A stretch of DNA of 64,000 nucleotides from Gracilaria domingensis (lineage: Eukaryota; Rhodophyta; Florideophyceae; Gracilariales; Gracilariaceae). Under the pieces are notes generated by a model that saw only the letters and a program-made list of their open reading frames with translations, was not told where the DNA came from and did not search any database. Shown here piece by piece: positions 1 to 64,000 of this stretch. Position 1 is the first letter of the stretch, and every line of letters starts with the position of its first letter. The stretch spans positions 62,001 to 126,000 of the forward strand of contig VCMS01000195.1 in the NCBI GenBank assembly GCA_022539475.1, read 5' to 3'. The position numbers and the translations under genes were made by a program.

Positions 1-3000
1 GCCGTCTCGCTGTGGCAAGCCTTTCACGCTACTTTGACTGACTCCAACGACAACAAGATTCGGAAAAACGTGCAAGGCATTATGTTGCAGTCGCAATTGT
101 TTGGTCGCGCCCGCGACATCTGCAAGTCAATCCCCGCCGAGAAGATTCGTTCCGAAGAAGGAGCGCAGGCAATAGTAGACGCTTTGTACAAGCGAGACCC
201 ACTTGCAGTTGTTTCTGATGTCTATCAGGATTTTCTGGCACTACTCAACACGAAGAGGAATGCCAATGAGAGCTTCAAAAATTTTGAATCACGCTTTCAA
301 GCCCATGTTTCAAGAGTCAATGCTCACGGCTCTGAGGCAAAGCTATCAGAAGCCTTAGTTGCCTTCACGTTGTTGGCCAATTCGGATGTGGACAGCAACC
401 AGCGAGTGTCCGTGCTCGCTAATTGTTCTCCGAAGGATCTCACAATCACCTCCACATCTACCACTGACGACATTCTCAAGGCAGTGTCATACGAATCCAT
501 TGCTTCCGTCCTTCGACAGTGTGACAAAGTCCGTGGTCAGACGTCTCCCTCTGCTACGACAACGCTGTCTACCAATGCGTCTTTTGCATCGTCGTCCCGC
601 TCTGGAGGTCGCAAGGGCACACAACGTCAGCGTATGACTCCAGAGCAGATAAACGATATGAAACAGAAGACGAAGTGCAATAGATGTGGAAAGTACGGAC
701 ACTGGGCTAACGATCACCGCCGCGACGGTTCGTTGAAGCCTGGCTTCAAGGCGATGGATAACCCAGGTAGCACTGACAAGGAAAATAAGAACGTTTTGAC
801 ATTCAATATGGCAAAGCTACGCGAGTTGGACAATCCAGCACCTTCTATCCTTGGAGCAGACGGACCACTGCTGGACAACGCTGCGCCCTACAGCGGAATC
901 GGTTTTAAAGAACTACATATGATCAGAGACCTAGTTCTACCAAACTGGAACGGCGCGCTTGAACCATTGCCAGAGGCCGTGGCGGATAAGACGCACTGGC
1001 AATATGGATCTGGAAATCACAGAAGTGAACCAAGGCCCCTACTTGGATCGGTTCTACTAACGGGACGCACAGATGAAGGTCACATTGTCAAGATCCGTCA
1101 CCTTGTCATCGAGGGATCTTCCCAGTGGGTGATAGGGCGCAACGTAACGACATATTGTGACATTCTACACATGGATCACAATTTGCTAAGATTGCCAAAC
1201 GATCAGCATGGAGGGCAAACAAGAACTATCACCCTCATCGACGAAGACATGCACACCTACAAACCGTACTCAGTGTTTACAAATCACCACTCAGCACTCA
1301 CGACGGAGAACAAGACAATCCTATTCTGCGCGACAGCTCACCTAGACGAAGGACTCGCCGACAGGCCTTGGAAGGAACTGAAGAAAATTGTCGATAAGGT
1401 CCACCGTCACATCTGTGGCCATTCTACGTACTCGGATATCAAGTTGCTTTTGCAACGGAATGGTTTATGGAACGATCAGATAGGCACCTACCTTTGCAAG
1501 GTACTGGAAGAATGCACCTCATGCATAGCTACGTCCACGCCGAAGACTACGCGCAAAGTATCGCTCAGTAGCATGAGCAGGAGTTTCAATGAAGTAGTTT
1601 GCGTCGACCACATGTACCTTGACGAGTTTTGTGTCATGCACATTATGGACGCCACATCACGGTATTCCGTCGGCGCGGTAGTGGACAACACCTCGATGAA
1701 GAATGCGATTTATGTTTTCGACGCACATTGGACTACTCCGTTTTGGACGCCTCAGACTGTCGCATATGACCCTGCGTTTAGAAACAGCATCTTTGAGAAC
1801 TTTCTCATTCGAAACGCAATTGAACCCAGACCTCTCCCACCTCGTAGACACAACAAGAATGTTCTTGAGTCGAAGCACAGAATCATCCGTGATGTATTCC
1901 TCCGCCTGAAGGAAGACCCCACCAGAGACTACGAAGGGAATGTGCCATTACTAATTAGTCAAGCCATTCGCATCACCAACGATCTCTACGGCAATGACAT
2001 CATGTCCTCCCACGAACTAGCAAAGGGGTACTCGAGGCCCATCGAATCTGGCGAGTCTCCCACTCTGATTCCGCAACAGATCGTAGACGCGCACCAACAG
2101 CTTCTCGCCAAACGCAAACTAACGCTAATACTCCGCTCGAAGTCTTCGCAGGAGTTCCCCATCTCAGTAGGCGATATGGTGCAGCTTTACACCAAACAAC
2201 AGCATGAGAAACGCGACAAATGGTCAACATCCAAGCCAGTGCTGTCGTTTGACGTGCAGAGCCGAACTGTAACTGTACCCGGAGCGTCTGGCAGAACAGT
2301 CTCCGCAGCCATTGAGGACGTTAGGCCGGCACCGCGTACCGACGGACTAGCTGCCGCTGTGCAAGAGGCCGTTGACGCCATGGACCGAACGTTAGAAGAC
2401 GAACTTCGTGAAGCAGTCAATCATTCCAACGACGAAGAATGCACCCATCCAGGCAACAGTTCCAATCAGCCGCAGGACAATGATTCTTTGGAAGAGCCCG
2501 CCAACATCGGCCCACAGTACCCTAGCGTAGGAGACCAGATCGAAGTTTACTGGCCAGACGACAAAAGGTACTATGGCGGAAATGTTACGCGACATAATCC
2601 ACGAACAGACAAGTTCTCAATTGAGTACTTTGACGGAGACCGAGAAGTTCTGAAGTTGCAGGATGAGAAGTGGAAGTATTTATCTGGTTCACACCCCGGA
2701 AATCACGCAGCACCGAGTGGTAATCAGGAAACGGACCACGAAGCCGAGAAGTCATTAGAAGCCGCAGAAGTTTTATTATCGCCGGGACAAGAGCTGAAGA
2801 GTAAGGAACGTGAGATTATCAGAACCTACTACGAGGCATTTGGCAACCAAGAGTTTATGCTACACCAAGCCCAAGGCCTCCCACCCTTTGCCACCCAGAA
2901 CGCGTACCACAAGGAAGAGCAGTCCTTCAGGAAAATTGTTCGCGTCGTGCCAGTGCAAAGTGTACCCACTACTGCCAACATTGTGACTAGCCACGTCTTT

Positions 3001-4425
3001 TACAAGGTCAAGACTTGTGACGACGGCTCTCGTACTCTTAAGGCACGCATTGCAGTTCACGGTAACAAGGATCGAGACAAGGGTATCCTTAAAACCGATT
3101 CAGCTACCTGCCCACCAGTAGGAATACGCATCTTACTTTCCATGGCCAGTATTTTCCATTGGACATTGGCCAAGATAGACTTTAAGAGTGCCTTTCTTCA
3201 GACCGAGGCCAAGAGAGATGTGTACGTGGTACCACCTACGGAGTGCAGAACTAGACGTCAGCACTACTGGTTGCTTCTGTCTGCCGCCTACGGATTAGCG
3301 AATGCCGGAGCCAAATGGCAGCAAGTGAGTGATGACGTACTTCGCAGTCTAGGATTTCGCCAACTGGTGTATGTACCACAGTTATTTTACCTCACGAAGA
3401 ACGGTCGCATCTGCATTGTCGCTGTTAAGGTGGTCGATGATATCCTCTTTGCCGCCAAACGCAAACTGCTGTCTTCTACGATTGAAAAGATTGGCACGCA
3501 GTACGAACTCGGCACAATCGTGTATGGACCAGGGCAGCTGAACTTCTATGGACTGCGAATCCAACAAGACGAGACTGGTACCATCACGATTGACGGAGAG
3601 GAGAAGCTTCAAGCCCTCGAAGGTTATGTGCTGAGCAGGCCCAGGCGTAAGCAGTACGACGAGGCTCTGAACGCCATTGAGTCTTCTGCATTTCGCTCTA
3701 TGAACAGTTCTATTGGCTGGCTCGGTATCGCCGCCTCACCGTTTTGCTCGCATGCTGCGAGTTATTTGCAGCAAAAAGGGCCACACCCGATGGTGAAAGA
3801 TCTTGTTCTACAGTTGAATCTACTGAAACAACTGAAGAGGCGCGGTTCCCTGCTCAAGTACCTTCGCGCCCCTGATGCGAAGAGCTCATCTGTGACTGTA
3901 GCAGTGTTCTGTGACGCCAGTCGCGCTAGTGATTACGGACAATTGGGATACATTGCAGGAGTTTTATTTGGAAATCTATCTCTTGGGACAACCTTCCACA
4001 CCTTAAGTTGGAGTTCTCATAAGTCCCGCCGCCCAGTTAAGTCGATTGGTTCCGCCGAGACATTGGCTGCTGGTGAAGCGATTGACGAAGGCAAGGTGTT
4101 AGCCAAGGCTATTTCTGTTCTCTTGGGAATTAAGGTTTCTCTTTGGATAGTAGTTGATTCTAAGGATTTGTACGGTACTCTCTCTACCTGCCGCAACGCA
4201 ACTGATCGCTCTATTCGCGGCGACGTAAGCGTAATCCGTTACGACTTCGAAACTGGAAAGATTGACCGAATGGTCTGGATTCCTGGCAAGTGCAACTTTG
4301 CAGATCCTGTCACGAAAACGGACAGTCAGATGTGTGAAGCTCTTCAAATTCTTCTCTACACCGGAAAAATTTCCATTGATCTTACCGGCGCTTTGTCAAA
4401 CCAATCCAACAAATCCACAGGTTAG
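1..4425 (+). CDS. Ty1/copia Gag-Pol polyprotein, 5' partial
   Basis: Single open frame that enters from the window edge; the codon at 34 is TTG, not ATG, so the true start lies outside. Counting residues from 34: Gag with a zinc knuckle at 215-228 (C215, C218, H223, H228; His in place of the usual last Cys); a protease-like DNAAPYSG at 281-288 in which the usual D-S/T-G is altered; integrase zinc site around H459/H463 and C494/C497, then catalytic D525, D579 and E612; reverse transcriptase with IDFKSAF (about 3175-3195) and VDDI (3433-3444); RNase H with a CDAS motif and a DSKD motif near the end. The order PR-IN-RT-RNase H is the Ty1/copia order. No internal stop or frameshift is visible, so this is the best preserved retroelement here and may be recent. 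Its 5' LTR is off-window. Confidence 0.93.
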   Translation, partial: AVSLWQAFHATLTDSNDNKIRKNVQGIMLQSQLFGRARDICKSIPAEKIRSEEGAQAIVDALYKRDPLAVVSDVYQDFLALLNTKRNANESFKNFESRFQAHVSRVNAHGSEAKLSEALVAFTLLANSDVDSNQRVSVLANCSPKDLTITSTSTTDDILKAVSYESIASVLRQCDKVRGQTSPSATTTLSTNASFASSSRSGGRKGTQRQRMTPEQINDMKQKTKCNRCGKYGHWANDHRRDGSLKPGFKAMDNPGSTDKENKNVLTFNMAKLRELDNPAPSILGADGPLLDNAAPYSGIGFKELHMIRDLVLPNWNGALEPLPEAVADKTHWQYGSGNHRSEPRPLLGSVLLTGRTDEGHIVKIRHLVIEGSSQWVIGRNVTTYCDILHMDHNLLRLPNDQHGGQTRTITLIDEDMHTYKPYSVFTNHHSALTTENKTILFCATAHLDEGLADRPWKELKKIVDKVHRHICGHSTYSDIKLLLQRNGLWNDQIGTYLCKVLEECTSCIATSTPKTTRKVSLSSMSRSFNEVVCVDHMYLDEFCVMHIMDATSRYSVGAVVDNTSMKNAIYVFDAHWTTPFWTPQTVAYDPAFRNSIFENFLIRNAIEPRPLPPRRHNKNVLESKHRIIRDVFLRLKEDPTRDYEGNVPLLISQAIRITNDLYGNDIMSSHELAKGYSRPIESGESPTLIPQQIVDAHQQLLAKRKLTLILRSKSSQEFPISVGDMVQLYTKQQHEKRDKWSTSKPVLSFDVQSRTVTVPGASGRTVSAAIEDVRPAPRTDGLAAAVQEAVDAMDRTLEDELREAVNHSNDEECTHPGNSSNQPQDNDSLEEPANIGPQYPSVGDQIEVYWPDDKRYYGGNVTRHNPRTDKFSIEYFDGDREVLKLQDEKWKYLSGSHPGNHAAPSGNQETDHEAEKSLEAAEVLLSPGQELKSKEREIIRTYYEAFGNQEFMLHQAQGLPPFATQNAYHKEEQSFRKIVRVVPVQSVPTTANIVTSHVFYKVKTCDDGSRTLKARIAVHGNKDRDKGILKTDSATCPPVGIRILLSMASIFHWTLAKIDFKSAFLQTEAKRDVYVVPPTECRTRRQHYWLLLSAAYGLANAGAKWQQVSDDVLRSLGFRQLVYVPQLFYLTKNGRICIVAVKVVDDILFAAKRKLLSSTIEKIGTQYELGTIVYGPGQLNFYGLRIQQDETGTITIDGEEKLQALEGYVLSRPRRKQYDEALNAIESSAFRSMNSSIGWLGIAASPFCSHAASYLQQKGPHPMVKDLVLQLNLLKQLKRRGSLLKYLRAPDAKSSSVTVAVFCDASRASDYGQLGYIAGVLFGNLSLGTTFHTLSWSSHKSRRPVKSIGSAETLAAGEAIDEGKVLAKAISVLLGIKVSLWIVVDSKDLYGTLSTCRNATDRSIRGDVSVIRYDFETGKIDRMVWIPGKCNFADPVTKTDSQMCEALQILLYTGKISIDLTGALSNQSNKSTG

Positions 4426-4434
4426 TGGTTTTTC

Positions 4435-4447
4435 AAAAGAGAAGGAG
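4435..4447 (+). other. Polypurine tract of the copia element
   Basis: The 13-base purine run AAAAGAGAAGGAG ends directly before the TG of the 3' LTR and starts 10 bases after the polyprotein stop. That is the expected position for the plus-strand primer of an LTR retrotransposon. Confidence 0.7.
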
Positions 4448-4588
4448 TGTAGAAATCATGTTTGATGTGTTACCGGGTACGTGAATGTGTTGCTGCAAGG
4501 TACAGTTGGCAATGACACTATCAAGGCTCGCGTTAGGAACTGCGTGTACTCGTGCCTGTACGATTCTATGACGCATTTGCGTTCTACA
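4448..4588 (+). repeat. 3' LTR of the copia element (141 bp)
   Basis: Begins TGTAGAA and ends TTCTACA, a perfect 7-bp terminal inverted repeat in TG...CA form, starting directly after the polypurine tract. The length is short but within the range for copia elements. The matching 5' LTR is outside the window, so the ends rest on the terminal repeat and the polypurine tract alone. The base pairs after 4588 (TAGAC) would be the target duplication. Confidence 0.65.
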
Positions 4589-4795
4589 TAGACTAGCGCT
4601 AGACTTGCTGCTGCCCATGTCAGCCGTTGTTCAGCAATCCCCGTTCGTCTTAGGTAGTGGATTTACTCCGCTATAAGAACCCCTACAGACTGGTTTCGTC
4701 CCAGATGGGAGGAGGCAAGGGACTCGACAACTACTGTCTAGTGGTAAAGATTTGTTTATCTGTTTTGGATCGTCTTCACGCCGATTTCTATTGCG

Positions 4796-5220
4796 ATGTC
4801 CTGTACTGTCGGGAGACGGGACTGTGTTCAACAATGGTGCACTGGATGGGTAAATTATCCGCAGAGAGCGAATGCTCTGATAACGGAGCTTGAGGATGAG
4901 CTGGCTACTGTAAACTGGTTGTTTTTATACGTTCCTGGTGCAAAAGTATTCAGGCTCGACGATGAACATCAGCGGCTGCGTTCGAGAGCTGTTGCATAGC
5001 TCACTGTAATGTCACATGTTCATAATCCAAAGAAAGCAATAGATCTCGTCAACAATGCACTCTATCCTACGTTAAACCCTTTATTTCTCTCCAGCCACTA
5101 CTCACGCCAAGGTCGAGAAGATTACGGATGTCTGGGGACGATTAGTGCGATCGATTCAAGGTGTACCGACTGCTGGGCCAATGCGGCCCATGACGGGTGA
5201 TATCTTTTCCTCCGACTGTG
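4796..5220 (+). pseudogene. Transposase, 5' part, broken by stop and frameshift and split by the gypsy insertion
   Basis: The frame at 4796-4999 contains RLDDEHQRLRSR near its end, a plausible first catalytic Asp region of a DDE enzyme. It is cut by TAG at 4997-4999, then resumes in the same frame (MSHVHNPKKAIDL) to about 5090. A second frame, open from 5076 to 5220, carries the next part and ends in the codons Ser-Ser-Asp at the gypsy target site. Upstream of 4796 the reading is degenerate. No start codon can be assigned. The link to the 3' part is the matching frame and target duplication; the family name is inferred. Confidence 0.5.
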
Positions 5221-6237
5221 TGGAGCAACGGCTTTCCGCTATCGGATGCATCATGCCGCTCATAATGAGATGGTACCGATGGCCAGTGACGTAGCCAAGA
5301 TATGAAAACTCTCTTTAATTTTGGGCAATTTTTGGAGGTTTTTAACGGAGCCTTGATAGGTAAAATCCTCTGTAGGAAGTGTATAGTAACTGGAATAGTT
5401 GGCCACGTGTGTAGGTTGGCCTGCAAATAGTTGTGCCACATCCGCTGGAAATTACCCCACACCCTGACAGTGAGTTGTCCACGTGTAGAACCCTCGAGCG
5501 TTGTGCACCGTAGACCTATTAATAGTATATATGCTTGCGTGATCCCACCCTTGAGCCTCAAAGTAAATGGACAACTGAGTCGACATTCAAGTCGTATCTT
5601 GTTCACGATCGGGCTATAGTAGCTTGCTGCCTATGTAGGTCTCCGAATCCATCTCTGAAGGAACAACGACCGGTATCGGCACTACTACCCCTCATGGTCA
5701 CTGAAAAACCACTCGTCTTCCCATCTTTGGATCTTTAATTGTCTTTACTGTTGTTTCGGCTGTCTTTTGTTGTTTTTTGTTTCGTTTTTCGTTGTTGATT
5801 CTTGTTGTTGCCACTCTGTTGAGTCTCGTTGTTTACAATTGTTCACCTGGTTCAGGTATCGCTTCCGCCCCAGTATTGGGTTTACTCTTGGCGCCTCTAA
5901 GTGCGTCGCTCCGGTTTCGGACCTGTTCTCGCCAGTTGGCACGGTCCGTAGCTCCGCTCCGGTGGTTTCTACCGTGAGCTTTCCCCCGTTTACACGGTCT
6001 GCTTTTTCTTCCCTTTGTTCAGGTTCGAATCACACTTCATCTCTGAATCTGCACCGTTCTTCGAATCTTACCTCTATAGGTATTGTTAGTCACCGTCTCC
6101 GGTCTTACATCCGGTTTGTCACTCGACTCGAGTACGGACAGAGGGCTTCATCGCTGAGTCTACCTCTCATAGGGAGTAGGACTCAGACATTATAGTGGAG
6201 ATTCCCCATAGCGTTTACCGCAGGGTTTTGCTCTACA
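5221..6237 (+). repeat. 5' LTR of the gypsy element (1,017 bp)
   Basis: Aligns along its whole length with 15109-16123. Starts TG and ends CA. The start was placed by aligning with the copy that follows the polypurine tract, the end where the two copies part company after CTCTACA. It should contain the promoter for gag-pol; no convincing TATA box was picked out. Confidence 0.92.
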
Positions 6238-6240
6238 TTT

Positions 6241-6258
6241 TGGTCTCCCGACCTAGAA
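6241..6258 (+). other. Candidate primer-binding site
   Basis: TGGTCTCCCGACCTAGAA begins three bases after the LTR end, the normal place and the normal TGG start for a site complementary to a tRNA 3' CCA end. The specific tRNA could not be named: the complement does not form a clean T-arm. Confidence 0.4.
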
Positions 6259-6402
6259 CGGGTCAGGATCATAACTGGGTTGTTTTGTCAACTGGAAGCT
6301 GGACACTTGAAATCCCCTTTTCAGGAGACTGACATTTATAGCCCCTTTCAGAGGGTTGTGATTAGATTTCTCCCATCTCCTTTTCGGTAGTTCGGAAGTC
6401 TC

Positions 6403-8304
6403 GTGATTTCTCACATAATTATCGCAGAGTCCGGTTGGTTACCTGCAGTATACCGCGCCAGGCTCCGTCCTCGAAAGGACGATCGATTACGTAGAACGCC
6501 CCTGGTCGTTCGGGTGGTGCGCGTTCAAGGACATCGGTCCCCGAACCGGGAAGTAATCGTGAAAACTCCGAGAACCCGGACGCGCCAATTGATGGACAGG
6601 AGGTTGTATAATTTCCTTCGCAGCCTGCGATTCGCAGGCTGCACACCGCAACCAGAGGAGGAAGATCCAGTCGTGGAGATACCCTCAACCGCACCGCCGG
6701 AAAAGCTTGACTCTCAGGAGTACAGTAATCTAGGCCCTCGCCTTAGCATCGTTAATGCAGCCCACGTATCCCTCATCGAGTCAGTCGAGGAGCTCCGTCG
6801 ACAGGTCTATAAACTCCTAGATAAGGATTTCTCGGGAGAAGTTCGTACCCTGAGACAGGAGATGAGTTCCATAATGGAGTGCTTTGGTTCCCCAAGGGCA
6901 TATGTAGAGGACTCTCGGCTCGAACGAGAGGAAACCCGAACCGCCCTAGAGCGAATCCATGTACATTTGGATACCCTCGAAGCCACTATTAGGATGGATG
7001 AGGAGACAAAAGCCGCCGAGCGGAATCGTTCGGATGCTGAAAGTTCCCTTCATTGATCTAGTAAGAGGAGCCGTCGCAAGTATATGAAGGAATCCCGTAA
7101 TTATTCGGATGTGTCTGACTCCGACTCCGGAAGTAGTTCGGACAGCTCGTCATTGTCGTCATCCTCCGATTCCTCGGATGATAGCCGCCGCCGGCGTTCC
7201 CGTTCGTCAAAGTCACGGTCTAAAGCTACCTTTACCTCTCAAGGGGCCATCCGCACTCGGAAGGAGGGAAAGAAGCACCATGGCTTGAAGGAGTTGAAGC
7301 CATCCAATCCGCTATATCGGAAGTTGCTTTCATATCGATATTATCGACTTCAGAATACCTCCAAAGTTCGGACCTCAAGAGGAACTGGAAAGGTTAGGGA
7401 TTTTATCCGAAGACTCGGCGTCACTCTAAACAAGAGAGAGTTTACAGAAAATGACCCCATTCTGGTTCTGGACTTCCTAGCAAGGTTCGTGCAAGAGGTC
7501 GATATACTCGGAACGAGTGAGGGACAGGCGTATGTAGCCCTCCTGTACTACCTCAAAGATCTGGAAGACGATCAATTCAATTCAGTCCGCGGATCGTCGA
7601 GAGCCTCGGAAGGAGGAGTTACGTGTTCGCCCGAAGCGGTACACCACCTCTTACGGTCATACGCTACGGGTCACGCCATCCGAAAGGCTACGTCAGCCCT
7701 GAGGGATACGAAACAACGTCCGGGAGAAACGGGAACCGCTTATTCAACACGCCTGAATAAGTCTTTCCACCGCTGCGGTAATGTTCATCCGTCTGGAGAG
7801 AGATGCTCCGTGTTCGTAGATGGGTTGGATCCCCATATACGGGCACTCGTAGCCCGATATCGGGAGGATAATAGAAAGATGACCTACCTTGAATTCGTAC
7901 GATATGCCCAAGCCGAAGGGAAAACGCTTCGAGCGCAGCGTCTCTCTAGGTCAAAGCCCCGCAAGGTGCTGTTCGCAGACGAATCTGACTATTCATCCGC
8001 CCAATATGATGGGAACGACTCCAATTTGGGTCATGATAACATCAACCTCGTGGGTAGCAACCCCGACTCATTGGGTACTTCGGAACTACCGTCCACGTCA
8101 ACTCCGTCATCGGAGACTGACCCTGCATTTTATGCACAGGGACAGCGGGTTCCCGCAGCACCTATTCCTTATGGAGGTCGTGGGATGAGATTCAGTCGCC
8201 CAGGATGGAGGGAAAACCCCCCGCAGGGTCGTGTGGATAGAGGTCCGCAACACCAATCAACCTCAGTTATCTGCTACGATTGTTACCAATTTGGGTATAT
8301 CTAG
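6403..8304 (+). pseudogene. Gypsy gag, interrupted by two in-frame stops
   Basis: One frame runs from 6403 with a TGA at 7054-7056 and ends at TAG 8302-8304. The first section has a basic, Arg-rich start and a likely coiled coil (about residues 120-205). The second begins with Ser/Asp-rich and Arg-rich stretches, followed by a capsid-like region. At the end a CCHC zinc knuckle starts (CYDCYQFG), but the His position is Tyr and the terminal stop lies inside the knuckle; the last Cys codon follows the stop in frame. Both changes fit C-to-T transitions. The element cannot make a normal Gag from this frame. Confidence 0.75.
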
Positions 8305-8437
8305 ACGCAGTGTACACTCCCAGCACAGGAAAGGTTGAGAATTATCGTGCAGTTCGAGTCCCTCTCGCCAGAGAATCAAGCTCGTGTGCCGAGAACTTCC
8401 TATGAAGGCGCGAAGCACGCGATGGCTGTCCACTTGA

Positions 8438-9649
8438 GTGGCCGATCAATTTTGGTCAGGCCGCCCGCGCGGCAGCCCAGAACATGGTGGCACAATTAGA
8501 ACCCGCGAACGGTCATCAGCACGATGCCCAGGATGGGAACCGCCCCCAACAGGTGGGTCCTGCTCCGAAAAACTAAACTTGGGAGTCTCCTCTGTGGGAG
8601 GGGCGTCTGCTAAGCCGAAGTTGAAGACGCCCGAGGCGCCTCTGCTTCACTCCCCGGCTGTTAGAATCCTGACAAGGAAGATGGCTGCCACAGACGTGGA
8701 TTCAGAACACTGTAGTGTTCTTCGTCGCCCGTGGGTACGTTCCCGAAATCTCCGTGCGCCGGATAGAATCCTTGTAATGGCCAAGAGAAATTACAAGGTG
8801 TATGCAGACCTTGGCCTTTCCACCCAATTCATGGTTAGGCAATTAGCTGTCCTAGATACAGGAGCTGCTCCTAACTTGATCAACAAGTAGTTAATTCCGC
8901 CCGCTCTTCGGGGAACGATCCGTTTCGGCCCTGCTCTAAACCTCGCCGATGCGAACAATAATCCGTTGAGAACGGCTGGTTACATTACACTCCTTGTACG
9001 ATTAGGAACTTGTTTGGTACAACTTGACTTTGTCGTCTGTGACTCATTTTCTGCCCCGATTATCCTCGGTTGTGATTTCTGCGATCGCTTCGTGGAAGCT
9101 ATCCGCCCGCGGAAACGCCAAGTGGAAATGGAAGACGGATCAGTCCTGCCGATTGTTCGGAAACCGCTGCGAGCCGCAACGCGGAAACACGTGCCGCTAC
9201 CAGCCGCGCAGCAAGCCTCCAACGATGGCATGGTGTCGACCAAACTACACGTCTCGAAGTCCGTGCAGCTGCCACCAGAGTCCCAGGTATGGGTCGATGT
9301 CACCACCAAACAATGGGGCCTCTACACAGTACAACCGCTGCCGGCTTTATATGAACAGCGTCAAATCGCTCTTGTGAATGTAGTGGTAGCTATTCAACCA
9401 GATCAACCCTTCAAGGTTATGGTCGCCAACTTTGGAAAATCCACTCAGTGGCTGGTAAAGAACCAAGTGATTGGTACAGTGCTGCCACACCCGACTGCGG
9501 TCGTCCCAACAAAGATCCCTATCGCAAAGGTTCTCGGAGTTTCAGACCCTAAGAAGGGGGAGGAGAGCGCTGAATCGCGAGTTAGTGAAGCCGTGGACAC
9601 GGATGAAACCCAAAAGGACTCGGGTCAAAACAATCCGAAACCTTTGTAG
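8438..9649 (+). pseudogene. Gypsy pol, protease section
   Basis: The frame shows the retropepsin active site LDTGAAPN near 8848-8871 and, downstream, IILGCDFCDRF, the conserved second protease motif. A TAG at 8888-8890 splits the domain; the frame is otherwise the same on both sides. It ends with TAG at 9647-9649, and the following reverse transcriptase ORF is in the same frame, so protease and reverse transcriptase were once continuous. Pol lies in a different frame from gag, which suggests frameshift or separate expression in the ancestor. Confidence 0.75.
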
Positions 9650-9676
9650 GTTAGCCCTGTACCGCCCGGCAGTGAT

Positions 9677-11146
9677 TTGAAGGATTCTGTTGAGGAATTG
9701 ATGGAACTAGATCTGGAGCATGTACCAGAATCCCATCGGCAGAAGTTACGTGAGATGTTGCGTGAATTCAACCCCATGTGGGACAGCACCTTAGGAACGA
9801 TTGGGGTAACTGAACACTGTATCGACCTGCTTCCGAATACTAGGCCTATCGCGCAACATCCCTATCGGGCCGGACCGAAAGCTCGGGAAGAAGAGAAATC
9901 TCAAGTCGAGAAGATGTTGAGGGCTGGCGTTATTGAGGCCGCTCAATGCCCTTGGGCGTCACCTGTGGTGTTAGTTCCGAAACTGGATGGATCTTCGAGA
10001 TTCTGTATCGATTACCGAAAGCTGAATGTGGTTACAGTGAAAGATGTATATACGATACCCCGGATGGACGAATATATCAACTCTCTGGGGAGCACAAACG
10101 TATTTACCACCCTTGATGCTAACTGGGGATATTGGCAGGTTCCCATCAGCGAGGAAGACCGGGACAAGACAGCATTCGTCTGCCATCAAGGCCTATACCG
10201 TTTCCGGAGAATTCCCTTTGGGATAACTAATGCACCCGCTACTTTCCAGCGTGCGGTTGATATCCTGTTGGCACGATTTAAGTGGACCACATGTTTGGTG
10301 TATCTGGACGATATCGTCGTTTTTTACAACAATCTGGATGACCATCTAGCCCATGTTCGGGATGTCATGAGAGTATTGCGTGATGCAGGAATCACACTAA
10401 AACTCAAGAAGTGCGAGTTCTTCACCGAGTCGGTTAAGTATCTGGGTCACATAATCCGTCCCGGAAAACTCTCAGTCGATGAGGTACAGGTCAAATCCTT
10501 GAAGGAGGCTAAGCCCCCGAGGACTCAAACAGAGTTGCGATCCCTCTTAGGACTGTGTAACGTATACCGACGTTTCGTTCCGAACTTTGTGGACATTGCT
10601 TCAGCATTGGATAAGCTCCTTACAAAAGGAAAACCTGTTGAATTGGACCGCTTTGGAGGTTCAGAGGCCTCCGCTTTTACGGCATTGGTCGACGCCGTAA
10701 CGTCACCGCCAATTTTGGCTCTCCCCAAACTTGGGTTACACAGGCGGAACTATCTGTCATTAGCTTTTCAATCCGAATCCTATATGTGCCAATTTTTTCT
10801 TAGTACTCCAATCGATAGTCGAATTCGCAGGCCGCTACCGCAACTGCGGGCTGGTGAGTACGTGTTCCTCAGTAAGGAGTACTATAATTCTGAAAAGAAG
10901 AAGCGTCATAAGCTCTCCCCGATCGCCAGTGGCCCCTATCGGGTAGTCCCCGTGCAGGAGACGACCGTCGTGCTAGATATCGACAATCAGCACGAGCGGG
11001 TATCGCGAGATCGAGTGTATCGCACCCCAAGCCCTATCCAGGAAGTTATCGCAAGGCCGAGTACCGGAAATAGCGCACCGCCGCACCAGGAGACCGAACA
11101 ATCGGGTGCTATCGCAAACCGCCCGTCGGTTTTGCCCCACCCGTAA
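9677..11146 (+). pseudogene. Gypsy pol, intact reverse transcriptase fused by deletion to the integrase C-terminus
   Basis: Residues 1-350 are a complete Ty3/gypsy reverse transcriptase: FCIDYRKLN near 10003, LDANWGYWQV, FGITNAPATFQ, and catalytic YLDD at 10301-10312. After ILALPKLG (about 10735) the protein jumps to an integrase C-terminal segment with the GPYRV module (about 10930-10950). RNase H, the integrase zinc site and the DDE core are missing, so an internal deletion lies near 10735-10830. The frame stays open across the junction. The element could not integrate itself. Confidence 0.85.
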
Positions 11147-11161
11147 CGCGGTCTCTCTGAC

Positions 11162-11620
11162 TTGCCGAGTACAACAGACTTGCTCAAGGATAACCCCGGA
11201 CTCTCACGAGTTACACCTACACCCTGTACCGAGTTGAATGAGATTCATCCCCCGTCTACGGTATTGGCGCCACATACGGAAGCCGTATCGCACCCTAAGG
11301 AGGGGGAGGAAAGTGCAAATCGCGCTCGGGTTGCTCCAGCGTCCGCTGGACCTAACCGAGGTGTTGAATCACAGAGTGAGACAGAATCTCTCGTTGAGAA
11401 TGATCGCGCTGGCGCTGAGTCGCGTACATCCGAGACCTCGGCGAGGAATGAAGTCAGAAGAAGTGAAGAATCCCCCGCAGGGAGTGCTACAGCTAAGGAA
11501 GTTAGTGGCCCCGTTGGGATGCAATCAAAGTCATTGGAGCGTATTGTATCTCGCTCGCGCGAACGCACGGTCTGCGCCGACCCATTTGTGGGACAAATCG
11601 ACATGGAGAGCGATGCATAG
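11162..11620 (+). pseudogene. Gypsy pol, low-complexity tail
   Basis: Same frame as the reverse transcriptase ORF after a single TAA at 11144-11146. The 152 codons are rich in Ser, Glu, Arg and Thr with no recognisable fold. It probably represents the spacer between the integrase C-terminus and the chromodomain. Low confidence that it was ever a defined domain. Confidence 0.4.
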
Positions 11621-12309
11621 CCCAACTGGAAACAGCCCATAGCGGGAGGAGGAAGGAAAGAAGAATCCTTGTGGATTGTACTGGGAAGCCTGAAGATGGA
11701 AGTGGTCAAGTCCCCTGAAGGGTACGCTGGAGCACACGTAACATGTCGAGGTACAGGACCCGTAAGCACGGTGAACGGTACCACATACGGTATGCATGTG
11801 CAGCCTAACGGCGGGAGATTCGAGACTACCTGCTGTAAGCATACGCCATTGCTGGAGGGTAGTGCACGCCACTTGACCACGGCCGTCCGGCGGGCCTGAC
11901 ACCGTAGATACCGTTCACGGGACTTCTGGCCCGCACACGCGCCCGGGTGCGCCCAAATATCCAATGAAAATGGAGTTAACCGCAGGTCATGCGTCGTGGC
12001 CCGACGTTCCGCCGCCCTGTGCAGGGAGTGCTGTACGCCATTTCTCCGTCACAACGGCTCTTCCGCAACGAATGTGAAGGTATTGCCGCTTCACGGACGC
12101 GACCGTTCGTCGATTAGTCACCCGTTTGGGATAGAAAACAGTTTACCGGAAACCGGAGATCAAGAACTTTTGATTGAGCTCACTTGTGAGGCAATTGGAC
12201 GCCCGTATCGGTAGTTAGCACACTCCGTCGCGACGGCTGGAAGACAGCACAGTTCACCCATCCTCCGCCCCGAGAACCGGTTCGAAACCCGAAAGAACTA
12301 CTACCCCGC

Positions 12310-12585
12310 GTGGGTTTTGCTAATTGTCACTCCCTGATGTCGGGAGAGGACAAGGAAGAAGCCGAAGATGGCGTCTACCCACAAGAATTCGTGGTAGATC
12401 GTATCGTGGAACAAAAGGAAAGCCCCGAAGGGAAACCACTGTATAGAGTTCGTTGGTACGGCTATCCCGCTGACGAGGACACTTGGGACCCAATTGAACA
12501 CATCCCTAGGTACAAGGTCATGTCGTATCATCGCCGTACTCGGACGTCATTGCCTCCAACATTGGATAACGCGTTGGTCGGGTAG
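12310..12585 (+). pseudogene. Chromodomain at the end of gypsy pol
   Basis: The short frame encodes a clear chromodomain: VVDRIVEQ, then YRVRWYGYPADEDTW, then EHIPRYKV. The aromatic cage positions appear as Y/W/W-type residues. In chromoviruses this module sits at the integrase C-terminus and steers insertion to methylated histone H3. Here it is in another frame from the reverse transcriptase ORF, separated by about 0.7 kb of degenerate sequence, so it is no longer part of a continuous polyprotein. Confidence 0.85.
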
Positions 12586-12727
12586 CCCGCTTATCGGTAT
12601 GCTCTACTGTACTCGTGCCCGCCTTGCGGTTGGAAGAAAGGAGTTAAACGCTAGGAAGAGAAGAAGAAGACCTAGGAGTAGGAAGGGATCCTCTGTATCG
12701 TAGGAGAGATGTAGTAGAACTACCGAA

Positions 12728-15037
12728 TTATCGGGATACTTCCGTATTACGGAGAAGTAGAAACTGCCTAAAAAGGAATGAAGATGTCTCCACTATATGG
12801 CCAGGAACTGGAAGAGAAGTGGAAGAGGGCAGAACCTGTTGAGGAAGAAGGAAGAAGAAGAAGCTCGTCGCCGAGAAGCATACCTCGACGAGGGTAAAGG
12901 AAAATTTGCCACTAACTGGCTTTAATTGGAAACTATCACAAGACACTCTAAGATTGGAGGAAGACCTCATGAGGGGCCAACCCCCAGTGGAGGGAGCACC
13001 GCTTCCTGTGTTGGGATTCTGCGCGAAGTACTCGCTCGCGAGAGCCGCGAGCCTCGCAACGGTGTTCACTCCCGGTGGGATCGGAATGCCATTAGCCTGG
13101 AGGTCACCATGAAGGGAAGCCACACTCCCAGCCCAATTGGCAGGCTGAGTAGTGGGAGCGATCAAGGACCATCCCGCAAGGGCTTGAACGCCCTCTGTTG
13201 GGACCGCTGTCGCGTTAGGATCCGAGTTCGGAACTCCCGTCAGCTGTGCTGGCCCGGCTACGGTGGCAATCTCATCATTGTCCAACATCGGATCAGGTGC
13301 ATCCGACGGAACGGCGTAATCCTCGGGGAACACGAACCTTACTGGGTGACCGACCGGCATTGCGCGGGTCATAGCCACCATTGCAGTCGCTTGCTCCTCA
13401 GAGATGAACTGTCGCTCCCACGGGTCGTAGTACACCCAGAACACGGAACGGGTGGAAATTCGCCCCGGCGATCGGTCGCGGAAACGCTGTCGCCTGTCCG
13501 GCTGCCAAGCTACCGGAACTCGGTCCCAGTCGACCCTGTCGATGACATGCAACAATTCTCCCACCTCTTCCTGGTTAGCCTCGGAACCCAAGGGGGTAAC
13601 GAGATCAATCCTTCGAAGGAGTAACCTCAGATTTGGAGGGAGATACCGCAAACGGTAATGGTCATAGACATCCCACAGGAGGTCAACCGCGACGCGGGCA
13701 GCCCACTCGGAAAGGACCAAACACCAGTATCCCGAGTTGGGATTGTCTATCAACCGCGAACCGATGTAGTAGATACTCGGCCGGAGTTCAGCGAAACACC
13801 CCGCGGGGACCTCTACACGACTCCACCACGATGGAAGGCCCACGTATGGGGAGGGCAAGGCATCGAAGCGCAAACGATCAACTTCCAAGTTTGGATATGG
13901 AACTAGGAGTCCCCTACGGGAGCGCGCATTCCGTTCAAACCGGACTCGTCTCTCCAAGTCATAGAGATCTTTGTTGTGTCTCTTACTCCTGGAGAGGTAT
14001 CGGAACTCCGCCCTGAGCAAGGGACGACTCCATAGGGGAATATCAGGATCAACCTCGCTGAAGTGGTATCTATGCTCCGCTTCCGGAAATTCCGCCAAGG
14101 CGTTACCATAGGAAACCTCACCGTAGGTACGGTAGTGCGAGACGTCGAAGTCATACTCGGCCGGAATCGGATGGTCATATCGCAATCTTCCAATTCTGGA
14201 GTAAGCGAGTCGCGCCGTATCCCCACGTGCGTAGTCAAGGGACTCTACGCGATCGCAACGAAGCAAATGCGGCTCCACCGCTATGCGGGTCCGCCATTCG
14301 CGAGAGCGCACCGCATCTCGAGGAAGCCCACCTGGGAGTACTCCGTTCACGGCATAGGAATCGATGAGAGCATCATCTGCTATCACTGTCGGGTGAAACC
14401 ACGGAGCGCGGGAAAAGATCAACCCCTCACGTCGGGTATCCCAGTTCACAAGGGACTCTCTACTAATCCACCCACGAGGGTTCACCGTCATCGGTACGGC
14501 CTGCTCGGCATTCCAGGCAATGGCGTTTGGGTCATAGGGCTGCTGTACCGGAGCCACTGGAGGAGCCGGAGGTATCGGAAGAGACCCACCCGGATAGGGA
14601 TAAGCTTCATAGAAGTTGAAGGGAGCTACCGCTTGCGGGATGGGTTGAATCGGAGCTTGAGGATGCAGGGAACCTGGATGCTTGTACCTCGCGTAGGGTT
14701 GAGTGAATGGACCGCCGTAAGGATTCCCCTGAGGGAGAGGAGCTGATTGGAAGCCACCAAAGTACTGTGAAAGACTCTGAGGAGGCTGTCCTTGTTGGGA
14801 AGCGATGCCCGAAGACACTTCAGACGCCGCTTGCGGAGCTGATGACGAGTTCCCCGGGAGCGGGTTGGTATGGAACGGATTCGGGTTCATTCCTGTCGAA
14901 GGAGAAGAAGGATCAGTAGGCACCGGTAGCGAACGCCGAGGTATCGGAGTAGAGGAAGTAGTTGTATCCGAAGTCGGAGGCGAAAGCTGCTTGCGTGGAA
15001 GAACCGAGTGGTCGGGGGAACCCTGAGGGGACGTCAT
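12728..15037 (-). CDS. Intact antisense ORF inside the gypsy element (769 codons), function unknown
   Basis: Runs opposite to gag-pol and starts 72 bp inside the 3' LTR boundary, so the LTR could hold its promoter. Residues 1-170 are rich in Pro, Ser, Gln and Gly. Residues 180-560 look globular: rich in Arg, Tyr, Trp and Asp, with motifs such as FWVYYDPWERQF. The last about 90 residues, with a Phe run, may only be readthrough over a purine-rich stretch. No known domain was recognised. It has no stop over 2.3 kb while gag and pol on the other strand are broken repeatedly. Extra antisense ORFs between pol and the 3' LTR are known in some plant gypsy elements; whether this one is related is unknown. 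Confidence 0.65.
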   Translation of the reverse strand: MTSPQGSPDHSVLPRKQLSPPTSDTTTSSTPIPRRSLPVPTDPSSPSTGMNPNPFHTNPLPGNSSSAPQAASEVSSGIASQQGQPPQSLSQYFGGFQSAPLPQGNPYGGPFTQPYARYKHPGSLHPQAPIQPIPQAVAPFNFYEAYPYPGGSLPIPPAPPVAPVQQPYDPNAIAWNAEQAVPMTVNPRGWISRESLVNWDTRREGLIFSRAPWFHPTVIADDALIDSYAVNGVLPGGLPRDAVRSREWRTRIAVEPHLLRCDRVESLDYARGDTARLAYSRIGRLRYDHPIPAEYDFDVSHYRTYGEVSYGNALAEFPEAEHRYHFSEVDPDIPLWSRPLLRAEFRYLSRSKRHNKDLYDLERRVRFERNARSRRGLLVPYPNLEVDRLRFDALPSPYVGLPSWWSRVEVPAGCFAELRPSIYYIGSRLIDNPNSGYWCLVLSEWAARVAVDLLWDVYDHYRLRYLPPNLRLLLRRIDLVTPLGSEANQEEVGELLHVIDRVDWDRVPVAWQPDRRQRFRDRSPGRISTRSVFWVYYDPWERQFISEEQATAMVAMTRAMPVGHPVRFVFPEDYAVPSDAPDPMLDNDEIATVAGPAQLTGVPNSDPNATAVPTEGVQALAGWSLIAPTTQPANWAGSVASLHGDLQANGIPIPPGVNTVARLAALASEYFAQNPNTGSGAPSTGGWPLMRSSSNLRVSCDSFQLKPVSGKFSFTLVEVCFSATSFFFFLLPQQVLPSSTSLPVPGHIVETSSFLFRQFLLLRNTEVSR

Positions 15038-15090
15038 ATTTATACTCCCGATGTCGGTACTTCGCGGTCGCGATCGCGCTCGCGCTCGAA

Positions 15091-15106
15091 CCTAAGGAGG
15101 AGGAGA
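15091..15106 (+). other. Polypurine tract of the gypsy element
   Basis: Purine-rich CCTAAGGAGGAGGAGA lies immediately before the 3' LTR start at 15109, matching the expected plus-strand primer. Confidence 0.6.
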
Positions 15107-15108
15107 TC

Positions 15109-16123
15109 TGAACCAACGGCTTTCTGCTATCGGATGCATCATGCCGCTCATAATGAGATGGTACCGATGGCCGGTGACGTGGCGAAGTTATGAAAACTCT
15201 CTTTAATTTTGGGCAATTTTTGGAGGTTTTTAACGGAGCCTTGATAGGTAAATCCTCTGTAGGAAGTGTATAGTAACTGGAATAGTTGGCCACGTGTGAA
15301 GGTTGGCCTGCAGATAGTTGTGCCACACCCGCTGGGAATAACCCCACCCCCTGACAGTGGGTTGTCCACGTGTAGAACCCTCGGGAGGTGTGCACCGTAG
15401 ACGTAGTAGTAGTATATATGCTCGGGTGATCTCACCCTTGAGCCTCCAAGTAAATGGACAACTGAGTCGACACTCAAGTCGAATCCTGTTCACGATCGGG
15501 CTATAGTAGCATGCTGCCTATGTAGGTCTACGAATCCATCTGGAGAGGAACCACGACCGGTATCGGCAATACTACCCATCAAGGTCACTAAGGAAGCACT
15601 TGTCTCGCCATCTTTGGATCTTTAATTGTCTTTACCGTTGAGTCGGTTCTCTTTTGTTGTTTCTTGTTTTGTTTTCGTTGTTGATTCTTGTTGTTGCCAC
15701 TCTGTTGAGTCTCGTTGTTTACACTTGTTCACCTGGTTCAGGTATCGCTTCCGCCCCAGTATTGGGTTTACTCTTGGCGCCTCTGAGTGCGTCGCTCCGC
15801 TGTCGGACCTGTTCCCGCCAGTTGGCACGGTCCGTAGCTCCGCTCCGGTGGTTTCTATCGTGAGCTTTCCCCCGTTTACACGGTCCGCTTTTTCTTCCCT
15901 TTGCTCAGGTTCGGATCACACTCCATCTCTGGATCTGCACCGTTCTTCGCATCCCACCTCTGTAGGTATTGCCAGTCACTGTCTCCGGTCTTACACCCGG
16001 CGTGTCACTCGACTCGAGTACGGACAGAGGGCTCTATCGCTGAGTCTACCTCTCATAGGTAGTAGGACTCGGACATCTTAGTGGAGATTCCCCATAGCGT
16101 TTATCGCAGGGTTTTGCTCTACA
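15109..16123 (+). repeat. 3' LTR of the gypsy element (1,015 bp)
   Basis: Partner of 5221-6237. Ends CTCTACA and is followed by GACCGTG, the imperfect target duplicate. It may also act as promoter for the antisense ORF that begins at 15037. Confidence 0.92.
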
Positions 16124-16798
16124 GACCGTGGCTACAATCGCAAACAAACCATCGATTTTATAAACGAACGTATTGGTGCTACAGGCATCGGAATTCACAA
16201 GCGAAGCCTAGAGTTTCCTTTTGTCTTTGGCGATGGTGCAATACGGAAACGCCACAAGGGACGAGTTGTAAGTGAAAAAGGATGTAGAGCGATATACAAT
16301 GCATCTAGAAAGCCCACAACTGCATCGGGGCGTCGTATTGAAGCTTGCGTGTACCCTGAGAGTTGAAGCCGGAGAATTGCGACTATTTATCAGAACAATG
16401 AAAAGCTATTCAGCTCCAGTAAGTTTACGCTTATCCCAAGAAGTGGATATTGTCCAAGAAGCGTGGACGAAGTCGCGCAGTTCCATACTGTTTATGACAA
16501 ACATGTCAGCTGCAATCGAGAGACACGCGCGCAAAGCGGAAGGACATCTGATATCCTTTCCTTACCATGTTTGAAGGTCAGTCAAGTCATGGCTCGAGTG
16601 CAAGAAATCACCTTACTAGAATCCGAGGACCAGGGATGGTTTCTTGCTAGGGCATTTCAGTTTACCTCGCGAACAACCCAAATCTTTCTAAAATGCTTAG
16701 CAGATGACATGGAAGAAAGGGTACATGGATTGTCACTCTTGGTTTCGGGGCAGCCTATTGGCCGAGGCACGCTAACGTTTTCTTCAAGCATTTGAGAA
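16124..16798 (+). pseudogene. Transposase, 3' part
   Basis: From 16124 the frame reads DRGYNRKQTIDFINERIG, matching the second catalytic region (DRGY) of DDE transposases, and continues open to a TGA near 16367. Further on, the frame 16463-16798 carries a segment with GWFLARAFQFTSRT that looks like a transposase C-terminus. The first codons coincide with the gypsy target duplication: the 5' flank reads Asp-Cys where this side reads Asp-Arg-Gly. The third catalytic acid was not assigned. Confidence 0.5.
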
Positions 16799-16813
16799 AC
16801 GAAGCAGAATTTG

Positions 16814-17950
16814 ATGGCAAACATGGTCAAATTGGTTCATGTGCCTGGCATGAAAATCAGTTGTACAGTAAGTCTGGATGAGCAGCAGTCAGCATCCGCA
16901 TTTATTCTTTCTGCCACTCTTGAAAGTTTGAACCCAATAACGAGGTCCAAACTTATGAAAATAATGAGAGACGTTGGTCACCCGCTTTCATCTAGCTTAA
17001 GAAAGTCTCAAGTGGTGGAGAAGGTGTTGGAGTTACATGCAAACGTTTCGAGCGGAAGAGCTACGCTTCAGAATGGCGCGGAGAACAGCATGACAGAGGA
17101 AGAAAGGGCTGTTTTAAAGAAACGTAAAGTCGTTGAGAGTCTTATCAGGGCGTCTTTGGACTCTTGGGTGATGAAGCCGCTAGTGAGTACTGCAGGCATG
17201 AAAGAAGGAAGTATGAATGAGAGACAAGTACTGAGAGCCCTGCCGTCGTACTTTGAGACAAACGTAGTCACCGAAGGAGAGTTCTTTACGTCACAATCGC
17301 ATTTTATACAGGATCAAATATTTAATCTTGAGTATATTCGGACGATAGGTTTGATATCTTCGAAAGAAGAACGAATGGTGTCTGACAGTCTTGATGGTGT
17401 TGTATGCTTACGAAATCCAGCAGGTGATCTTTTTGTCTGTGCTGTTGAAATTAAGACCATTACAGCACTCAAGACAATCGAAAATGCGCTTGAAGCTAAG
17501 CATAAGTACTCCGCTATGGTACATGTCAACGATATTGGTTACAATGAAGATTCTAATAAGCAATTTAACGATATCGTGCCAACTGCGGAGTATAGACAGC
17601 AATGTGTGCACCATGCTCTTTGTCTTGGTGCCAGGAAAGTTCTCTTTGTGCAGGCAAAGGGAAGCAACTGTGGGGTTGGGTCAATACTTTACGCAGCAGT
17701 TTTAAGCTTTCATGACAGTCTGCTTTCAATGTACAGCTACGTTCTGTCAGCAGTTCGGGCTGGAGCTTTCTCATGGGTAGGCAAAGAGCCACACCATATT
17801 CCTGAGGAATATGATGACATGTTGCGGGACTCACATGCTTCAGATTTGCATTCTTTTGCATCTTATTATAGTCTTAGCCAGGCCTATCGAAGTCTGGTTA
17901 ACAAGGAAGGTACTCTACCCCCGGCCAAAATGATAAGACCAACCCTGTGA
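16814..17950 (+). CDS. YqaJ/lambda-exonuclease-like PD-(D/E)XK nuclease of a DNA transposon
   Basis: An intact 378-codon frame from the first ATG. A SAP-like helix pair (about residues 40-75) may bind DNA. The nuclease core shows D194 in SLDGVV, the E212-x-K214 pair in VEIKT, and Y260-R-Q-Q263 followed by a helix. D...ExK plus a downstream YxxQ is the signature of the YqaJ/lambda exonuclease branch. It sits directly after the transposase remnant on the same strand. In ISL2EU-type transposons a second gene of this family accompanies the transposase, so a role in element processing is inferred. The gene has outlasted its transposase partner. Confidence 0.6.
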   Translation: MANMVKLVHVPGMKISCTVSLDEQQSASAFILSATLESLNPITRSKLMKIMRDVGHPLSSSLRKSQVVEKVLELHANVSSGRATLQNGAENSMTEEERAVLKKRKVVESLIRASLDSWVMKPLVSTAGMKEGSMNERQVLRALPSYFETNVVTEGEFFTSQSHFIQDQIFNLEYIRTIGLISSKEERMVSDSLDGVVCLRNPAGDLFVCAVEIKTITALKTIENALEAKHKYSAMVHVNDIGYNEDSNKQFNDIVPTAEYRQQCVHHALCLGARKVLFVQAKGSNCGVGSILYAAVLSFHDSLLSMYSYVLSAVRAGAFSWVGKEPHHIPEEYDDMLRDSHASDLHSFASYYSLSQAYRSLVNKEGTLPPAKMIRPTL

Positions 17951-18740
17951 ACAATTTACATGGCCAATATATGGCCAACTCTTGGCTAACATGTGTCCCC
18001 ACGTGCTCTTCTACACGTGGACGAGAGATGAGCGATATACGCCCAAAATAGGGCCTGAGTAATGCCAAAAAGAGTGGGCGAAAGGAGGCCTCATTCAAAA
18101 TGCCCAAATCTGACCCAAAGGAGGCCAACTGTGTCAGTTTAAAAGGTCCCAAGAAGAAGGAACAAATGGAATACTGTGATCCAATATATGACAAGAAAAG
18201 ACCCATATGTGGCCAGAGCTCTGGTCACGATCGTGTCAAACTATGCTCCATACTGTGTCGCAAGTACGCCATGATTGGTGCTCACCTAACGACAAGAAGT
18301 GGACAATGCAAGTGCGATAAATGTACTGCGCATGTGACCGCTTTTCGTACGAACCATAGGCCTTTAGTATCAAGTATATGAAGACAATGCAGGTCCTCAG
18401 AAGCCTCTATTTAATGGACTTTGAGCGACCTTGAATGGAACGTATGCGTACCTGTTTCACATCTATATAAGATCATGTTGCAGACCTATGAAGATCTCAT
18501 GCAGAACGATTTAATGTCTTATAATTACCACGCAGCATACTATGAGTGTACGCTGGTAGACCTTAACAGGGTCATTTACTGAAAACAATATCAATAGCAT
18601 AGATCTTTGAGTGGCTCAATTTCCGAAGTTGTGCACGTGATTATGAGATGGCTATTGTTTCTCGTATAGCCAGAGTGCAGAGCCGATAAGTTTCATTCTA
18701 CGTGGTCCACCCAATACGGTATAACGTAACATGTGCTCGA
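17951..18740. other. Non-coding stretch after the nuclease gene
   Basis: No convincing gene. A short imperfect hairpin, CCCACGTG...CACGTGG, lies at about 17999-18021 and could be a 3' processing or element-end structure. A 93-codon frame at 18100-18381 has several Cys and His residues but no recognisable zinc motif and is not called. Confidence 0.4.
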
Positions 18741-19925
18741 TCATTCCCGTTCCCGGGAACTCCCAGCAGCAGCGCTTGTCTTCTTTGGATTCTTTCGCTG
18801 ACGCTTACAGGAGTGAAGGAGTTTCACTCCTCTGCGGCTTGAAGGCGCTGCATTACCTGGGTTCGGAGCAGCCCTACCTGACGTACCGGTCTCAACATTT
18901 CTCTCAGTCGAAGGTGCAAGTGCTCGCTTGGGCGCTTTCCTAGGCTTCTTCTTCCCCACGATCGGACGTACGTGATGCTGAATCTCAGACACGGTTTCCG
19001 TGCCCTGCTCTTTAGATCTCTGTTGCTTCAAAGCAGGTGCCTTATCTCTTACTCCTCTGTGATTAAAGTTGTTTGAGGCAGGCTGTGCAGAGCTCTTTCG
19101 ATTTCGGATACTCTGAGGTTGAGGTGCAGCTGCCTTCCGCCTGGCATCTGCAGATTGCGCACTGTCACAAGGCGATTCATATTCCTCATCAGTTGCTTCC
19201 ATGACTTGGTCAGTATCGTTTTCTTGAGACCCATCTTGGGCGCCACCGTCACTCTTGGAATCGCACACTTCACAATTGTCAACCATCCTGCTTTCCTCTG
19301 TGTCCTCTAGCGCGCCGTTGCCAACTGCTTCGCTTTGCTCATGATATATCACATTGTGACCACTGCCAGTTGTTGCATCGTTGGTAGCAAGTCTAGGTTC
19401 TACATGCCCCCCGCATATAGCATGGCTACCACCAGTTGAAGCATGTATCTCTTCCTGCTGATCAGCAGAATATGCATGGTGTGCTTCCGCAGAAGTTGCG
19501 GTTTTCTTCTTATTCTCTCGCTTGCGTGCCTCCGCCGCGGCCTTCCTATCCCTTTGAACTGCTTCCTTCAAGAATTCATTCAACACCCATCCCCCCTGAG
19601 CAGCGGACAAGACTGGATAGGTTTCAACAATCCTGCGCTTAAAGTGCATGATCTGAGAAGGGAAGTCTCTCTTAACCGAGATGTACGTTCGGGTACCACG
19701 CTCAATCCCAAGGCGGTCGTAGAGATGTGAGCGCATGTCATCCTTGATCGCATTTGCCATCGTAGTGTATATCGGATAGCCATCTTCAATGCTATCCGAA
19801 TCACGCCCCATCTTTTCCTGATACAGGCGATTGAAGAGGGCCCTCGCTGAGATGGTGGTGCCTGTCGGAATCCCTGGTTGGTCGGAATCCTTCAAACGTC
19901 TCTTCATCGAAGCTGTAGGAATCAT
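18741..19925 (-). CDS. Hypothetical nuclear-type protein with low-complexity tail
   Basis: About 394 codons from the ATG at 19925; the longer frame to 19946 would need GTG. The first about 110 residues look folded and include a region resembling a small DNA-binding or chromatin domain (SARALFNRLYQEKMG...), but no family was recognised. The remainder is acidic, then strongly basic with RKAPKRA and KRQRKNPKK clusters that would serve as nuclear localisation signals. No stops or frameshifts. It could be host or transposon cargo. Confidence 0.5.
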   Translation of the reverse strand: MIPTASMKRRLKDSDQPGIPTGTTISARALFNRLYQEKMGRDSDSIEDGYPIYTTMANAIKDDMRSHLYDRLGIERGTRTYISVKRDFPSQIMHFKRRIVETYPVLSAAQGGWVLNEFLKEAVQRDRKAAAEARKRENKKKTATSAEAHHAYSADQQEEIHASTGGSHAICGGHVEPRLATNDATTGSGHNVIYHEQSEAVGNGALEDTEESRMVDNCEVCDSKSDGGAQDGSQENDTDQVMEATDEEYESPCDSAQSADARRKAAAPQPQSIRNRKSSAQPASNNFNHRGVRDKAPALKQQRSKEQGTETVSEIQHHVRPIVGKKKPRKAPKRALAPSTERNVETGTSGRAAPNPGNAAPSSRRGVKLLHSCKRQRKNPKKTSAAAGSSRERE

Positions 19926-20713
19926 GACGGAGTTCACTGGCAGCACTCGTTGGCCAAGGATATCAGCACCAGTTGAAGCACCGAATCCAGAATGAGGATG
20001 AGCTTCTTCTCTCGGCTGGTTCGAGGCCCGAAGCGACTGTGCAGGGAGAGCTCAACGCTCTGAATGCATGGAACTATCCGCAGTAACCCGAGGTAAAGTA
20101 CGCATACTCATGCTGGAAGTAACACTCAATGCTCTGATGCAAGAATGAGTAGATTTCGATCGTCAGTAATGAGTTCTCGATGGCAATAAGATAGTACTGT
20201 ACGTACTTGGGTAGTAGACGTATTCCGTACGCAATTCGAAATGCAACTTAACGGCAAGAACAGAACAGAGATTCAGTGAGAGATGGAAACTCTGGGTTCT
20301 GGGGTGCTGGAACTTCCCAGAGAAGAAAGCCAGTCAGATGCACCCGAGTCGTGAGAGAAGGGATGGGTACATAAGGTGAGAGAATGAGCGGGAGGATAGG
20401 GCTCAAGTACGAACTCGAGCGGAAGAGAAGAACCGAAGCGAAAGCACCCCCTTGAAGTCAAAATATTTGTCAAGTTTCAACACAGATTCTCAGACTTTGA
20501 AATTGCTCCCAATATTCACAAAATGAATATCATTTTGACATGATATGCATGCGTCACAGTGTTCAGAATGTAGAAAGGCTATGTGCCTTGGTTATTGAAC
20601 ATAAAGTGCCTCTCCAGTCAGTGGCATCGCACATATTATCCATTAACGTGTCGCTCTTGAAGACATAGTTCTCGGATTCCCTTTCAGTTGTTGCACTGAA
20701 CGAACGAGCGAAG
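19926..20713. other. Intergenic region
   Basis: About 0.8 kb between two divergent frames. No RNA gene, repeat boundary or conserved coding sequence was seen. It may contain promoters for both flanking genes. Confidence 0.4.
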
Positions 20714-21874
20714 ATGGGAAGAGGAAGGAAGAGGTATCGATGGGAAATATCGATGTGCGCGAAGCACCCATTCAATGACTCAGAACAAGTGCTGGAAGAA
20801 GAGGCACCATCCATTGAGGGATACACAGCTCTAAACGCTCATTCTGATCTGCCTACAAACAGAAGCAATGAAAGAGCTAGAAGTACAGATTTTGGGGCAA
20901 GAGCGGATTCGGTACAGATCAGCGATCTAGCTGTTCAGTATGAGAGTGATGCGGAGATCTCGCTACATGCAGCAGTTCACAATGAGCACTTTGAGCGTTC
21001 TCTAATTCCATGTATCCGCGATGAAAATGAACCAAATGATGTACATTCACATAATGATGAAAACGAACAAGACAATCTTGTCGACGATTCGTCAAGCATA
21101 GGGCAAATTTCAGTAGTGCCTGGAAGCCTTGCTTCAAATATTTGATCGTTTGATTGCGCCGAATCCCCTCTTTCCCACTTTTCAAGTACTTCTCACGAGG
21201 AAGGGTCAGAACGACAAGTTGAGTACAAACGACTGGCTGCATTCTTGTACAACGCAGAAGTTTCCAATGTCTTACAAAATGGGATACAGAGGTTATTGAA
21301 TATACCCCCAATGCAGTCCAACACTTCATATAGAGCCCTAATTTCGTACGCAGTACAGAAGGCACACATTGAGAAATCATACCTCAGAATGTGCCCTCAA
21401 GGCCATGTGGCTCACGCCGGAAAACTGCGATCTACACGAGAATGTCCAAGCTGCAAGAGTCCGCTTGCTGCGAGCATACATAAGTTTTGGTTTTTGAAAC
21501 CATCATCGGCATTGAAAGCACTTTGTCGCGCTCGTCATTCATTTGAAGAAATAATGTATGGGTGTCTGAGAGCAAAGGAATCTTTGGCGCACCATCCGTT
21601 CGATGTTCGAGACCATGATTATTACCATTGCGAAATGTTCCTCCGACAACATGGCCAACGCCTTGAAGAGTGGAATGCAGAAAGTAATGAGATTTTCGTC
21701 TTTCTGTCGTCTGTGTTCTGCAAAGTGGAATATAGTCTGTTCGCTTTGGAAACTAAGCTAGTTTTGGGGCTATTTGGGGCGCGCGAGGGGGTGGCAGAGG
21801 CTGGCACTCTAAAAATTAAGAAATTTTGGAGTATTAAATTCCATTTCGTGCAGTTTAGTTCTTGGGTCCCCTAG
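20714..21874 (+). pseudogene. Tnp2-like (CACTA/EnSpm-type) transposase, N-terminal fragment
   Basis: One reading frame with a single TGA at 21143-21145. The first 143 codons have a basic start and an acidic, Ser/Asn-rich stretch. After the stop comes a segment typical of the region before the catalytic core of Tnp2-type transposases: helices, then a zinc-ribbon-like set CPQGH...ECPSCKSPL, then FWFLKPSSALKAL. The catalytic region is absent and the frame runs into unrelated sequence near 21780. The family call rests on the Cys pattern and the order of these segments. Confidence 0.5.
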
Positions 21875-22175
21875 TTTTTGTAGAGGTTCTACTTCGCCGC
21901 ACCACCCCATTCACTCCTTTCCGCGACCCTCTCTCAAAACTGCACTCGTGCTAGTTTGCGTTTCCATTTTCTCCCATGTTGCAATGCCAATCGCAACTCA
22001 TCCCACCTCAATCATCCCATCACTTCTTCCCAGTCCACACCACCCCAGCTCTTTACCCATTTCTCGCCCATCACGCGTTCGCATCCTCTCTCTCCGTCTC
22101 CGCAAACGTCATTTTGTAGAAGTCAGGTGGACAACTCTCCCCCTTCTCGTATACCCGCCTCGCCCCAAAACGGCT

Positions 22176-23105
22176 TCACATCCCTCCCATCCTTCTCTCC
22201 TCCTGTCCCCTCAGAATCCCCTTCGCAGTCCGCGCTACCTCCGCCGCACTCCTAAACCCAGTCACCACCGGAGCTCCGACTCTCTCCCGCGGCACCTCCT
22301 CCCCCACCTTCTCCATCTCCTTACGCCTCCTCTTCAGACGGCTCTTCCCATCCCCAACCCCACCACCCTTTGTCTTCGATGTGACAGGGGACCCCTTCTG
22401 CACCGCCACCCTTCCCACACTTCCCTTCTCCGTCTTTCCCTCCATACCTCCTTTCACCGCCTCCTCTTCCACCAATCTTTGCCTCTTGCCCAGCTCCTTC
22501 ACCTCCGTCTCCAACACGTCCAACCTCTCGTTCAGAACCCTATTCTCCTCCCGAAACTCTCCAACCTCCCTTCCCGCACACTCCACTATCCCATACACAT
22601 GATTCCTTATCTCTACTCCCAATACCGACAACGAATTCCGCAGGCTCGAAATCGCCTTAACCCAAACACCATTACCACCCCCACTCAGCACTACACCGCC
22701 CATTTCCGTTAAAATCTCCACAATTCCATCGTCCAGTCGCTCCTTCATCACCAACCCCAACATCCCCACCCTCGCCTTCATCTCCCCCACAAACCGCATC
22801 TCCCTCTCACCCTCTCCGCCCCCACTCTCTATCTGGTCTCCAACCTCTAACTGACTCAGATGCACCGCACCCCTTCTCTCCATTGCGACCCCCTCCACCT
22901 CCAATTCTACACCCTTCTCCACCTCATCACCATCCCCTCTCCTCGCCTCACACTTCTTTCCTTCATCGGCCACTTCCTTCTTCTGCGACATCCGACCAGC
23001 CGCCGTAATCACGTCCTCTTCCCGCTTTGGTGACGGCGTCGGCGGTACCTCCTTCCCCTCCAACAGCGCCAACAGGTCCTCATCCTTCACGTATCCGTTC
23101 GACAT
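22176..23105 (-). CDS. Hypothetical coiled-coil protein
   Basis: An intact 309-codon frame rich in Glu, Gly, Lys, Arg and Val. A heptad-like stretch with leucines lies at about residues 165-215 (NRVLNERLDVLETEVKELGK), followed by a basic SRLKRRRKEMEK segment. The coding strand is purine-rich throughout, which produces the marked pyrimidine bias on the + strand at 22.0-23.0 kb. The first 31 codons recur in the inverted copy at 45970-46062, where the frame is cut short. Function unknown. Confidence 0.5.
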   Translation of the reverse strand: MSNGYVKDEDLLALLEGKEVPPTPSPKREEDVITAAGRMSQKKEVADEGKKCEARRGDGDEVEKGVELEVEGVAMERRGAVHLSQLEVGDQIESGGGEGEREMRFVGEMKARVGMLGLVMKERLDDGIVEILTEMGGVVLSGGGNGVWVKAISSLRNSLSVLGVEIRNHVYGIVECAGREVGEFREENRVLNERLDVLETEVKELGKRQRLVEEEAVKGGMEGKTEKGSVGRVAVQKGSPVTSKTKGGGVGDGKSRLKRRRKEMEKVGEEVPRERVGAPVVTGFRSAAEVARTAKGILRGQEERRMGGM

Positions 23106-23349
23106 CTTCAGAAGAAGAAGTAGTAGTTAGATCGAAGTTTCCGCTGCGATACAGTGCAATCGAGCTAAACTGTGCTGTCCACCCCCACTGTCCAACCACA
23201 CGGGCTATATCCAGCACCATGATTGTCCCTGTTTCCCTCATCCCATTTCCCGCCAAAACATCTACTGTACACTTCCGCACCTTCCACTATTTTAGCGCCA
23301 CCCTTCTGTCCCCTCTTTCGCGCTCACATAGTCCCCACCCACCTCGCCT

Positions 23350-23690
23350 CGACCGGCGATAGTTTTCTCTTCCACGATAACCTCACTCGATGGTTATGGC
23401 AAAACAGAAAGATATCGCCAGTGGAGGCAAGCTGGGGACTAGTGATTGTACTTGGAGTAGCTCACCCTCCGTCTCGACTGGGGGCATCTTCTTCTTCTGT
23501 CACATCCTGTGTGGGTTGTGACAAAAAAAGAATATGTCACCACTCGACACCGGATGGGTAACAATGATAGCACGTAGAGTAGTTCATCCTCCCTCTCAGC
23601 GTCCACTGGGGATATATTGATGTTCTCTCACATCCTTTCCCGGTTGTGACACAAGAAAAATACATCTCCAATAGAGACGGAGAATATAGT
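23350..23690. repeat. Array of three hairpin-forming modules (left copy)
   Basis: Three roughly 85-bp imperfect inverted repeats in tandem. Each has a CTCCACTGG-like edge, an A/T-rich TTCTTTT-like stretch and a TCACAACC...GGTTGTGA-like centre. They lie between the epimerase 3' end and the start of the coiled-coil gene. The same array is kept in the inverted copy at 45380-45730. The centres vary more than the stems, which fits selection for or amplification of a hairpin. Confidence 0.55.
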
Positions 23691-23745
23691 TGTGATAACA
23701 CGTAAACGTAACAATGTAATAAACAATAATTTTATGCTACTATCT

Positions 23746-24443
23746 CTAACCAACCTTTCGAAAACCAGCTACGACATGAGCTGGGTTACTCGAGCCAAAG
23801 ATGGCAGATCCTGCAACGGAAATGTTTGCACCGGCCTTCACTACTCCTTTCACAGTACTCAGTCCAATACCCCCATCCACCTGTATCCCTATTCTTGGGT
23901 ACAACTCCCTTGCATGTCGCACCTTATCAAGAACACCCTCCATAAACGCCTGTCCTCCAAACCCTGGCTCCACAGTCATCAACAATAACATGTCTACAAC
24001 TCCTTCCTTCATAAGTGCTTCTACGACCTTTATAGACATATTCGGGCGCAATGCAACTCCAACCTGCATCCCATCTTTTTAATTCGGTTACATAATTCCT
24101 TCAACACCACGTTCACCTCCTCAGTTGGTACCTCGCACTTTTCTAGTCCCTTAGCCACACTCTCGATATGAAATGTGACTCCGTCTGCGCCTGCTTCTGC
24201 AAAGTCTTTTATCCATCGCCCAGGATCTGATACCATCGGATGACAGTCCAAAAACAATTTCGTATGCCTCCGCAACGCTTTCACAACAGGCGGTCCAACA
24301 GTAAGGTTCGCCACAAAATGACCATCCATTACATCTATAAGCAGCCACTCCGCTCCAGCCTCTTCCATTCCACTCGCTTCATCTGAAAGGCGAGCAAAGT
24401 CTGAAGCCAAAATTGATGGCTCCATAACTAAACTAGAATCCAT
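23746..24443 (-). pseudogene. RPE: Ribulose-phosphate 3-epimerase, one frameshift
   Basis: Interconverts ribulose 5-phosphate and xylulose 5-phosphate in the Calvin cycle and pentose phosphate pathway. TIM-barrel motifs are present in order: EPSILASDFARL at the N-terminus, IDVMDGHFV (catalytic Asp), DCHPMV, TFHIES, TVEPGFGGQ and QVDGGI (second catalytic Asp). Length and spacing match the family. No transit peptide is obvious, so a cytosolic form is likely. A 1-base indel in the A-run near 24080 moves the last 100 codons into another frame; it is either a true mutation or a sequence error. It is divergent from the reductase-like gene with a roughly 0.46-kb shared upstream region. An in-frame ATG also exists at 24512. 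Confidence 0.88.
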
Positions 24444-24906
24444 ATTGAACACCGAAAACTTCAGTAACGCCAGACCTCTCGCTCCCAGACATACACCCCT
24501 TTTATACCTCAATAAAATAGAAGATTATGGCAATCCGAGTGAAGCTATAGAACCCGTTCACGTCATTTATGAAGCCAAAATGGCTCCTTTCATCCTGTAT
24601 TCAAGCTCCCCGTAACTCTTACTTTACAACTCAGGTTCGAATTCAGTTTCATTCATTGTACACTTTCTACTCTTCCACCTACTTTTCATAACACATCATC
24701 ACACTTTGTGGCTTGTCGTCTCATACAAGCCCTATCATTCATTCAGTACAATCACATATCATACATTTCGCTCACTTTCACAAAGTGAACCATGTTCCCG
24801 TTCTGTGCTTCCCAACCGTTTGTACTTAAGTATCACTCTTTACCCCAGCAGTTCTCCGCCCCATCTTTAATTTTTATCGTCACACAAAAACAATCGAACA
24901 CTTGCA
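24444..24906. promoter_or_regulatory. Divergent promoter region
   Basis: The interval between the oppositely transcribed epimerase and reductase-like genes. It has CT-rich stretches and a TTAAGTATCACT segment about 80 bp before the reductase ATG, but no clear TATA box. The segment is conserved in the inverted copy up to the epimerase deletion. Confidence 0.35.
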
Positions 24907-25809
24907 ATGAACTCCCAGTCCGACATGCCTCCGACTCCGCCTCCGAGTCCCAGATACTCTGACTTCCCTCAGGCATCATCTCCCACCCGAAGGACTAGGG
25001 CCGTTATTGTTGGAAGGGGGCGTATAGGTACCATGCTGGCGAACGAAGAAGATATGGTCATTTCCGCACACGAATTCTGCAGCATGGCTGCTACCTCTCA
25101 TCTTTCTGATGTATCGATACTAGTTTGTGGAAGAACGAGCACCCTGGAGAGCGTAATTCAGGCTTGCCCTTATTCGCTCAGAGAGAATCTCGTTTTCTTC
25201 CAGAATGGAGACATCATACCATTGGTTTCGAAGCTCGGTGTGGACAAATGTTCAAAAGTTGTCCTATACGTTGGTGTCCCCTCAAGAAACGCAGCTCCGC
25301 AGGATGGTGTCACTCCTGAAAATCCAGATGGTCTCACTGTCGCAACAGGAAAGTGGGCCTCCAACGTTGCAGACAGGTTTAGGTCTATGGGTCTCACTTG
25401 CGGGGTTGTCGACGAAGACACATTTCTCGTAAGCTATTATGAGAAGCTCGTGTGGCTATCAGCGTTCAACATCGTCGGGGCCTCAAGAGGTTTCATTCCC
25501 ATGGACGTAGTCGCTACGGAGTGCAGTACGGTTGTGCTCACAATAATGAAAGAGCTGTTGAAGATAGTTTCGCTTAAGACAGGTACTACTTTCAACCTGG
25601 AAGAGACCGTTGGGCGACTTCTTGCATATGGGAAAACTCTCGTTGGCTTCCCTACTTCTTTCTCCGACTTTCAGTTTAGGAACGCGTACTTCTACGACTT
25701 TTCCCGCCAAGAAAGAAACATCGTAGGCGGTGACCCCGCTCCTTTTCATACAAACTACGTCAACGTTGTTAAGGAAAATTTATCCCCCTCCCCATTCCCC
25801 CAGCTTTGA
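24907..25809 (+). CDS. Ketopantoate reductase (PanE/ApbA)-like oxidoreductase, left copy
   Basis: An intact 300-codon frame. After a Pro/Ser-rich leader the Rossmann motif appears: RAVIVGRGRIGTMLA (GxGxxG, residues 36-41). FFQNGD matches the QNG motif of ketopantoate reductases, and EKLVWLSAFNIVGA matches the conserved Lys/Asn helix of the C-terminal domain. PanE reduces ketopantoate to pantoate with NADPH; the substrate here could differ because the enzyme is diverged. It lies next to the epimerase, divergently. The inverted copy also keeps an intact frame, unlike its neighbours. Confidence 0.6.
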   Translation: MNSQSDMPPTPPPSPRYSDFPQASSPTRRTRAVIVGRGRIGTMLANEEDMVISAHEFCSMAATSHLSDVSILVCGRTSTLESVIQACPYSLRENLVFFQNGDIIPLVSKLGVDKCSKVVLYVGVPSRNAAPQDGVTPENPDGLTVATGKWASNVADRFRSMGLTCGVVDEDTFLVSYYEKLVWLSAFNIVGASRGFIPMDVVATECSTVVLTIMKELLKIVSLKTGTTFNLEETVGRLLAYGKTLVGFPTSFSDFQFRNAYFYDFSRQERNIVGGDPAPFHTNYVNVVKENLSPSPFPQL

Positions 25810-26434
25810 GGTTAGAACACATGACTTTTCGGTGTTGTAAACCTTTTAGAGATAGTTAAACATAAAAGTTACTCTATCGAAATGACCTGTTCCTATTACA
25901 TTAGTTATATGTTCGTCCTTCTGTGGTTCAAATATGCCACTTTAAATCCTACATCCCTTATCACTAATACCTGGCTAAGTTTTTCCTAGATGGAAAAGGG
26001 TCATTCCACATCATTAAAGTGCACGATACTAGTAAGGAAACAAGTACAAAATTGTGATATTTCTGAAGAGCTAAGCCTTTGCAATACTTGGGGCACCCGT
26101 ATAAAGTAAGGTAAACCTTTTATGAGTTTCAACCCTTAATGGAGGTTGTTTTACTGATCTTGATTTCTAAGCTCATGTTGAAGATATTCATAGTTTTCTT
26201 TACCCACTTGAACCCGTACATATAATTTATGACTAAATCATCCTTTTTTTACTGCAAATCGATGCAAAAGCTTCTCGTCGTAGTAACGTTTTAAAACAGT
26301 ACTACAATACCCGCATATGGTCGTTCTTAGACTCTTTTTATACTACGAAACACCTTGTGAACATCAATCACATCCTTCTCATTCGTATACCCACACCCAT
26401 TTGCAAAACGAACCCTTTCGAAATCTTTCAAAAC
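25810..26434. other. Intergenic AT-rich region
   Basis: About 0.6 kb, repeated inverted at 43082-43708. No gene, RNA or clear regulatory motif was identified beyond general AT-richness. Confidence 0.4.
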
Positions 26435-27299
26435 ATGTATAACTCAGAAGTTAGAGCCCAAGAAGTAACTCCTCAGCAGCTGGCTAACGAAATATTCGAA
26501 AATGGCTACGCCGTGATTAGTGATATTGACGGTACTCTGAAAAGAGCTGGGGAGAACATTCCTGCCGAAACAGTCAAATGCATGAAGTACATCAATGCAC
26601 GCGTTGGTTTCGGAATTGCTACTGGGCGAGATATAGAGGATGCCGAGAGTTTCATGGAGCACCTGGGTGGCTACACTTTTGGAATCTCTGGAAACCAAGG
26701 CGCACGGGTGAGATTATCCAATGGTACCGAAATTGATCAGGACCTTGACAGGGAAGGCTACGAAAGATGTGCAGCCGAGACTTGCACTCTCCTTAAATGA
26801 ATCGCACGGACTTCACGAAGAGCGTCAACAAGCAGTTGTGAGCACTAGAAAAGACAGTGGACTCCCTAACTTCACGTACAATGGACTGTCGAAGTGGAAA
26901 ACAGAAGTTAACTCCGGTATTTCAAAAGTGTTGACATCCTTTCCGAACCTGGTTGCGTACCCTCAAGATGAAAACTGTGACATAGGGGACATTCGTTTCA
27001 CGAAAAACAGTGGGGCGCTAGCCTTGGTTGAAATCGACCCCCAGTTCGACACACATTTAATCGTTGCTTTCGGGAAGGCTTCCAATGATGGCCCTCTATA
27101 TGAAATGGCAACCCTGGCAGTTCATGTGAAGGAAGACGACCCTCCAGCAGCGGTAACATATTTTGTTGATGGGGTGGAGGACGTGCATGAGACCATCAGA
27201 AGGATGGCAGAACTGTACGGGTACAGAAAATGCGAGTGTCAATGGTTTAGAAATGCTCTTGGAATTTGTTTCAAGTGCTACGATGCCTGTAATACTTAG
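26435..27299 (+). pseudogene. HAD-superfamily phosphatase-like protein, frameshifted by a short deletion
   Basis: The first part shows the HAD nucleophile motif VISDIDGTL, then IPAETVKCMKYI and IATGRD (motif II), as in Cof-type or sucrose-phosphatase-like HADs. Near 26786, eight bases present in the inverted copy (ACTTGAGA) are missing. This ends the first frame at 26800; the rest continues from there in another frame and holds FGKASNDGPL, the usual acidic loop with the first Asp missing. The ATG at 26435 is preferred over an upstream GTG. A paralogue lies convergently 52 bp downstream. The substrate is unknown. Confidence 0.6.
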
Positions 27300-27351
27300 C
27301 TAGGATATGAGATCTCAGTAATAAAAGTGTCGTATATATCTCAATACCCTT

Positions 27352-28263
27352 TTATGATTCATGGTGGTTTTTATCGTGCTGCTTTTTTTCGTAGCCGTAC
27401 AACAGAGCCACCAGCATAATTGTCGAATGTACATCCTCCACGCTTTCGAACAGGTTGTGTACTCCACCCGGGATACAATCTTCTTTGACGTGAACGCCGT
27501 ACACGCCTACCTCATGCAAAGGCCTGTCGCTCAAAGCACTTCCGAACGTCACGACGTCATCCGTATCAATAAATCTCGGTTCATTATCCACAAGATTTGC
27601 TCCTCCGCTTCCTTTTGTGTATCGCTTGTCCACACTTTCGCGACTTTTATCCCCGGGATAGATAACAAACGCATCCATCTTCTGCAACAGGTCCCCAATA
27701 GCAGAATCCACTTCTTCTCTCCACTGCCACAGTTTGTTGTACACGAAATTGGGAAGGCCACTATCACTTCTGGTCTCCACGAACCCCTTCTCATCATCAT
27801 TCACAATACCATGCCTCCTATTCAAATCCCTTGCCAGGAACAGTAGTCCGTCAACAGTGTGGTCAAGGGTGTGATCATTGAATGCAGCCTTAATTTCCCT
27901 CTCGTCAGAGAAACGGAGGAAAGCTCCATGACTCGCCGAGACACCAAACTTATAGTCTCCGAGTCCTTCCATTTTCCCCTCCACGTCGCCCACATCACCC
28001 CCTGTGACAAGTCTAAAACCAACACGTTCGTCAATGAACTTCATACACTTCACAACTTCTTCTGGAATTGACTCTCCTTCTCTTCTCAACGTTCCATCAA
28101 CGGAACTTAATATACCGTAACCATTGGCATATATGAACTTAGAAAAGGTATTGGGTGAAATTTCCGCCAAGTCTCTCTGTTCCTCAGCCATTTTTCCTGA
28201 TACAGTCACCATACTGCCACAAGTACCGCATAGACAGGAATTGCATAGACTTCTCAGTTTCAT
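27352..28263 (-). CDS. HAD-like protein lacking the nucleophile aspartate
   Basis: An intact 303-codon paralogue of the neighbouring HAD-like gene, convergent with it. The motif that should read DxDGT is SSVDGTL here, so the catalytic nucleophile is Ser. The second motif TGGD and the late FGSALSDRPL loop are also altered. Length and secondary layout match the paralogue (shared SDSGLPNFVYN against KDSGLPNFTYN). It begins with a Cys-rich leader. It is probably catalytically dead and might have a binding or regulatory role. Confidence 0.55.
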   Translation of the reverse strand: MKLRSLCNSCLCGTCGSMVTVSGKMAEEQRDLAEISPNTFSKFIYANGYGILSSVDGTLRREGESIPEEVVKCMKFIDERVGFRLVTGGDVGDVEGKMEGLGDYKFGVSASHGAFLRFSDEREIKAAFNDHTLDHTVDGLLFLARDLNRRHGIVNDDEKGFVETRSDSGLPNFVYNKLWQWREEVDSAIGDLLQKMDAFVIYPGDKSRESVDKRYTKGSGGANLVDNEPRFIDTDDVVTFGSALSDRPLHEVGVYGVHVKEDCIPGGVHNLFESVEDVHSTIMLVALLYGYEKKQHDKNHHES

Positions 28264-28527
28264 ACTTCTCTTAAAAGCAACCTTAAGTGCAGTTTCAGAA
28301 GTGTTAGGACGCTACATGTTCAATTGCGAATTGAATGGTGCCACCGATGATGTTAACGATACCGAGCATGTGGCATGTGGCAATTAGACGCAACTGGACC
28401 AAAGACGTATGAAATTTGTTCAATTACCAGCCTGCCGCACCTTTTCCATGTTCATATGTATAGCCTTGCAATAGTATACTACTCTTAATACTCGCAAGAC
28501 ACTCATAATTTACTAATCATCTCATTC

Positions 28528-29240
28528 TCATCTACTTCGAGGCGCTCGCAGCCTCATTTTTGGCAAATCGTCATCACTACTAATCTCGAGCGCTTCGGTT
28601 CTACCGGCCTCCGCTTCCACACCAATCTCCACGACCACTTGGTCTTCTTCCATGTCAACCGCCCCACCCTCCTTATCGGACAACAGTTCATCCTCCGCCT
28701 CCTCCTCCTCGTCACCATTGACAAACGTGGGTCGGAAATCCCGCACCCGATGAACAGCATCAGGTAGTGCGTAGCCCTCTGGTACCATGTACATGTGGTA
28801 TCTAACCAGCAAATCCATAGACTCGGGCCTATCCACCTTGTCCTTCCCACTTGCTCCAGCATGTGTCACATCACCACGGCCCACGAATACAGAGTACGGT
28901 GGGATGATTATATTCTTCGCTGGATACACCTCCGACATCACTCGCAACTGTTGGTTGTTCATCCCCACCAGTTGATGGCTTCCAGCGCTCACCCAGAGAG
29001 GGAAGCCCTCTTTCCCAGAGGCCATTACAAAGTATCCGGGGTTACCAGTATTCATTGTTTCCTTCCTAACCAGACCACTGAAGTCGGTGTGCAGCGTCTG
29101 GCGCTTGCACTTTCTCCTCGTCCCCAGAAATCGACCACCAGTTTTCGGAGTGTACATCTTCACAGCTTCCCTTTCATTGTCCCATAGTCCCAAAGCCGCA
29201 GCAATTGTACCCATTCGAATATCAAGTAAAGCACGCGACC
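28528..29240 (-). pseudogene. 2-oxoglutarate/Fe(II) dioxygenase domain, C-terminal part of the ParB-like protein
   Basis: The frame beginning at 29415 becomes meaningful from about 29240 (ALLDIRMGTIAAALG). It then shows the double-stranded beta-helix iron ligands: H109 and D111 in LHTDFSG, the distal H185 in GRGDVTHAG, and R205 in RYHMYM as the likely 2-oxoglutarate anchor (numbered from the 29415 ATG). The domain's opening helix, ELRQNGYCVLDGFA, is encoded in the preceding frame, so one added or lost base near 29230 splits the domain. The acidic tail ends with LEISSDDDLPKMRL. Substrate unknown; nucleic acid, protein or a small molecule are all possible. Confidence 0.6.
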
Positions 29241-31648
29241 TTACAACCCACCTTCTGTTCCTCCCCTTTCCGTATATCCGGCATCGCTCCATACTCATTC
29301 TCGAAGAAGTCCACCAACTTCCCCGACACATCTCCGAACTCCCGAACTTCTTCCAACTCCTCCCATTTAGGGACACCATTATCCGTCGCAAAGCCATCAA
29401 GCACGCAATATCCATTCTGCCTTAGCTCAGCTTGCATTCGGGCGAAGAACATTTGCCCAAATTCGGCATGCTTTTTCGCAGCAACCCACAGCACCTCTTC
29501 ATCATCCATACCTGTCGGCCGAGTACGAGGATACTGCATACCAAATTTCTCCGCCCGTAGGCGATGTTCATCCCTTGCAGCATGCCAAAAGACAAGATGG
29601 TGTACATGTCTGAGATTCGAGACACTTAGCAGCTCCGACCTATGTCCCTTCGGCAAGTGAATGACTCTGACCCAGGGGTCCTTGTGCTCAATTACGTTCT
29701 TCCCTTGCCATTTCTGCGGTCTCAGGCTGACATACCCGCACCATGATGGGTTCGGTGGGCCATCATATGGGTCTCCTCGAACAAGTCCGTGCTCCTCAGA
29801 TTCCGGAAGAGCTGTAGGTAACTCGTCATCAAATGAACCCCCACCTGTCTCTTGCTGATCGTCTGGCGCAGCATCTTTCTCGACGGTGACAACCCGTGGA
29901 ACTGTCACAGCAAGAAGCTCTTCGTCATCCACAAATGCAGAACTGCCTGCGTTCTCTGCATTCGCTCCCTCTTCCAATGCCACGAACTGAACCTTCATGG
30001 ACCTTCCTCTCAGCACATGTTCATTTAGTTGAGACATCAGGTCATCCGGTGTCATGCTGTTTAGAGTAGATCTCATCTGTTGTGTGAAAGTCTTTCTCCG
30101 ATTCTTCCTCCGCGGAGCCCGCTGTTCTTCTTCAGAGCTATCCAGAACTTCTATGGCACCTCGATTTCGGCCGTGCTCAATTTCCCTATAACTCACCTGC
30201 GCCCGTTCTCGTGCACTTCTTCGCGGCTCCCCTTCTTCACTGGCAGATGTTGCAGCAGCAGCAGCGGGAGTCCTCCTCTTCGTCACGGACTGCTTCACTG
30301 GTGCGGGGGGCAGAATTACCTTGAGCATCGTCCGCAATCGATTCTGAACGGAATTCGTGGCAGTTCTAATTGAGTTCGTCCTGCTCCGAACACGCGGCAA
30401 TGTGTTGAAGTTCACAACTTGTCCCAAAAGGAACTGATTCACAGCTGCGTTGTTGTCTGGGTCTTCGACGTCATCTTCATTCGATGGAGCAGACAGACTG
30501 ATTTCGCGTTTCAGGAACACTTCCATCGACTCTTCCTCGTTCAGTTCATTCCTCACTGCTCGAGCCGGGCGGAACAGAGACACTGCTCTATCATAAAAGA
30601 AACCTCGAACCTCCTCAAAGCTTTTCCATTGCTTCGTCTTCGTCGACTTGCCCTTCAATAGAAACATCTGAAGACAATCAAGAATGAAGGAAAACTCCTC
30701 GGCATCCAAAACATATAGCGGAGTATGGGACAGATGTGTGAGACCTATGTCACTCACACTCTCACATATCTCCTCGAAATGGGCCAGCATTTCCTCACGA
30801 GACATGAGTTGCAGGGCGACATTGGCATATCTCAGATACTGACGCTCTTGCACAGTCCCAATCAGTTGGCTCTCCTTCAACACTTCTGTCACTTCTGCAG
30901 GATCCACGTCTGCTGGCGTCACCCCCTCAACATTTTCAATTAGAATGGCGACCACACTAACTATAGAGTGTATCTTGCCTGCAAACATCATCCTTCGCAT
31001 GGTACTCGTCGACTCATTGAGGTACGAAGCAACACATAACAATTCCTTCATCCCAATGGGCCTCTCATCTCTTCGTATCAGCAGATTGCAACGCCAAAAC
31101 CTGGCTAATCGCTTCCACTTCTCTGCACCAGTCGCTGCCAAATATTGTATAGCTTTCAGACGATGCAAACCATCTACAATGAAGCACTTCTTCGTTAGGC
31201 GTCCCTTGTCAATATCCCTGTCTCCCGTAGTAGCATCTTGTAAGGCCACCACTGGAGAACCCATCGACTGCAATATCCCCCGCTCCTCCATACTCTTCAC
31301 AAGGGCTTCAACGTGGCGTTTACTTACTCCACGGAGTAAATTGGGCGGAGTGTCCACCAGAGTGATGTCAACAGTAACAACAACCATCCGGTAGTAATTG
31401 AGGTTCAACTTTGGTACCTTCTGACGAATTCGTCTGTACGTCTTGCTCCGAGTAGGTGTCCCTTGTGTTCCAGACCGCTCGCCAGAAACACTTGAACGTG
31501 CCATTCTTGCGGACAGAAGCACAACGTCATCGTCCTGCTGCTCCGCAGTTTCTGGTGCAGTTTGGGGTGCAGATGGACCAGCTCCTTGTGCGGATTGCGC
31601 ATGCGCATCCGCGTCTGGAAGGGGACCTTTTATGAACTCATCTTCCTC
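29222..31648 (-). pseudogene. ParB/sulfiredoxin-like domain protein, central part
   Basis: The frame opens right after TAA 31649-31651; its first internal ATG is at 31522. Counting from that ATG, residues 51-150 form a ParB-like N-terminal domain: a hydrophobic strand (VVVTVDITLVD), helices (RHVEALVKSMEERGI), then the signature DGLHRLKA at 117-124 (family pattern D/E-G-x-x-R-x-x-A). ParB folds bind or cut DNA and in CTP-dependent members act as clamps. A helical region follows, then a long acidic and basic low-complexity linker (about 330-560). The last about 60 residues start the dioxygenase domain. No eukaryotic ParB protein with this layout is known to me. Confidence 0.6.
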
Positions 31649-32326
31649 TTATTGCACAGCCGTCCCGTGCTGAACCGTCTGTTTCGACGCAGAAGATCCC
31701 CTTGTGTCGACGGTCTGATTCATCGCAGGAGATGCCCTTTTCGACGCAGTGGGCTTCGTAGCGGAGGTAGACTTTGTTTGACCTGTCCGCTTCGTAGCTG
31801 GGGATGATCTCGTCTCCATAGACCGCTTCGTAACAGACGAAGGACCTGCCCGCGGAGGTGCTACTGATGCGCCACCTCTCGGTGTTGATGAACTTCGAAT
31901 TGGCTTCGTGCGGCTTGTCGGCGTCATCACCTCACTCATAGCGCTCACCGTTCGTCGCTTGGACGCCGGAATGCTGGCTGCCACCGGTTCCATCATTTTC
32001 TCATCCCAAAGAGCGGCCGTCCGGAGATCCTGGATGTATTGTGGAAGATCCAGGCCCTCCGCCCGGTAAGGGTAGAACGTGTGACCGCTTCGACTGATGA
32101 GAATATTATGAACCACCACAAGACCTGGGTCCAATTGCTTCCCGTTCAACTCGCGGCGTAGAACACTTCCAATTCCATGCAACAACGCTTCCCCGACTAT
32201 CACCTTTCCTTCATTCTCAATATCCATCTGCAGAGAAACCCGCATTCCACCTTGCAATGATCGAGTGCTCCGCCGAGTGCGAGGAGTCATGCTTTGCGTA
32301 CGCTTTCGAACACGAGTTGGCTTCAT
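31649..32326 (-). pseudogene. N-terminal part of the ParB-dioxygenase protein
   Basis: A 225-codon frame from the ATG at 32326, in the same frame as the ParB ORF and separated from it only by TAA 31649-31651 (a CAA codon changed by one transition would restore the frame). A basic start (RKRTQSMTPRTRRSTRS) is followed by a folded-looking stretch (EALLHGIGSVLRRELNGK...VVVHNILI) and a Ser/Thr/Lys/Arg-rich tail with repeated ATKRT/SATKPT-like units. Taken together 32326-28528 would encode about 1,260 residues. The promoter should lie in the inverted repeat that starts at about 32395. Confidence 0.5.
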
Positions 32327-32394
32327 GTTGAACAGCTATTGCAGTGAAAGGTGTATATCAACAATACGCTCGCTCTGGACGATACAAGAACGGA

Positions 32395-33305
32395 GGCGAG
32401 CCTTTAAATGGCGACTTACGCTGGGCACCCCCGCTTTCGGCGGCTCCTCCCAGCGCAATGCCAATCTCGTCCGTGTCCTGTCCGTGGCCGCTCACACGCT
32501 GATTGTACGCTTTAGAGTCGTAGAGTTCGCGCAATGATGACTCACGCGAGCAATGGTCGCGCTCTTTAATCGTGCTCTTCAAATGCTTTGCATAGTAGTC
32601 AAGAGTACACTCAGTCACTTTCATGTACCGCCTACTCCCGCCAATACACGTGGACAGCGGCGCCAACGTACCGGCGGCCGGGTGTAGCGAAATCACTGCG
32701 GGGCGGCGTGTTTTGGGAGGTCCCGGGAAGGCGCCGGAATGTGACCAGAACGTGCCCGCGGGCGGGGGGGGTCGGTCGTGTTAGGGTAGGTACCCTAACA
32801 CGACCGGACCCCCCGCCCGCGGGCATAAAATCGCACATTTTTCAAAAAATCGCCCAAAACGTGCCCGCGGGCGGGGGGGTCCGGTCGTGTTAGGGTACCT
32901 ACCCTAACACGACCGACCCCCCGCCCGCGGGCACGTTCTGGCCACATTCCGGCGCCTTCCGGAGACCTCCCAAAACACTCCTCCCGGCACTTCCGGCAGT
33001 GATTTCGCTGCACACGCCGTGCACATATATCAAACTAGAAAAAACTAGCGCTTCACATTCACTTGGTCCGCGACTATTAGCACAATACGCGACCTTTGCA
33101 ATACCTCCGAATCGCGACGTGGCTGACACGCGACGCTATCGCACCCGCTCGAAGCGGCACGGACACCCACCTCAGAAGGGACTCCCGCTCGGAGCGGACA
33201 CGGACACGGATGAGACTGGCAGTGCGCTGGGAGGGCTGCCGAGAGCGGGGGTGCCCAGCGTAAGTCGCCATTTAAAGGCTCGCCTCCGTTGTTTGCGGTG
33301 AAGCG
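32395..33305. repeat. Imperfect inverted repeat between the two divergent gene tracts
   Basis: The outer arms match as GGAGGCGAGCCTTTAAATGG (32395-32414) and its complement at about 33275-33297, continuing through about 90 bp ending in CCGTGTCC-like sequence. The middle of each arm differs. The inner arms match again from GCGAAATCACTGC through GTTTTGGGAGGT and GGCGCCGGAATGTG to the central palindromes. Each gene tract thus begins with nearly the same upstream sequence in mirror image. This could be a bidirectional promoter or the head-to-head junction of two element ends. TTTAAA lies about 75 bp before one ATG and about 20 bp before the other. Confidence 0.75.
32757..32938. repeat. Telomere-like palindromes, two units
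   Basis: Two palindromes with core GTGTTAGGGTA-GG-TACCCTAACAC (32778-32801) and GTGTTAGGGTA-CC-TACCCTAACAC (32887-32910), 109 bp apart. Each is flanked by G-rich/C-rich arms (CCCGCGGGCGGGGGGG and complement), giving stems of up to about 30 bp. The spacer is AT-rich with CACATTTTT and AAAAAATCG. The two central dinucleotides, GG and CC, show that the units face opposite ways. The arms could form hairpins, and the G-runs could form quadruplexes. Confidence 0.85.
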
Positions 33306-34666
33306 ATGGATTCCACCGATGATGGAGGGGAGATACATCCTATCGACATGAGTGCTCCGCCTCGGGCGTTCCATGCATATGTCAGACTTTTCTTGGTTCT
33401 TCGCGATGCTTTGGCAAACAGCGATGGAGGCCCTGATCGGCCACGGGACGTGGGGTTTAGAGGGCTAATAGAGTTCTGCGCCGAGAACTATAAGGATATT
33501 CCGGAGGCAAGGAAGATGTTTGAGGAGGCCATTAACTCCAAGAACCTGCAGAACTTGACACTGCAACAGCTGCGAAAGAGTGTTGTGAATAACAAACCTG
33601 TGGAACAACGATATCTTGTAACGAAGCTTCTTGACAAGAAGAACGGGGATGAGGACCAGAGACTCCGCGATTTTTTCTTCTCTCTATGGATATGGGTGTA
33701 TACCTACCGGTGCGATGCCTGGTTGGTTATTTCATGACCAGGAGAAAGCAGGTTCTGAAGACGACAGTGTTCATCCCACCAACAGCTGTGAACCCATTTG
33801 AGGTCGTTATATACTTATCATACCTCGGCCATATAATGGGAGAGAACGACAACATCAGAATGATGAAGAAAAAACAACCGAAAAAGAAACGAAAAGTGAA
33901 CCATGCACCATCTGTGTACATACCCACTTTTACGTCGTTCTTCAAAGACAACTGTGATCGACTGGGATTCGCTATCAGTGAGGTCGTATGGGCATGGAGT
34001 TGTTTTGCGGCTCATCTTGGATACACGAACGTTCAGCACATGGTGAAACCATACATTTACATGAATATGCAGACGTTGAAGTATACAGCGCTAGAGACAC
34101 GGGAGTCTGGTTATGCCCCGCCGAGCCAGAGTACTCGATTCAACACACAGGATGTGGCACAGAGCAGTACTAGTGGATCGGTGGAGACCTTGAGTGATGA
34201 ATGCGATACAAACCTCCGAATACTGGCTAAGGAATTTTTGACAGACCTCGAAACCATATGCACCCACGATAGCCTCTATAGCTTACGGGCTGATCAGATG
34301 AGGAACTAGATAGAGTTTTCGGGGATACGGATGGATACCGTATCTGGTTCTGACTCCGGTGAGTTGCCTGCACGATTTCAGAACTTTTCGGAGCTGCTAT
34401 GGAAACCGATACAGGATATGCGTCATGCGGCAGGGTTCAATGTGGGCATTCACGCGAAACCCGATATTGAACTGACGAAAACTCCTAAAACTTCCGGTAA
34501 TGCCGAACCTTCTTCGACCAAGTCTGCCCCAGCCCCACCTCGTCGAGAGTATATAGATCTCGTGAGCTCCGACGGCGACGACTTCGAGAAGGCAGTGAAT
34601 CGTGCGGTGCATGAATCTCGGGTTGCCGGGTACAACATCCAAAGACTGGTATTGAGCCGCCCATGA
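33306..34666 (+). pseudogene. N-terminal part of the methyltransferase-SET tract, function unknown
   Basis: The ATG at 33306 lies a few bases after the inverted repeat. The frame runs to 33737, shifts near 33710 into the frame 33686-34309, has one stop (TAG 34307-34309) and continues in the same frame to 34666. The encoded sequence is mostly helical with basic KKKQPKKKRKVN (SV40-like nuclear signal) and an acidic DLVSSDGDD segment. No domain was recognised. A decayed version of the first about 200 bp is present at 50105-50330. Confidence 0.5.
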
Positions 34667-35713
34667 AGGGGATATCCAGTCTTCTTCGAATGAATATGGA
34701 CAAGGTGTGGAAGGGGATGAGAAAGTCACACTTTGTAGCGTACAACTGTGACATGAAGGACCTGAGGCACACACACGAAACATTTGTGAATCAGAGTGAG
34801 ATTTTATGGGGTGAGGCACAGCTTGTCCTAACAGACCCTCCCTCTAACACTCGAAGGAAGAGAAGCAAACGGAAAAGTGCTCACGATGTCTTCAGTGAGG
34901 ATGACATGATCAGTACGGCTGACTTAATAAGTTCCGCGCTTCGGTCAGGTGGGCACTTCATTATATTCTGTGCCATGGCACAGTTTCATGTTTGGCACAG
35001 GATACTTTCGGAAACGGCGAGTACGAAAGATGAAGCTGGAAGCGAAGGTAAGCAAGAACTCATGCCTTCGTTTAAAGTGGATGGGAATCCACTGGTGTTC
35101 ATCCGGGATCGAAGTAATGTTGGAGGGAATCCACGGAGTTTAGGATACAGCCCGTAACGGAGTACGCCGTTCATGGGGTGAAGCGTGGATTGCGACCATC
35201 CGAGGAAGCCAGTCTTACTCCATTTGAGGAGAACAATTTCATTCCTTCTACTTTCTCGGCTAACAGGAATGTAATTGACCGGGTGCCAAAACCGAGAGCG
35301 GAGGAGTGGTTGACATGGAAGTTAATAAGCCAGGTAGTTCAGTATCAAGTAGGCAGTACATAAGACCGGAGCAGAAGTCCAGGGAGTTGATGAAAGAGTT
35401 GATATGTCGGTTCACAAGACCGGGTGATCTTGTCATGGACATGTTCGCGGGAACTTTTTCTACGGGTATGGCGTGCCTATCGCTGACAAAGCATAGGAAG
35501 TTCTTGGGGTGCGAGAAGAACAGGCCATGTTTCAGCCATGCGAAGCACCATGTAACGACTCTTATGGCCGAAGTTCTTCGCGAGGGGAAGAATGACATCG
35601 TGGTTGAACAGGAGGTGGTGGATGCTGCTTCAACGACTTATGAACGGGTTCCACATCGGGACCGAGGTCGGCTTGAATGGGAGGCTCCATTTGGATACCC
35701 CAGTACCAAGTGA
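34663..35713 (+). pseudogene. Beta-class N4/N6 DNA methyltransferase (bacterial type), frameshifted
   Basis: Three frames in succession carry one domain. 34663-35157: motif IV as TDPPSN (residues 57-62), where the family has DPPY/DPPF, then LRSGGHFIIFC. About 35105-35320 (another frame): FRIQPVTEYAVHGVKRG and SANRNVIDRV. 35306-35713: RPEQKSRELMKELICRF, then PGDLVMDMFAGTFSTG (motif I), and FLGCEKN. Motif IV before motif I, followed by the RPE...PGD signature, is the pfam01555 arrangement found in bacterial CcrM-type and other adenine-N6/cytosine-N4 enzymes. This differs from the eukaryotic 5-methylcytosine and MT-A70 families. At least two frameshifts and the DPPS change suggest the copy is inactive. 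Confidence 0.7.
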
Positions 35714-36436
35714 TGCCTGCACATATTACTCAGTTCTAGGAAGATACTGGAAGGACTGGGAGTTTGTCGACAAGTGTGGACAGCATACTGTAGATCTTTG
35801 GGACCAGAAGTACGGAGCAGCTCTGAATCTAATGGATATGCATATGCTGTTGACTGCTGAAGCCAATCGCTATCGCTTACATGTAGCATCTTCTAAGATT
35901 CGACATCCCGTGCTGGTATGGGGGTGTTCACGGAACATAAGATATTGGCTGGGGAAACTATCTGTCATTTTTATGGAACTTTAGTATACACGGATCTGAC
36001 GAACCGGAAGGAAAGACACTTAACGTATGGAAGTGGCTGTCTCGGAGCAACTTCAGTGCGGTACAAGTTGTTTTCTATGATGGTCACTGTGACTGGTACG
36101 GAGCTTCTGCACCTGAGGAACAGACCAGGACAGGCTCAGAATAGAAAGAAGAGCGAAGTGTACATTGTCCCGGCGCCTTTTTGTATCGGGGGCTACATTA
36201 ACGACGCCGGATATCATGCCGGGGATCGCGATTTATCGCAGCCCCGGTCAAACAGGACTCGAAGTGCTAATGTGCAGATGGTGGAAGCGAAGTCCGTGAT
36301 ACAGTTTAAGTCCGACCTTTCTAACTATGCTCTACTTCGTTGTAGAGCAGTAAGAGATATTGAGAGGGGCGAAGAGTTGTATTTCAACTACGGAGAGCAG
36401 TACGCCTGGGACTGGGCTCTGACATTGGAGCAATAG
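35690..36436 (+). pseudogene. SET-domain lysine methyltransferase region, joined to the DNA methyltransferase
   Basis: After a linker frame (to about 35920; DACTYYSVLGRYW...) the frame 35918-36436 encodes a SET domain: GVFTEHKILAGETICHFYG, then YINDAGYH with NVQMV (the substrate/cofactor loop, normally xxINHS/Nxx), then LRCRAVRDIERGEELYFNYGEQY (the GEEL..NY motif with the conserved Tyr). No post-SET Cys cluster. No stop separates methyltransferase from SET once the two frameshifts are allowed for, so the ancestral product was probably one protein. SET enzymes methylate lysines, commonly on histones; the target here is unknown. Confidence 0.65.
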
Positions 36437-36686
36437 ATGAGTTCAGTACCGAATAGAAAGTAAATATGCTTGTGAATGTTGCAGCTGCCTGCAATACGCG
36501 TTGTACATGTACACTGGAGCTCTTCATCTATTTGTAACGGCGATATTTGCGACCCATTGGGCACCTCAAATTCTTAAAAAGCAGGAACTGCGGAGTCTCC
36601 CGGAATATCTGAACCATGCACCCCCCCCCCCCTACCCCTCCCCCCCCCCAACAATTTCGTTTCATTACCCCGTTTATCTCCACAAC

Positions 36687-38960
36687 ATGGGTATAACGCC
36701 GAGAAAGCGAAATAGTACGCAGCGGAACAAGAGTGGACAGAAGAAGAGAAGAGCATCGGATGATACGAATCAGGCTACAAGCACCGCACTTCCTAAACGG
36801 AAGTCGTCCTCGACGAAGGAGAGAGTCAGTGGGCGTCATTCTACAGTACTCTCTCGCCCATCTCGCAGCGGAGCGTCTTCCGGGATTGCGTCAAGAATTC
36901 GTGGATCAGGGAACGATGTCGTGCCGTCAACTGCCGATAATGCAAATCGTGCATCTGTCTCTGCTCCTCAAGAAGATGAGGTAACTCGGCCAGCGGGTCA
37001 GGACAGGAGAGCATGACAACTGGAACTGAAGAGGTTCGTATGACACCAAAACCTTCATGTCCCCGGCCGATATCGAAGACCGGAGCTACTGGGGCGCAGG
37101 TTACGCCGCCCAGTGGGTCTGGACAACAAGGGACAATGACGAGAAGTCGTGAGAGCCCTAGTATATTAAGATCGTCACGTCCCTCCCTGTCTTCTAGAAC
37201 TGGGGCCGCTATGAATCGTATTATGCCTCGCAATGGGTCCGGACAAGGGAGAAAGACAATAAGAAATCGAGAGACAACTGATAGACGAGTTACTCCTCGA
37301 CCTTCCCCTCTTTCCAGAACGGGGGCCGTTGCAGCTCGTACGAGGCCCAATTCATCTGATATACGATGCCATGGAGGAGGACAGACACGGGAGTTGGAGC
37401 TCGGAGCCGTGCCAAGGGTGGACACAGAACGCCTGCAGCCTCTCGTGTCTAAGGGTATGGCACATGAGGATAGTTCCGATAACGAAATAACACCGAATCC
37501 TGCGGCATTACCGGGGCCTGTCGCCGAAGAGGCTAGGGAAATACCGGAAGATATCCACACTGGTGTGAATTCAACCTATATGAACAGACGTGATCTTTTA
37601 AATGAACTGAATTGCTTGAAAGAAAAGGTTAAGACGCTACAAGAGGACTTGATGGTTCGGAGAAGTCTAGTGAAGGTCGCCCAAGAGCAGAGTACGGCTT
37701 TGGAAAGAGGCTTGAAGAGAAGGATCTAGTCATTGAAGGGCTAAGAGGGGCACTGAAACAGGAGGGAGATAGGAGTACACGTGCTGGTGAACCTGGGCAG
37801 ACAGGTCGAAAGAAGCATAAAATTGAGGTGTGCGACGTGTTTCGAGGGGTTGCTCGAGCAGTGTATCACAACATGCTGACGTGGGCAAGGAGAGAAACAA
37901 GTGAGCTATGGCTCGAAGGTGAATCGCTCACCCGAAATTGGGGTAACCGTGCCGAGAAGGTGGAAGACGCAACTGAGAGTGGGGAAGGGCTTATTGAGCC
38001 GGAGGAGGGTGGTTCATACATGGTTCCTGAAAACCCCGTGGAGCTCTTGGGCAGTTTTGGCATGTTCACACCGTCGGTAGAGGGGGGCCAGATGCTTTGC
38101 TGAAGAAAATGGTTGAAAGCGAGTTGAAGGAGTTGAGCTGGGAAGGTATTAGAAAAGCATCTCTTACCGACAGGTGTATACTGGAACGTTGTGCAGATAT
38201 GTGCCTTAGGCAGAGAATGCGGCAGACCATGAGTGACGTCGTGGGCGTTCGGAAGAGAAATACGAGGGATAAACTATTTCTGCTCCTGGGGTACGATCTG
38301 ATTTGGAGAAGAACAAAGCTGGTAGAAGAGAATGCTGACGAATTCACAATGCAGTTGAAGGAAGCGCAGGAGAACATACTGCGTCTTGACGAAAATGGTG
38401 TACCGAACACTTCATGGTGGAGAAAAGCCCATTTGTTCGTCTAAGGTACTCCAATGCGGACAATATCAAGGATATGCCGACGGAAGATCAAGACTTGTTC
38501 TTCCAAACCGTGTCGGGGTACAAGTACTGAAGGAGTTTATTGGGTATGATGTGGAAGACAAGGATACGGGCACCTTTTTAGATGGCACAATACTGTTGCT
38601 CGCACGTTTGGACGCTTGGGTGTTGACGGTTGTGAGCCTTCTAAGTACGGATGTGTCAAGAGTGACCAGAGACAGAAACTGTTTACAAAAAGTTTGCCCA
38701 ACTGCTACCTCTGTTTTTAAAGAATGTTCTGGGGGATGTTAGGCAACGTGTTTTGAGGACCAATTCCAGCGAGTTTCATAATTTTGGAACGACAACGGAA
38801 GATTGGACTAAGGTTCTTGGTAATGACATGAGAGAGACTACATTTGGATATCGAATGCCGTCGAACGGAAGACTTTACCTCACTGTGAAAGAACAATTTT
38901 TTATTGAAAGTGTGAGCCGAAGATTGGGTTCTATTAGCGATTGTTTTCGTTGGTGAATGC
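36687..38960 (+). pseudogene. Basic repeat and coiled-coil protein, several frameshifts
   Basis: Begins MGITPRKRNSTQ at 36687. The frame shifts near 36980, continues 37013-37729, and then in pieces at 37828-38103, 38097-38444, 38386-38742 and 38753-38956. The N-terminal part is very basic. It holds tandem 40-residue units with the pattern SRTGA...GSGQ...R-x-RE, about two and a half copies. A coiled coil follows (DLLNELNCLKEKVKTLQEDL). The later pieces look helical. No known domain. Same strand and direction as the methyltransferase-SET tract, 250 bp after it. Confidence 0.45.
36960..37340 (+). repeat. 120-bp tandem repeats (40 codons)
   Basis: Two complete units (from GATGAQ and GAAMNR to SRT in each case) and a partial one before them. 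The unit length of 40 residues is exact in the two complete copies. They lie inside the basic coiled-coil protein and show that the frame was coding when they duplicated. Confidence 0.6.
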
Positions 38961-39039
38961 GAGGAAGGGGATGTGGAGTTCAAGGAAATGGACATGAACG
39001 GTTTCCGAAGTAGCACAGGATCACAAGAAAAGGCACCAC

Positions 39040-40800
39040 AAGGTGAACATGTAGAGAATGGAGCCCTTAATGTTTAAGGCTGTACCAAGATCAACGTGCT
39101 CAGTTGGTCCTTCATCTGAATCATGATAGAATCGATTGATGTAGAATCGGTGTTGAAACCATTGGAGTGGAGGACAAAAAGGTGAAGCAGGGTAGTTTGA
39201 TCGAACAACATGGACAGTCTCTATAGTGCAGAAGCCGGAACCATCCCGTACCAAGGAGTTAACTCTACGACAGTCTCCGCTTTGGAATGACGAGGGAACG
39301 GAAGAGTGTGGTTCTTTTCATCGTTTGTAGCCACCGTAAAGATATGCATTTCAATATGAGGTCGATGTTTGTTGCGGGGGTAAAACCTCGAAATACCGGA
39401 CAAATGCCACTCTGGTGCGGTAAGTGAAGAATCAAGGAGAGATATTCGAATCAGAGCGACTACCTGGGCAACCCAAGTCTCTGAATCTTCTCCGCTTACC
39501 AATACAGTAAAACTTTGGCTTTCTACTGGGACCAAATGCTGGAGAAGCGAAGACACGTTGGATGATGGGTATTTGGGTCGTCCAGCTTAAGTGCCTTAGA
39601 AGACGAATCGAAGTGTTCAAGAGTGGGAACGAAACCGCCTTTCACGAGGGCCGAATTCACCAGAGTCATCCTTGTCTTTTCTGAGAAGTATGTAATAGAG
39701 TGCTCATCCAGTGTTTCTTTCACGAGACTGAGGAAAGGAGGAAGGGCCTGTTCACCAATTTGGTCAAAATCGACCTTGTGTCCGTACTTGAGAACATCTC
39801 TCCAACAGCAGTCCATGTTTTGAACTGGACATACTTGAAACACAATGTTGAAGAGCTCGTAAAGTGAAAGAACGCCCTCTCATTGCAAACCGAGAAAGCT
39901 GTGTGGAAGTTCCTAGTAAACTGGATTACGCTGGTAAGGAGTATTGCCATTCCATTGCTTTCTAACATGTCCGTGCTCAATGGAGCGAATAGTCTCCTCC
40001 ACAGCCGTTGCTGTTCTTCTGGACGTCTTTTGTAGTGTCTCTTAAATAGCAGGTGTGCATTTCTATATGCCTGCGTCGTAGTACTTGATACTTCCCAGAC
40101 GGCGAATATCGTCCACGAGATGATCGAGAAGATGAAACTTCAGAGTTCCCAGTCTGGAGGGATGAAATCCGCCAGATTCTTTGTTGCGGAACGCTTGAAG
40201 GCTTCAATCTCCGAACTGAGACACAGGAGAGAGCTTTCAGTCCAATACGGGTCACGATTGTATCTGAATAAGGTCGAAAGCAAGTCCGAGTACTGAGAGA
40301 AAACGGTTGTGATTGGGGCAACGTCCTGTTCTCCACAGCATATGCAAAGAATGCTCCTATGAAGGGGAAGATCATGTCAAGTGTTTGTAGTTTTTTGGCC
40401 TCCAGCATTCTACGGAGACCGTCTTTCGTGAAGATACCATTCAAAGATTTGCCTTTCTCCTGCGGGAGAAATCGATATGTAAACTTTGGCAGGAGAATCG
40501 CGTTCTATGGCAGCTAGAATTGCGTTTGCATGGTTAGGAGTTGGGTGCGTATCGTTCGAAATGAACGCGATGCAGATGTTCCTATTGTGGTGCACAGGGT
40601 GTCTGACTGCAGTCTTCGATTATGGCGTTTTATCAAGCTTTGGATGCGAGATGCAAGTTGTTATGGGCTACGAATGAGAGCAGACTGTATGGAGGACAAT
40701 CCGGGATTATTCCAAGGCTTAACGGAAGTTTCGAGGACGAAGGAATGAGAGATATGGAATTGAACGCATCAGAGTATCCGCTTGAGATCTCTTGTTAAAT
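39040..40800 (-). pseudogene. Plavaka-type transposase, C-terminal remnant (copy 1)
   Basis: Minus-strand fragments 40410-40595, 39977-40444 and 39523-39843 look like parts of one gene split by frameshifts. Nucleotide similarity links about 40195-40795 to about 50721-51345, which directly follows the recognisable Plavaka transposase ORF of copy 2 on the same strand. The catalytic N-terminal half is missing here: unrelated sequence lies between 40.8 and 42.47 kb. No catalytic residue was assigned in the remnant. Confidence 0.5.
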
Positions 40801-40959
40801 TTCGTTATTCTGGTCATGTTTTTTTGAATTTGTTATATTGCTACGCTTTAGTTAGTCATTTAATGTTTTGATGCTTTCTTTGAATTTCCCGTGATCTAGC
40901 GATCCGATTTGATACCCTAATGATCCTCAGAGTCTTTGTTTGACATTAGTTGTCATAAA

Positions 40960-41302
40960 TGTTACCAAGACATGTCACGTGTGGATGTCTGCCTCGTCAG
41001 TTGACGTCATGACTGACTTCATAGTTTGGTGCCTTGCTGGAACTTCTACAAATGGACACGTTTCAGGAACTTCTAGAAGCTTCTAGACGACTCCACTGTC
41101 GATTTCTACGCACAGTTTCTACACTAATTCCGACGCAAGGGCCAGTATCCATAGACACATTAGTTTGAGGGATATTCTAGAAATCTGCGTTAACGACCTT
41201 ATTTTCGAAGGTCCGATTCTCCATATAAACCCTGGTCGCTGCCCGAATCTCCTCGAAGTCACCATCGTTCACGTTCTCAACCTCAGACCCAGTGTTCTAA
41301 CA
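40960..41302 (+). repeat. Possible 5' or solo LTR (343 bp)
   Basis: Begins TGTTACC and ends TCTAACA, with a 5-bp terminal inverted repeat TGTTA/TAACA. It contains a CATATAAACC TATA-like box about 70 bp before the end. TGG of a possible primer-binding site (TGGTAGCCATCG, 41304-41315) follows one base later. No gag or pol was recognised downstream, and no second LTR. A frame at 41445-41744 is Thr/Val/Ser-rich and not convincing. It would be an LTR remnant inserted where the transposase 5' half should be. Confidence 0.4.
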
Positions 41303-42289
41303 TTGGTAGCCATCGCAAGTAAGTATTGCGCTCATTTGAAACTGAGTGACCATCCACCCTAGTGGATTTTGCTATACAAAATTCCTAGGTTTGGATGAGC
41401 CACAGACGCTCCAGTCTTTACTGACTGTTGATTTCTGACCCAATTTGGTGTTTCCAGTGAGCTCAATAGCCCGATCCCAAGTCCGCGTCATCGCCGTCCG
41501 TTCTATTACGAACACGGAATATCCAAGACCCGCCGTCATCGCCGCACCAGCGCACCCTGTCAACACCGAAACCCCTGTTTCCGCTGCCGTGTCCACTTGG
41601 AACCCGAGTACACCACTTCATACCACCGTCACCACCGTCGTCACAAGCTCGTCAACACTCACCGATCCTGTTGACAGCAATCCGATTCAAGGAACCATCG
41701 TTACCGAGGCTACCGAGGGTATCCACGTCATCTGCTCCGCATAGACGACGCGGCTAATACCCATATCTTCGCGTGGCACCGAATCCAATCAAGCGACGGC
41801 GTGTACGTACCTTCGCGTCGCTTGAAGACCCCAGGTTGTGCGACTGTGAACATCCGTTTCAATAGCCGATGTGCAACTTCGGCGAACATTTTGTCTGGTA
41901 GCCGCCACCGCAAAAGCTCCAGAACAAGAGCTCCCCACCGGGCGCTCCGACTGTTGGTATACTCTCGTTCAATAATTGGAAGGCTTACGAGGCATACCGA
42001 GGTGGCGCAAGCACAAGCCAGCTGTCAACAAGGAAAACGACGTCAAAGCGGTTATTTCAAGTAAAATTATAACGTAAACACTTGTGTTGACAAAAGTTTC
42101 CAAGAATCGGTTGTTCACCTTAAGCTACCGTTTGTGGTTGTGTTCCAGTTTCCGCTACGTTCGTATTACTTAGGCTTGTCAAGGGAGAAAGTCGCCGACA
42201 GGCTTACTTCTTCGCCAGTCGCTTGACGCTTTGTAATTTGACTGAGAAACTTAATTTGAACCACTCCGGCTGCAATTGCAACTCTTACG

Positions 42290-42362
42290 CGAAGGGCAAT
42301 CGAAACTAGAACCTCTGAAATTGCAACGGCGCCCGCCTACCCACTAGGCCCGGCCGCCGGCA
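42290..42362 (-). other. tRNA-like / SINE-like polymerase III promoter remnant
   Basis: On the minus strand an A-box-like GGGCCTAGTGGGTAGG is followed about 30 bases later by a B-box-like GGTTCTAGTTTCGATTGCC. The spacing fits a tRNA-derived promoter, but the arms do not fold into a proper tRNA, so this is at most a SINE fragment or pseudo-tRNA. Confidence 0.25.
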
Positions 42363-42474
42363 CTCGCTTGTTCAACCTGCAAATTGCAATTTTTAAAGTG
42401 GCAAGCGCGAGGCCTTGATTTGCACTTTTCCGAAAACTTAGACAATTTCCTTTTGGCAACCCCCGATTTGAGCN

Positions 42475-42567
42475 CCGAAGGGAGAAGGAGGTCGAGCGAC
42501 AGTCAATATCGACGTCTTGCTCAGAACGGAGAATATATTTTGAGTTTAAATCACGTGCTTTCGTTCA
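42475..42567 (+). repeat. Element terminal sequence, copy 1 (93 bp)
   Basis: Aligns without gaps to 52825-52917, with 4 mismatches; both matches end at TTCGTTCA and the sequences differ completely after it. The homology starts at the base after the ambiguous N at 42474. The codon corresponding to the upstream ATG of copy 2 is changed (CTT for CAT on the + strand). It marks the right end of a Plavaka-class element. Confidence 0.75.
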
Positions 42568-42703
42568 AAAAGAAACGTAGGTACACGTCGACCTCAACAC
42601 AAGGGTGTACTTCTCGTATTATCTACCACTGGTTATAAACCTGTGGTTTCCCAACGTTGTACGCTGTACACTTGTCCAATCTCGCACAGAAAAATAATTC
42701 ATT

Positions 42704-43081
42704 TCATTCATTTAAGGAGAGTGCAAGTCTCTCAAGTTCGGCTGCACATCTTTCGTAACCTTCCCTGTCAAGGTCCTGATCAATTTCGGTACCATTGGAT
42801 AATCTCACCCGTGCGCCTTGGTTTCCAGAGATGCCAAAAGTGTAGCCACCCAGGTGCTCCATGAAACTCTCGGCATCCTCTATATCTCGCCCAGTAGCAA
42901 TTCCGAAACCAACGCGTGCGTTGATGTACTTCATGCATTTGACTGTTTCGGCAGGAATGTTCTCCCCAGCTCTTTTCAGAGTACCGTCAACATCACTAAT
43001 CACGGCGTAGCCATTTTCGAATATTTCGTTAGCCAGCTGCTGAGGAGTTACTTCTTGGGCTCTAACTTCCGAGTTATACAT
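42704..43081 (-). pseudogene. HAD-like gene, 5' half only (inverted copy)
   Basis: Codes for the first about 125 residues of the HAD-like protein with an intact VISDVDGTL nucleophile motif and IATGRD, then ends at the arm boundary (LALSLNE, stop). It retains the 8 bases lost from the left copy, so the left deletion is the derived state. The part with the acidic loop is absent. Confidence 0.65.
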
Positions 43082-43708
43082 GTTTTGAAAGCTTTCGAAA
43101 GGGTTCGTTTTGCAAATGGGTGTGGGTATACGAATGAGAAGGATGTGATTGATGTTCACAAGGTGTTTCGTAGTATAAAAAGAGTCTAAGAACGACCATA
43201 TACGGGTATTGTAGTACTGTTTTAAAACGTTACTAGGAGGAGAAGTTTTTGCATCGATTTGAAGTAAAGAAAGGATGATTTAGTCATAAATTATATGTAC
43301 GGGTTCAAGTGGGTAAAGAAAACTGTAAATATCTTTAACATGAGCTTAGAAATCAAGAAGAGTAAAACAACCTCCATTATGGGTTGAAACCCATAAAAGG
43401 TTTACCTTACTTTATACGGGTGCCCCAAGTAATGCAAACGCTTAGTTCTTCAGAAATATCACAATTTTTGTACTTGTTTCGTTACTAGTATCGCGCACTT
43501 TAATGATATGGAATGACCATTTTCTATCTAGCAAAATCTTAGCGAAGTATTAGTGATAACGGATGTAGGATTTAAAGGGGCATATTTGAACCACAGAAGG
43601 ACGAACAATATAAGTAATGTAATAGGAACAGGTCATTTCGATAAAGTAACTTTTATGTTTAACTATCTCTAAAAGGTTTACAACACCGAAAAGTCATGTG
43701 TTCTAACC

Positions 43709-44611
43709 TCAAAGCTGGGGGAATGGGGAGGGGGATAACTTTTCCTTAACAAAGTTGACGTAGTTTGTATGAAAAGGAGCGGGGTCACCGCCTACAATGT
43801 TTCTTTCTTGGCGGGAAAAGTCGTAGAAGTACGCGTTCCTAAACTGAAAGTCGGAGAAAGAAGTAGGGAAGCCAACGAGAGTTTTCCCATATGCAAGAAG
43901 TCGCCCAACGGTCTCTTCCAGGTTGAAAGTAGTACCTGTCTTAAGCGAAACTATCTTCAACAGCTCTTTCATTATTGTGAGCACAACCGTACTGCGCTCC
44001 GTAGCGACTACGTCCATAGGAATGAAACCTCTTGAGGCCCCGACGATGTTGAACGCTGATAGCCACACCAGCTTCTCATAATAGCTTACGAGAAATGTGT
44101 CTTCGTCGACAACCCCGCAAGTGAGACCCATAGACCTAAACCTGTCTGCAACGTTGGAGGCCCACTTTCCTGTTGCGACAGTGAGACCATCCGGACTTTG
44201 AGGAGTGACACCATCCTGCGGAGCTGCGTTTCTTGAGGGGACACCAACGTATAGGACAACTTTTGAACATTTGTCCACACCGAGCTTCGAAACCAATGGT
44301 ATGATGTCTCCATTCTGGAAGAAAACGAGATTCTCTCTGAGCGAATAAGGGCAAGCCTGAATTACGGTCTCCAGGGTGTTCGTTCTTCCACAAACTAGTA
44401 TCGGTACATCAGAAAGATGAGAGGTAGCAGCCATGCTGCAGAATTCGTGTGCGGAAATGACCGTATCTTCTTCGTTCGCCAGCATGGTACCTATACGCCC
44501 CCTTCCAACAATAACGGCCCGAGTCCTTCGGGCGGGAGATGAGGCCTGAGGGACGTCAGAGTATCTGGGACTCGGAGGCGGACTGGGAGGCATGTCGGAC
44601 TGGGAGTTCAT
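43709..44611 (-). CDS. Ketopantoate reductase (PanE/ApbA)-like oxidoreductase, right copy
   Basis: An intact 300-codon frame, about 96% identical in protein to 24907-25809. GRGRIG, QNGD and the KLVWLSAFNIVGA helix are all kept. Differences such as ECST/ERST, EN/QS and NVVKEN/NFVKEK are scattered. The upstream frame stays open to 44812, but the ATG at 44611 matches the left copy. Its divergent partner, the epimerase, is truncated on this side, so the upstream region is partly altered. Confidence 0.6.
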   Translation of the reverse strand: MNSQSDMPPSPPPSPRYSDVPQASSPARRTRAVIVGRGRIGTMLANEEDTVISAHEFCSMAATSHLSDVPILVCGRTNTLETVIQACPYSLRENLVFFQNGDIIPLVSKLGVDKCSKVVLYVGVPSRNAAPQDGVTPQSPDGLTVATGKWASNVADRFRSMGLTCGVVDEDTFLVSYYEKLVWLSAFNIVGASRGFIPMDVVATERSTVVLTIMKELLKIVSLKTGTTFNLEETVGRLLAYGKTLVGFPTSFSDFQFRNAYFYDFSRQERNIVGGDPAPFHTNYVNFVKEKLSPSPFPQL

Positions 44612-45004
44612 TGCAAGTGTTCGAATGTTTTTGTGTGACGATAGAAATGAAAGATGGGGCGGAGAACTGCTGGGGTAAAGAGTGATACTTAAGTACAAAC
44701 GGTTGGGAAGCGCAGAACGGGAACATGGTTCACTTTGTGAAAGTGAGCGAAATGTATGATATGTGATTGTACTGAATGAATGATAGGGCTTGTATGAGAC
44801 GACAAGCCACAAAGTGTGATGATGTTTTATGAAAGGTAGGTGGAAGAGTAGAAAGTGTGCAATGAATGAAACTGATTTCGAACCTGAGTTGTAAAGTAGT
44901 TGTAAAGTACGAGTTACGGGGAGCTTGAATACAGGATGAAAGGAGCCATTTTGGCTTCATAAATGACGTGAACGGGTTTTATAGCTTCACTCGGATTGCC
45001 ATAA

Positions 45005-45329
45005 TTAAAAGGATGGAGTTGGATTGCGCCCGAATACGTCTATAAAGGTCGTAGAAGCACTTATGAAGGAAGGAGTTGTAGACATGTTATTGTTGATGAC
45101 GGTGGAGCCAGGGTTTGGAGGACAGGCGTTTATGGAGGGTGTTCTTGATAAGGTGCGACATGCAAGGAAGTTGTACCCAAGAATAGGGATACAGGTGGAT
45201 GGAGGTATTGGACTGAGTACTGTGAAAGCAGTAGTGAAGGCCGGTGCAAACATTTCAGTTGCAGGATCTGCCATCTTTGGCTCGAGTAACCCAGCTCATG
45301 TCATAGCTGGTTTTCGAAAGGTTGGTTAG
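45005..45329 (+). pseudogene. Ribulose-phosphate 3-epimerase, C-terminal half only
   Basis: Carries TVEPGFGGQ and QVDGGI and ends as in the left copy. The N-terminal half, including the first catalytic Asp, is absent: sequence upstream of the gene (CGGATTGCCATAATT) joins directly to the middle of the reading frame. The joint deletes about 450 bp relative to the left arm. Cannot encode an active epimerase. Confidence 0.85.
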
Positions 45330-45379
45330 AGATAGTAGCATAAAATTATTGTTTATTACATTGTTACCTTTACGTGTTA

Positions 45380-45730
45380 TCACAACTAAATTCTCCGTCT
45401 CCATTGGAGATGTATTTCTCTTGTATCACAACCGGGAAAGGATGTGAGAGAACATCAATATATCCCCAGTGGACGCTGAGAGGGAGGGTGAACTACTGTA
45501 CGTACTATAACTACTACCCATCCCGTCTCCACTGGAGACGTATTCTTCTTTTGTCACAACCCACAAAGGATGTGACGGAAGAAGAACATGCCCCCAGTCG
45601 AGACAGAGGGTGAGCAACTCTAAGTACAATCACTAGTCCCTAGCTTGCCTCCACTGGCAATATCTTCCTCTTTTGCTATAACCATCGAGTGGGGTTATGG
45701 TGGAAGAGAAAAATATCGCCGGTCGAGGCG
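45380..45730. repeat. Array of three hairpin-forming modules (right copy)
   Basis: Counterpart of 23350-23690. The modules centre on TCACAACCGGG, GTCACAACCCAC and GCTATAACCATCG with their complements. Each is edged by TCTCCACTGGAGAC-like sequence. Confidence 0.55.
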
Positions 45731-46063
45731 AGGTGGGTGGGGATTATGTGAGCGCGAAAGAGGAGACAGAGAGGTGGCGCTCAAATAGTGGAAGGTGCGA
45801 AGGTGTACAGTAGATGTTTTGGCGGGAAATGGGATGAGGGAAACAGGGACAATCATGGTGCTGGATATAGCCCGTGTGGTTGGACAGTGGGGGTGGACAG
45901 CACAGTTTAGCTCGATTGCACTGTATCGCAGCGGAAACTTCGATCCAACTACTACTTCTTCTTCTGAAGATGTCGAACGGATACGTGAAGGATGAGGAGC
46001 TGTTGGCGCTGTTGGAGGGGAAGGAGGTACCGCAGACGCCGTCACCAAAGTGGGAAGAGGACG

Positions 46064-46114
46064 TGGGCCACCTGCTGCTCGTCGCTCAGTGAGCGACGAG
46101 CAGCAGGTGGCCCA
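46064..46114. repeat. 25-bp perfect inverted repeat with one-base spacer
   Basis: Arms 46064-46088 and 46090-46114 around a single G. The right arm is genuine SDR coding sequence (SDEQQVAQ); the left arm is its mirror image and joins directly onto the end of the inverted-repeat arm at 46062. Confidence 0.95.
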
Positions 46115-46771
46115 GCTGTGGCGCTTTATGCGGCAGCACCTGCCGTCGGTGGACGCGTTCATCTGCAACGACGGCACGGTGAGCAAGCGCGCGGCGCTGC
46201 GCGACGCGCACATGGACGACCTGCGCCGCGTGGTGAACACCAACCTGCTGGGGTAGCTGCTGTGCGCGCGGGGGGCGATGCGCATTGCGGACGCGCAGCA
46301 GCGGCGCGTTCGCCTGTTTGTGATGGACGGCAGCGGCACGATTGGCAACGCGACGGCGACGTACGCGGCGTACGGCGCGACGAAACGTAGAGTGCCGCTG
46401 CTGGTCAAGTCGCTCAACAAGAAGTGCGCGCGCGGCTGTTGCCGCTTCCACTGTCTGTCGCCGGGCATGGTGCTGACGGAGCTGCTGCTGGGCGAGAACC
46501 GCGAGCCGGCGGCGCGGCGCGTCTTCAACTTGCTGGCGGAGGAGCCGCGCACGGTGGCCGCGGAGCTGGTGCTGCGCGTGCACGCCGTGCTGCGGCGCGA
46601 CGCGCGCAGCACGTACATCCGCTTCCTGATGGCACCGCCCGCGGCGTGGCTGCTGGCGACGGGCTTCGCGCTGGGCTGGCGGCGCCACCGCTTCTTCGAC
46701 GAGCGCACGGGCGCGCGCGTGGACGTGCGCGCCGGGCGCTACAGCGCGAGCGGCGTGCGCGGCAGCGAGTA
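46089..46771 (+). pseudogene. NYC1/NOL-like short-chain dehydrogenase, 5'-truncated
   Basis: The frame reads QLWRFMRQHLPSVDAFICND, VVNTNLLG, a TAG at 46254-46256, then LLCARGAMRI, GSGTIGN, the catalytic pair YAAYGATKR (Tyr and Lys of YxxxK) and HCLSPGMVLTELLL. The latter motifs resemble chlorophyll(ide) b reductases, in which NADPH-dependent reduction opens chlorophyll b breakdown. The N-terminal glycine motif that binds the cofactor is missing because the fragment begins at the palindrome. The SDR family is secure; the NYC1/NOL assignment is moderate. Much more GC-rich than the arm it adjoins. Confidence 0.65.
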
Positions 46772-47496
46772 GCGCGTGGCCGCTGGGCAGTCAATTGGCA
46801 CGGCTGTACTTTGCCAGTCATTCATGGAGCGCCCCCAGCCGCGACGCGCAGTTCATGCCCGTCGGCCTGAGGTCACCGTCACGCGCGCGCCGCCGCCGCC
46901 ACCTCTCGAGTGAGCGCCTTCGCGCTCAATTCAACGCGCGGTGGAACCAACGACGTACTCGTGCATGCTCTGTATTCTGCGCGCCGCAACACGCGCCGCG
47001 CGCCGCGCTTTCCACGCGCGCGCCGCTTGACACCATGTGCGCATGGATGTGCCAGCAACCGCGCCCCGCGCCGACCTGTTTGACGCATCATGCCATCATC
47101 TCCAGATGCCGCCGCCAGCAACGTGGCGCCCGCCGCAACTGCAACTGCTTCTCGGATCAACTTACTTGTCGCCCCGCGCGCCAGCTTGCCAACAGCCTAC
47201 CACAGCGGCGCTTGCAAGCGTACCGTTGGTACCGCCTCGCGTGCGTTTCACGCGCAATTTCTTACGGTAACACTCTCACCCCGGCGCCCCCCTCCCGCCC
47301 CGTTAGCAAAGCAGGCGCACTGCGCAGCCAGTGCCCACAGCCCGCGCGTGTTCGAAGACAGCGCGAGCTGACGCGTGCGCGCAGCGCCGTGAAATTAGAT
47401 CGCCGCCTACCGCCAGTCCCTTCCCAAACAAAAGCTCCAAGTTAGTTTAAACGCAAAGAAAGGGGCTGAACAAGCCTCTCTACCAGTAAAAACCTC
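46772..47496. other. GC-rich non-coding region
   Basis: Between the SDR fragment (+) and the zinc-finger gene (-). Long frames here are Arg/Ala/Pro-rich, as expected from GC-rich non-coding DNA. Nothing else was recognised. Confidence 0.4.
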
Positions 47497-49142
47497 TCAC
47501 GCGTGCACCTGAAACAACGTCACATCCTTGTGCGCCGATCGGTTGTGCTTTTGTTGATGTCGCTTGAGGTGCGTCTTGTACCCGAATCTCGCCGAGCAAA
47601 ACGTGCAAACGAACGGCTTCAGCTGAGAAGCACCGCCTGAATATGCCGGATCAGGTTGCCTCGCTTCTGGAAACGGTGTCCGCACTTGCGACAAGCGGGC
47701 ACGTTGTGCGCGTCGCACGTGATGTACCATCTCACCTCCTTGTCCGTCGTCATTGTCCGTGACGCGTTCCCATCACCGCCCTCGCCCGCCACCCCCGCCG
47801 CCTTCACGCCCGCGCCCACAGCAGCACTAGTCGTTGTCGCCGTCGTGACCGTTGTCTCATCGTTCCACTGCAGCGCCTGCGCGCCCTCATTCTCTGTCGA
47901 TGTCACAATATCGCTGGCAGTTATTGGCGGCGTCAATGCCTCCAGCAAGGAGCTGCTGACGTCTGTTTCGATGTTGTTCGCGCGAGCGCCCACATCATGT
48001 ATGGATGACGTAAGCGAATTGCCTGTCACTGTCGTGCTCGGGCTTGGACTGCTGCCATCGTCCGATAGCCTTACCAGCAGCGCGTCCGCTTCGAGCTGTA
48101 TCAGAAACTGCTGTTCCAACTGGTGGCCCGCCATCGAAGGAACAACGCCGTGTGTGTCCGCGTGGCTGTACGGTGCGTTTGCTGCGTTGCCCGCCGGTAC
48201 AAGATGGTCTTCGTCAAGCGTCGCGTTTTGTGACGGCTTGTCTGCGTATTGTACCCAATGTTGTTGAGCATTGTGTAGTCTGGATTCTGCCGTCAACAGT
48301 TTCTGACAAAGTTGTACGCGTCGTACGTACAGGCTGAGCAGCTGCATCGTTTCCGAGCGGTTGCCACACTCAAACTGGTACGGGATTGGGTTTGGAGGGC
48401 TGTGGAACAGTTTGGTGCGCGCGTTTGGTAAGTGGCGGTACATTTTGACGAAAAACGAGCCGCTCTGAGCAAAGGTGAACAGCCGCTTACACAGCGACAA
48501 CCACGCCTCAATGAGACGTTCAGAGCTCGGCGGGCGGTGCAGCCCCAAGTCGGATGACTTGTACAAGAAGGTGTGCTCGGCGTGCGCCGGCGCCCTGTTC
48601 TTGAAGGACGGCGGACAAGCGCACGGCTCAATGCCTCGCTCACCACAAAAGTGGCACAAGGTGGGGCGCTCGCGAAGCACGATGGTGAGCAGCGGCGACG
48701 TGAGCGGCTGGTGCGGTGGCAGCAGTTCGTAGCAGATGATATCAGTGGAAAGCACCAGGCGATTGTGGTGCGCAGTGGACGGCTTGTGCAGGCGTCTGCA
48801 CGCGATGATTAGACTGTCGTCGTGCATCCATGCAAACTCGACGAGCACGAGATGGTCGACGCGCAGGTCGGCGGCGAAGTTGCGCTTGCAGGGGCGGCTG
48901 GAAAGGCGCTGGGAATGCAGGACGGAGTCGCGCACGCGGGCGAGCGCGTGGTGCTCCTTCTTGTTGTAGAGGTTTCCAACGGCGATGCCGTCGTAGACGT
49001 GCTGCATGAGTGCCGTCGATGAATGCACGGCACATCGACGGTGCACAGCTCTGCGGCGCGAGACAGCCACGCGCCGAGTGTGCCGCGCACGGGAACGCGC
49101 GCCCTCGCGCGCGTCAGCGAGGCGCTCCAGCTCGAACAGCAT
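47497..49142 (-). pseudogene. C2H2 zinc-finger protein with frameshift between fingers
   Basis: The frame from 49142 has 507 codons and ends with one finger (CRKCGHRF...RHIQ) that lacks its last His. The next frame (to 47497) encodes a complete finger, FVCTFCSARFGYKTHLKRHQQKH. A 1-base shift near 47630 separates them. The N-terminal two thirds are Ser/Thr/Ala-rich with a Cys-rich stretch (LCHFCGERGIEPCAC). Probably a DNA-binding regulator. The frame starts about 30 bp from the edge of element copy 2, so the real N-terminus may have been lost. Confidence 0.55.
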
Positions 49143-49214
49143 GCGCTACGTTTTGGATGGCGTTGCGTGCGGTGTGTGTTTTAGGAGGTCTGTGGACGCT
49201 ACCAGAATGAGGCG

Positions 49215-49505
49215 AAAACGAAGGGGGGTCGGTCTTGTTAGGGTAGGTACCCTAACACGACCGGACCCCCCCGCCCGCGGGCATGAAATCGCACATTTTT
49301 GAAAAAATCGTCCAAAACGTGCCCGCGGGCGGGGGGGTCCGGTCGTGTTAGGGTACCTACCCTAACACGAACGGACCCCCGCGCCCGCGGGCATAAAAAA
49401 GCACATTTTTTAAAAAACCGGCCAAAACGTGCCCGCGGACGGGGGGGTGCGGTTGTGTTAGGGTAGCCGCCCTAACACAACCGATCCCCCCCACGCCGGC
49501 GGGCA
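49215..49505. repeat. Telomere-like palindromes, three units
   Basis: Cores start at 49237, 49347 and 49457, an exact 110-bp period. The first has central GG, the second CC (reversed), the third a changed centre (GTGTTAGGG-TAGCCG-CCCTAACAC). Spacers match those at 32.8 kb: a CATRAAA start, GCACATTTTT, then CCAAAACGTG. Stems are preserved although flanking element sequence is heavily mutated. Confidence 0.85.
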
Positions 49506-49529
49506 CGTTCTGGTCACATTTTGGCACGA

Positions 49530-50620
49530 TGCCGAGACCTCCCAAAACCCCTTCCTCAACACTTCTTGCACTCATTACCATGCACCCGCCCGCGAACACG
49601 TTGGCACCGCTGTCTACGTGGATTGGCGGGATGGCAAAAAGCTGTACATTAATTAGAGTATATCTTGAGTATTAGGAGCGCTTCAAAACGCATGAATGGA
49701 GAGCGTTACCATTGTTCGCATAAATCTACGTCCACCAAAACCTTTTGCTAGAAGGAACTTTTTGAGGCCATTCTGTAGCGTTTTGATACCTCCCAAAACA
49801 CAATCGGTTGCATTCCTTGCAACGATTTTGTTGCGAGCTCAGTACAGATCTTTTAGAGATAAATCAACTAGTTTTTTCATCCAATTGATGCTCAACCAGT
49901 AACATAATACGCGACCTTGTTACATTTGTGTAGTTTCTGACACACTACACTATTTAAACTGATCAAAGTGGCGAAGAGACGTACCACCGAAGCGCGCCAA
50001 CACCCTCACGCACAAAAGTGGTAATGCGCAGGGATAAGATGCATAAAAAAACAGAGTGACGACAGTATGTAGCTACTTAAATACTCGCCACCACTTTTTC
50101 CCGTGAAGATACAAATTCTACCGATGATGAAGATAAGGTATTATCTAATAGCATGAGCGCTTCCGCTCTAGCGTTCAATGTATATATCTGAATCTAATTT
50201 GTTCGTTGTGACGGTCTGACAAACAGCGATGAAGGCCTCCAACGACCATATAATACCGGATTTATAGGAGTAATAGAGCGAGCTCTCTGCGAAACACCAT
50301 AAATAACTAAATGGAGTCCTGATAGGCTAACTACTACATGATTTTCAGAGGTTTAGAGAACGGGGTTCGTAGCAGCTCTTATATGCTAAATTCATTCAGT
50401 ATAAAACTCTATGAAACAGAATGGCGACGAGAGTCGTCGCGGAAAGCAAAACAGATGGTAGGCGTGAAAACCGTTCAGCCCTGTGTGCTTGAGCTGGTAG
50501 CACATGATTATCGTTCCAATTTTGAAATCGTATCGCTTCACCTTCCGTTAACAAAGCCTGTCACCAACAATACAAGAGAAGACATTAATCGACGTGTTGC
50601 GGAGATGCCGTAAAAGGCTG
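49530..50620. other. Decayed copy of the promoter arm and first codons of the methyltransferase-SET tract
   Basis: Recognisable matches include CCTCCCAAAACAC, ATAATACGCGACCTT, and at 50105-50300 a degenerate version of the 33306 start (CTACCGATGATGAAGA, CAAACAGCGATGAAGGCC). Many substitutions; no open frame survives. 50300-50620 has no assigned origin. Confidence 0.5.
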
Positions 50621-50629
50621 CCAATGGTG

Positions 50630-51592
50630 TTAGTTTTTCTTCTGTTGAGAGTCGAGATAGAACCTCAGACTCCCAGTTCTAGAGCTATGAATTCCTGCCC
50701 ACGACTTTGTCGAGGAGCGTTAAAGGCTTCAATCTGCCACCGAAGGGACGAAATAGAGCTTTCATTACATCATGCGCCACGATTGCACCAATAACTAGTC
50801 CAAGGGACGCCCGAGTACTGAGAGAAAACTGTTTTGATTGAAGCCCTGTCCTGCGCTCCCTATCAGATTTCAAAGAATTCCTTTACGAAAGGAAAACCAT
50901 GTCAAGGTTTTTGTATGCTTTGGCCTCCATCATTCAAAGGAGATCTGCCTTTGTGAAGGTTCCATTCAGTGACCTGCCTTTCTTCGACGTGGACAAATCT
51001 ATATGTAAACCTTTGGCAAAAAAGTTGCATTTCATTGGGGATAGATTTGCGTTTGTAAAGTTGCTGATTTGAGTACGTATCGTTCGAAATAAACGTGACG
51101 TGGATGATTCTATTGCAGCGAGTAGCGTCTCTGACTAGAGGTTTTCGATTTCTGGAGTATTAATCAGCTTCAATTTGTCTGGATGCAAGTTGCGTAACTG
51201 TTCGAAGAGAGCTCTCCTTGTTCCCAACAGACTGCATAGAAACAACATCTGGATCAATCTTACCGTCAAGGGGGTTTCGATGAACGACGGAATAAGAGAT
51301 ATGTAATCAGAACGCTTGAGAGTACCGCCTGAGATATACTATCCCTCGCAAGACATATACTTCTTCCTGCCTCGTCTTTCTTTGCATATTCTAGAATAAC
51401 TGAGTATGTATCTCTAACGCTTTTGGTTTGGTCTTGAGAGGGTCCAGTGAATGAAGTAAGAATACTACTGCATAAAGATGAGGGAGGGGCCTCGAATCTA
51501 TGACAGGAGCTCCCCGTTTTGGTCCCGTGAAGAGTTAACAGAATGTCTTTAGCCTCAAAAGTATCCGCACGAAAACTTGCAGAGGATGGCAC
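50630..51592 (-). pseudogene. Plavaka-type transposase, C-terminal part (copy 2)
   Basis: Continues the transposase after its stop at 51600-51602 in a shifted frame (51592-51266: TFEAKDILLTLHG..., DTYSVILEYAKKDEAGRS). From about 51345 down to 50721 it matches the copy-1 remnant at nucleotide level. Heavily broken below 51266. Confidence 0.5.
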
Positions 51593-51599
51593 ACTCGAC

Positions 51600-52772
51600 T
51601 TAGTTTGTCTTCGCCGATGAACTGAAAACTTTCTGCGTGAGATTTAGAATTGGCACCAGGACTTGACGAAGAGATTCTTGAAGGATTTGCATCCTGGACT
51701 CGCGTAGAGACTTGCTAGAAACGAATGGCATTGCGTCTGCTTCAGATGCGGAAACCTCGATCAGTGTGGTAGGGAAGTATGCCACTACTGTGAGGTCATC
51801 ACGGATGCACTTACGGCGTAGCTCGTCGGAGAAGTTGAGAAATATGAGGTGAAGAGGATAGGCGGTAACTGATGTTTGCTTTAGAGTTGTTGAAGACTTA
51901 TCGGTGTATACCTGCAGAAGACCTACGAAAGATTCACTGTAACGTATTTCTTGGGAGTACCACACTATCTCACTATCCAACGAGCCCATGACCATTTCCT
52001 TAAGTTTTGAGGTGGCGTCTCTTGCGAGAGAGCCGGACATGGGGTGAGATATTTTCGTGGAGTGGGTCTGAGGTATAGGGTGGAAGAATGTGTTTTCGTT
52101 GTTAGCCAACTGGAGCTCTTTCAAAAGTGTCTGAACGGGGTCTCTCGTGTAGAGGGTGGCGCTGAACTTACATCCTTCTGGCGAGACAGTTCTTCGATTG
52201 AAACCGTCCTTTGAGGCGTATCGTTCGAAAATGGCGTTCTTCAGTTCTGTATAGCGCTTGGAACTTGTTATGGTCTCGTTGAATCGCTTTTGCGAGAATC
52301 GCGGGTCCCGAAGTAGCCCAATTAGCTCGTCCGCCTCACGATGACCAAGGTTGGAAGCTACTGAAGCCAGACAAACCGTGAGATAATCCATATGCAAATC
52401 ACCGAGGGCCTCCTCAGAAGGCACTGGGCGGGAACTGCTTCCGTGTTCTTGCTCTAATGACGCGGGACCCGGGGAAGGAGAAACACAATGCGAAGTGTCC
52501 GGAATGGGAGGGGCGCACGGAGTGTGGTCAACGATGTCCTCGGACACCGGAGGCTCTGGAAGGCGACAAGGGGCAGTGACCGTTTCGGAAGATGCGGCCG
52601 CGTGCGTGGAAAGCTTGAGACGCTTGCTTCTCCGAATGGGCCGCCTATTGTCGTCTTCCAGCGCTGCTTTCAGACGAAACGGGCAATGGTTGACATGCTG
52701 TTGAAGAGATAAGACTCCTCGGCGAGTAACGAAGGGGCACCCACGCTTCTTATGTGTACAGTAGTAGACCAT
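51600..52772 (-). pseudogene. Plavaka (KDZ-superfamily) transposase, N-terminal half
   Basis: Begins at MVYYCTHKKRGCPF (ATG 52772) with a zinc-finger-like set C...C...H...C (GCPFVTRRGVLSLQQHVNHCPF region). After a Ser/Pro linker come the hallmarks of Plavaka transposases: a helical block ending LLRDPRFS, LYTRDPVQTLLKEL, then VYTDKSSTT with the first catalytic Asp, TAYPLHLIFLNF, ELRRKC and VVAYFPT. It stops at 51600-51602, after which the gene continues frameshifted. An upstream in-frame ATG (52868) lies inside the terminal repeat. KDZ elements were described mainly from fungi, where they are linked with TET/JBP-type oxygenases. Confidence 0.7.
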
Positions 52773-52824
52773 GGGAAGAAGAAATGAACGGGAAACGACG
52801 ACAAAGACTTCAAGGGAAGGTCTT

Positions 52825-52917
52825 CCGAAGGGAGGAGGAGGTCGAGCGACAGTCAAGATCGACGTCATGCTGAGAACGGAGAATATATTTTGAGTTTAAA
52901 TCACGTGCTTTCGTTCA
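52825..52917 (-). repeat. Element terminal sequence, copy 2 (93 bp)
   Basis: Partner of 42475-42567. The end at 52917 (TTCGTTCA) directly abuts DNA ligase I coding sequence. It contains the palindromic CACGTG. The opposite end carrying its complement was not found in the window. Confidence 0.75.
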
Positions 52918-54079
52918 GCTGGCAGCTGCTGCCGGGCGTGCCGGTGTCTCCCATGCTTGCAAAGCCCACAAAGGCTATTTCGCAGGTGTTGGAGCGCTTT
53001 GCAGAGGCTTCCTCTTCTTGTGAGTACAAATATGATGGCGAACGTGCGCAGGTTCACCGCCTTTCGGATGGCTCTGTCAAGATTTATAGTCGAAACGCGG
53101 AGAATTTGACACCCAAGTACCCCGATTTGCTGCAGCACTTGCCGTTGGCTTTGAAGGACAAGTACAAGAAATGTTCGTTTATTATTGATTCGGAGGCGGT
53201 TGCGTATGATATGGAGAAAGCCAAGATTTTGCCGTTCCAAGAGCTGCAGAGTAGGAAGCGCAAGGATGTTAATGCGGACGATATCAAAGTGAAGGTTTGC
53301 ATCTTTGCGTTTGACTTATTATACTTTGATGGAAACAGTCATATTGAAGAGCCATTGAATAAGAGGAGGTCGGTGTTGACGGATGCGTTCGACGAACAAC
53401 ACGGAAGATTCATGTTTGCAAAGAGACACGACTCAAGAGACCCCGAGCAGATCATGGAGTTGTTGAACGCAAGCGTGAAGGAAGGCTGTGAGGGGCTGAT
53501 GGTGAAGGCTCCTGAGGGCGACAACTCCACGTATGAGCCGGCAAATCGCAGTCAGAACTGGCTCAAGGTGAAGAAGGATTACCTCGAAGGCTGCCTCGAA
53601 GGCTGCGGGGATTCGTTGGACCTGGTGCCAATTGGCGGCTATCGAGGGCGCGGCAAACGAACCGGTGTGTACTGCGCATTTCTGGTGGCGTGTTATCACC
53701 CCGAAAACGAGGAATACCAATCGGTTTGCAAGATCGGCACCGGCTTTAGCGAGGCGCAACTGGAGGAGTTTGCAAAATTCTTTAATGATGAGCAGGAGCA
53801 ACGTACGAGTGAGAAGGTGAAGTCTTACTATCGGACGCGACTTTGCAGCCGGATGTGTGGTTCGAACCGCTGCAGGTCTGGGAGGTGAAGAGCGCGGAAT
53901 TGTCTATCTCGCCGCAGCATACGGCCGGCATTGGACGCATAAACGCGGACAAGGGCGTGGCTTTGAGGTTTCCGAGGTTTATTCGAGTGCGGGAGGACAA
54001 GGCAGCTGAGGACGCCACTACGGCAGAACAGGTGGTGGAGATGTACTTGAACCAATCGGCGGTAGCCGATGACGGGTAG
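52918..54079 (+). pseudogene. LIG1: DNA ligase I, catalytic region, 5'-truncated and frameshifted
   Basis: Seals nicks during lagging-strand synthesis and repair with ATP. Present in order: LLPGVPVSPMLAKPTK, motif I EYKYDGERAQ (adenylated Lys), motif III FIIDSEAVAYD, FAFDLLYFDG, motif IV CEGLMVKAPEG, motif V WLKVKKDYL, then after a 1-base shift near 53835 PDVWFEP and motif [17 protein letters not shown]. The N-terminal DNA-binding domain is missing: the frame begins at the element end. Convergent with the CtIP/Sae2-like gene, 98 bp from stop to stop. A functional copy must exist elsewhere. Confidence 0.92.
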
Positions 54080-54177
54080 CGGTGTAGGATGATTATTGTG
54101 TGTGTTCTTATCTATATAATGTAAGGAATAAATGCGTGTTCCTCATCATGACGTACAACGCAAGTCAAAAGTGAAGC

Positions 54178-55146
54178 TCAAGGCGGCGCCTGGGTCTGCG
54201 TCTCCTCAAAGGTAAGTTGCCAAACATCGTCCGGTGTGGACTGTCTATCCTCCTTCCGCCGATGTCGACATGTACTCTGCACCAGTCGCTCGTATGCCAA
54301 CTGCGGATCATCGTGTGCGGCCGCCTCCGCTCTGAAGAAGGGCTCACACTCCACGCACGCCACAGCTCGAAGTCGCACATCATTACCGCGCCCCCGGCGC
54401 TCCTGCACAAGCGGCGTGTCGCGAAGACGCTGCCGTCGCAACTCTTGATTAACGGCGCGATGTACCGCGGCCGGCGTGCGGAAGCCCTGCAGCACGGCGC
54501 TATCCGCGCGCTGCGGCGGAATACTGTCGCAACGCCGTTCTTGCGGTGACTCGTGCGCGTGCGATGAACGCGACGGAGGCGGCGGCGGCGGCGGCGGCGC
54601 CGCCGCCGCCGCCGCGATGGGCGTGGCGTGGAAATCAAGCTGCTGCGGACGTAGCGGCGACGGCTCAGGCCCGGAGCCCTCGTGCGGACTATCCCGCTGT
54701 TCGGATGCGATCATGGTGAGAGCCGGGCGACGGAATTGACGACGCCTCCTCTTCAATCGCGTCGAGCCCTCGCGATCGCCCGCCTTTGCCGTCGATGGCG
54801 ACTGCGAGCGCGGCTGCGACGCGCCGCCAACGTCGGCAATCGGCTGCGGCGTGCGATGCAGCAGCGCGGGCGGCGGAGCAACCACGGTGGGCAGCTGCGG
54901 TGACGGTTGCGTCAAGTCAATGGACGGGTGGTCGTCGTCATCGCCATCATGGCTGCCAATGCCGCTCTCGCACAGACGTTGCAGCCGCGTGCGCAGCGCG
55001 CTTTGAGCGCGCGCGAGCTGCTCGACGTGCGCGACGAGCACGTGGAAGACGCTTTCTAGCGCGTCCGCGGCGAGCGGTTCGCCGCGGGATAGCGGCGCTA
55101 GTAGCGGTTTGACGGCGGCGGAGAGCGTGGCGGCTTCGGATGACAT
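54178..55146 (-). CDS. CtIP/Sae2/Com1-like DNA end-resection factor
   Basis: With Mre11-Rad50, this family trims double-strand break ends to begin homologous recombination. The C-terminal Sae2 domain is visible: VACVECEPFF (CxxC), then STCRHRRKED (C-x-H-R) and QSTPDDVWQLTF (xTPxxxW). Ser/Thr-Pro and Ser/Thr-Gln sites, typical of cell-cycle and damage-kinase control, are frequent in the middle. The N-terminus (VFHVLVAHVEQLARAQSALRTRLQRL) is helical and could be the oligomerisation coil. Start chosen at MSSEAAT (55146); an upstream ATG at 55260 adds 38 basic residues. A poly-Ala/poly-Pro run lies mid-protein. GC-rich, no stops, intact. Confidence 0.72.
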   Translation of the reverse strand: MSSEAATLSAAVKPLLAPLSRGEPLAADALESVFHVLVAHVEQLARAQSALRTRLQRLCESGIGSHDGDDDDHPSIDLTQPSPQLPTVVAPPPALLHRTPQPIADVGGASQPRSQSPSTAKAGDREGSTRLKRRRRQFRRPALTMIASEQRDSPHEGSGPEPSPLRPQQLDFHATPIAAAAAAPPPPPPPPSRSSHAHESPQERRCDSIPPQRADSAVLQGFRTPAAVHRAVNQELRRQRLRDTPLVQERRGRGNDVRLRAVACVECEPFFRAEAAAHDDPQLAYERLVQSTCRHRRKEDRQSTPDDVWQLTFEETQTQAPP

Positions 55147-55564
55147 GACGGCGGGAGGCGAGGGGCAATGTGCTCGAGTGCTCGCGGTGCGACGGTGGGC
55201 GTCTGGTTTTGGCGCGTGAATTGCAATTCGCACCGTGTATGTTTTTCGAAATAGCGCCAAATCGCTTTGTCACGGGAGCAGTGTGTACCGTTGGTACCAA
55301 GTTGGTACTACTAACGGTACATGGGTTGAGTGTGCTCCTGAACGTGCTGATAATCAGCTCAGCTTAGACTCTGCTCTTCTTGTCAGAGAACCATTGTCAC
55401 ATCACAATCTCTCCACCCCCGTGGGTAGCATACGAGAGGCACCAACGAACCGTTCCGTCATGGAAGGAATGCGCAGCTTTTACAGAGCTCACAACGCGGG
55501 CCTCGGATATAGTTATGTGTCAAGGAGCTGCGCTGGCTAAAAGGATACAAAACGTCTACGAGTA
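55147..55564. other. Intergenic region
   Basis: Upstream of the CtIP/Sae2-like gene and downstream of the recombinase gene. It has a GTACCGTTGGTACC cluster near 55288-55320, and a similar motif recurs at 59537-59552. No gene seen. Confidence 0.4.
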
Positions 55565-57205
55565 CTAACCGGTTAGAAATGCCCCCCAAGACTTCAGAAG
55601 CACTGCCATGTTACTCGAGCCCTCCGAATCGATGTGTGCCATGTAGGTTCGCTTAAGTTGTTCTGGGGAGGTATTGATATGCTGGGATATCTTTTGAAGA
55701 AACTGATCTTCATTGAGATCAGAAAACATTTGACCTCGACGGTATCGTTGAAGCATCATGGTGGCATGCTCTTTTCTGAAGTCCATGGAGGTAACAAACC
55801 GAAGTCTGTGGTTGTACGAAACCATAAACTTTTGCAATGCCGCCGTTACGTCCGCAGGTTTCATTCCGAGCCCGGTTCTCGTGTGAAGAAAAAGCGGCTT
55901 AAGTGTCACCCCTTGGACGATCCTTACAACCTCTGGCATCGATGCGCGAACCACTTGGATATGAAATTTCAGGTAGGGCACTATAGTTGCCGGTAAAACC
56001 AAGTAAGGTAAGTCAAGATATCGAGGCCGTTTCTCATGCACAACTTTCAATTCGATATATGATCCGCATCTGGCAAGGAACTCAAAGTGCTTGAGTTCCT
56101 GTCGATTAGGAACTTGAATCTGACTAAATACCTGAGGTCTCTGTCCCCCGGACACCAATATAAGCAACGCAACGAAGTTCATACACCAGTCCCTCAATTT
56201 CGAGCAAATGAATGATCGTGCGGCATCTTTCCCATGAATTACTTCGTGCCACTGATGGGACCTGACGACAAAGTCGAGGACTTGCATGGCTCTTTCCTTC
56301 AGATCACTCACAAACGAAGGGTTATTAGATATCACTCCCGAGAGCACAGATCGATTCTTTTCATGTTTCTTCTGCTGGCATTTTGCGCGCACGATGCGCC
56401 GCAATCCATGGCCCCTGTTCTGGAGAACGACGGACATTAGCTTCAAACTGCTTCTGGTGCTATCATCTCCTGTGACAATGTATCCTACATCGCATACCCT
56501 TTTCAGACAGTTAGCCTTTGTTAAAGCATAGCTAGGAGAGCTTCGCGAGACAAAGAAATTAACAAACCCTTCTACTAGCAACTTTGATGCCACACTTTTG
56601 AAAAGAAAATCTTCTTTCCAAACATCTGCTGCTGAAGACGTCGACGTGGTTACGACCCACCGCAAGAACTGTGACACCGTTCTCGCAGTTTGCTCAAACC
56701 CTCCTCTTCCATTCTTTCCGTTTTGAAGCCTCGGTTTGTAGTACACGTCAAACACTCGACGCAGGTCGAGGCAGTTGTGGATATCTATTCCAATACCCCT
56801 GTATGACTTTCCTGACATTCCTTTTCCTTGAAGTGTTATTGTGTCTAAACGCGAAAGAAGATCTGCATCAAGAGCCTTCAAGCATGAAAGCTGTGCATGC
56901 CAGTTCCTACAGCTCTCAGATACGACACGATTGCAGCTCGAGTCACACGAAAGAGATTTCGCACAGTCACCATTTGAAGAGTTTCTCTGCGAACTCATCT
57001 TCTTCTTCGCAAACAAGCTACAGGTTGTCTTTGATGCTTTGCGAGGCCTCCTGTTATCTTCTCCGACATATCCATCACTTTGGCGCCTCTTCGTGCCCGT
57101 CTTTTGTTTCTGGCTGCCGACTCTCACCGATTCTTCTTCTTTCGTGAGGCTCACACCACCGAAGGAAAATTCTTCAGCCCAGGAGGGCTCCAGGTGGCTG
57201 TCCAT
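55565..57205 (-). CDS. Crypton-like tyrosine recombinase
   Basis: An intact frame; the ATG at 57205 (MDSHLEPSW) is preferred because the upstream codons to 57499 fall in a 132-bp repeat. A disordered N-terminus with NLS-like NRRPRKASK, then a SAM-like core-binding part (FEQTARTVSQFLRW...LVEGFVNFF), then the catalytic domain: Arg in SGGQRPQVFSQ, FRKEHATMM and QRYRRGQ for the second His/Arg box, SQHINTSPEQLKRTYMAHI with the likely nucleophile Tyr. Crypton elements use such enzymes for excision and insertion without terminal repeats. The box-II His/Arg pattern is unusual, so activity is uncertain. Confidence 0.6.
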   Translation of the reverse strand: MDSHLEPSWAEEFSFGGVSLTKEEESVRVGSQKQKTGTKRRQSDGYVGEDNRRPRKASKTTCSLFAKKKMSSQRNSSNGDCAKSLSCDSSCNRVVSESCRNWHAQLSCLKALDADLLSRLDTITLQGKGMSGKSYRGIGIDIHNCLDLRRVFDVYYKPRLQNGKNGRGGFEQTARTVSQFLRWVVTTSTSSAADVWKEDFLFKSVASKLLVEGFVNFFVSRSSPSYALTKANCLKRVCDVGYIVTGDDSTRSSLKLMSVVLQNRGHGLRRIVRAKCQQKKHEKNRSVLSGVISNNPSFVSDLKERAMQVLDFVVRSHQWHEVIHGKDAARSFICSKLRDWCMNFVALLILVSGGQRPQVFSQIQVPNRQELKHFEFLARCGSYIELKVVHEKRPRYLDLPYLVLPATIVPYLKFHIQVVRASMPEVVRIVQGVTLKPLFLHTRTGLGMKPADVTAALQKFMVSYNHRLRFVTSMDFRKEHATMMLQRYRRGQMFSDLNEDQFLQKISQHINTSPEQLKRTYMAHIDSEGSSNMAVLLKSWGAFLTG

Positions 57206-58085
57206 TCGGCGATAGATGACAGATTGAGCTTCAGACAAGGGGTCGGGTATGGGTGAGCTCCACTTGATCTGGAACACTTGAAGTAGTAGCGGGCGTGAAG
57301 TGGATGGCATACACAACCATCCCAGAACTCCCGGCAACTCCCAGACGCTTGTCCATTGCCCATACATCGCTTCCCGCCTTTTTGTCATCGCACGCAAAAT
57401 GTTACAAACAACGTGCTCTTGTATAACGCTTCGTAACCGAACGGACACCCGGTAGCCCCAGATGCTCAACTCTCGGACGCTTGTCCATTGCCCATACATC
57501 GCTTCTTACGTTCTTGTCATCACACGCAAAATGTGACAAACAACGTGCTCCTTATACGATGCTACGCAATCGAACGCACATGGTGTCCGCAGATTGCTCC
57601 CAATTCGGTATGGCTGACATTTTATGAGGACGTCGAACGCTAAACGGTCTCATACTACAACTTATTCGTCTCACATCAAAATGCTACAGCCCCCTTCCCC
57701 TCGCTTCTCACTGCGTTGCTGCGTTGTCTCCCGCTTGTCACTTGTAAGTTCCGTCGATGCCCGAACCGGTCAGTCCGCTTGTAACGGATAAGGTTGTTGC
57801 AATTTCAGCTTTTTCGATATGCTGTTCCCTGGCATATGTTTGTAACACTGTATGCTAGAGCTACTCGGGATTATACAAACCTCGGAAGAGTTGCACACGT
57901 GATGGACAAACAGCTCAGAGATGCGCAAAGTTCTATAGTGTTTGAGTGAAGGACTAACGCTACACCTGACAGGACTCGCTTTCTTAGAGTTCATTCTTTG
58001 AAACGACTTACGCAACGGTAATTTGGATCGCAACCACGCAGATTCAAAGGAATGTACAGGTGATGGACAAGCGACTCAGAGCTGC
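56990..58085 (-). repeat. Inverted duplication, left arm
   Basis: Nearly identical to 60990-62080 in inverted orientation. It covers the recombinase promoter region, two 132-bp units and the first about 170 codons. The match ends after CSLFAKKK, where the two recombinases become distant relatives. At the other end similarity fades near 58085. Confidence 0.85.
57320..57590 (-). repeat. 132-bp tandem repeat at the recombinase 5' end (left)
   Basis: Two units, each with CACGTTGTTTG, TTTTGCGTG(T/C)GATGACAA and ATGTATGGGCAATGGACAAG. The same pair lies at 61490-61760. In protein terms it gives MYGQWTSV twice. Probably 5'-leader sequence. Confidence 0.65.
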
Positions 58086-58330
58086 GCAAAGGTCTTTAAT
58101 GGTTGTGCCTGGCATATGTTTTTAACGCTGTATGCTAGAGCTACTCGGGATTATACAAACCTCGGAAGGGTTGCACACGTGATGGACAAACAGCTCAGAG
58201 ATGCGCAAAGTTCTATATTGTTTGAGTGAAGGACTAACGCTACACCACGCAGATTCAAAGGAATGTACAGGTGATGGACAAGCGACTCAGAGCTGCGCAA
58301 AGGTCTTTAATTGTTGTGCACAGGACACAT
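57828..58330 (+). repeat. Interspersed duplicated modules before the 58.3-kb frame
   Basis: Module A (CCACGCAGATTCAAAGGAAT to TCTTTAAT) at about 58034-58105 and 58244-58315. Module B (CTGGCATATGTTT to ACGCTACAC) at about 57829-57968 and 58107-58244. Both contain GTGATGGACAA followed by CTCAGAG and TGCGCAAAG, so A and B are themselves related. Confidence 0.7.
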
Positions 58331-58414
58331 TTCAATCTTAAAAGCTCGTTCTTTATAAGGTCTCATCTCTGGTTGGAAGTGCTCTCCAGTGATAAGGAGT
58401 TCTGCAGAAGCAAA

Positions 58415-59020
58415 ATGGAAAGCAACCAAGAGCTTTCAAACTCCGAGGAGTTTGCCGGTAACGCTTTCAGTCTAATGGAAGGAGTGGAGTTCGCGAGCGT
58501 CGACATTAAGGAACGTGTCACGAATTGTAAAGGACTTGATTGCTGTAGCACTGAGAATTTCAATCCTTGGCCATGCGAGAAAGTGAAGAACATGCCAAAT
58601 TCGGCGAAGAAGGAACGCATGGAACTGCAGAAGATGTGGCCAGAAGGGAGGAACGAAATGGCTCCATTACCGATGCAAACCAAGCTCGTATGTGCACTTT
58701 GTTCTGGTTCGGGCTCTTCGGCTGAAGCTACAGCTCTAGGCAGTATCTGTGCATTGGAGACGAATGAAATGAGAGTGCCGGGACTTGAAAAGAAAAGAAG
58801 TGCTGTCGGGAGCGCTGAAAAGAACATTTTTAGTCCTCTGATGTTAGCCAGAGCTACGCGAACTGTGGGGACAGACATCAATGTCCTCGAGAAACGTGAG
58901 GTCATGAATATCGATAATCAGATGCGTGGTACTAAGAGAGGGGCTGAAGAGGTATCTGAGGAAGATAACCACAGGCGACACAAAGCGGCTAGGACAGACA
59001 GTTACCTCAGTGATGTCTAG
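58415..59020 (+). CDS. Hypothetical protein related to the recombinase N-terminus
   Basis: About 201 codons from MESNQELSNSEEF. No domain recognised. The C-terminal TKRGAEEVSEEDNHRRHKAAR parallels TKRRQSDGYVGEDNRRPRKASK in the tyrosine recombinases in spacing and charge, and its upstream repeats resemble theirs. It may be the N-terminal remnant of a third recombinase or a separate short product of such an element. Divergent from the 55.6-kb recombinase. Confidence 0.4.
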   Translation: MESNQELSNSEEFAGNAFSLMEGVEFASVDIKERVTNCKGLDCCSTENFNPWPCEKVKNMPNSAKKERMELQKMWPEGRNEMAPLPMQTKLVCALCSGSGSSAEATALGSICALETNEMRVPGLEKKRSAVGSAEKNIFSPLMLARATRTVGTDINVLEKREVMNIDNQMRGTKRGAEEVSEEDNHRRHKAARTDSYLSDV

Positions 59021-59990
59021 TTATTTTGAGATTCTTGAGTTTGGTCTTGCATTCGAACTTGATCCCCCATGATCGACGGTGCATCGCCTGTGATATCATA
59101 AGACGTATAGCACCATATTTATCCGTTATGTTCTGTGCATACTGCCTTGAAACAAGTATGCGAGCTTTCGGTATACACTATTGAATAAATCGCGTCGTCT
59201 TTGTCTTGCAATATAATGTACACGTTTGGGAATGTTGATGTTTCGTATTCCCGGAGAGCGCAAGAGAGACATGGACACGCAAGATGTTTCTGTACTAGCG
59301 AAAATCCTTTCCCTACGGCATAGAGCTCTCCGTGCAAATAGAGAGGCCTCTCCTTGCTTTAGAGAGGCCTCTCCTGGCTATGGAGAGCTCTCCATAGCGG
59401 CGAGACAAACGGATATGGAGAGACGAACCAAACTCTCCAAAGCTCTCCAAAAGTTTTTGGAGAGGGAAATTCCTCTCCATAGCAGCATGGGGCTATTACA
59501 GTAGGTTACGTCACGTCGAGTAAGGTTGCGAAGGGTACCAACGGTACATGTCATTTACACCTAACCAGTTAACAGTGTTAACTGTTACCAAATTGGTGTG
59601 TGGTTTACGTGGACAAGCCTGTATCTCTGTACACGTATTGGGCTTTTGGGTTCTCCTAAACCCATCACCTAGCAAAGCAAATCACAAAGTCATGTCATGA
59701 AGTTGGTAAGTCCACCGGCGTCCCCAACGAACGGCAAGACTCGAAACTAGTGCATGCAGAAGGGCCGCGAAACGTTCTCTCGCTAATCAAACGGAGGCAA
59801 TATAGCTCCCTTTCTAGATAAGAAAAATACTTTTACACGCATCTGGGCGGCTGTTATAGACTTATCAACCTTAGCACCTTTTCTTACTTCTGTCGCTTCA
59901 TATCACTGATTTAAGCAGGAAAGGAATTTCGAGAAAGGGCGCTCTGCTTTCAAGTGGAGCTGCCTACGTTTTGCAGCATTCTTTTTCGTA
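59021..59990. other. Intergenic region with a palindrome cluster
   Basis: At 59320-59480 several short palindromes occur within 160 bp: GAGAGGCCTCTC twice, GGAGAGCTCTCC, plus ATAGAGCTCTCC and AAAGCTCTCCAAA-type relatives. GTTAACAGTGTTAAC lies near 59568. No gene is called. Confidence 0.5.
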
Positions 59991-60767
59991 ATGGAGATCG
60001 TGAAGACCAGTTTCATGTACGAAGTAAAGGATGGGAAACCTGTATTCTCTCATACATCTATTCTTCATTCGTACAAGGACGATCTCTATGTGGCCCATTT
60101 GCCTCGAAGAGTATACGAAAGAGAATACAAGGACTTCGATTTCGAGGCGCTTGATGGCATTCTTGTGAATCCAGGACATGTTTACCCTGAATATGACAAA
60201 ACTATGTTTTCAATTGTATCAGGCTCTCTAGGGAAAGAAGTGTTTGAAAAAGAACCCTTTCTGTTGTCCTATGGTTGTGAACCGAACATTGACGACACCA
60301 TGGTCTGGAAAGAAATGTATGAAGAAGCACTAGTGTGCGAGAAACTTCGAACAAATCCGCACCCTAACATCGCACGATATATGGGATGCCGCGTTGTTAA
60401 TGGATACATTGTATCGTTATGCTTTGAGAAGTATACAGAAACGTTACGCGATCGTTTGAGTAGTGGAAGGAAGAGACTTGATAAAGATGGATGTCTACAA
60501 GGAATCGAACATGCACTCGATCATTTGCATTCATTGGGCTTATGCCATAACGATATCAGTCCTTGCAATATAATGTTCAAAGAAGATGACACCCCAGTTC
60601 TCATTGACTTTGATTCTTGTCGTCCGATAGGTTCTTCGCTTGGAGGGAAGCGAGGCACACCCGGCTTTTCAATGGAAGACGTCTCTGTGTCATCAGTACA
60701 GAATGACCATTTCGGGCTAAAGAAGATCGGAGAATACCTAGAAGACGAATGTAGAGCATTGAATTAG
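59991..60767 (+). CDS. Protein kinase-like protein, short and divergent
   Basis: An intact 258-codon frame. Kinase features: Glu-rich helix with NPHPNIARYMGC (the C-helix/strand-4 region), LDHLHSLGLCHNDISPCNIMF (catalytic loop, HND in place of HRD, with the following Asn) and VLIDFDSC (DFD for DFG), then GGKRGTPGF as the activation-segment end. A glycine loop and the strand-3 lysine were not found, and the C-lobe is short. It could be a pseudokinase or a small transposon-borne kinase. It lies in the loop between the two recombinase arms. Confidence 0.6.
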   Translation: MEIVKTSFMYEVKDGKPVFSHTSILHSYKDDLYVAHLPRRVYEREYKDFDFEALDGILVNPGHVYPEYDKTMFSIVSGSLGKEVFEKEPFLLSYGCEPNIDDTMVWKEMYEEALVCEKLRTNPHPNIARYMGCRVVNGYIVSLCFEKYTETLRDRLSSGRKRLDKDGCLQGIEHALDHLHSLGLCHNDISPCNIMFKEDDTPVLIDFDSCRPIGSSLGGKRGTPGFSMEDVSVSSVQNDHFGLKKIGEYLEDECRALN

Positions 60768-60989
60768 TGTGAGAAGCATACGATTCACATGCTCAAAGTG
60801 AGGGAAAGGAACGGCACAAGAAACTGGGAAGAGCCACAGTTGGTTGGCGAAAGCGAAAGTCTTGTATTGGTTTCATCGTGGATAAGATGCACGTGCTATT
60901 GCTCGGTAAGCAGATGAGTGACATACTTGGGTGACGTATGCAACAAAGGCTCGCATGGCCGTTATAGACTACCATCAAAGTCCCTCGCG

Positions 60990-62080
60990 GAAATTCTGAG
61001 TCGCTTGTTCATCACCTGTGCAATCCTTTGAATCTCCGTGTTTGCAATCCAAATTACCGTTGCGTAAGTCGTTTCAAAGAATGAACTCTAAGAAAGCGAG
61101 TCCTGTCAGGTGTAGCGTTAGTCCTTCACTCAAACACTATAGAACTTTGCGCATCTCTGAGCTGTTTGTCCATCACGTGTGCAACTCTTCCGAGGTTTGT
61201 ATAATCCCGAGTAGCTCTAGCATACAGTGTTACAAACATATGCCAGGGAACAGCATATCGAAAAAGCTGAAATTGCAACAACCTTATCCGTTACAAGCGG
61301 ACTGACCGGTTCGGGCATCGACGGAACTTACAAGTGACAAGCGGGAGACAACGCAGCAACGCAGTGAGAAGCGAGGGGAAGGGGGCTGTAGCATTTTGAT
61401 GTGAGACGAATAAGTTGTAGTATGAGACCGTTTAGCGTTCGACGTCCTCATAAAATGTCAGCCATACCGAATTGGGATCAATCTGCGGACACCATGTGCG
61501 TTCGATTGCGTAGCATCGTATAAGAAGCACGTTGTTTGTCACATTTTGCGTGTGATGACAAGAACGTAAGAAGCGATGTATGGGCAATGGACAAGCGTCC
61601 GAGAGTTGAGCATCTGGGGCTACCGGGTGTCCGTTCGGTTACGAAGCGTTATACAAGAGCACGTTGTTTGTAACATTTTGCGTGCGATGACAAAAAGGCG
61701 GGAAGCGATGTATGGGCAATGGACAAGCGTCTGGGAGTTGCCGGGAGTTCTGGGATGGTTGTGTATGCCATCCACTTCACGCCCGCTACTACTTCAAGTG
61801 TTCCAGATCAAGTGGAGCTCGCCCATACCCGACCCCTTGTCTGAAGCTCAATCTGTCATCTATCGCCGAATGGACAGCCACCTGGAGCCCTCCTGGGCTG
61901 AAGAATTTTCCTTCGGTGGTGTGAGCCTCACGAAAGAAGAAGAATCGGTGAGAGTCGGCAGCCAGAAACAAAAGACGGGCACGAAGAGGCGCCAAAGTGA
62001 TGGATATGTCGGAGAAGATAACAGGAGGCCTCGCAAAGCATCAAAGACAACCTGTAGCTTGTTTGCGAAGAAGAAGTTGG
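60990..62080 (+). repeat. Inverted duplication, right arm
   Basis: Partner of 56990-58085, with few differences (for example HPYP against RPYP in one reading frame). The high identity against the divergence just beyond CSLFAKKK suggests recent duplication or gene conversion. Confidence 0.85.
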
Positions 62081-63057
62081 GCTCGCGGAGGAATCTGACC
62101 CCACGTGCGATCTGCAAGCCATATTTGCCATCAAGAGCCGTTCCTCGAGGCGCGAAATTCGCACGACATATGGGTTATGAAACTTATATGACACCGTTTG
62201 AAGAGTTTGATTTTGAGGAAATCGAAGTCTCGAATGACGATCATGTTCGGAAGCACCGCAATAAGCACCGCAATAAGGAGGGACATACAGGAAAGAAATA
62301 TATGCAGAGAAGGTTCGGGACACGTAAGGTGCAGAGGGACGTTCCAGGCCCAATGATTGAGTCCAGTGCCAGTTCCGAACGCAATCCAAATGCACGGAGC
62401 TCGACGTCTGGCGTAGGGCCATCTTTTGTAGAAACAATTGACCTAACCGCGGACGCAGATGATACAAGAGAAAGCGGCCATGAAAGCGGCAATGTGCAGA
62501 GCCTAGGCGAAAGGGTATCCAATGAAAATGCTAATCACGACTCTCTCACGAGAACCTTATGGAAAACATGGATCATCTCCCTGACTAGGAGAAAGCCCGG
62601 AATATTCGCCAGCCAAGAAGCAAGATTGATGATTATTCGGAAAGCCACGCGAGGAGTAGCGGTCTATGATGGGATTGGAGTAACCACCGCCAATTGTCTT
62701 GGTCTTCGAAGCACGCTGGACTACTTTTGTCGTACGGAGAGTTGGGTAAGTGAGGCTTCAAAGAAGAAAAAGATAAAGACACTGACGACTGCAGTTTCTC
62801 AGTATCTGCGATGGTGTGTTGCTAGCTGTTCTTGCAACAAGTTTGACGTCTGGAAATCTGAATGTTTGTTTGAGAATATAACGAAGCTCATCTTAGTTGA
62901 ACAGTTCATGGGCTATTTCCATCTCTGCTGTGGAAGGAAAACTGTTTCAGAGAAAGCAGATGCTTTACATTTGGTTTGCAGGGCTGCTTACCCATGGATT
63001 AGTAGAAGCCAGAAAGTAGAAGCAGATAAGGTTATGTTGATTCTCTCGAGCTACTAG
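61870..63057 (+). pseudogene. Crypton-like tyrosine recombinase paralogue, catalytic domain missing
   Basis: From MDSHLEPSW (61870) the first about 70 codons equal those of the 55.6-kb gene. An unrelated acidic/basic stretch follows (DETYMTPFEEFDFEE region, HRNKHRNKEGH, FVETIDLTADADD, which resembles a SUMO-interacting motif). Then a core-binding part clearly homologous to the other recombinase: TLTTAVSQYLRWCV, DVWKSECLFENI, LVEQFMGYF, ADALHLVCRAAYP. It ends at LILSSY before the Arg and Tyr boxes, so the catalytic domain is absent. The frame is intact to its stop. Confidence 0.55.
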
Positions 63058-64000
63058 TCTGGGACGAAATGAGGCTTGGATACCCTAGCTGATCGCATGT
63101 TCGACTCGTACACCCAGTTTTATAAGCGAAATATCATCAAGCAGCGATAAAATGAGACAAAAGCGCTTCCTGGGTCACTCATCATAATTAATTCCGTGAG
63201 CAGTTAGCTTTAATTTGTTGAAGCTCCGTCGATTGGCGCGAAAAGAACGTGAGCTTGATTACCAAACTTATGGCCTTAAAAAGTAGAGACGGTAGAGATG
63301 TACATATCCTTGACAAAGATTCAAACTGCCTGGAACGGAAAACCTCGGTTCTTACTACAATCTCGTTGACAAAGACCGTCAGGTTTGAGAAACGTTAGCC
63401 TTAGTTCTACGTCGGAAGCAGGAAACCAACTGCCTGTGTAATAGGCACACCAAGAACTGGAACACGGATTTGCAGCCAAAGAAACTTTGAGCTTGGGATT
63501 GAGGCCAATTGCTTGGTATCGAGCAGCGGAAAAGCATACCGTGGTGTGTATATCCATTCAAGTTTCCATCTATCGAGTCCGGCTGAACGTTGAAACAGCA
63601 TCAGCACACAAAATGCCGCGAAACCGCATGTAATGGGCTAAGGGACATAGCCTGAGAAGAAAAGCGATGCAACGTTGATGTTGCAACAAAATAGGCAGTG
63701 AGCCTATACGTAGCAGAGGCACGACCTCTGTTCAGAGCCTGCCTTTCATTAGATGCAAACGGTGTCTTAACATTTGTGAAGAACGCAAAGGAGAAAGCCA
63801 CGAAGGGCAGAACTGTTACCTTACATTCAATCGATGTCTTCGAAGATTCAACCTGCAAACCTGGACAGCATGAGCGTGCTAGTGACTGTACTCAGCAGAA
63901 TAATTGTATGTGGCTTAAATAACGGCTTTCTTCCTCCAGCAAATGCTTCATACGGATTCATACAGCAATCCTTTACACTCCGATCACAAGCTACAACTCT
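63058..64000. other. Unassigned terminal region
   Basis: No gene, repeat or RNA was recognised. Short frames (for example 63698-63922) have no supporting features. It could hold the far part of the recombinase element. Confidence 0.4.

Follow-up and report, generated by a model that had tools for sequence, protein, structure and literature searches.

Positions 28528-36436 of the window, the whole 64,000-nucleotide stretch of DNA that was analysed, hold a decayed divergent gene pair: a ParB-like/2OG-dioxygenase-like gene (ParB-2OG) on the minus strand and a gene encoding a beta-class amino-DNA methyltransferase with a SET domain (MTase-SET) on the plus strand. Open copies of both genes are present in the same genome, with frames of 1,308 and 1,055 aa, respectively. 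The mirror-image upstream regions reported in the initial annotation were confirmed as two arms, 32386-32444 (minus) upstream of ParB-2OG and 33235-33293 (plus) upstream of MTase-SET, complementary at 56 of 59 positions; in 6 of 9 other loci the mirror arms are ~100 nt long and match at 95-98%.

The window copy of ParB-2OG (28528..32335, minus) comprises a ParB-like domain, a helical part and a 2OG-like core. It consists of ORFs 31522-29222 and 29415-28528 and an N-terminal frame (32326-31649), and these pieces align to residues 1-1026 and 1068-1307 of an open 1,308-aa frame (L054). Approximately 124 bp are missing at 29252, where the frame is broken; an intron of 124 bp was rejected, since the 1,308-aa frames run uninterrupted across this stretch, which is therefore deleted in the window copy. 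The ParB-like domain carries DGLHR at 31174-31160 (minus). The D-G-x-H-R motif is diagnostic of the ParB/sulfiredoxin-like domain and was found in three families, as DGLHR (family B), DGAHR (family A) and DGHHR (family C). Three family-B copies weakly match a ParB-like partition family of PHROG (phrog_3264, E 0.0018-0.0085); in Pfam the best match of the ParB region, GmrSD_N (E 0.22), scores 12.1 bits where the cut-off is 33.2. In family C the ParB piece matched no ParB profile of Pfam or PHROG, and the search for its phage relatives returned a single match (E 0.2).

The 2OG-like triad of the window copy lies on the minus strand at 29091-29083 (HTD), 28863-28861 (H) and 28803-28801 (R). Comparison of families A and B, the cores of which share 46% identity, showed the conservation of both HTD...H and R-YHMYM. 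The HxD...H...R triad, seen in these two families, is the single feature on which the 2OG reading is based: the region has no Pfam match, no 2OG or TET family is among the Pfam matches, the domain is unrecognised by profiles, and no credible solved relative was found by sequence. Neither ParB-2OG nor its 2OG core had relatives among viral contigs, and a defence-system library yielded no match for ParB-2OG. The ParB and 2OG assignments of the initial annotation are nevertheless accepted because of the conservation between families, rather than on the strength of Pfam. Between sampled family-B copies the omega of ParB-2OG is near neutral (0.61-0.96), so this gene may be decaying in family B.

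MTase-SET (33306..36436, plus) is preserved in the window as a decayed copy of eight overlapping ORFs with DPPS at 34834-34845, DMFAGTFSTG at 35438-35467 and the SET domain at 35918-36394. Its domain reading was borne out by Pfam on the window copy itself (N6_N4_Mtase, E 6.6e-12, 35306-35713; SET, E 3.8e-8, 35918-36436), so that of the four domains put to profile searches the methyltransferase and SET were recovered, while ParB and 2OG had no Pfam match near the cut-off. This DPP motif is DPPS in the window copy and in L007 and mostly DPPF or DPPY in the other sampled copies; in the relatives DPPF/DPPY precedes D-x-F/Y-x-G, the arrangement of beta-class amino-DNA methyltransferases. PF01555 is matched in families B (E 1.7e-15) and C (E 4.6e-20), and SET (PF00856) exceeds the cut-off in both (E 1.4e-7 and 8e-6, respectively); the family-A piece, which is cut short, has no SET match. 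The best solved relatives of the methyltransferase are the adenine-specific DpnA and CcrM, and the N4-cytosine enzyme PvuII is also among the weak PDB matches (E 0.083). Phage DNA methyltransferases of phrog_67 match the domain with E 9.3e-24 to 3.4e-26, the best-listed records sharing ~25% identity over 47% of the family-C protein. Among the matches listed in the defence-system library for two MTase-SET proteins, methyltransferase models appear nearly throughout. Among open copies the omega of MTase-SET is 0.21-0.43.

The host genome, most probably that of a red alga, has at least 150 matches of PF01555 versus none of the C5-cytosine methyltransferase PF00145, a profile that was positive in 10 of 14 control genomes. 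As these searches revealed no host C5-methyltransferase, the 2OG domain is unlikely to be a TET-like 5mC eraser.

The side-by-side occurrence of the two tracts in intact relatives, as anticipated, was seen in all nine fetched loci, which were picked by methyltransferase match, mostly with long open frames, and each of which carries at least part of ParB-2OG in divergent position. Families A and C (one ParB locus read in each) keep the divergent arrangement, and arrangement and motifs persist across the three families at ~30% ParB-2OG identity. In the genome-wide lists, an MTase or SET match is listed in divergent position beside 18 of 42 ParB-2OG matches, and MTase and SET are paired in 76/150 MTase and 76/141 SET matches; these counts are weak, because only 42 of 1566, the best 150 of 328 and the best 150 of 311 candidates, respectively, were scored. 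Eight of the 150 scored SET matches reach 50-98 bits, in the range of ordinary host SET genes, and the 142 others 31-38 bits, in that of the element's own; the SET count left out nine rows (the eight host-like ones and one on C3), and in 76 of the 141 element-like matches the listed MTase lies just upstream.

The mobile-element setting proposed earlier proved right, although the carrier transposase is that of Plavaka and not of KDZ elements. Family copies end in CGTCTGT... terminal repeats, with the terminal inverted repeat (TIR) CGTCTGTSTYYTGCA at both ends; the left repeat of the window element, CGTCTGTGTTCTGCA, lies at 21708..21722 (plus) as an exact match, and the same left end is found in other copies. 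The genome contains 577 left ends (≤2 mismatches over 21 bases, a reversed-pattern control giving 0) and 563 right ends. From the first 100 places listed per end type, 48 oriented end pairs of <30 kb were obtained, with 12 right ends at the bottom of their list (one on C63 and 11 on C64-C69) excluded from the pairing. The Plavaka transposase profile PF18759 matches L024:4140-7439 (E 1e-18) and family A (E 8.7e-24), and has at least 123 matches in the genome (123 scored of 672 candidates) and 0/14 in the control. A 2-bp target site duplication (TSD) flanks 8 of 12 elements, namely all eight of 10.2-10.8 kb; the four long ones (C50, C211, C164 and C18, ~18.8-22.8 kb, both ends read) have no matching 2-bp TSD and may be rearranged or mis-assembled. 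On the sequence evidence of transposase, TIR and 2-bp TSD, the carrier is a Plavaka (CMC-type) DNA transposon, the mobility of which at full length is putative.

Left of the gene pair, the window element carries an ORF with a putative Rossmann-like GRGRIG motif recognised by eye (24907..25809, plus), the homologue of which (L013:1369-2451) has no Pfam, PHROG or NCBIfam match; a HAD-IIB hydrolase gene split between two frames (26357..27299, plus; in L013:2883-3950 Hydrolase_3, E 1.3e-12, and TIGR01484, E 1.2e-10); and a second HAD-like ORF (27352..28263, minus; homologue L021:5070-6026, Hydrolase_3, E 6.2e-5). To the right lie an accessory ORF (36501..38947, plus; tblastn pieces 36651-38947) that is broken in the window and 834 aa long in L024 (1636-4137, no Pfam match), and a broken C-terminal remnant of the Plavaka transposase (39087..40735, minus; tblastn pieces at 42-50%).

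The central intergenic region contains two palindromes with 17-nt arms and ≤1 mismatch, at 32773..32806 and 32882..32915. The half-site of the first occurs 1099+1061 times in the genome versus 2+0 for the reversed control. In each of the three families the intergenic region of the pair has long palindromes, their sequences being unrelated between families. A 10.3-kb derivative without the MTase gene keeps three palindromes and has a clean TSD; this retention may reflect one deletion lineage.

The four-domain cassette was not found in the literature searched, a search that did not extend to the red-algal Petroll et al. 2025, and neither was the division of such domains between a SET gene and a divergent 2OG gene. 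Related parts are already in print: algal transposons have been described with ParB-MTase, other transposons with SET and Plavaka with TET. The algal Sola-1 element is likewise a giant DNA transposon that encodes a methyltransferase of N4C/N6A type and a ParB-like domain, and its authors likewise suggest self-binding and self-modification of the transposon; there, however, ParB and MTase form a single 1104-aa protein, whereas here they reside in two divergent Plavaka-borne genes with 2OG-like and SET domains and with palindromes between them. In the accessible text of PMC12730594, TET/JBP is described in fungal Plavaka elements and SET is mentioned in HarbingerS and MuDR elements, which resemble the present one in bearing SET on a DNA transposon but belong to other superfamilies and for which that text mentions no DNA methyltransferase. 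The fungal TET+ Plavaka elements share with the present element the Plavaka transposase, a short TSD and a transposon-borne dioxygenase (here 2OG-like and predicted), yet they act on methylcytosine, 'ParB' is absent from the main text, and PlavakaA/PlavakaB end in TGT..ACA or CATCA..TGATG, in contrast to CGTCTG..CAGACG here (PMC12730594). A bacterial-type amino-methyltransferase tied to histone methylation, as predicted here, is described for bdelloid rotifers (N4CMT with amplified SETDB1), which, like the present host as far as searched, lack C5-methyltransferases; N4CMT is a host gene with SPPY and a chromodomain (PMC8885841), whereas the present gene is element-borne, with DPPF/DPPY and a SET fusion.

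We still infer, as was initially guessed, that the pair acts on marks that control the element or its silencing by the host. We propose, at about even chances, that the cassette is an accessory marking module of a giant high-copy Plavaka-type element, the palindrome-addressed 2OG and MTase-SET marks of which favour expression or transposition and avoid silencing. The two divergent genes would be co-expressed; the ParB-like domain would bind the palindromes as a parS-like address and so bring the 2OG dioxygenase to element DNA, while the MTase-SET protein would write N6-methyladenine (as DPPF/DPPY of the beta class suggest) together with a histone-lysine mark. Most likely the 2OG domain would edit N-methylation or a different methyl group on a base or protein rather than 5mC. 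Together the two proteins would keep element copies, and with them short enzyme-less copies that retain the palindromes, in chromatin that promotes expression or transposition and escapes silencing. A bolder version, tentative and rather less probable than that proposal, holds that this is a complete addressable epigenetic system of a eukaryotic transposon superfamily, with family-specific parS-like palindromes, a ParB-steered dioxygenase and a divergent MTase-SET writing DNA and histone marks jointly in a host without C5-methylation, short derivatives sharing the mark in trans via the address. If the enzymes work, the DNA modification of the alga may come largely from a transposon, one protein of which would write both DNA and histone marks. 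The palindromes are a direct test handle for element-specific targeting.

The same fusion of MTase and SET in a single protein could serve self-restraint, the cassette methylating DNA and histones so that the element is repressed, either to limit its copy number or to conceal it from ectopic recombination, in line with the amino-methylation tied to transposon-silencing H3K9 methylation in an animal without C5-methyltransferases (PMC8885841, in the part available). We consider this unlikely: the genes belong to the element, the element is very abundant, and a 2OG domain beside the writer suggests editing besides writing. In a role in transposition chemistry, the MTase would mark strands or sites and so time excision to replication, and the palindromes would act in synapsis or partition together with the ParB-like protein. 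Dam times excision to replication for bacterial IS10 and IS50. The palindromes between both genes in all three families and the adenine enzymes nearest to the MTase agree with such a role, but it leaves SET and the 2OG domain unexplained and the family-B palindromes lie far from the element ends, which renders it quite improbable. The near-neutral omega of ParB-2OG within family B, the HAD ORFs that are also carried and the clean TSD of the derivative without the MTase gene would suit captured, functionally idle cargo that hitchhikes as the HAD ORFs may; we hold this very improbable against the arrangement and motifs kept in three families at such low ParB-2OG identity and the low omega of open MTase-SET copies. 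The reading of the dioxygenase as a 5mC oxidase of TET/JBP type that counters cytosine methylation of the host, a role put forward for the fungal TET+ elements and one that the TET/JBP of PlavakaB elements might suggest (PMC12730594), has a close to negligible probability in a host without a PF00145 match and for a domain matching neither TET/JBP nor any other 2OG family in Pfam.

Further pieces lie to the right of the transposase remnant. An inverted, rearranged second copy of part of the element's left half occupies 42706..46065 (minus); the pair 23077-26802 / 42706-45998 was considered as giant TIRs and rejected, being this inverted left-part copy, the true ends being short. A second element fragment contains transposase pieces (50668..52895, minus), the N-terminal one (51624-52895) at 96%, and three palindromes at 49230..49483, in a stretch that resembles the central intergenic region.

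Both tracts of the divergent gene pair read in the initial annotation, a ParB-like/2OG dioxygenase gene (ParB-2OG, window 28528-32335, minus strand) and a DNA methyltransferase-SET gene (MTase-SET, 33306-36436, plus strand), proved real, and each is broken in the window copy: ParB-2OG has lost ~124 bp near 29252, and MTase-SET is a split tract shared by eight ORFs, its catalytic motif being DPPS. The window lies on contig C195 (62001-126000) of a 77.9-Mb, 680-contig genome, which holds open frames of 1,308 residues for ParB-2OG and 1,055 residues for MTase-SET. Nine loci of the window's own transposon family (family B) were chosen by MTase match, in most cases for their long open frames as well; all nine have ParB-2OG, at least in part, divergent to the MTase. 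Among the matches listed, a divergent partner also appears for 18 of 42 ParB-2OG copies, leaving 24 without a listed one. Fourteen phycobilisome-linker matches occur in this genome, four on contig C680, which is probably plastid-like, and ten across eight other contigs. For a eukaryotic host these matches indicate a red alga or, less probably, a glaucophyte.

The ends of the carrier element were defined by comparison of the window with nine other loci, which have in common the terminal repeat CGTCTGTSTYYTGCA at left and right. Its transposase is of the Plavaka type (PF18759, E 1e-18); in a profile search of the genome 123 of 672 candidates scored as Plavaka matches, and none of the 14 control genomes gave any. 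When up to two mismatches are allowed, longer end patterns, starting with each end's own version of CGTCTGTSTYYTGCA, number 577 on the left and 563 on the right; the reversed controls gave 0. The end places listed form at least 48 oriented left-right pairs within 30 kb, with lengths of 6.4-24.3 kb (median 13.8 kb; 12 pairs of 10.1-10.9 kb). By extrapolation, ~570 copies of median length would occupy roughly a tenth of the genome. A 2-bp target-site duplication flanks eight of the nine elements of one both-end set, all eight being 10.2-10.8 kb long; no matching duplication was found at the ninth (19.0 kb), nor at three further long loci (about 18.8, 19.0 and 22.8 kb). Clean insertion is thus established for the short class only (8/8); the long elements with both ends read, four in all (C50, C211, C164 and C18), each lack a matching duplication. 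The sole short copy read end to end (C8:197779-208117) is a deletion derivative from which the MTase gene is gone, as is most of ParB-2OG, and in which three palindromes are kept.

The MTase matches PF01555 (E 1.7e-15 in family B, 4.6e-20 in family C, one of two further families) and phrog_67 (E 9.3e-24 to 3.4e-26). Its closest solved relatives, DpnA and CcrM, are both adenine-specific; the N4-cytosine enzyme PvuII also matches (E 0.083). According to a passage of PMC8885841, SPPY is common to most bacterial N4C enzymes, as against the DPPY of bacterial N6A enzymes; N6-adenine would thus be the likelier product here. The SET domain is matched in families B (E 1.4e-7) and C (E 8e-6). For the ParB region Pfam has nothing near cut-off (best GmrSD_N, E 0.22), three family-B copies weakly match a ParB-like partition protein in PHROG (E 0.0018-0.0085), and the family-C piece has no ParB match in Pfam or PHROG; the D-G-x-H-R motif is present in all three families. 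Neither Pfam and PHROG nor the PDB sequences offer a credible match for the putative 2OG domain; its HTD, later H and R-YHMYM are kept in both family B and the further family A.

Family A (L058 on C247; L060 and L061 on C12) carries its own Plavaka transposase and an accessory ORF that, by eye, looks like that of family B. Its MTase has DPPY, then a stretch that is SET-like by eye, on which the SET model gave no match. The divergent ParB-2OG of family A is 28% identical to that of family B over about 690 residues, and 46% in the putative catalytic core. In family C (L001 and L062 on C6) MTase and SET are both matched by Pfam, and the divergent ParB gene, of which the ParB part was read, bears DGHHR. 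The ParB evidence comes from one locus in each of these two families.

In family B the start regions of both genes carry mirror copies. The arms are 59 nt in the window (56/59 matching), with two palindromes between them; six of the nine other loci have arms of about 100 nt (95-98% identity). Of the seven loci readable between the arms, six hold two to five long palindromes there and the seventh (C328) holds one; at C50 and C211 the sequence in that place consists of N. Genome-wide, the half-site GGTCGTGTTAGGGTA was counted 1099+1061 times, its reversed control 2+0. Family A has palindromes of 76 nt and 46 nt, unrelated in sequence to those of family B, and family C has three, with arms of 76-85 nt that are 89-93% complementary. 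Since unrelated sequences occupy the equal position in each family, this pattern suggests that the presence of palindromes, rather than their letters, is conserved, as would be expected of family-specific addresses.

Among open family-B copies the dN/dS ratio (omega), from small counts, lies at 0.21-0.43 for MTase-SET, and two comparisons of the transposase give 0.25 and 0.64. For ParB-2OG, also from small counts, omega is 0.61-0.96, a range that takes in comparisons with the decayed window copy and a truncated copy on C171. Short-term constraint in the sampled copies is thus visible on the methyltransferase and weak or absent on ParB-2OG. Function is favoured by the conservation between families. 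Between L054, a copy with an open ParB-2OG frame, and C328, dS is 0.185 at residues 860-1240 of ParB-2OG, 0.03-0.04 in the remaining gene and 0.09 in the tail; this several-fold jump would fit recombination between copies.

Fungal Plavaka elements with TET (TET+) are described in PMC12730594, and giant repeats flanked by Plavaka are reported from Amoebidium in PMC11244446. A TET-like action of the dioxygenase on host 5mC appears improbable here: PF00145, the C5-methyltransferase family, has no match in the host genome, where an intron-split gene could escape the search, and it matches in 10 of 14 control genomes, which argues against such a role. The observation is real and the carrier is a known kind of element, to which the split four-domain cassette and the family-specific palindromes are an addition; the mechanism of the cassette we infer. 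A divergent ParB-2OG/MTase-SET cassette with palindromes was not found in the literature searched, and may still have been published.

The element also carries HAD-IIB hydrolase ORFs at window 26357-27299 (plus) and 27352-28263 (minus). Weak matches of a homologue of the former include mannosyl-3-phosphoglycerate phosphatase models. Red algae make mannosylglycerate, so this cargo is possibly a captured osmolyte gene. At 50668-53888, pieces of a second element (transposase parts) directly adjoin an ORF (52890-53888) that is a candidate ATP-dependent DNA ligase from reading of its translation. ORFs at 1-4425 and 9677-11146 encode putative retrotransposon polyproteins, judged by eye from motifs of integrase and of reverse transcriptase. 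Two ORFs (55565-57499, minus; 61576-63057, plus) share an identical N-terminal stretch (MYGQWTSVRELSIWGYRVS...), and their starts are contained in inverted repeats (56982-58106 and 60968-62093, 98% over 1126 nt); one of the two resembles, by eye, a tyrosine recombinase, and this is possibly another mobile family.
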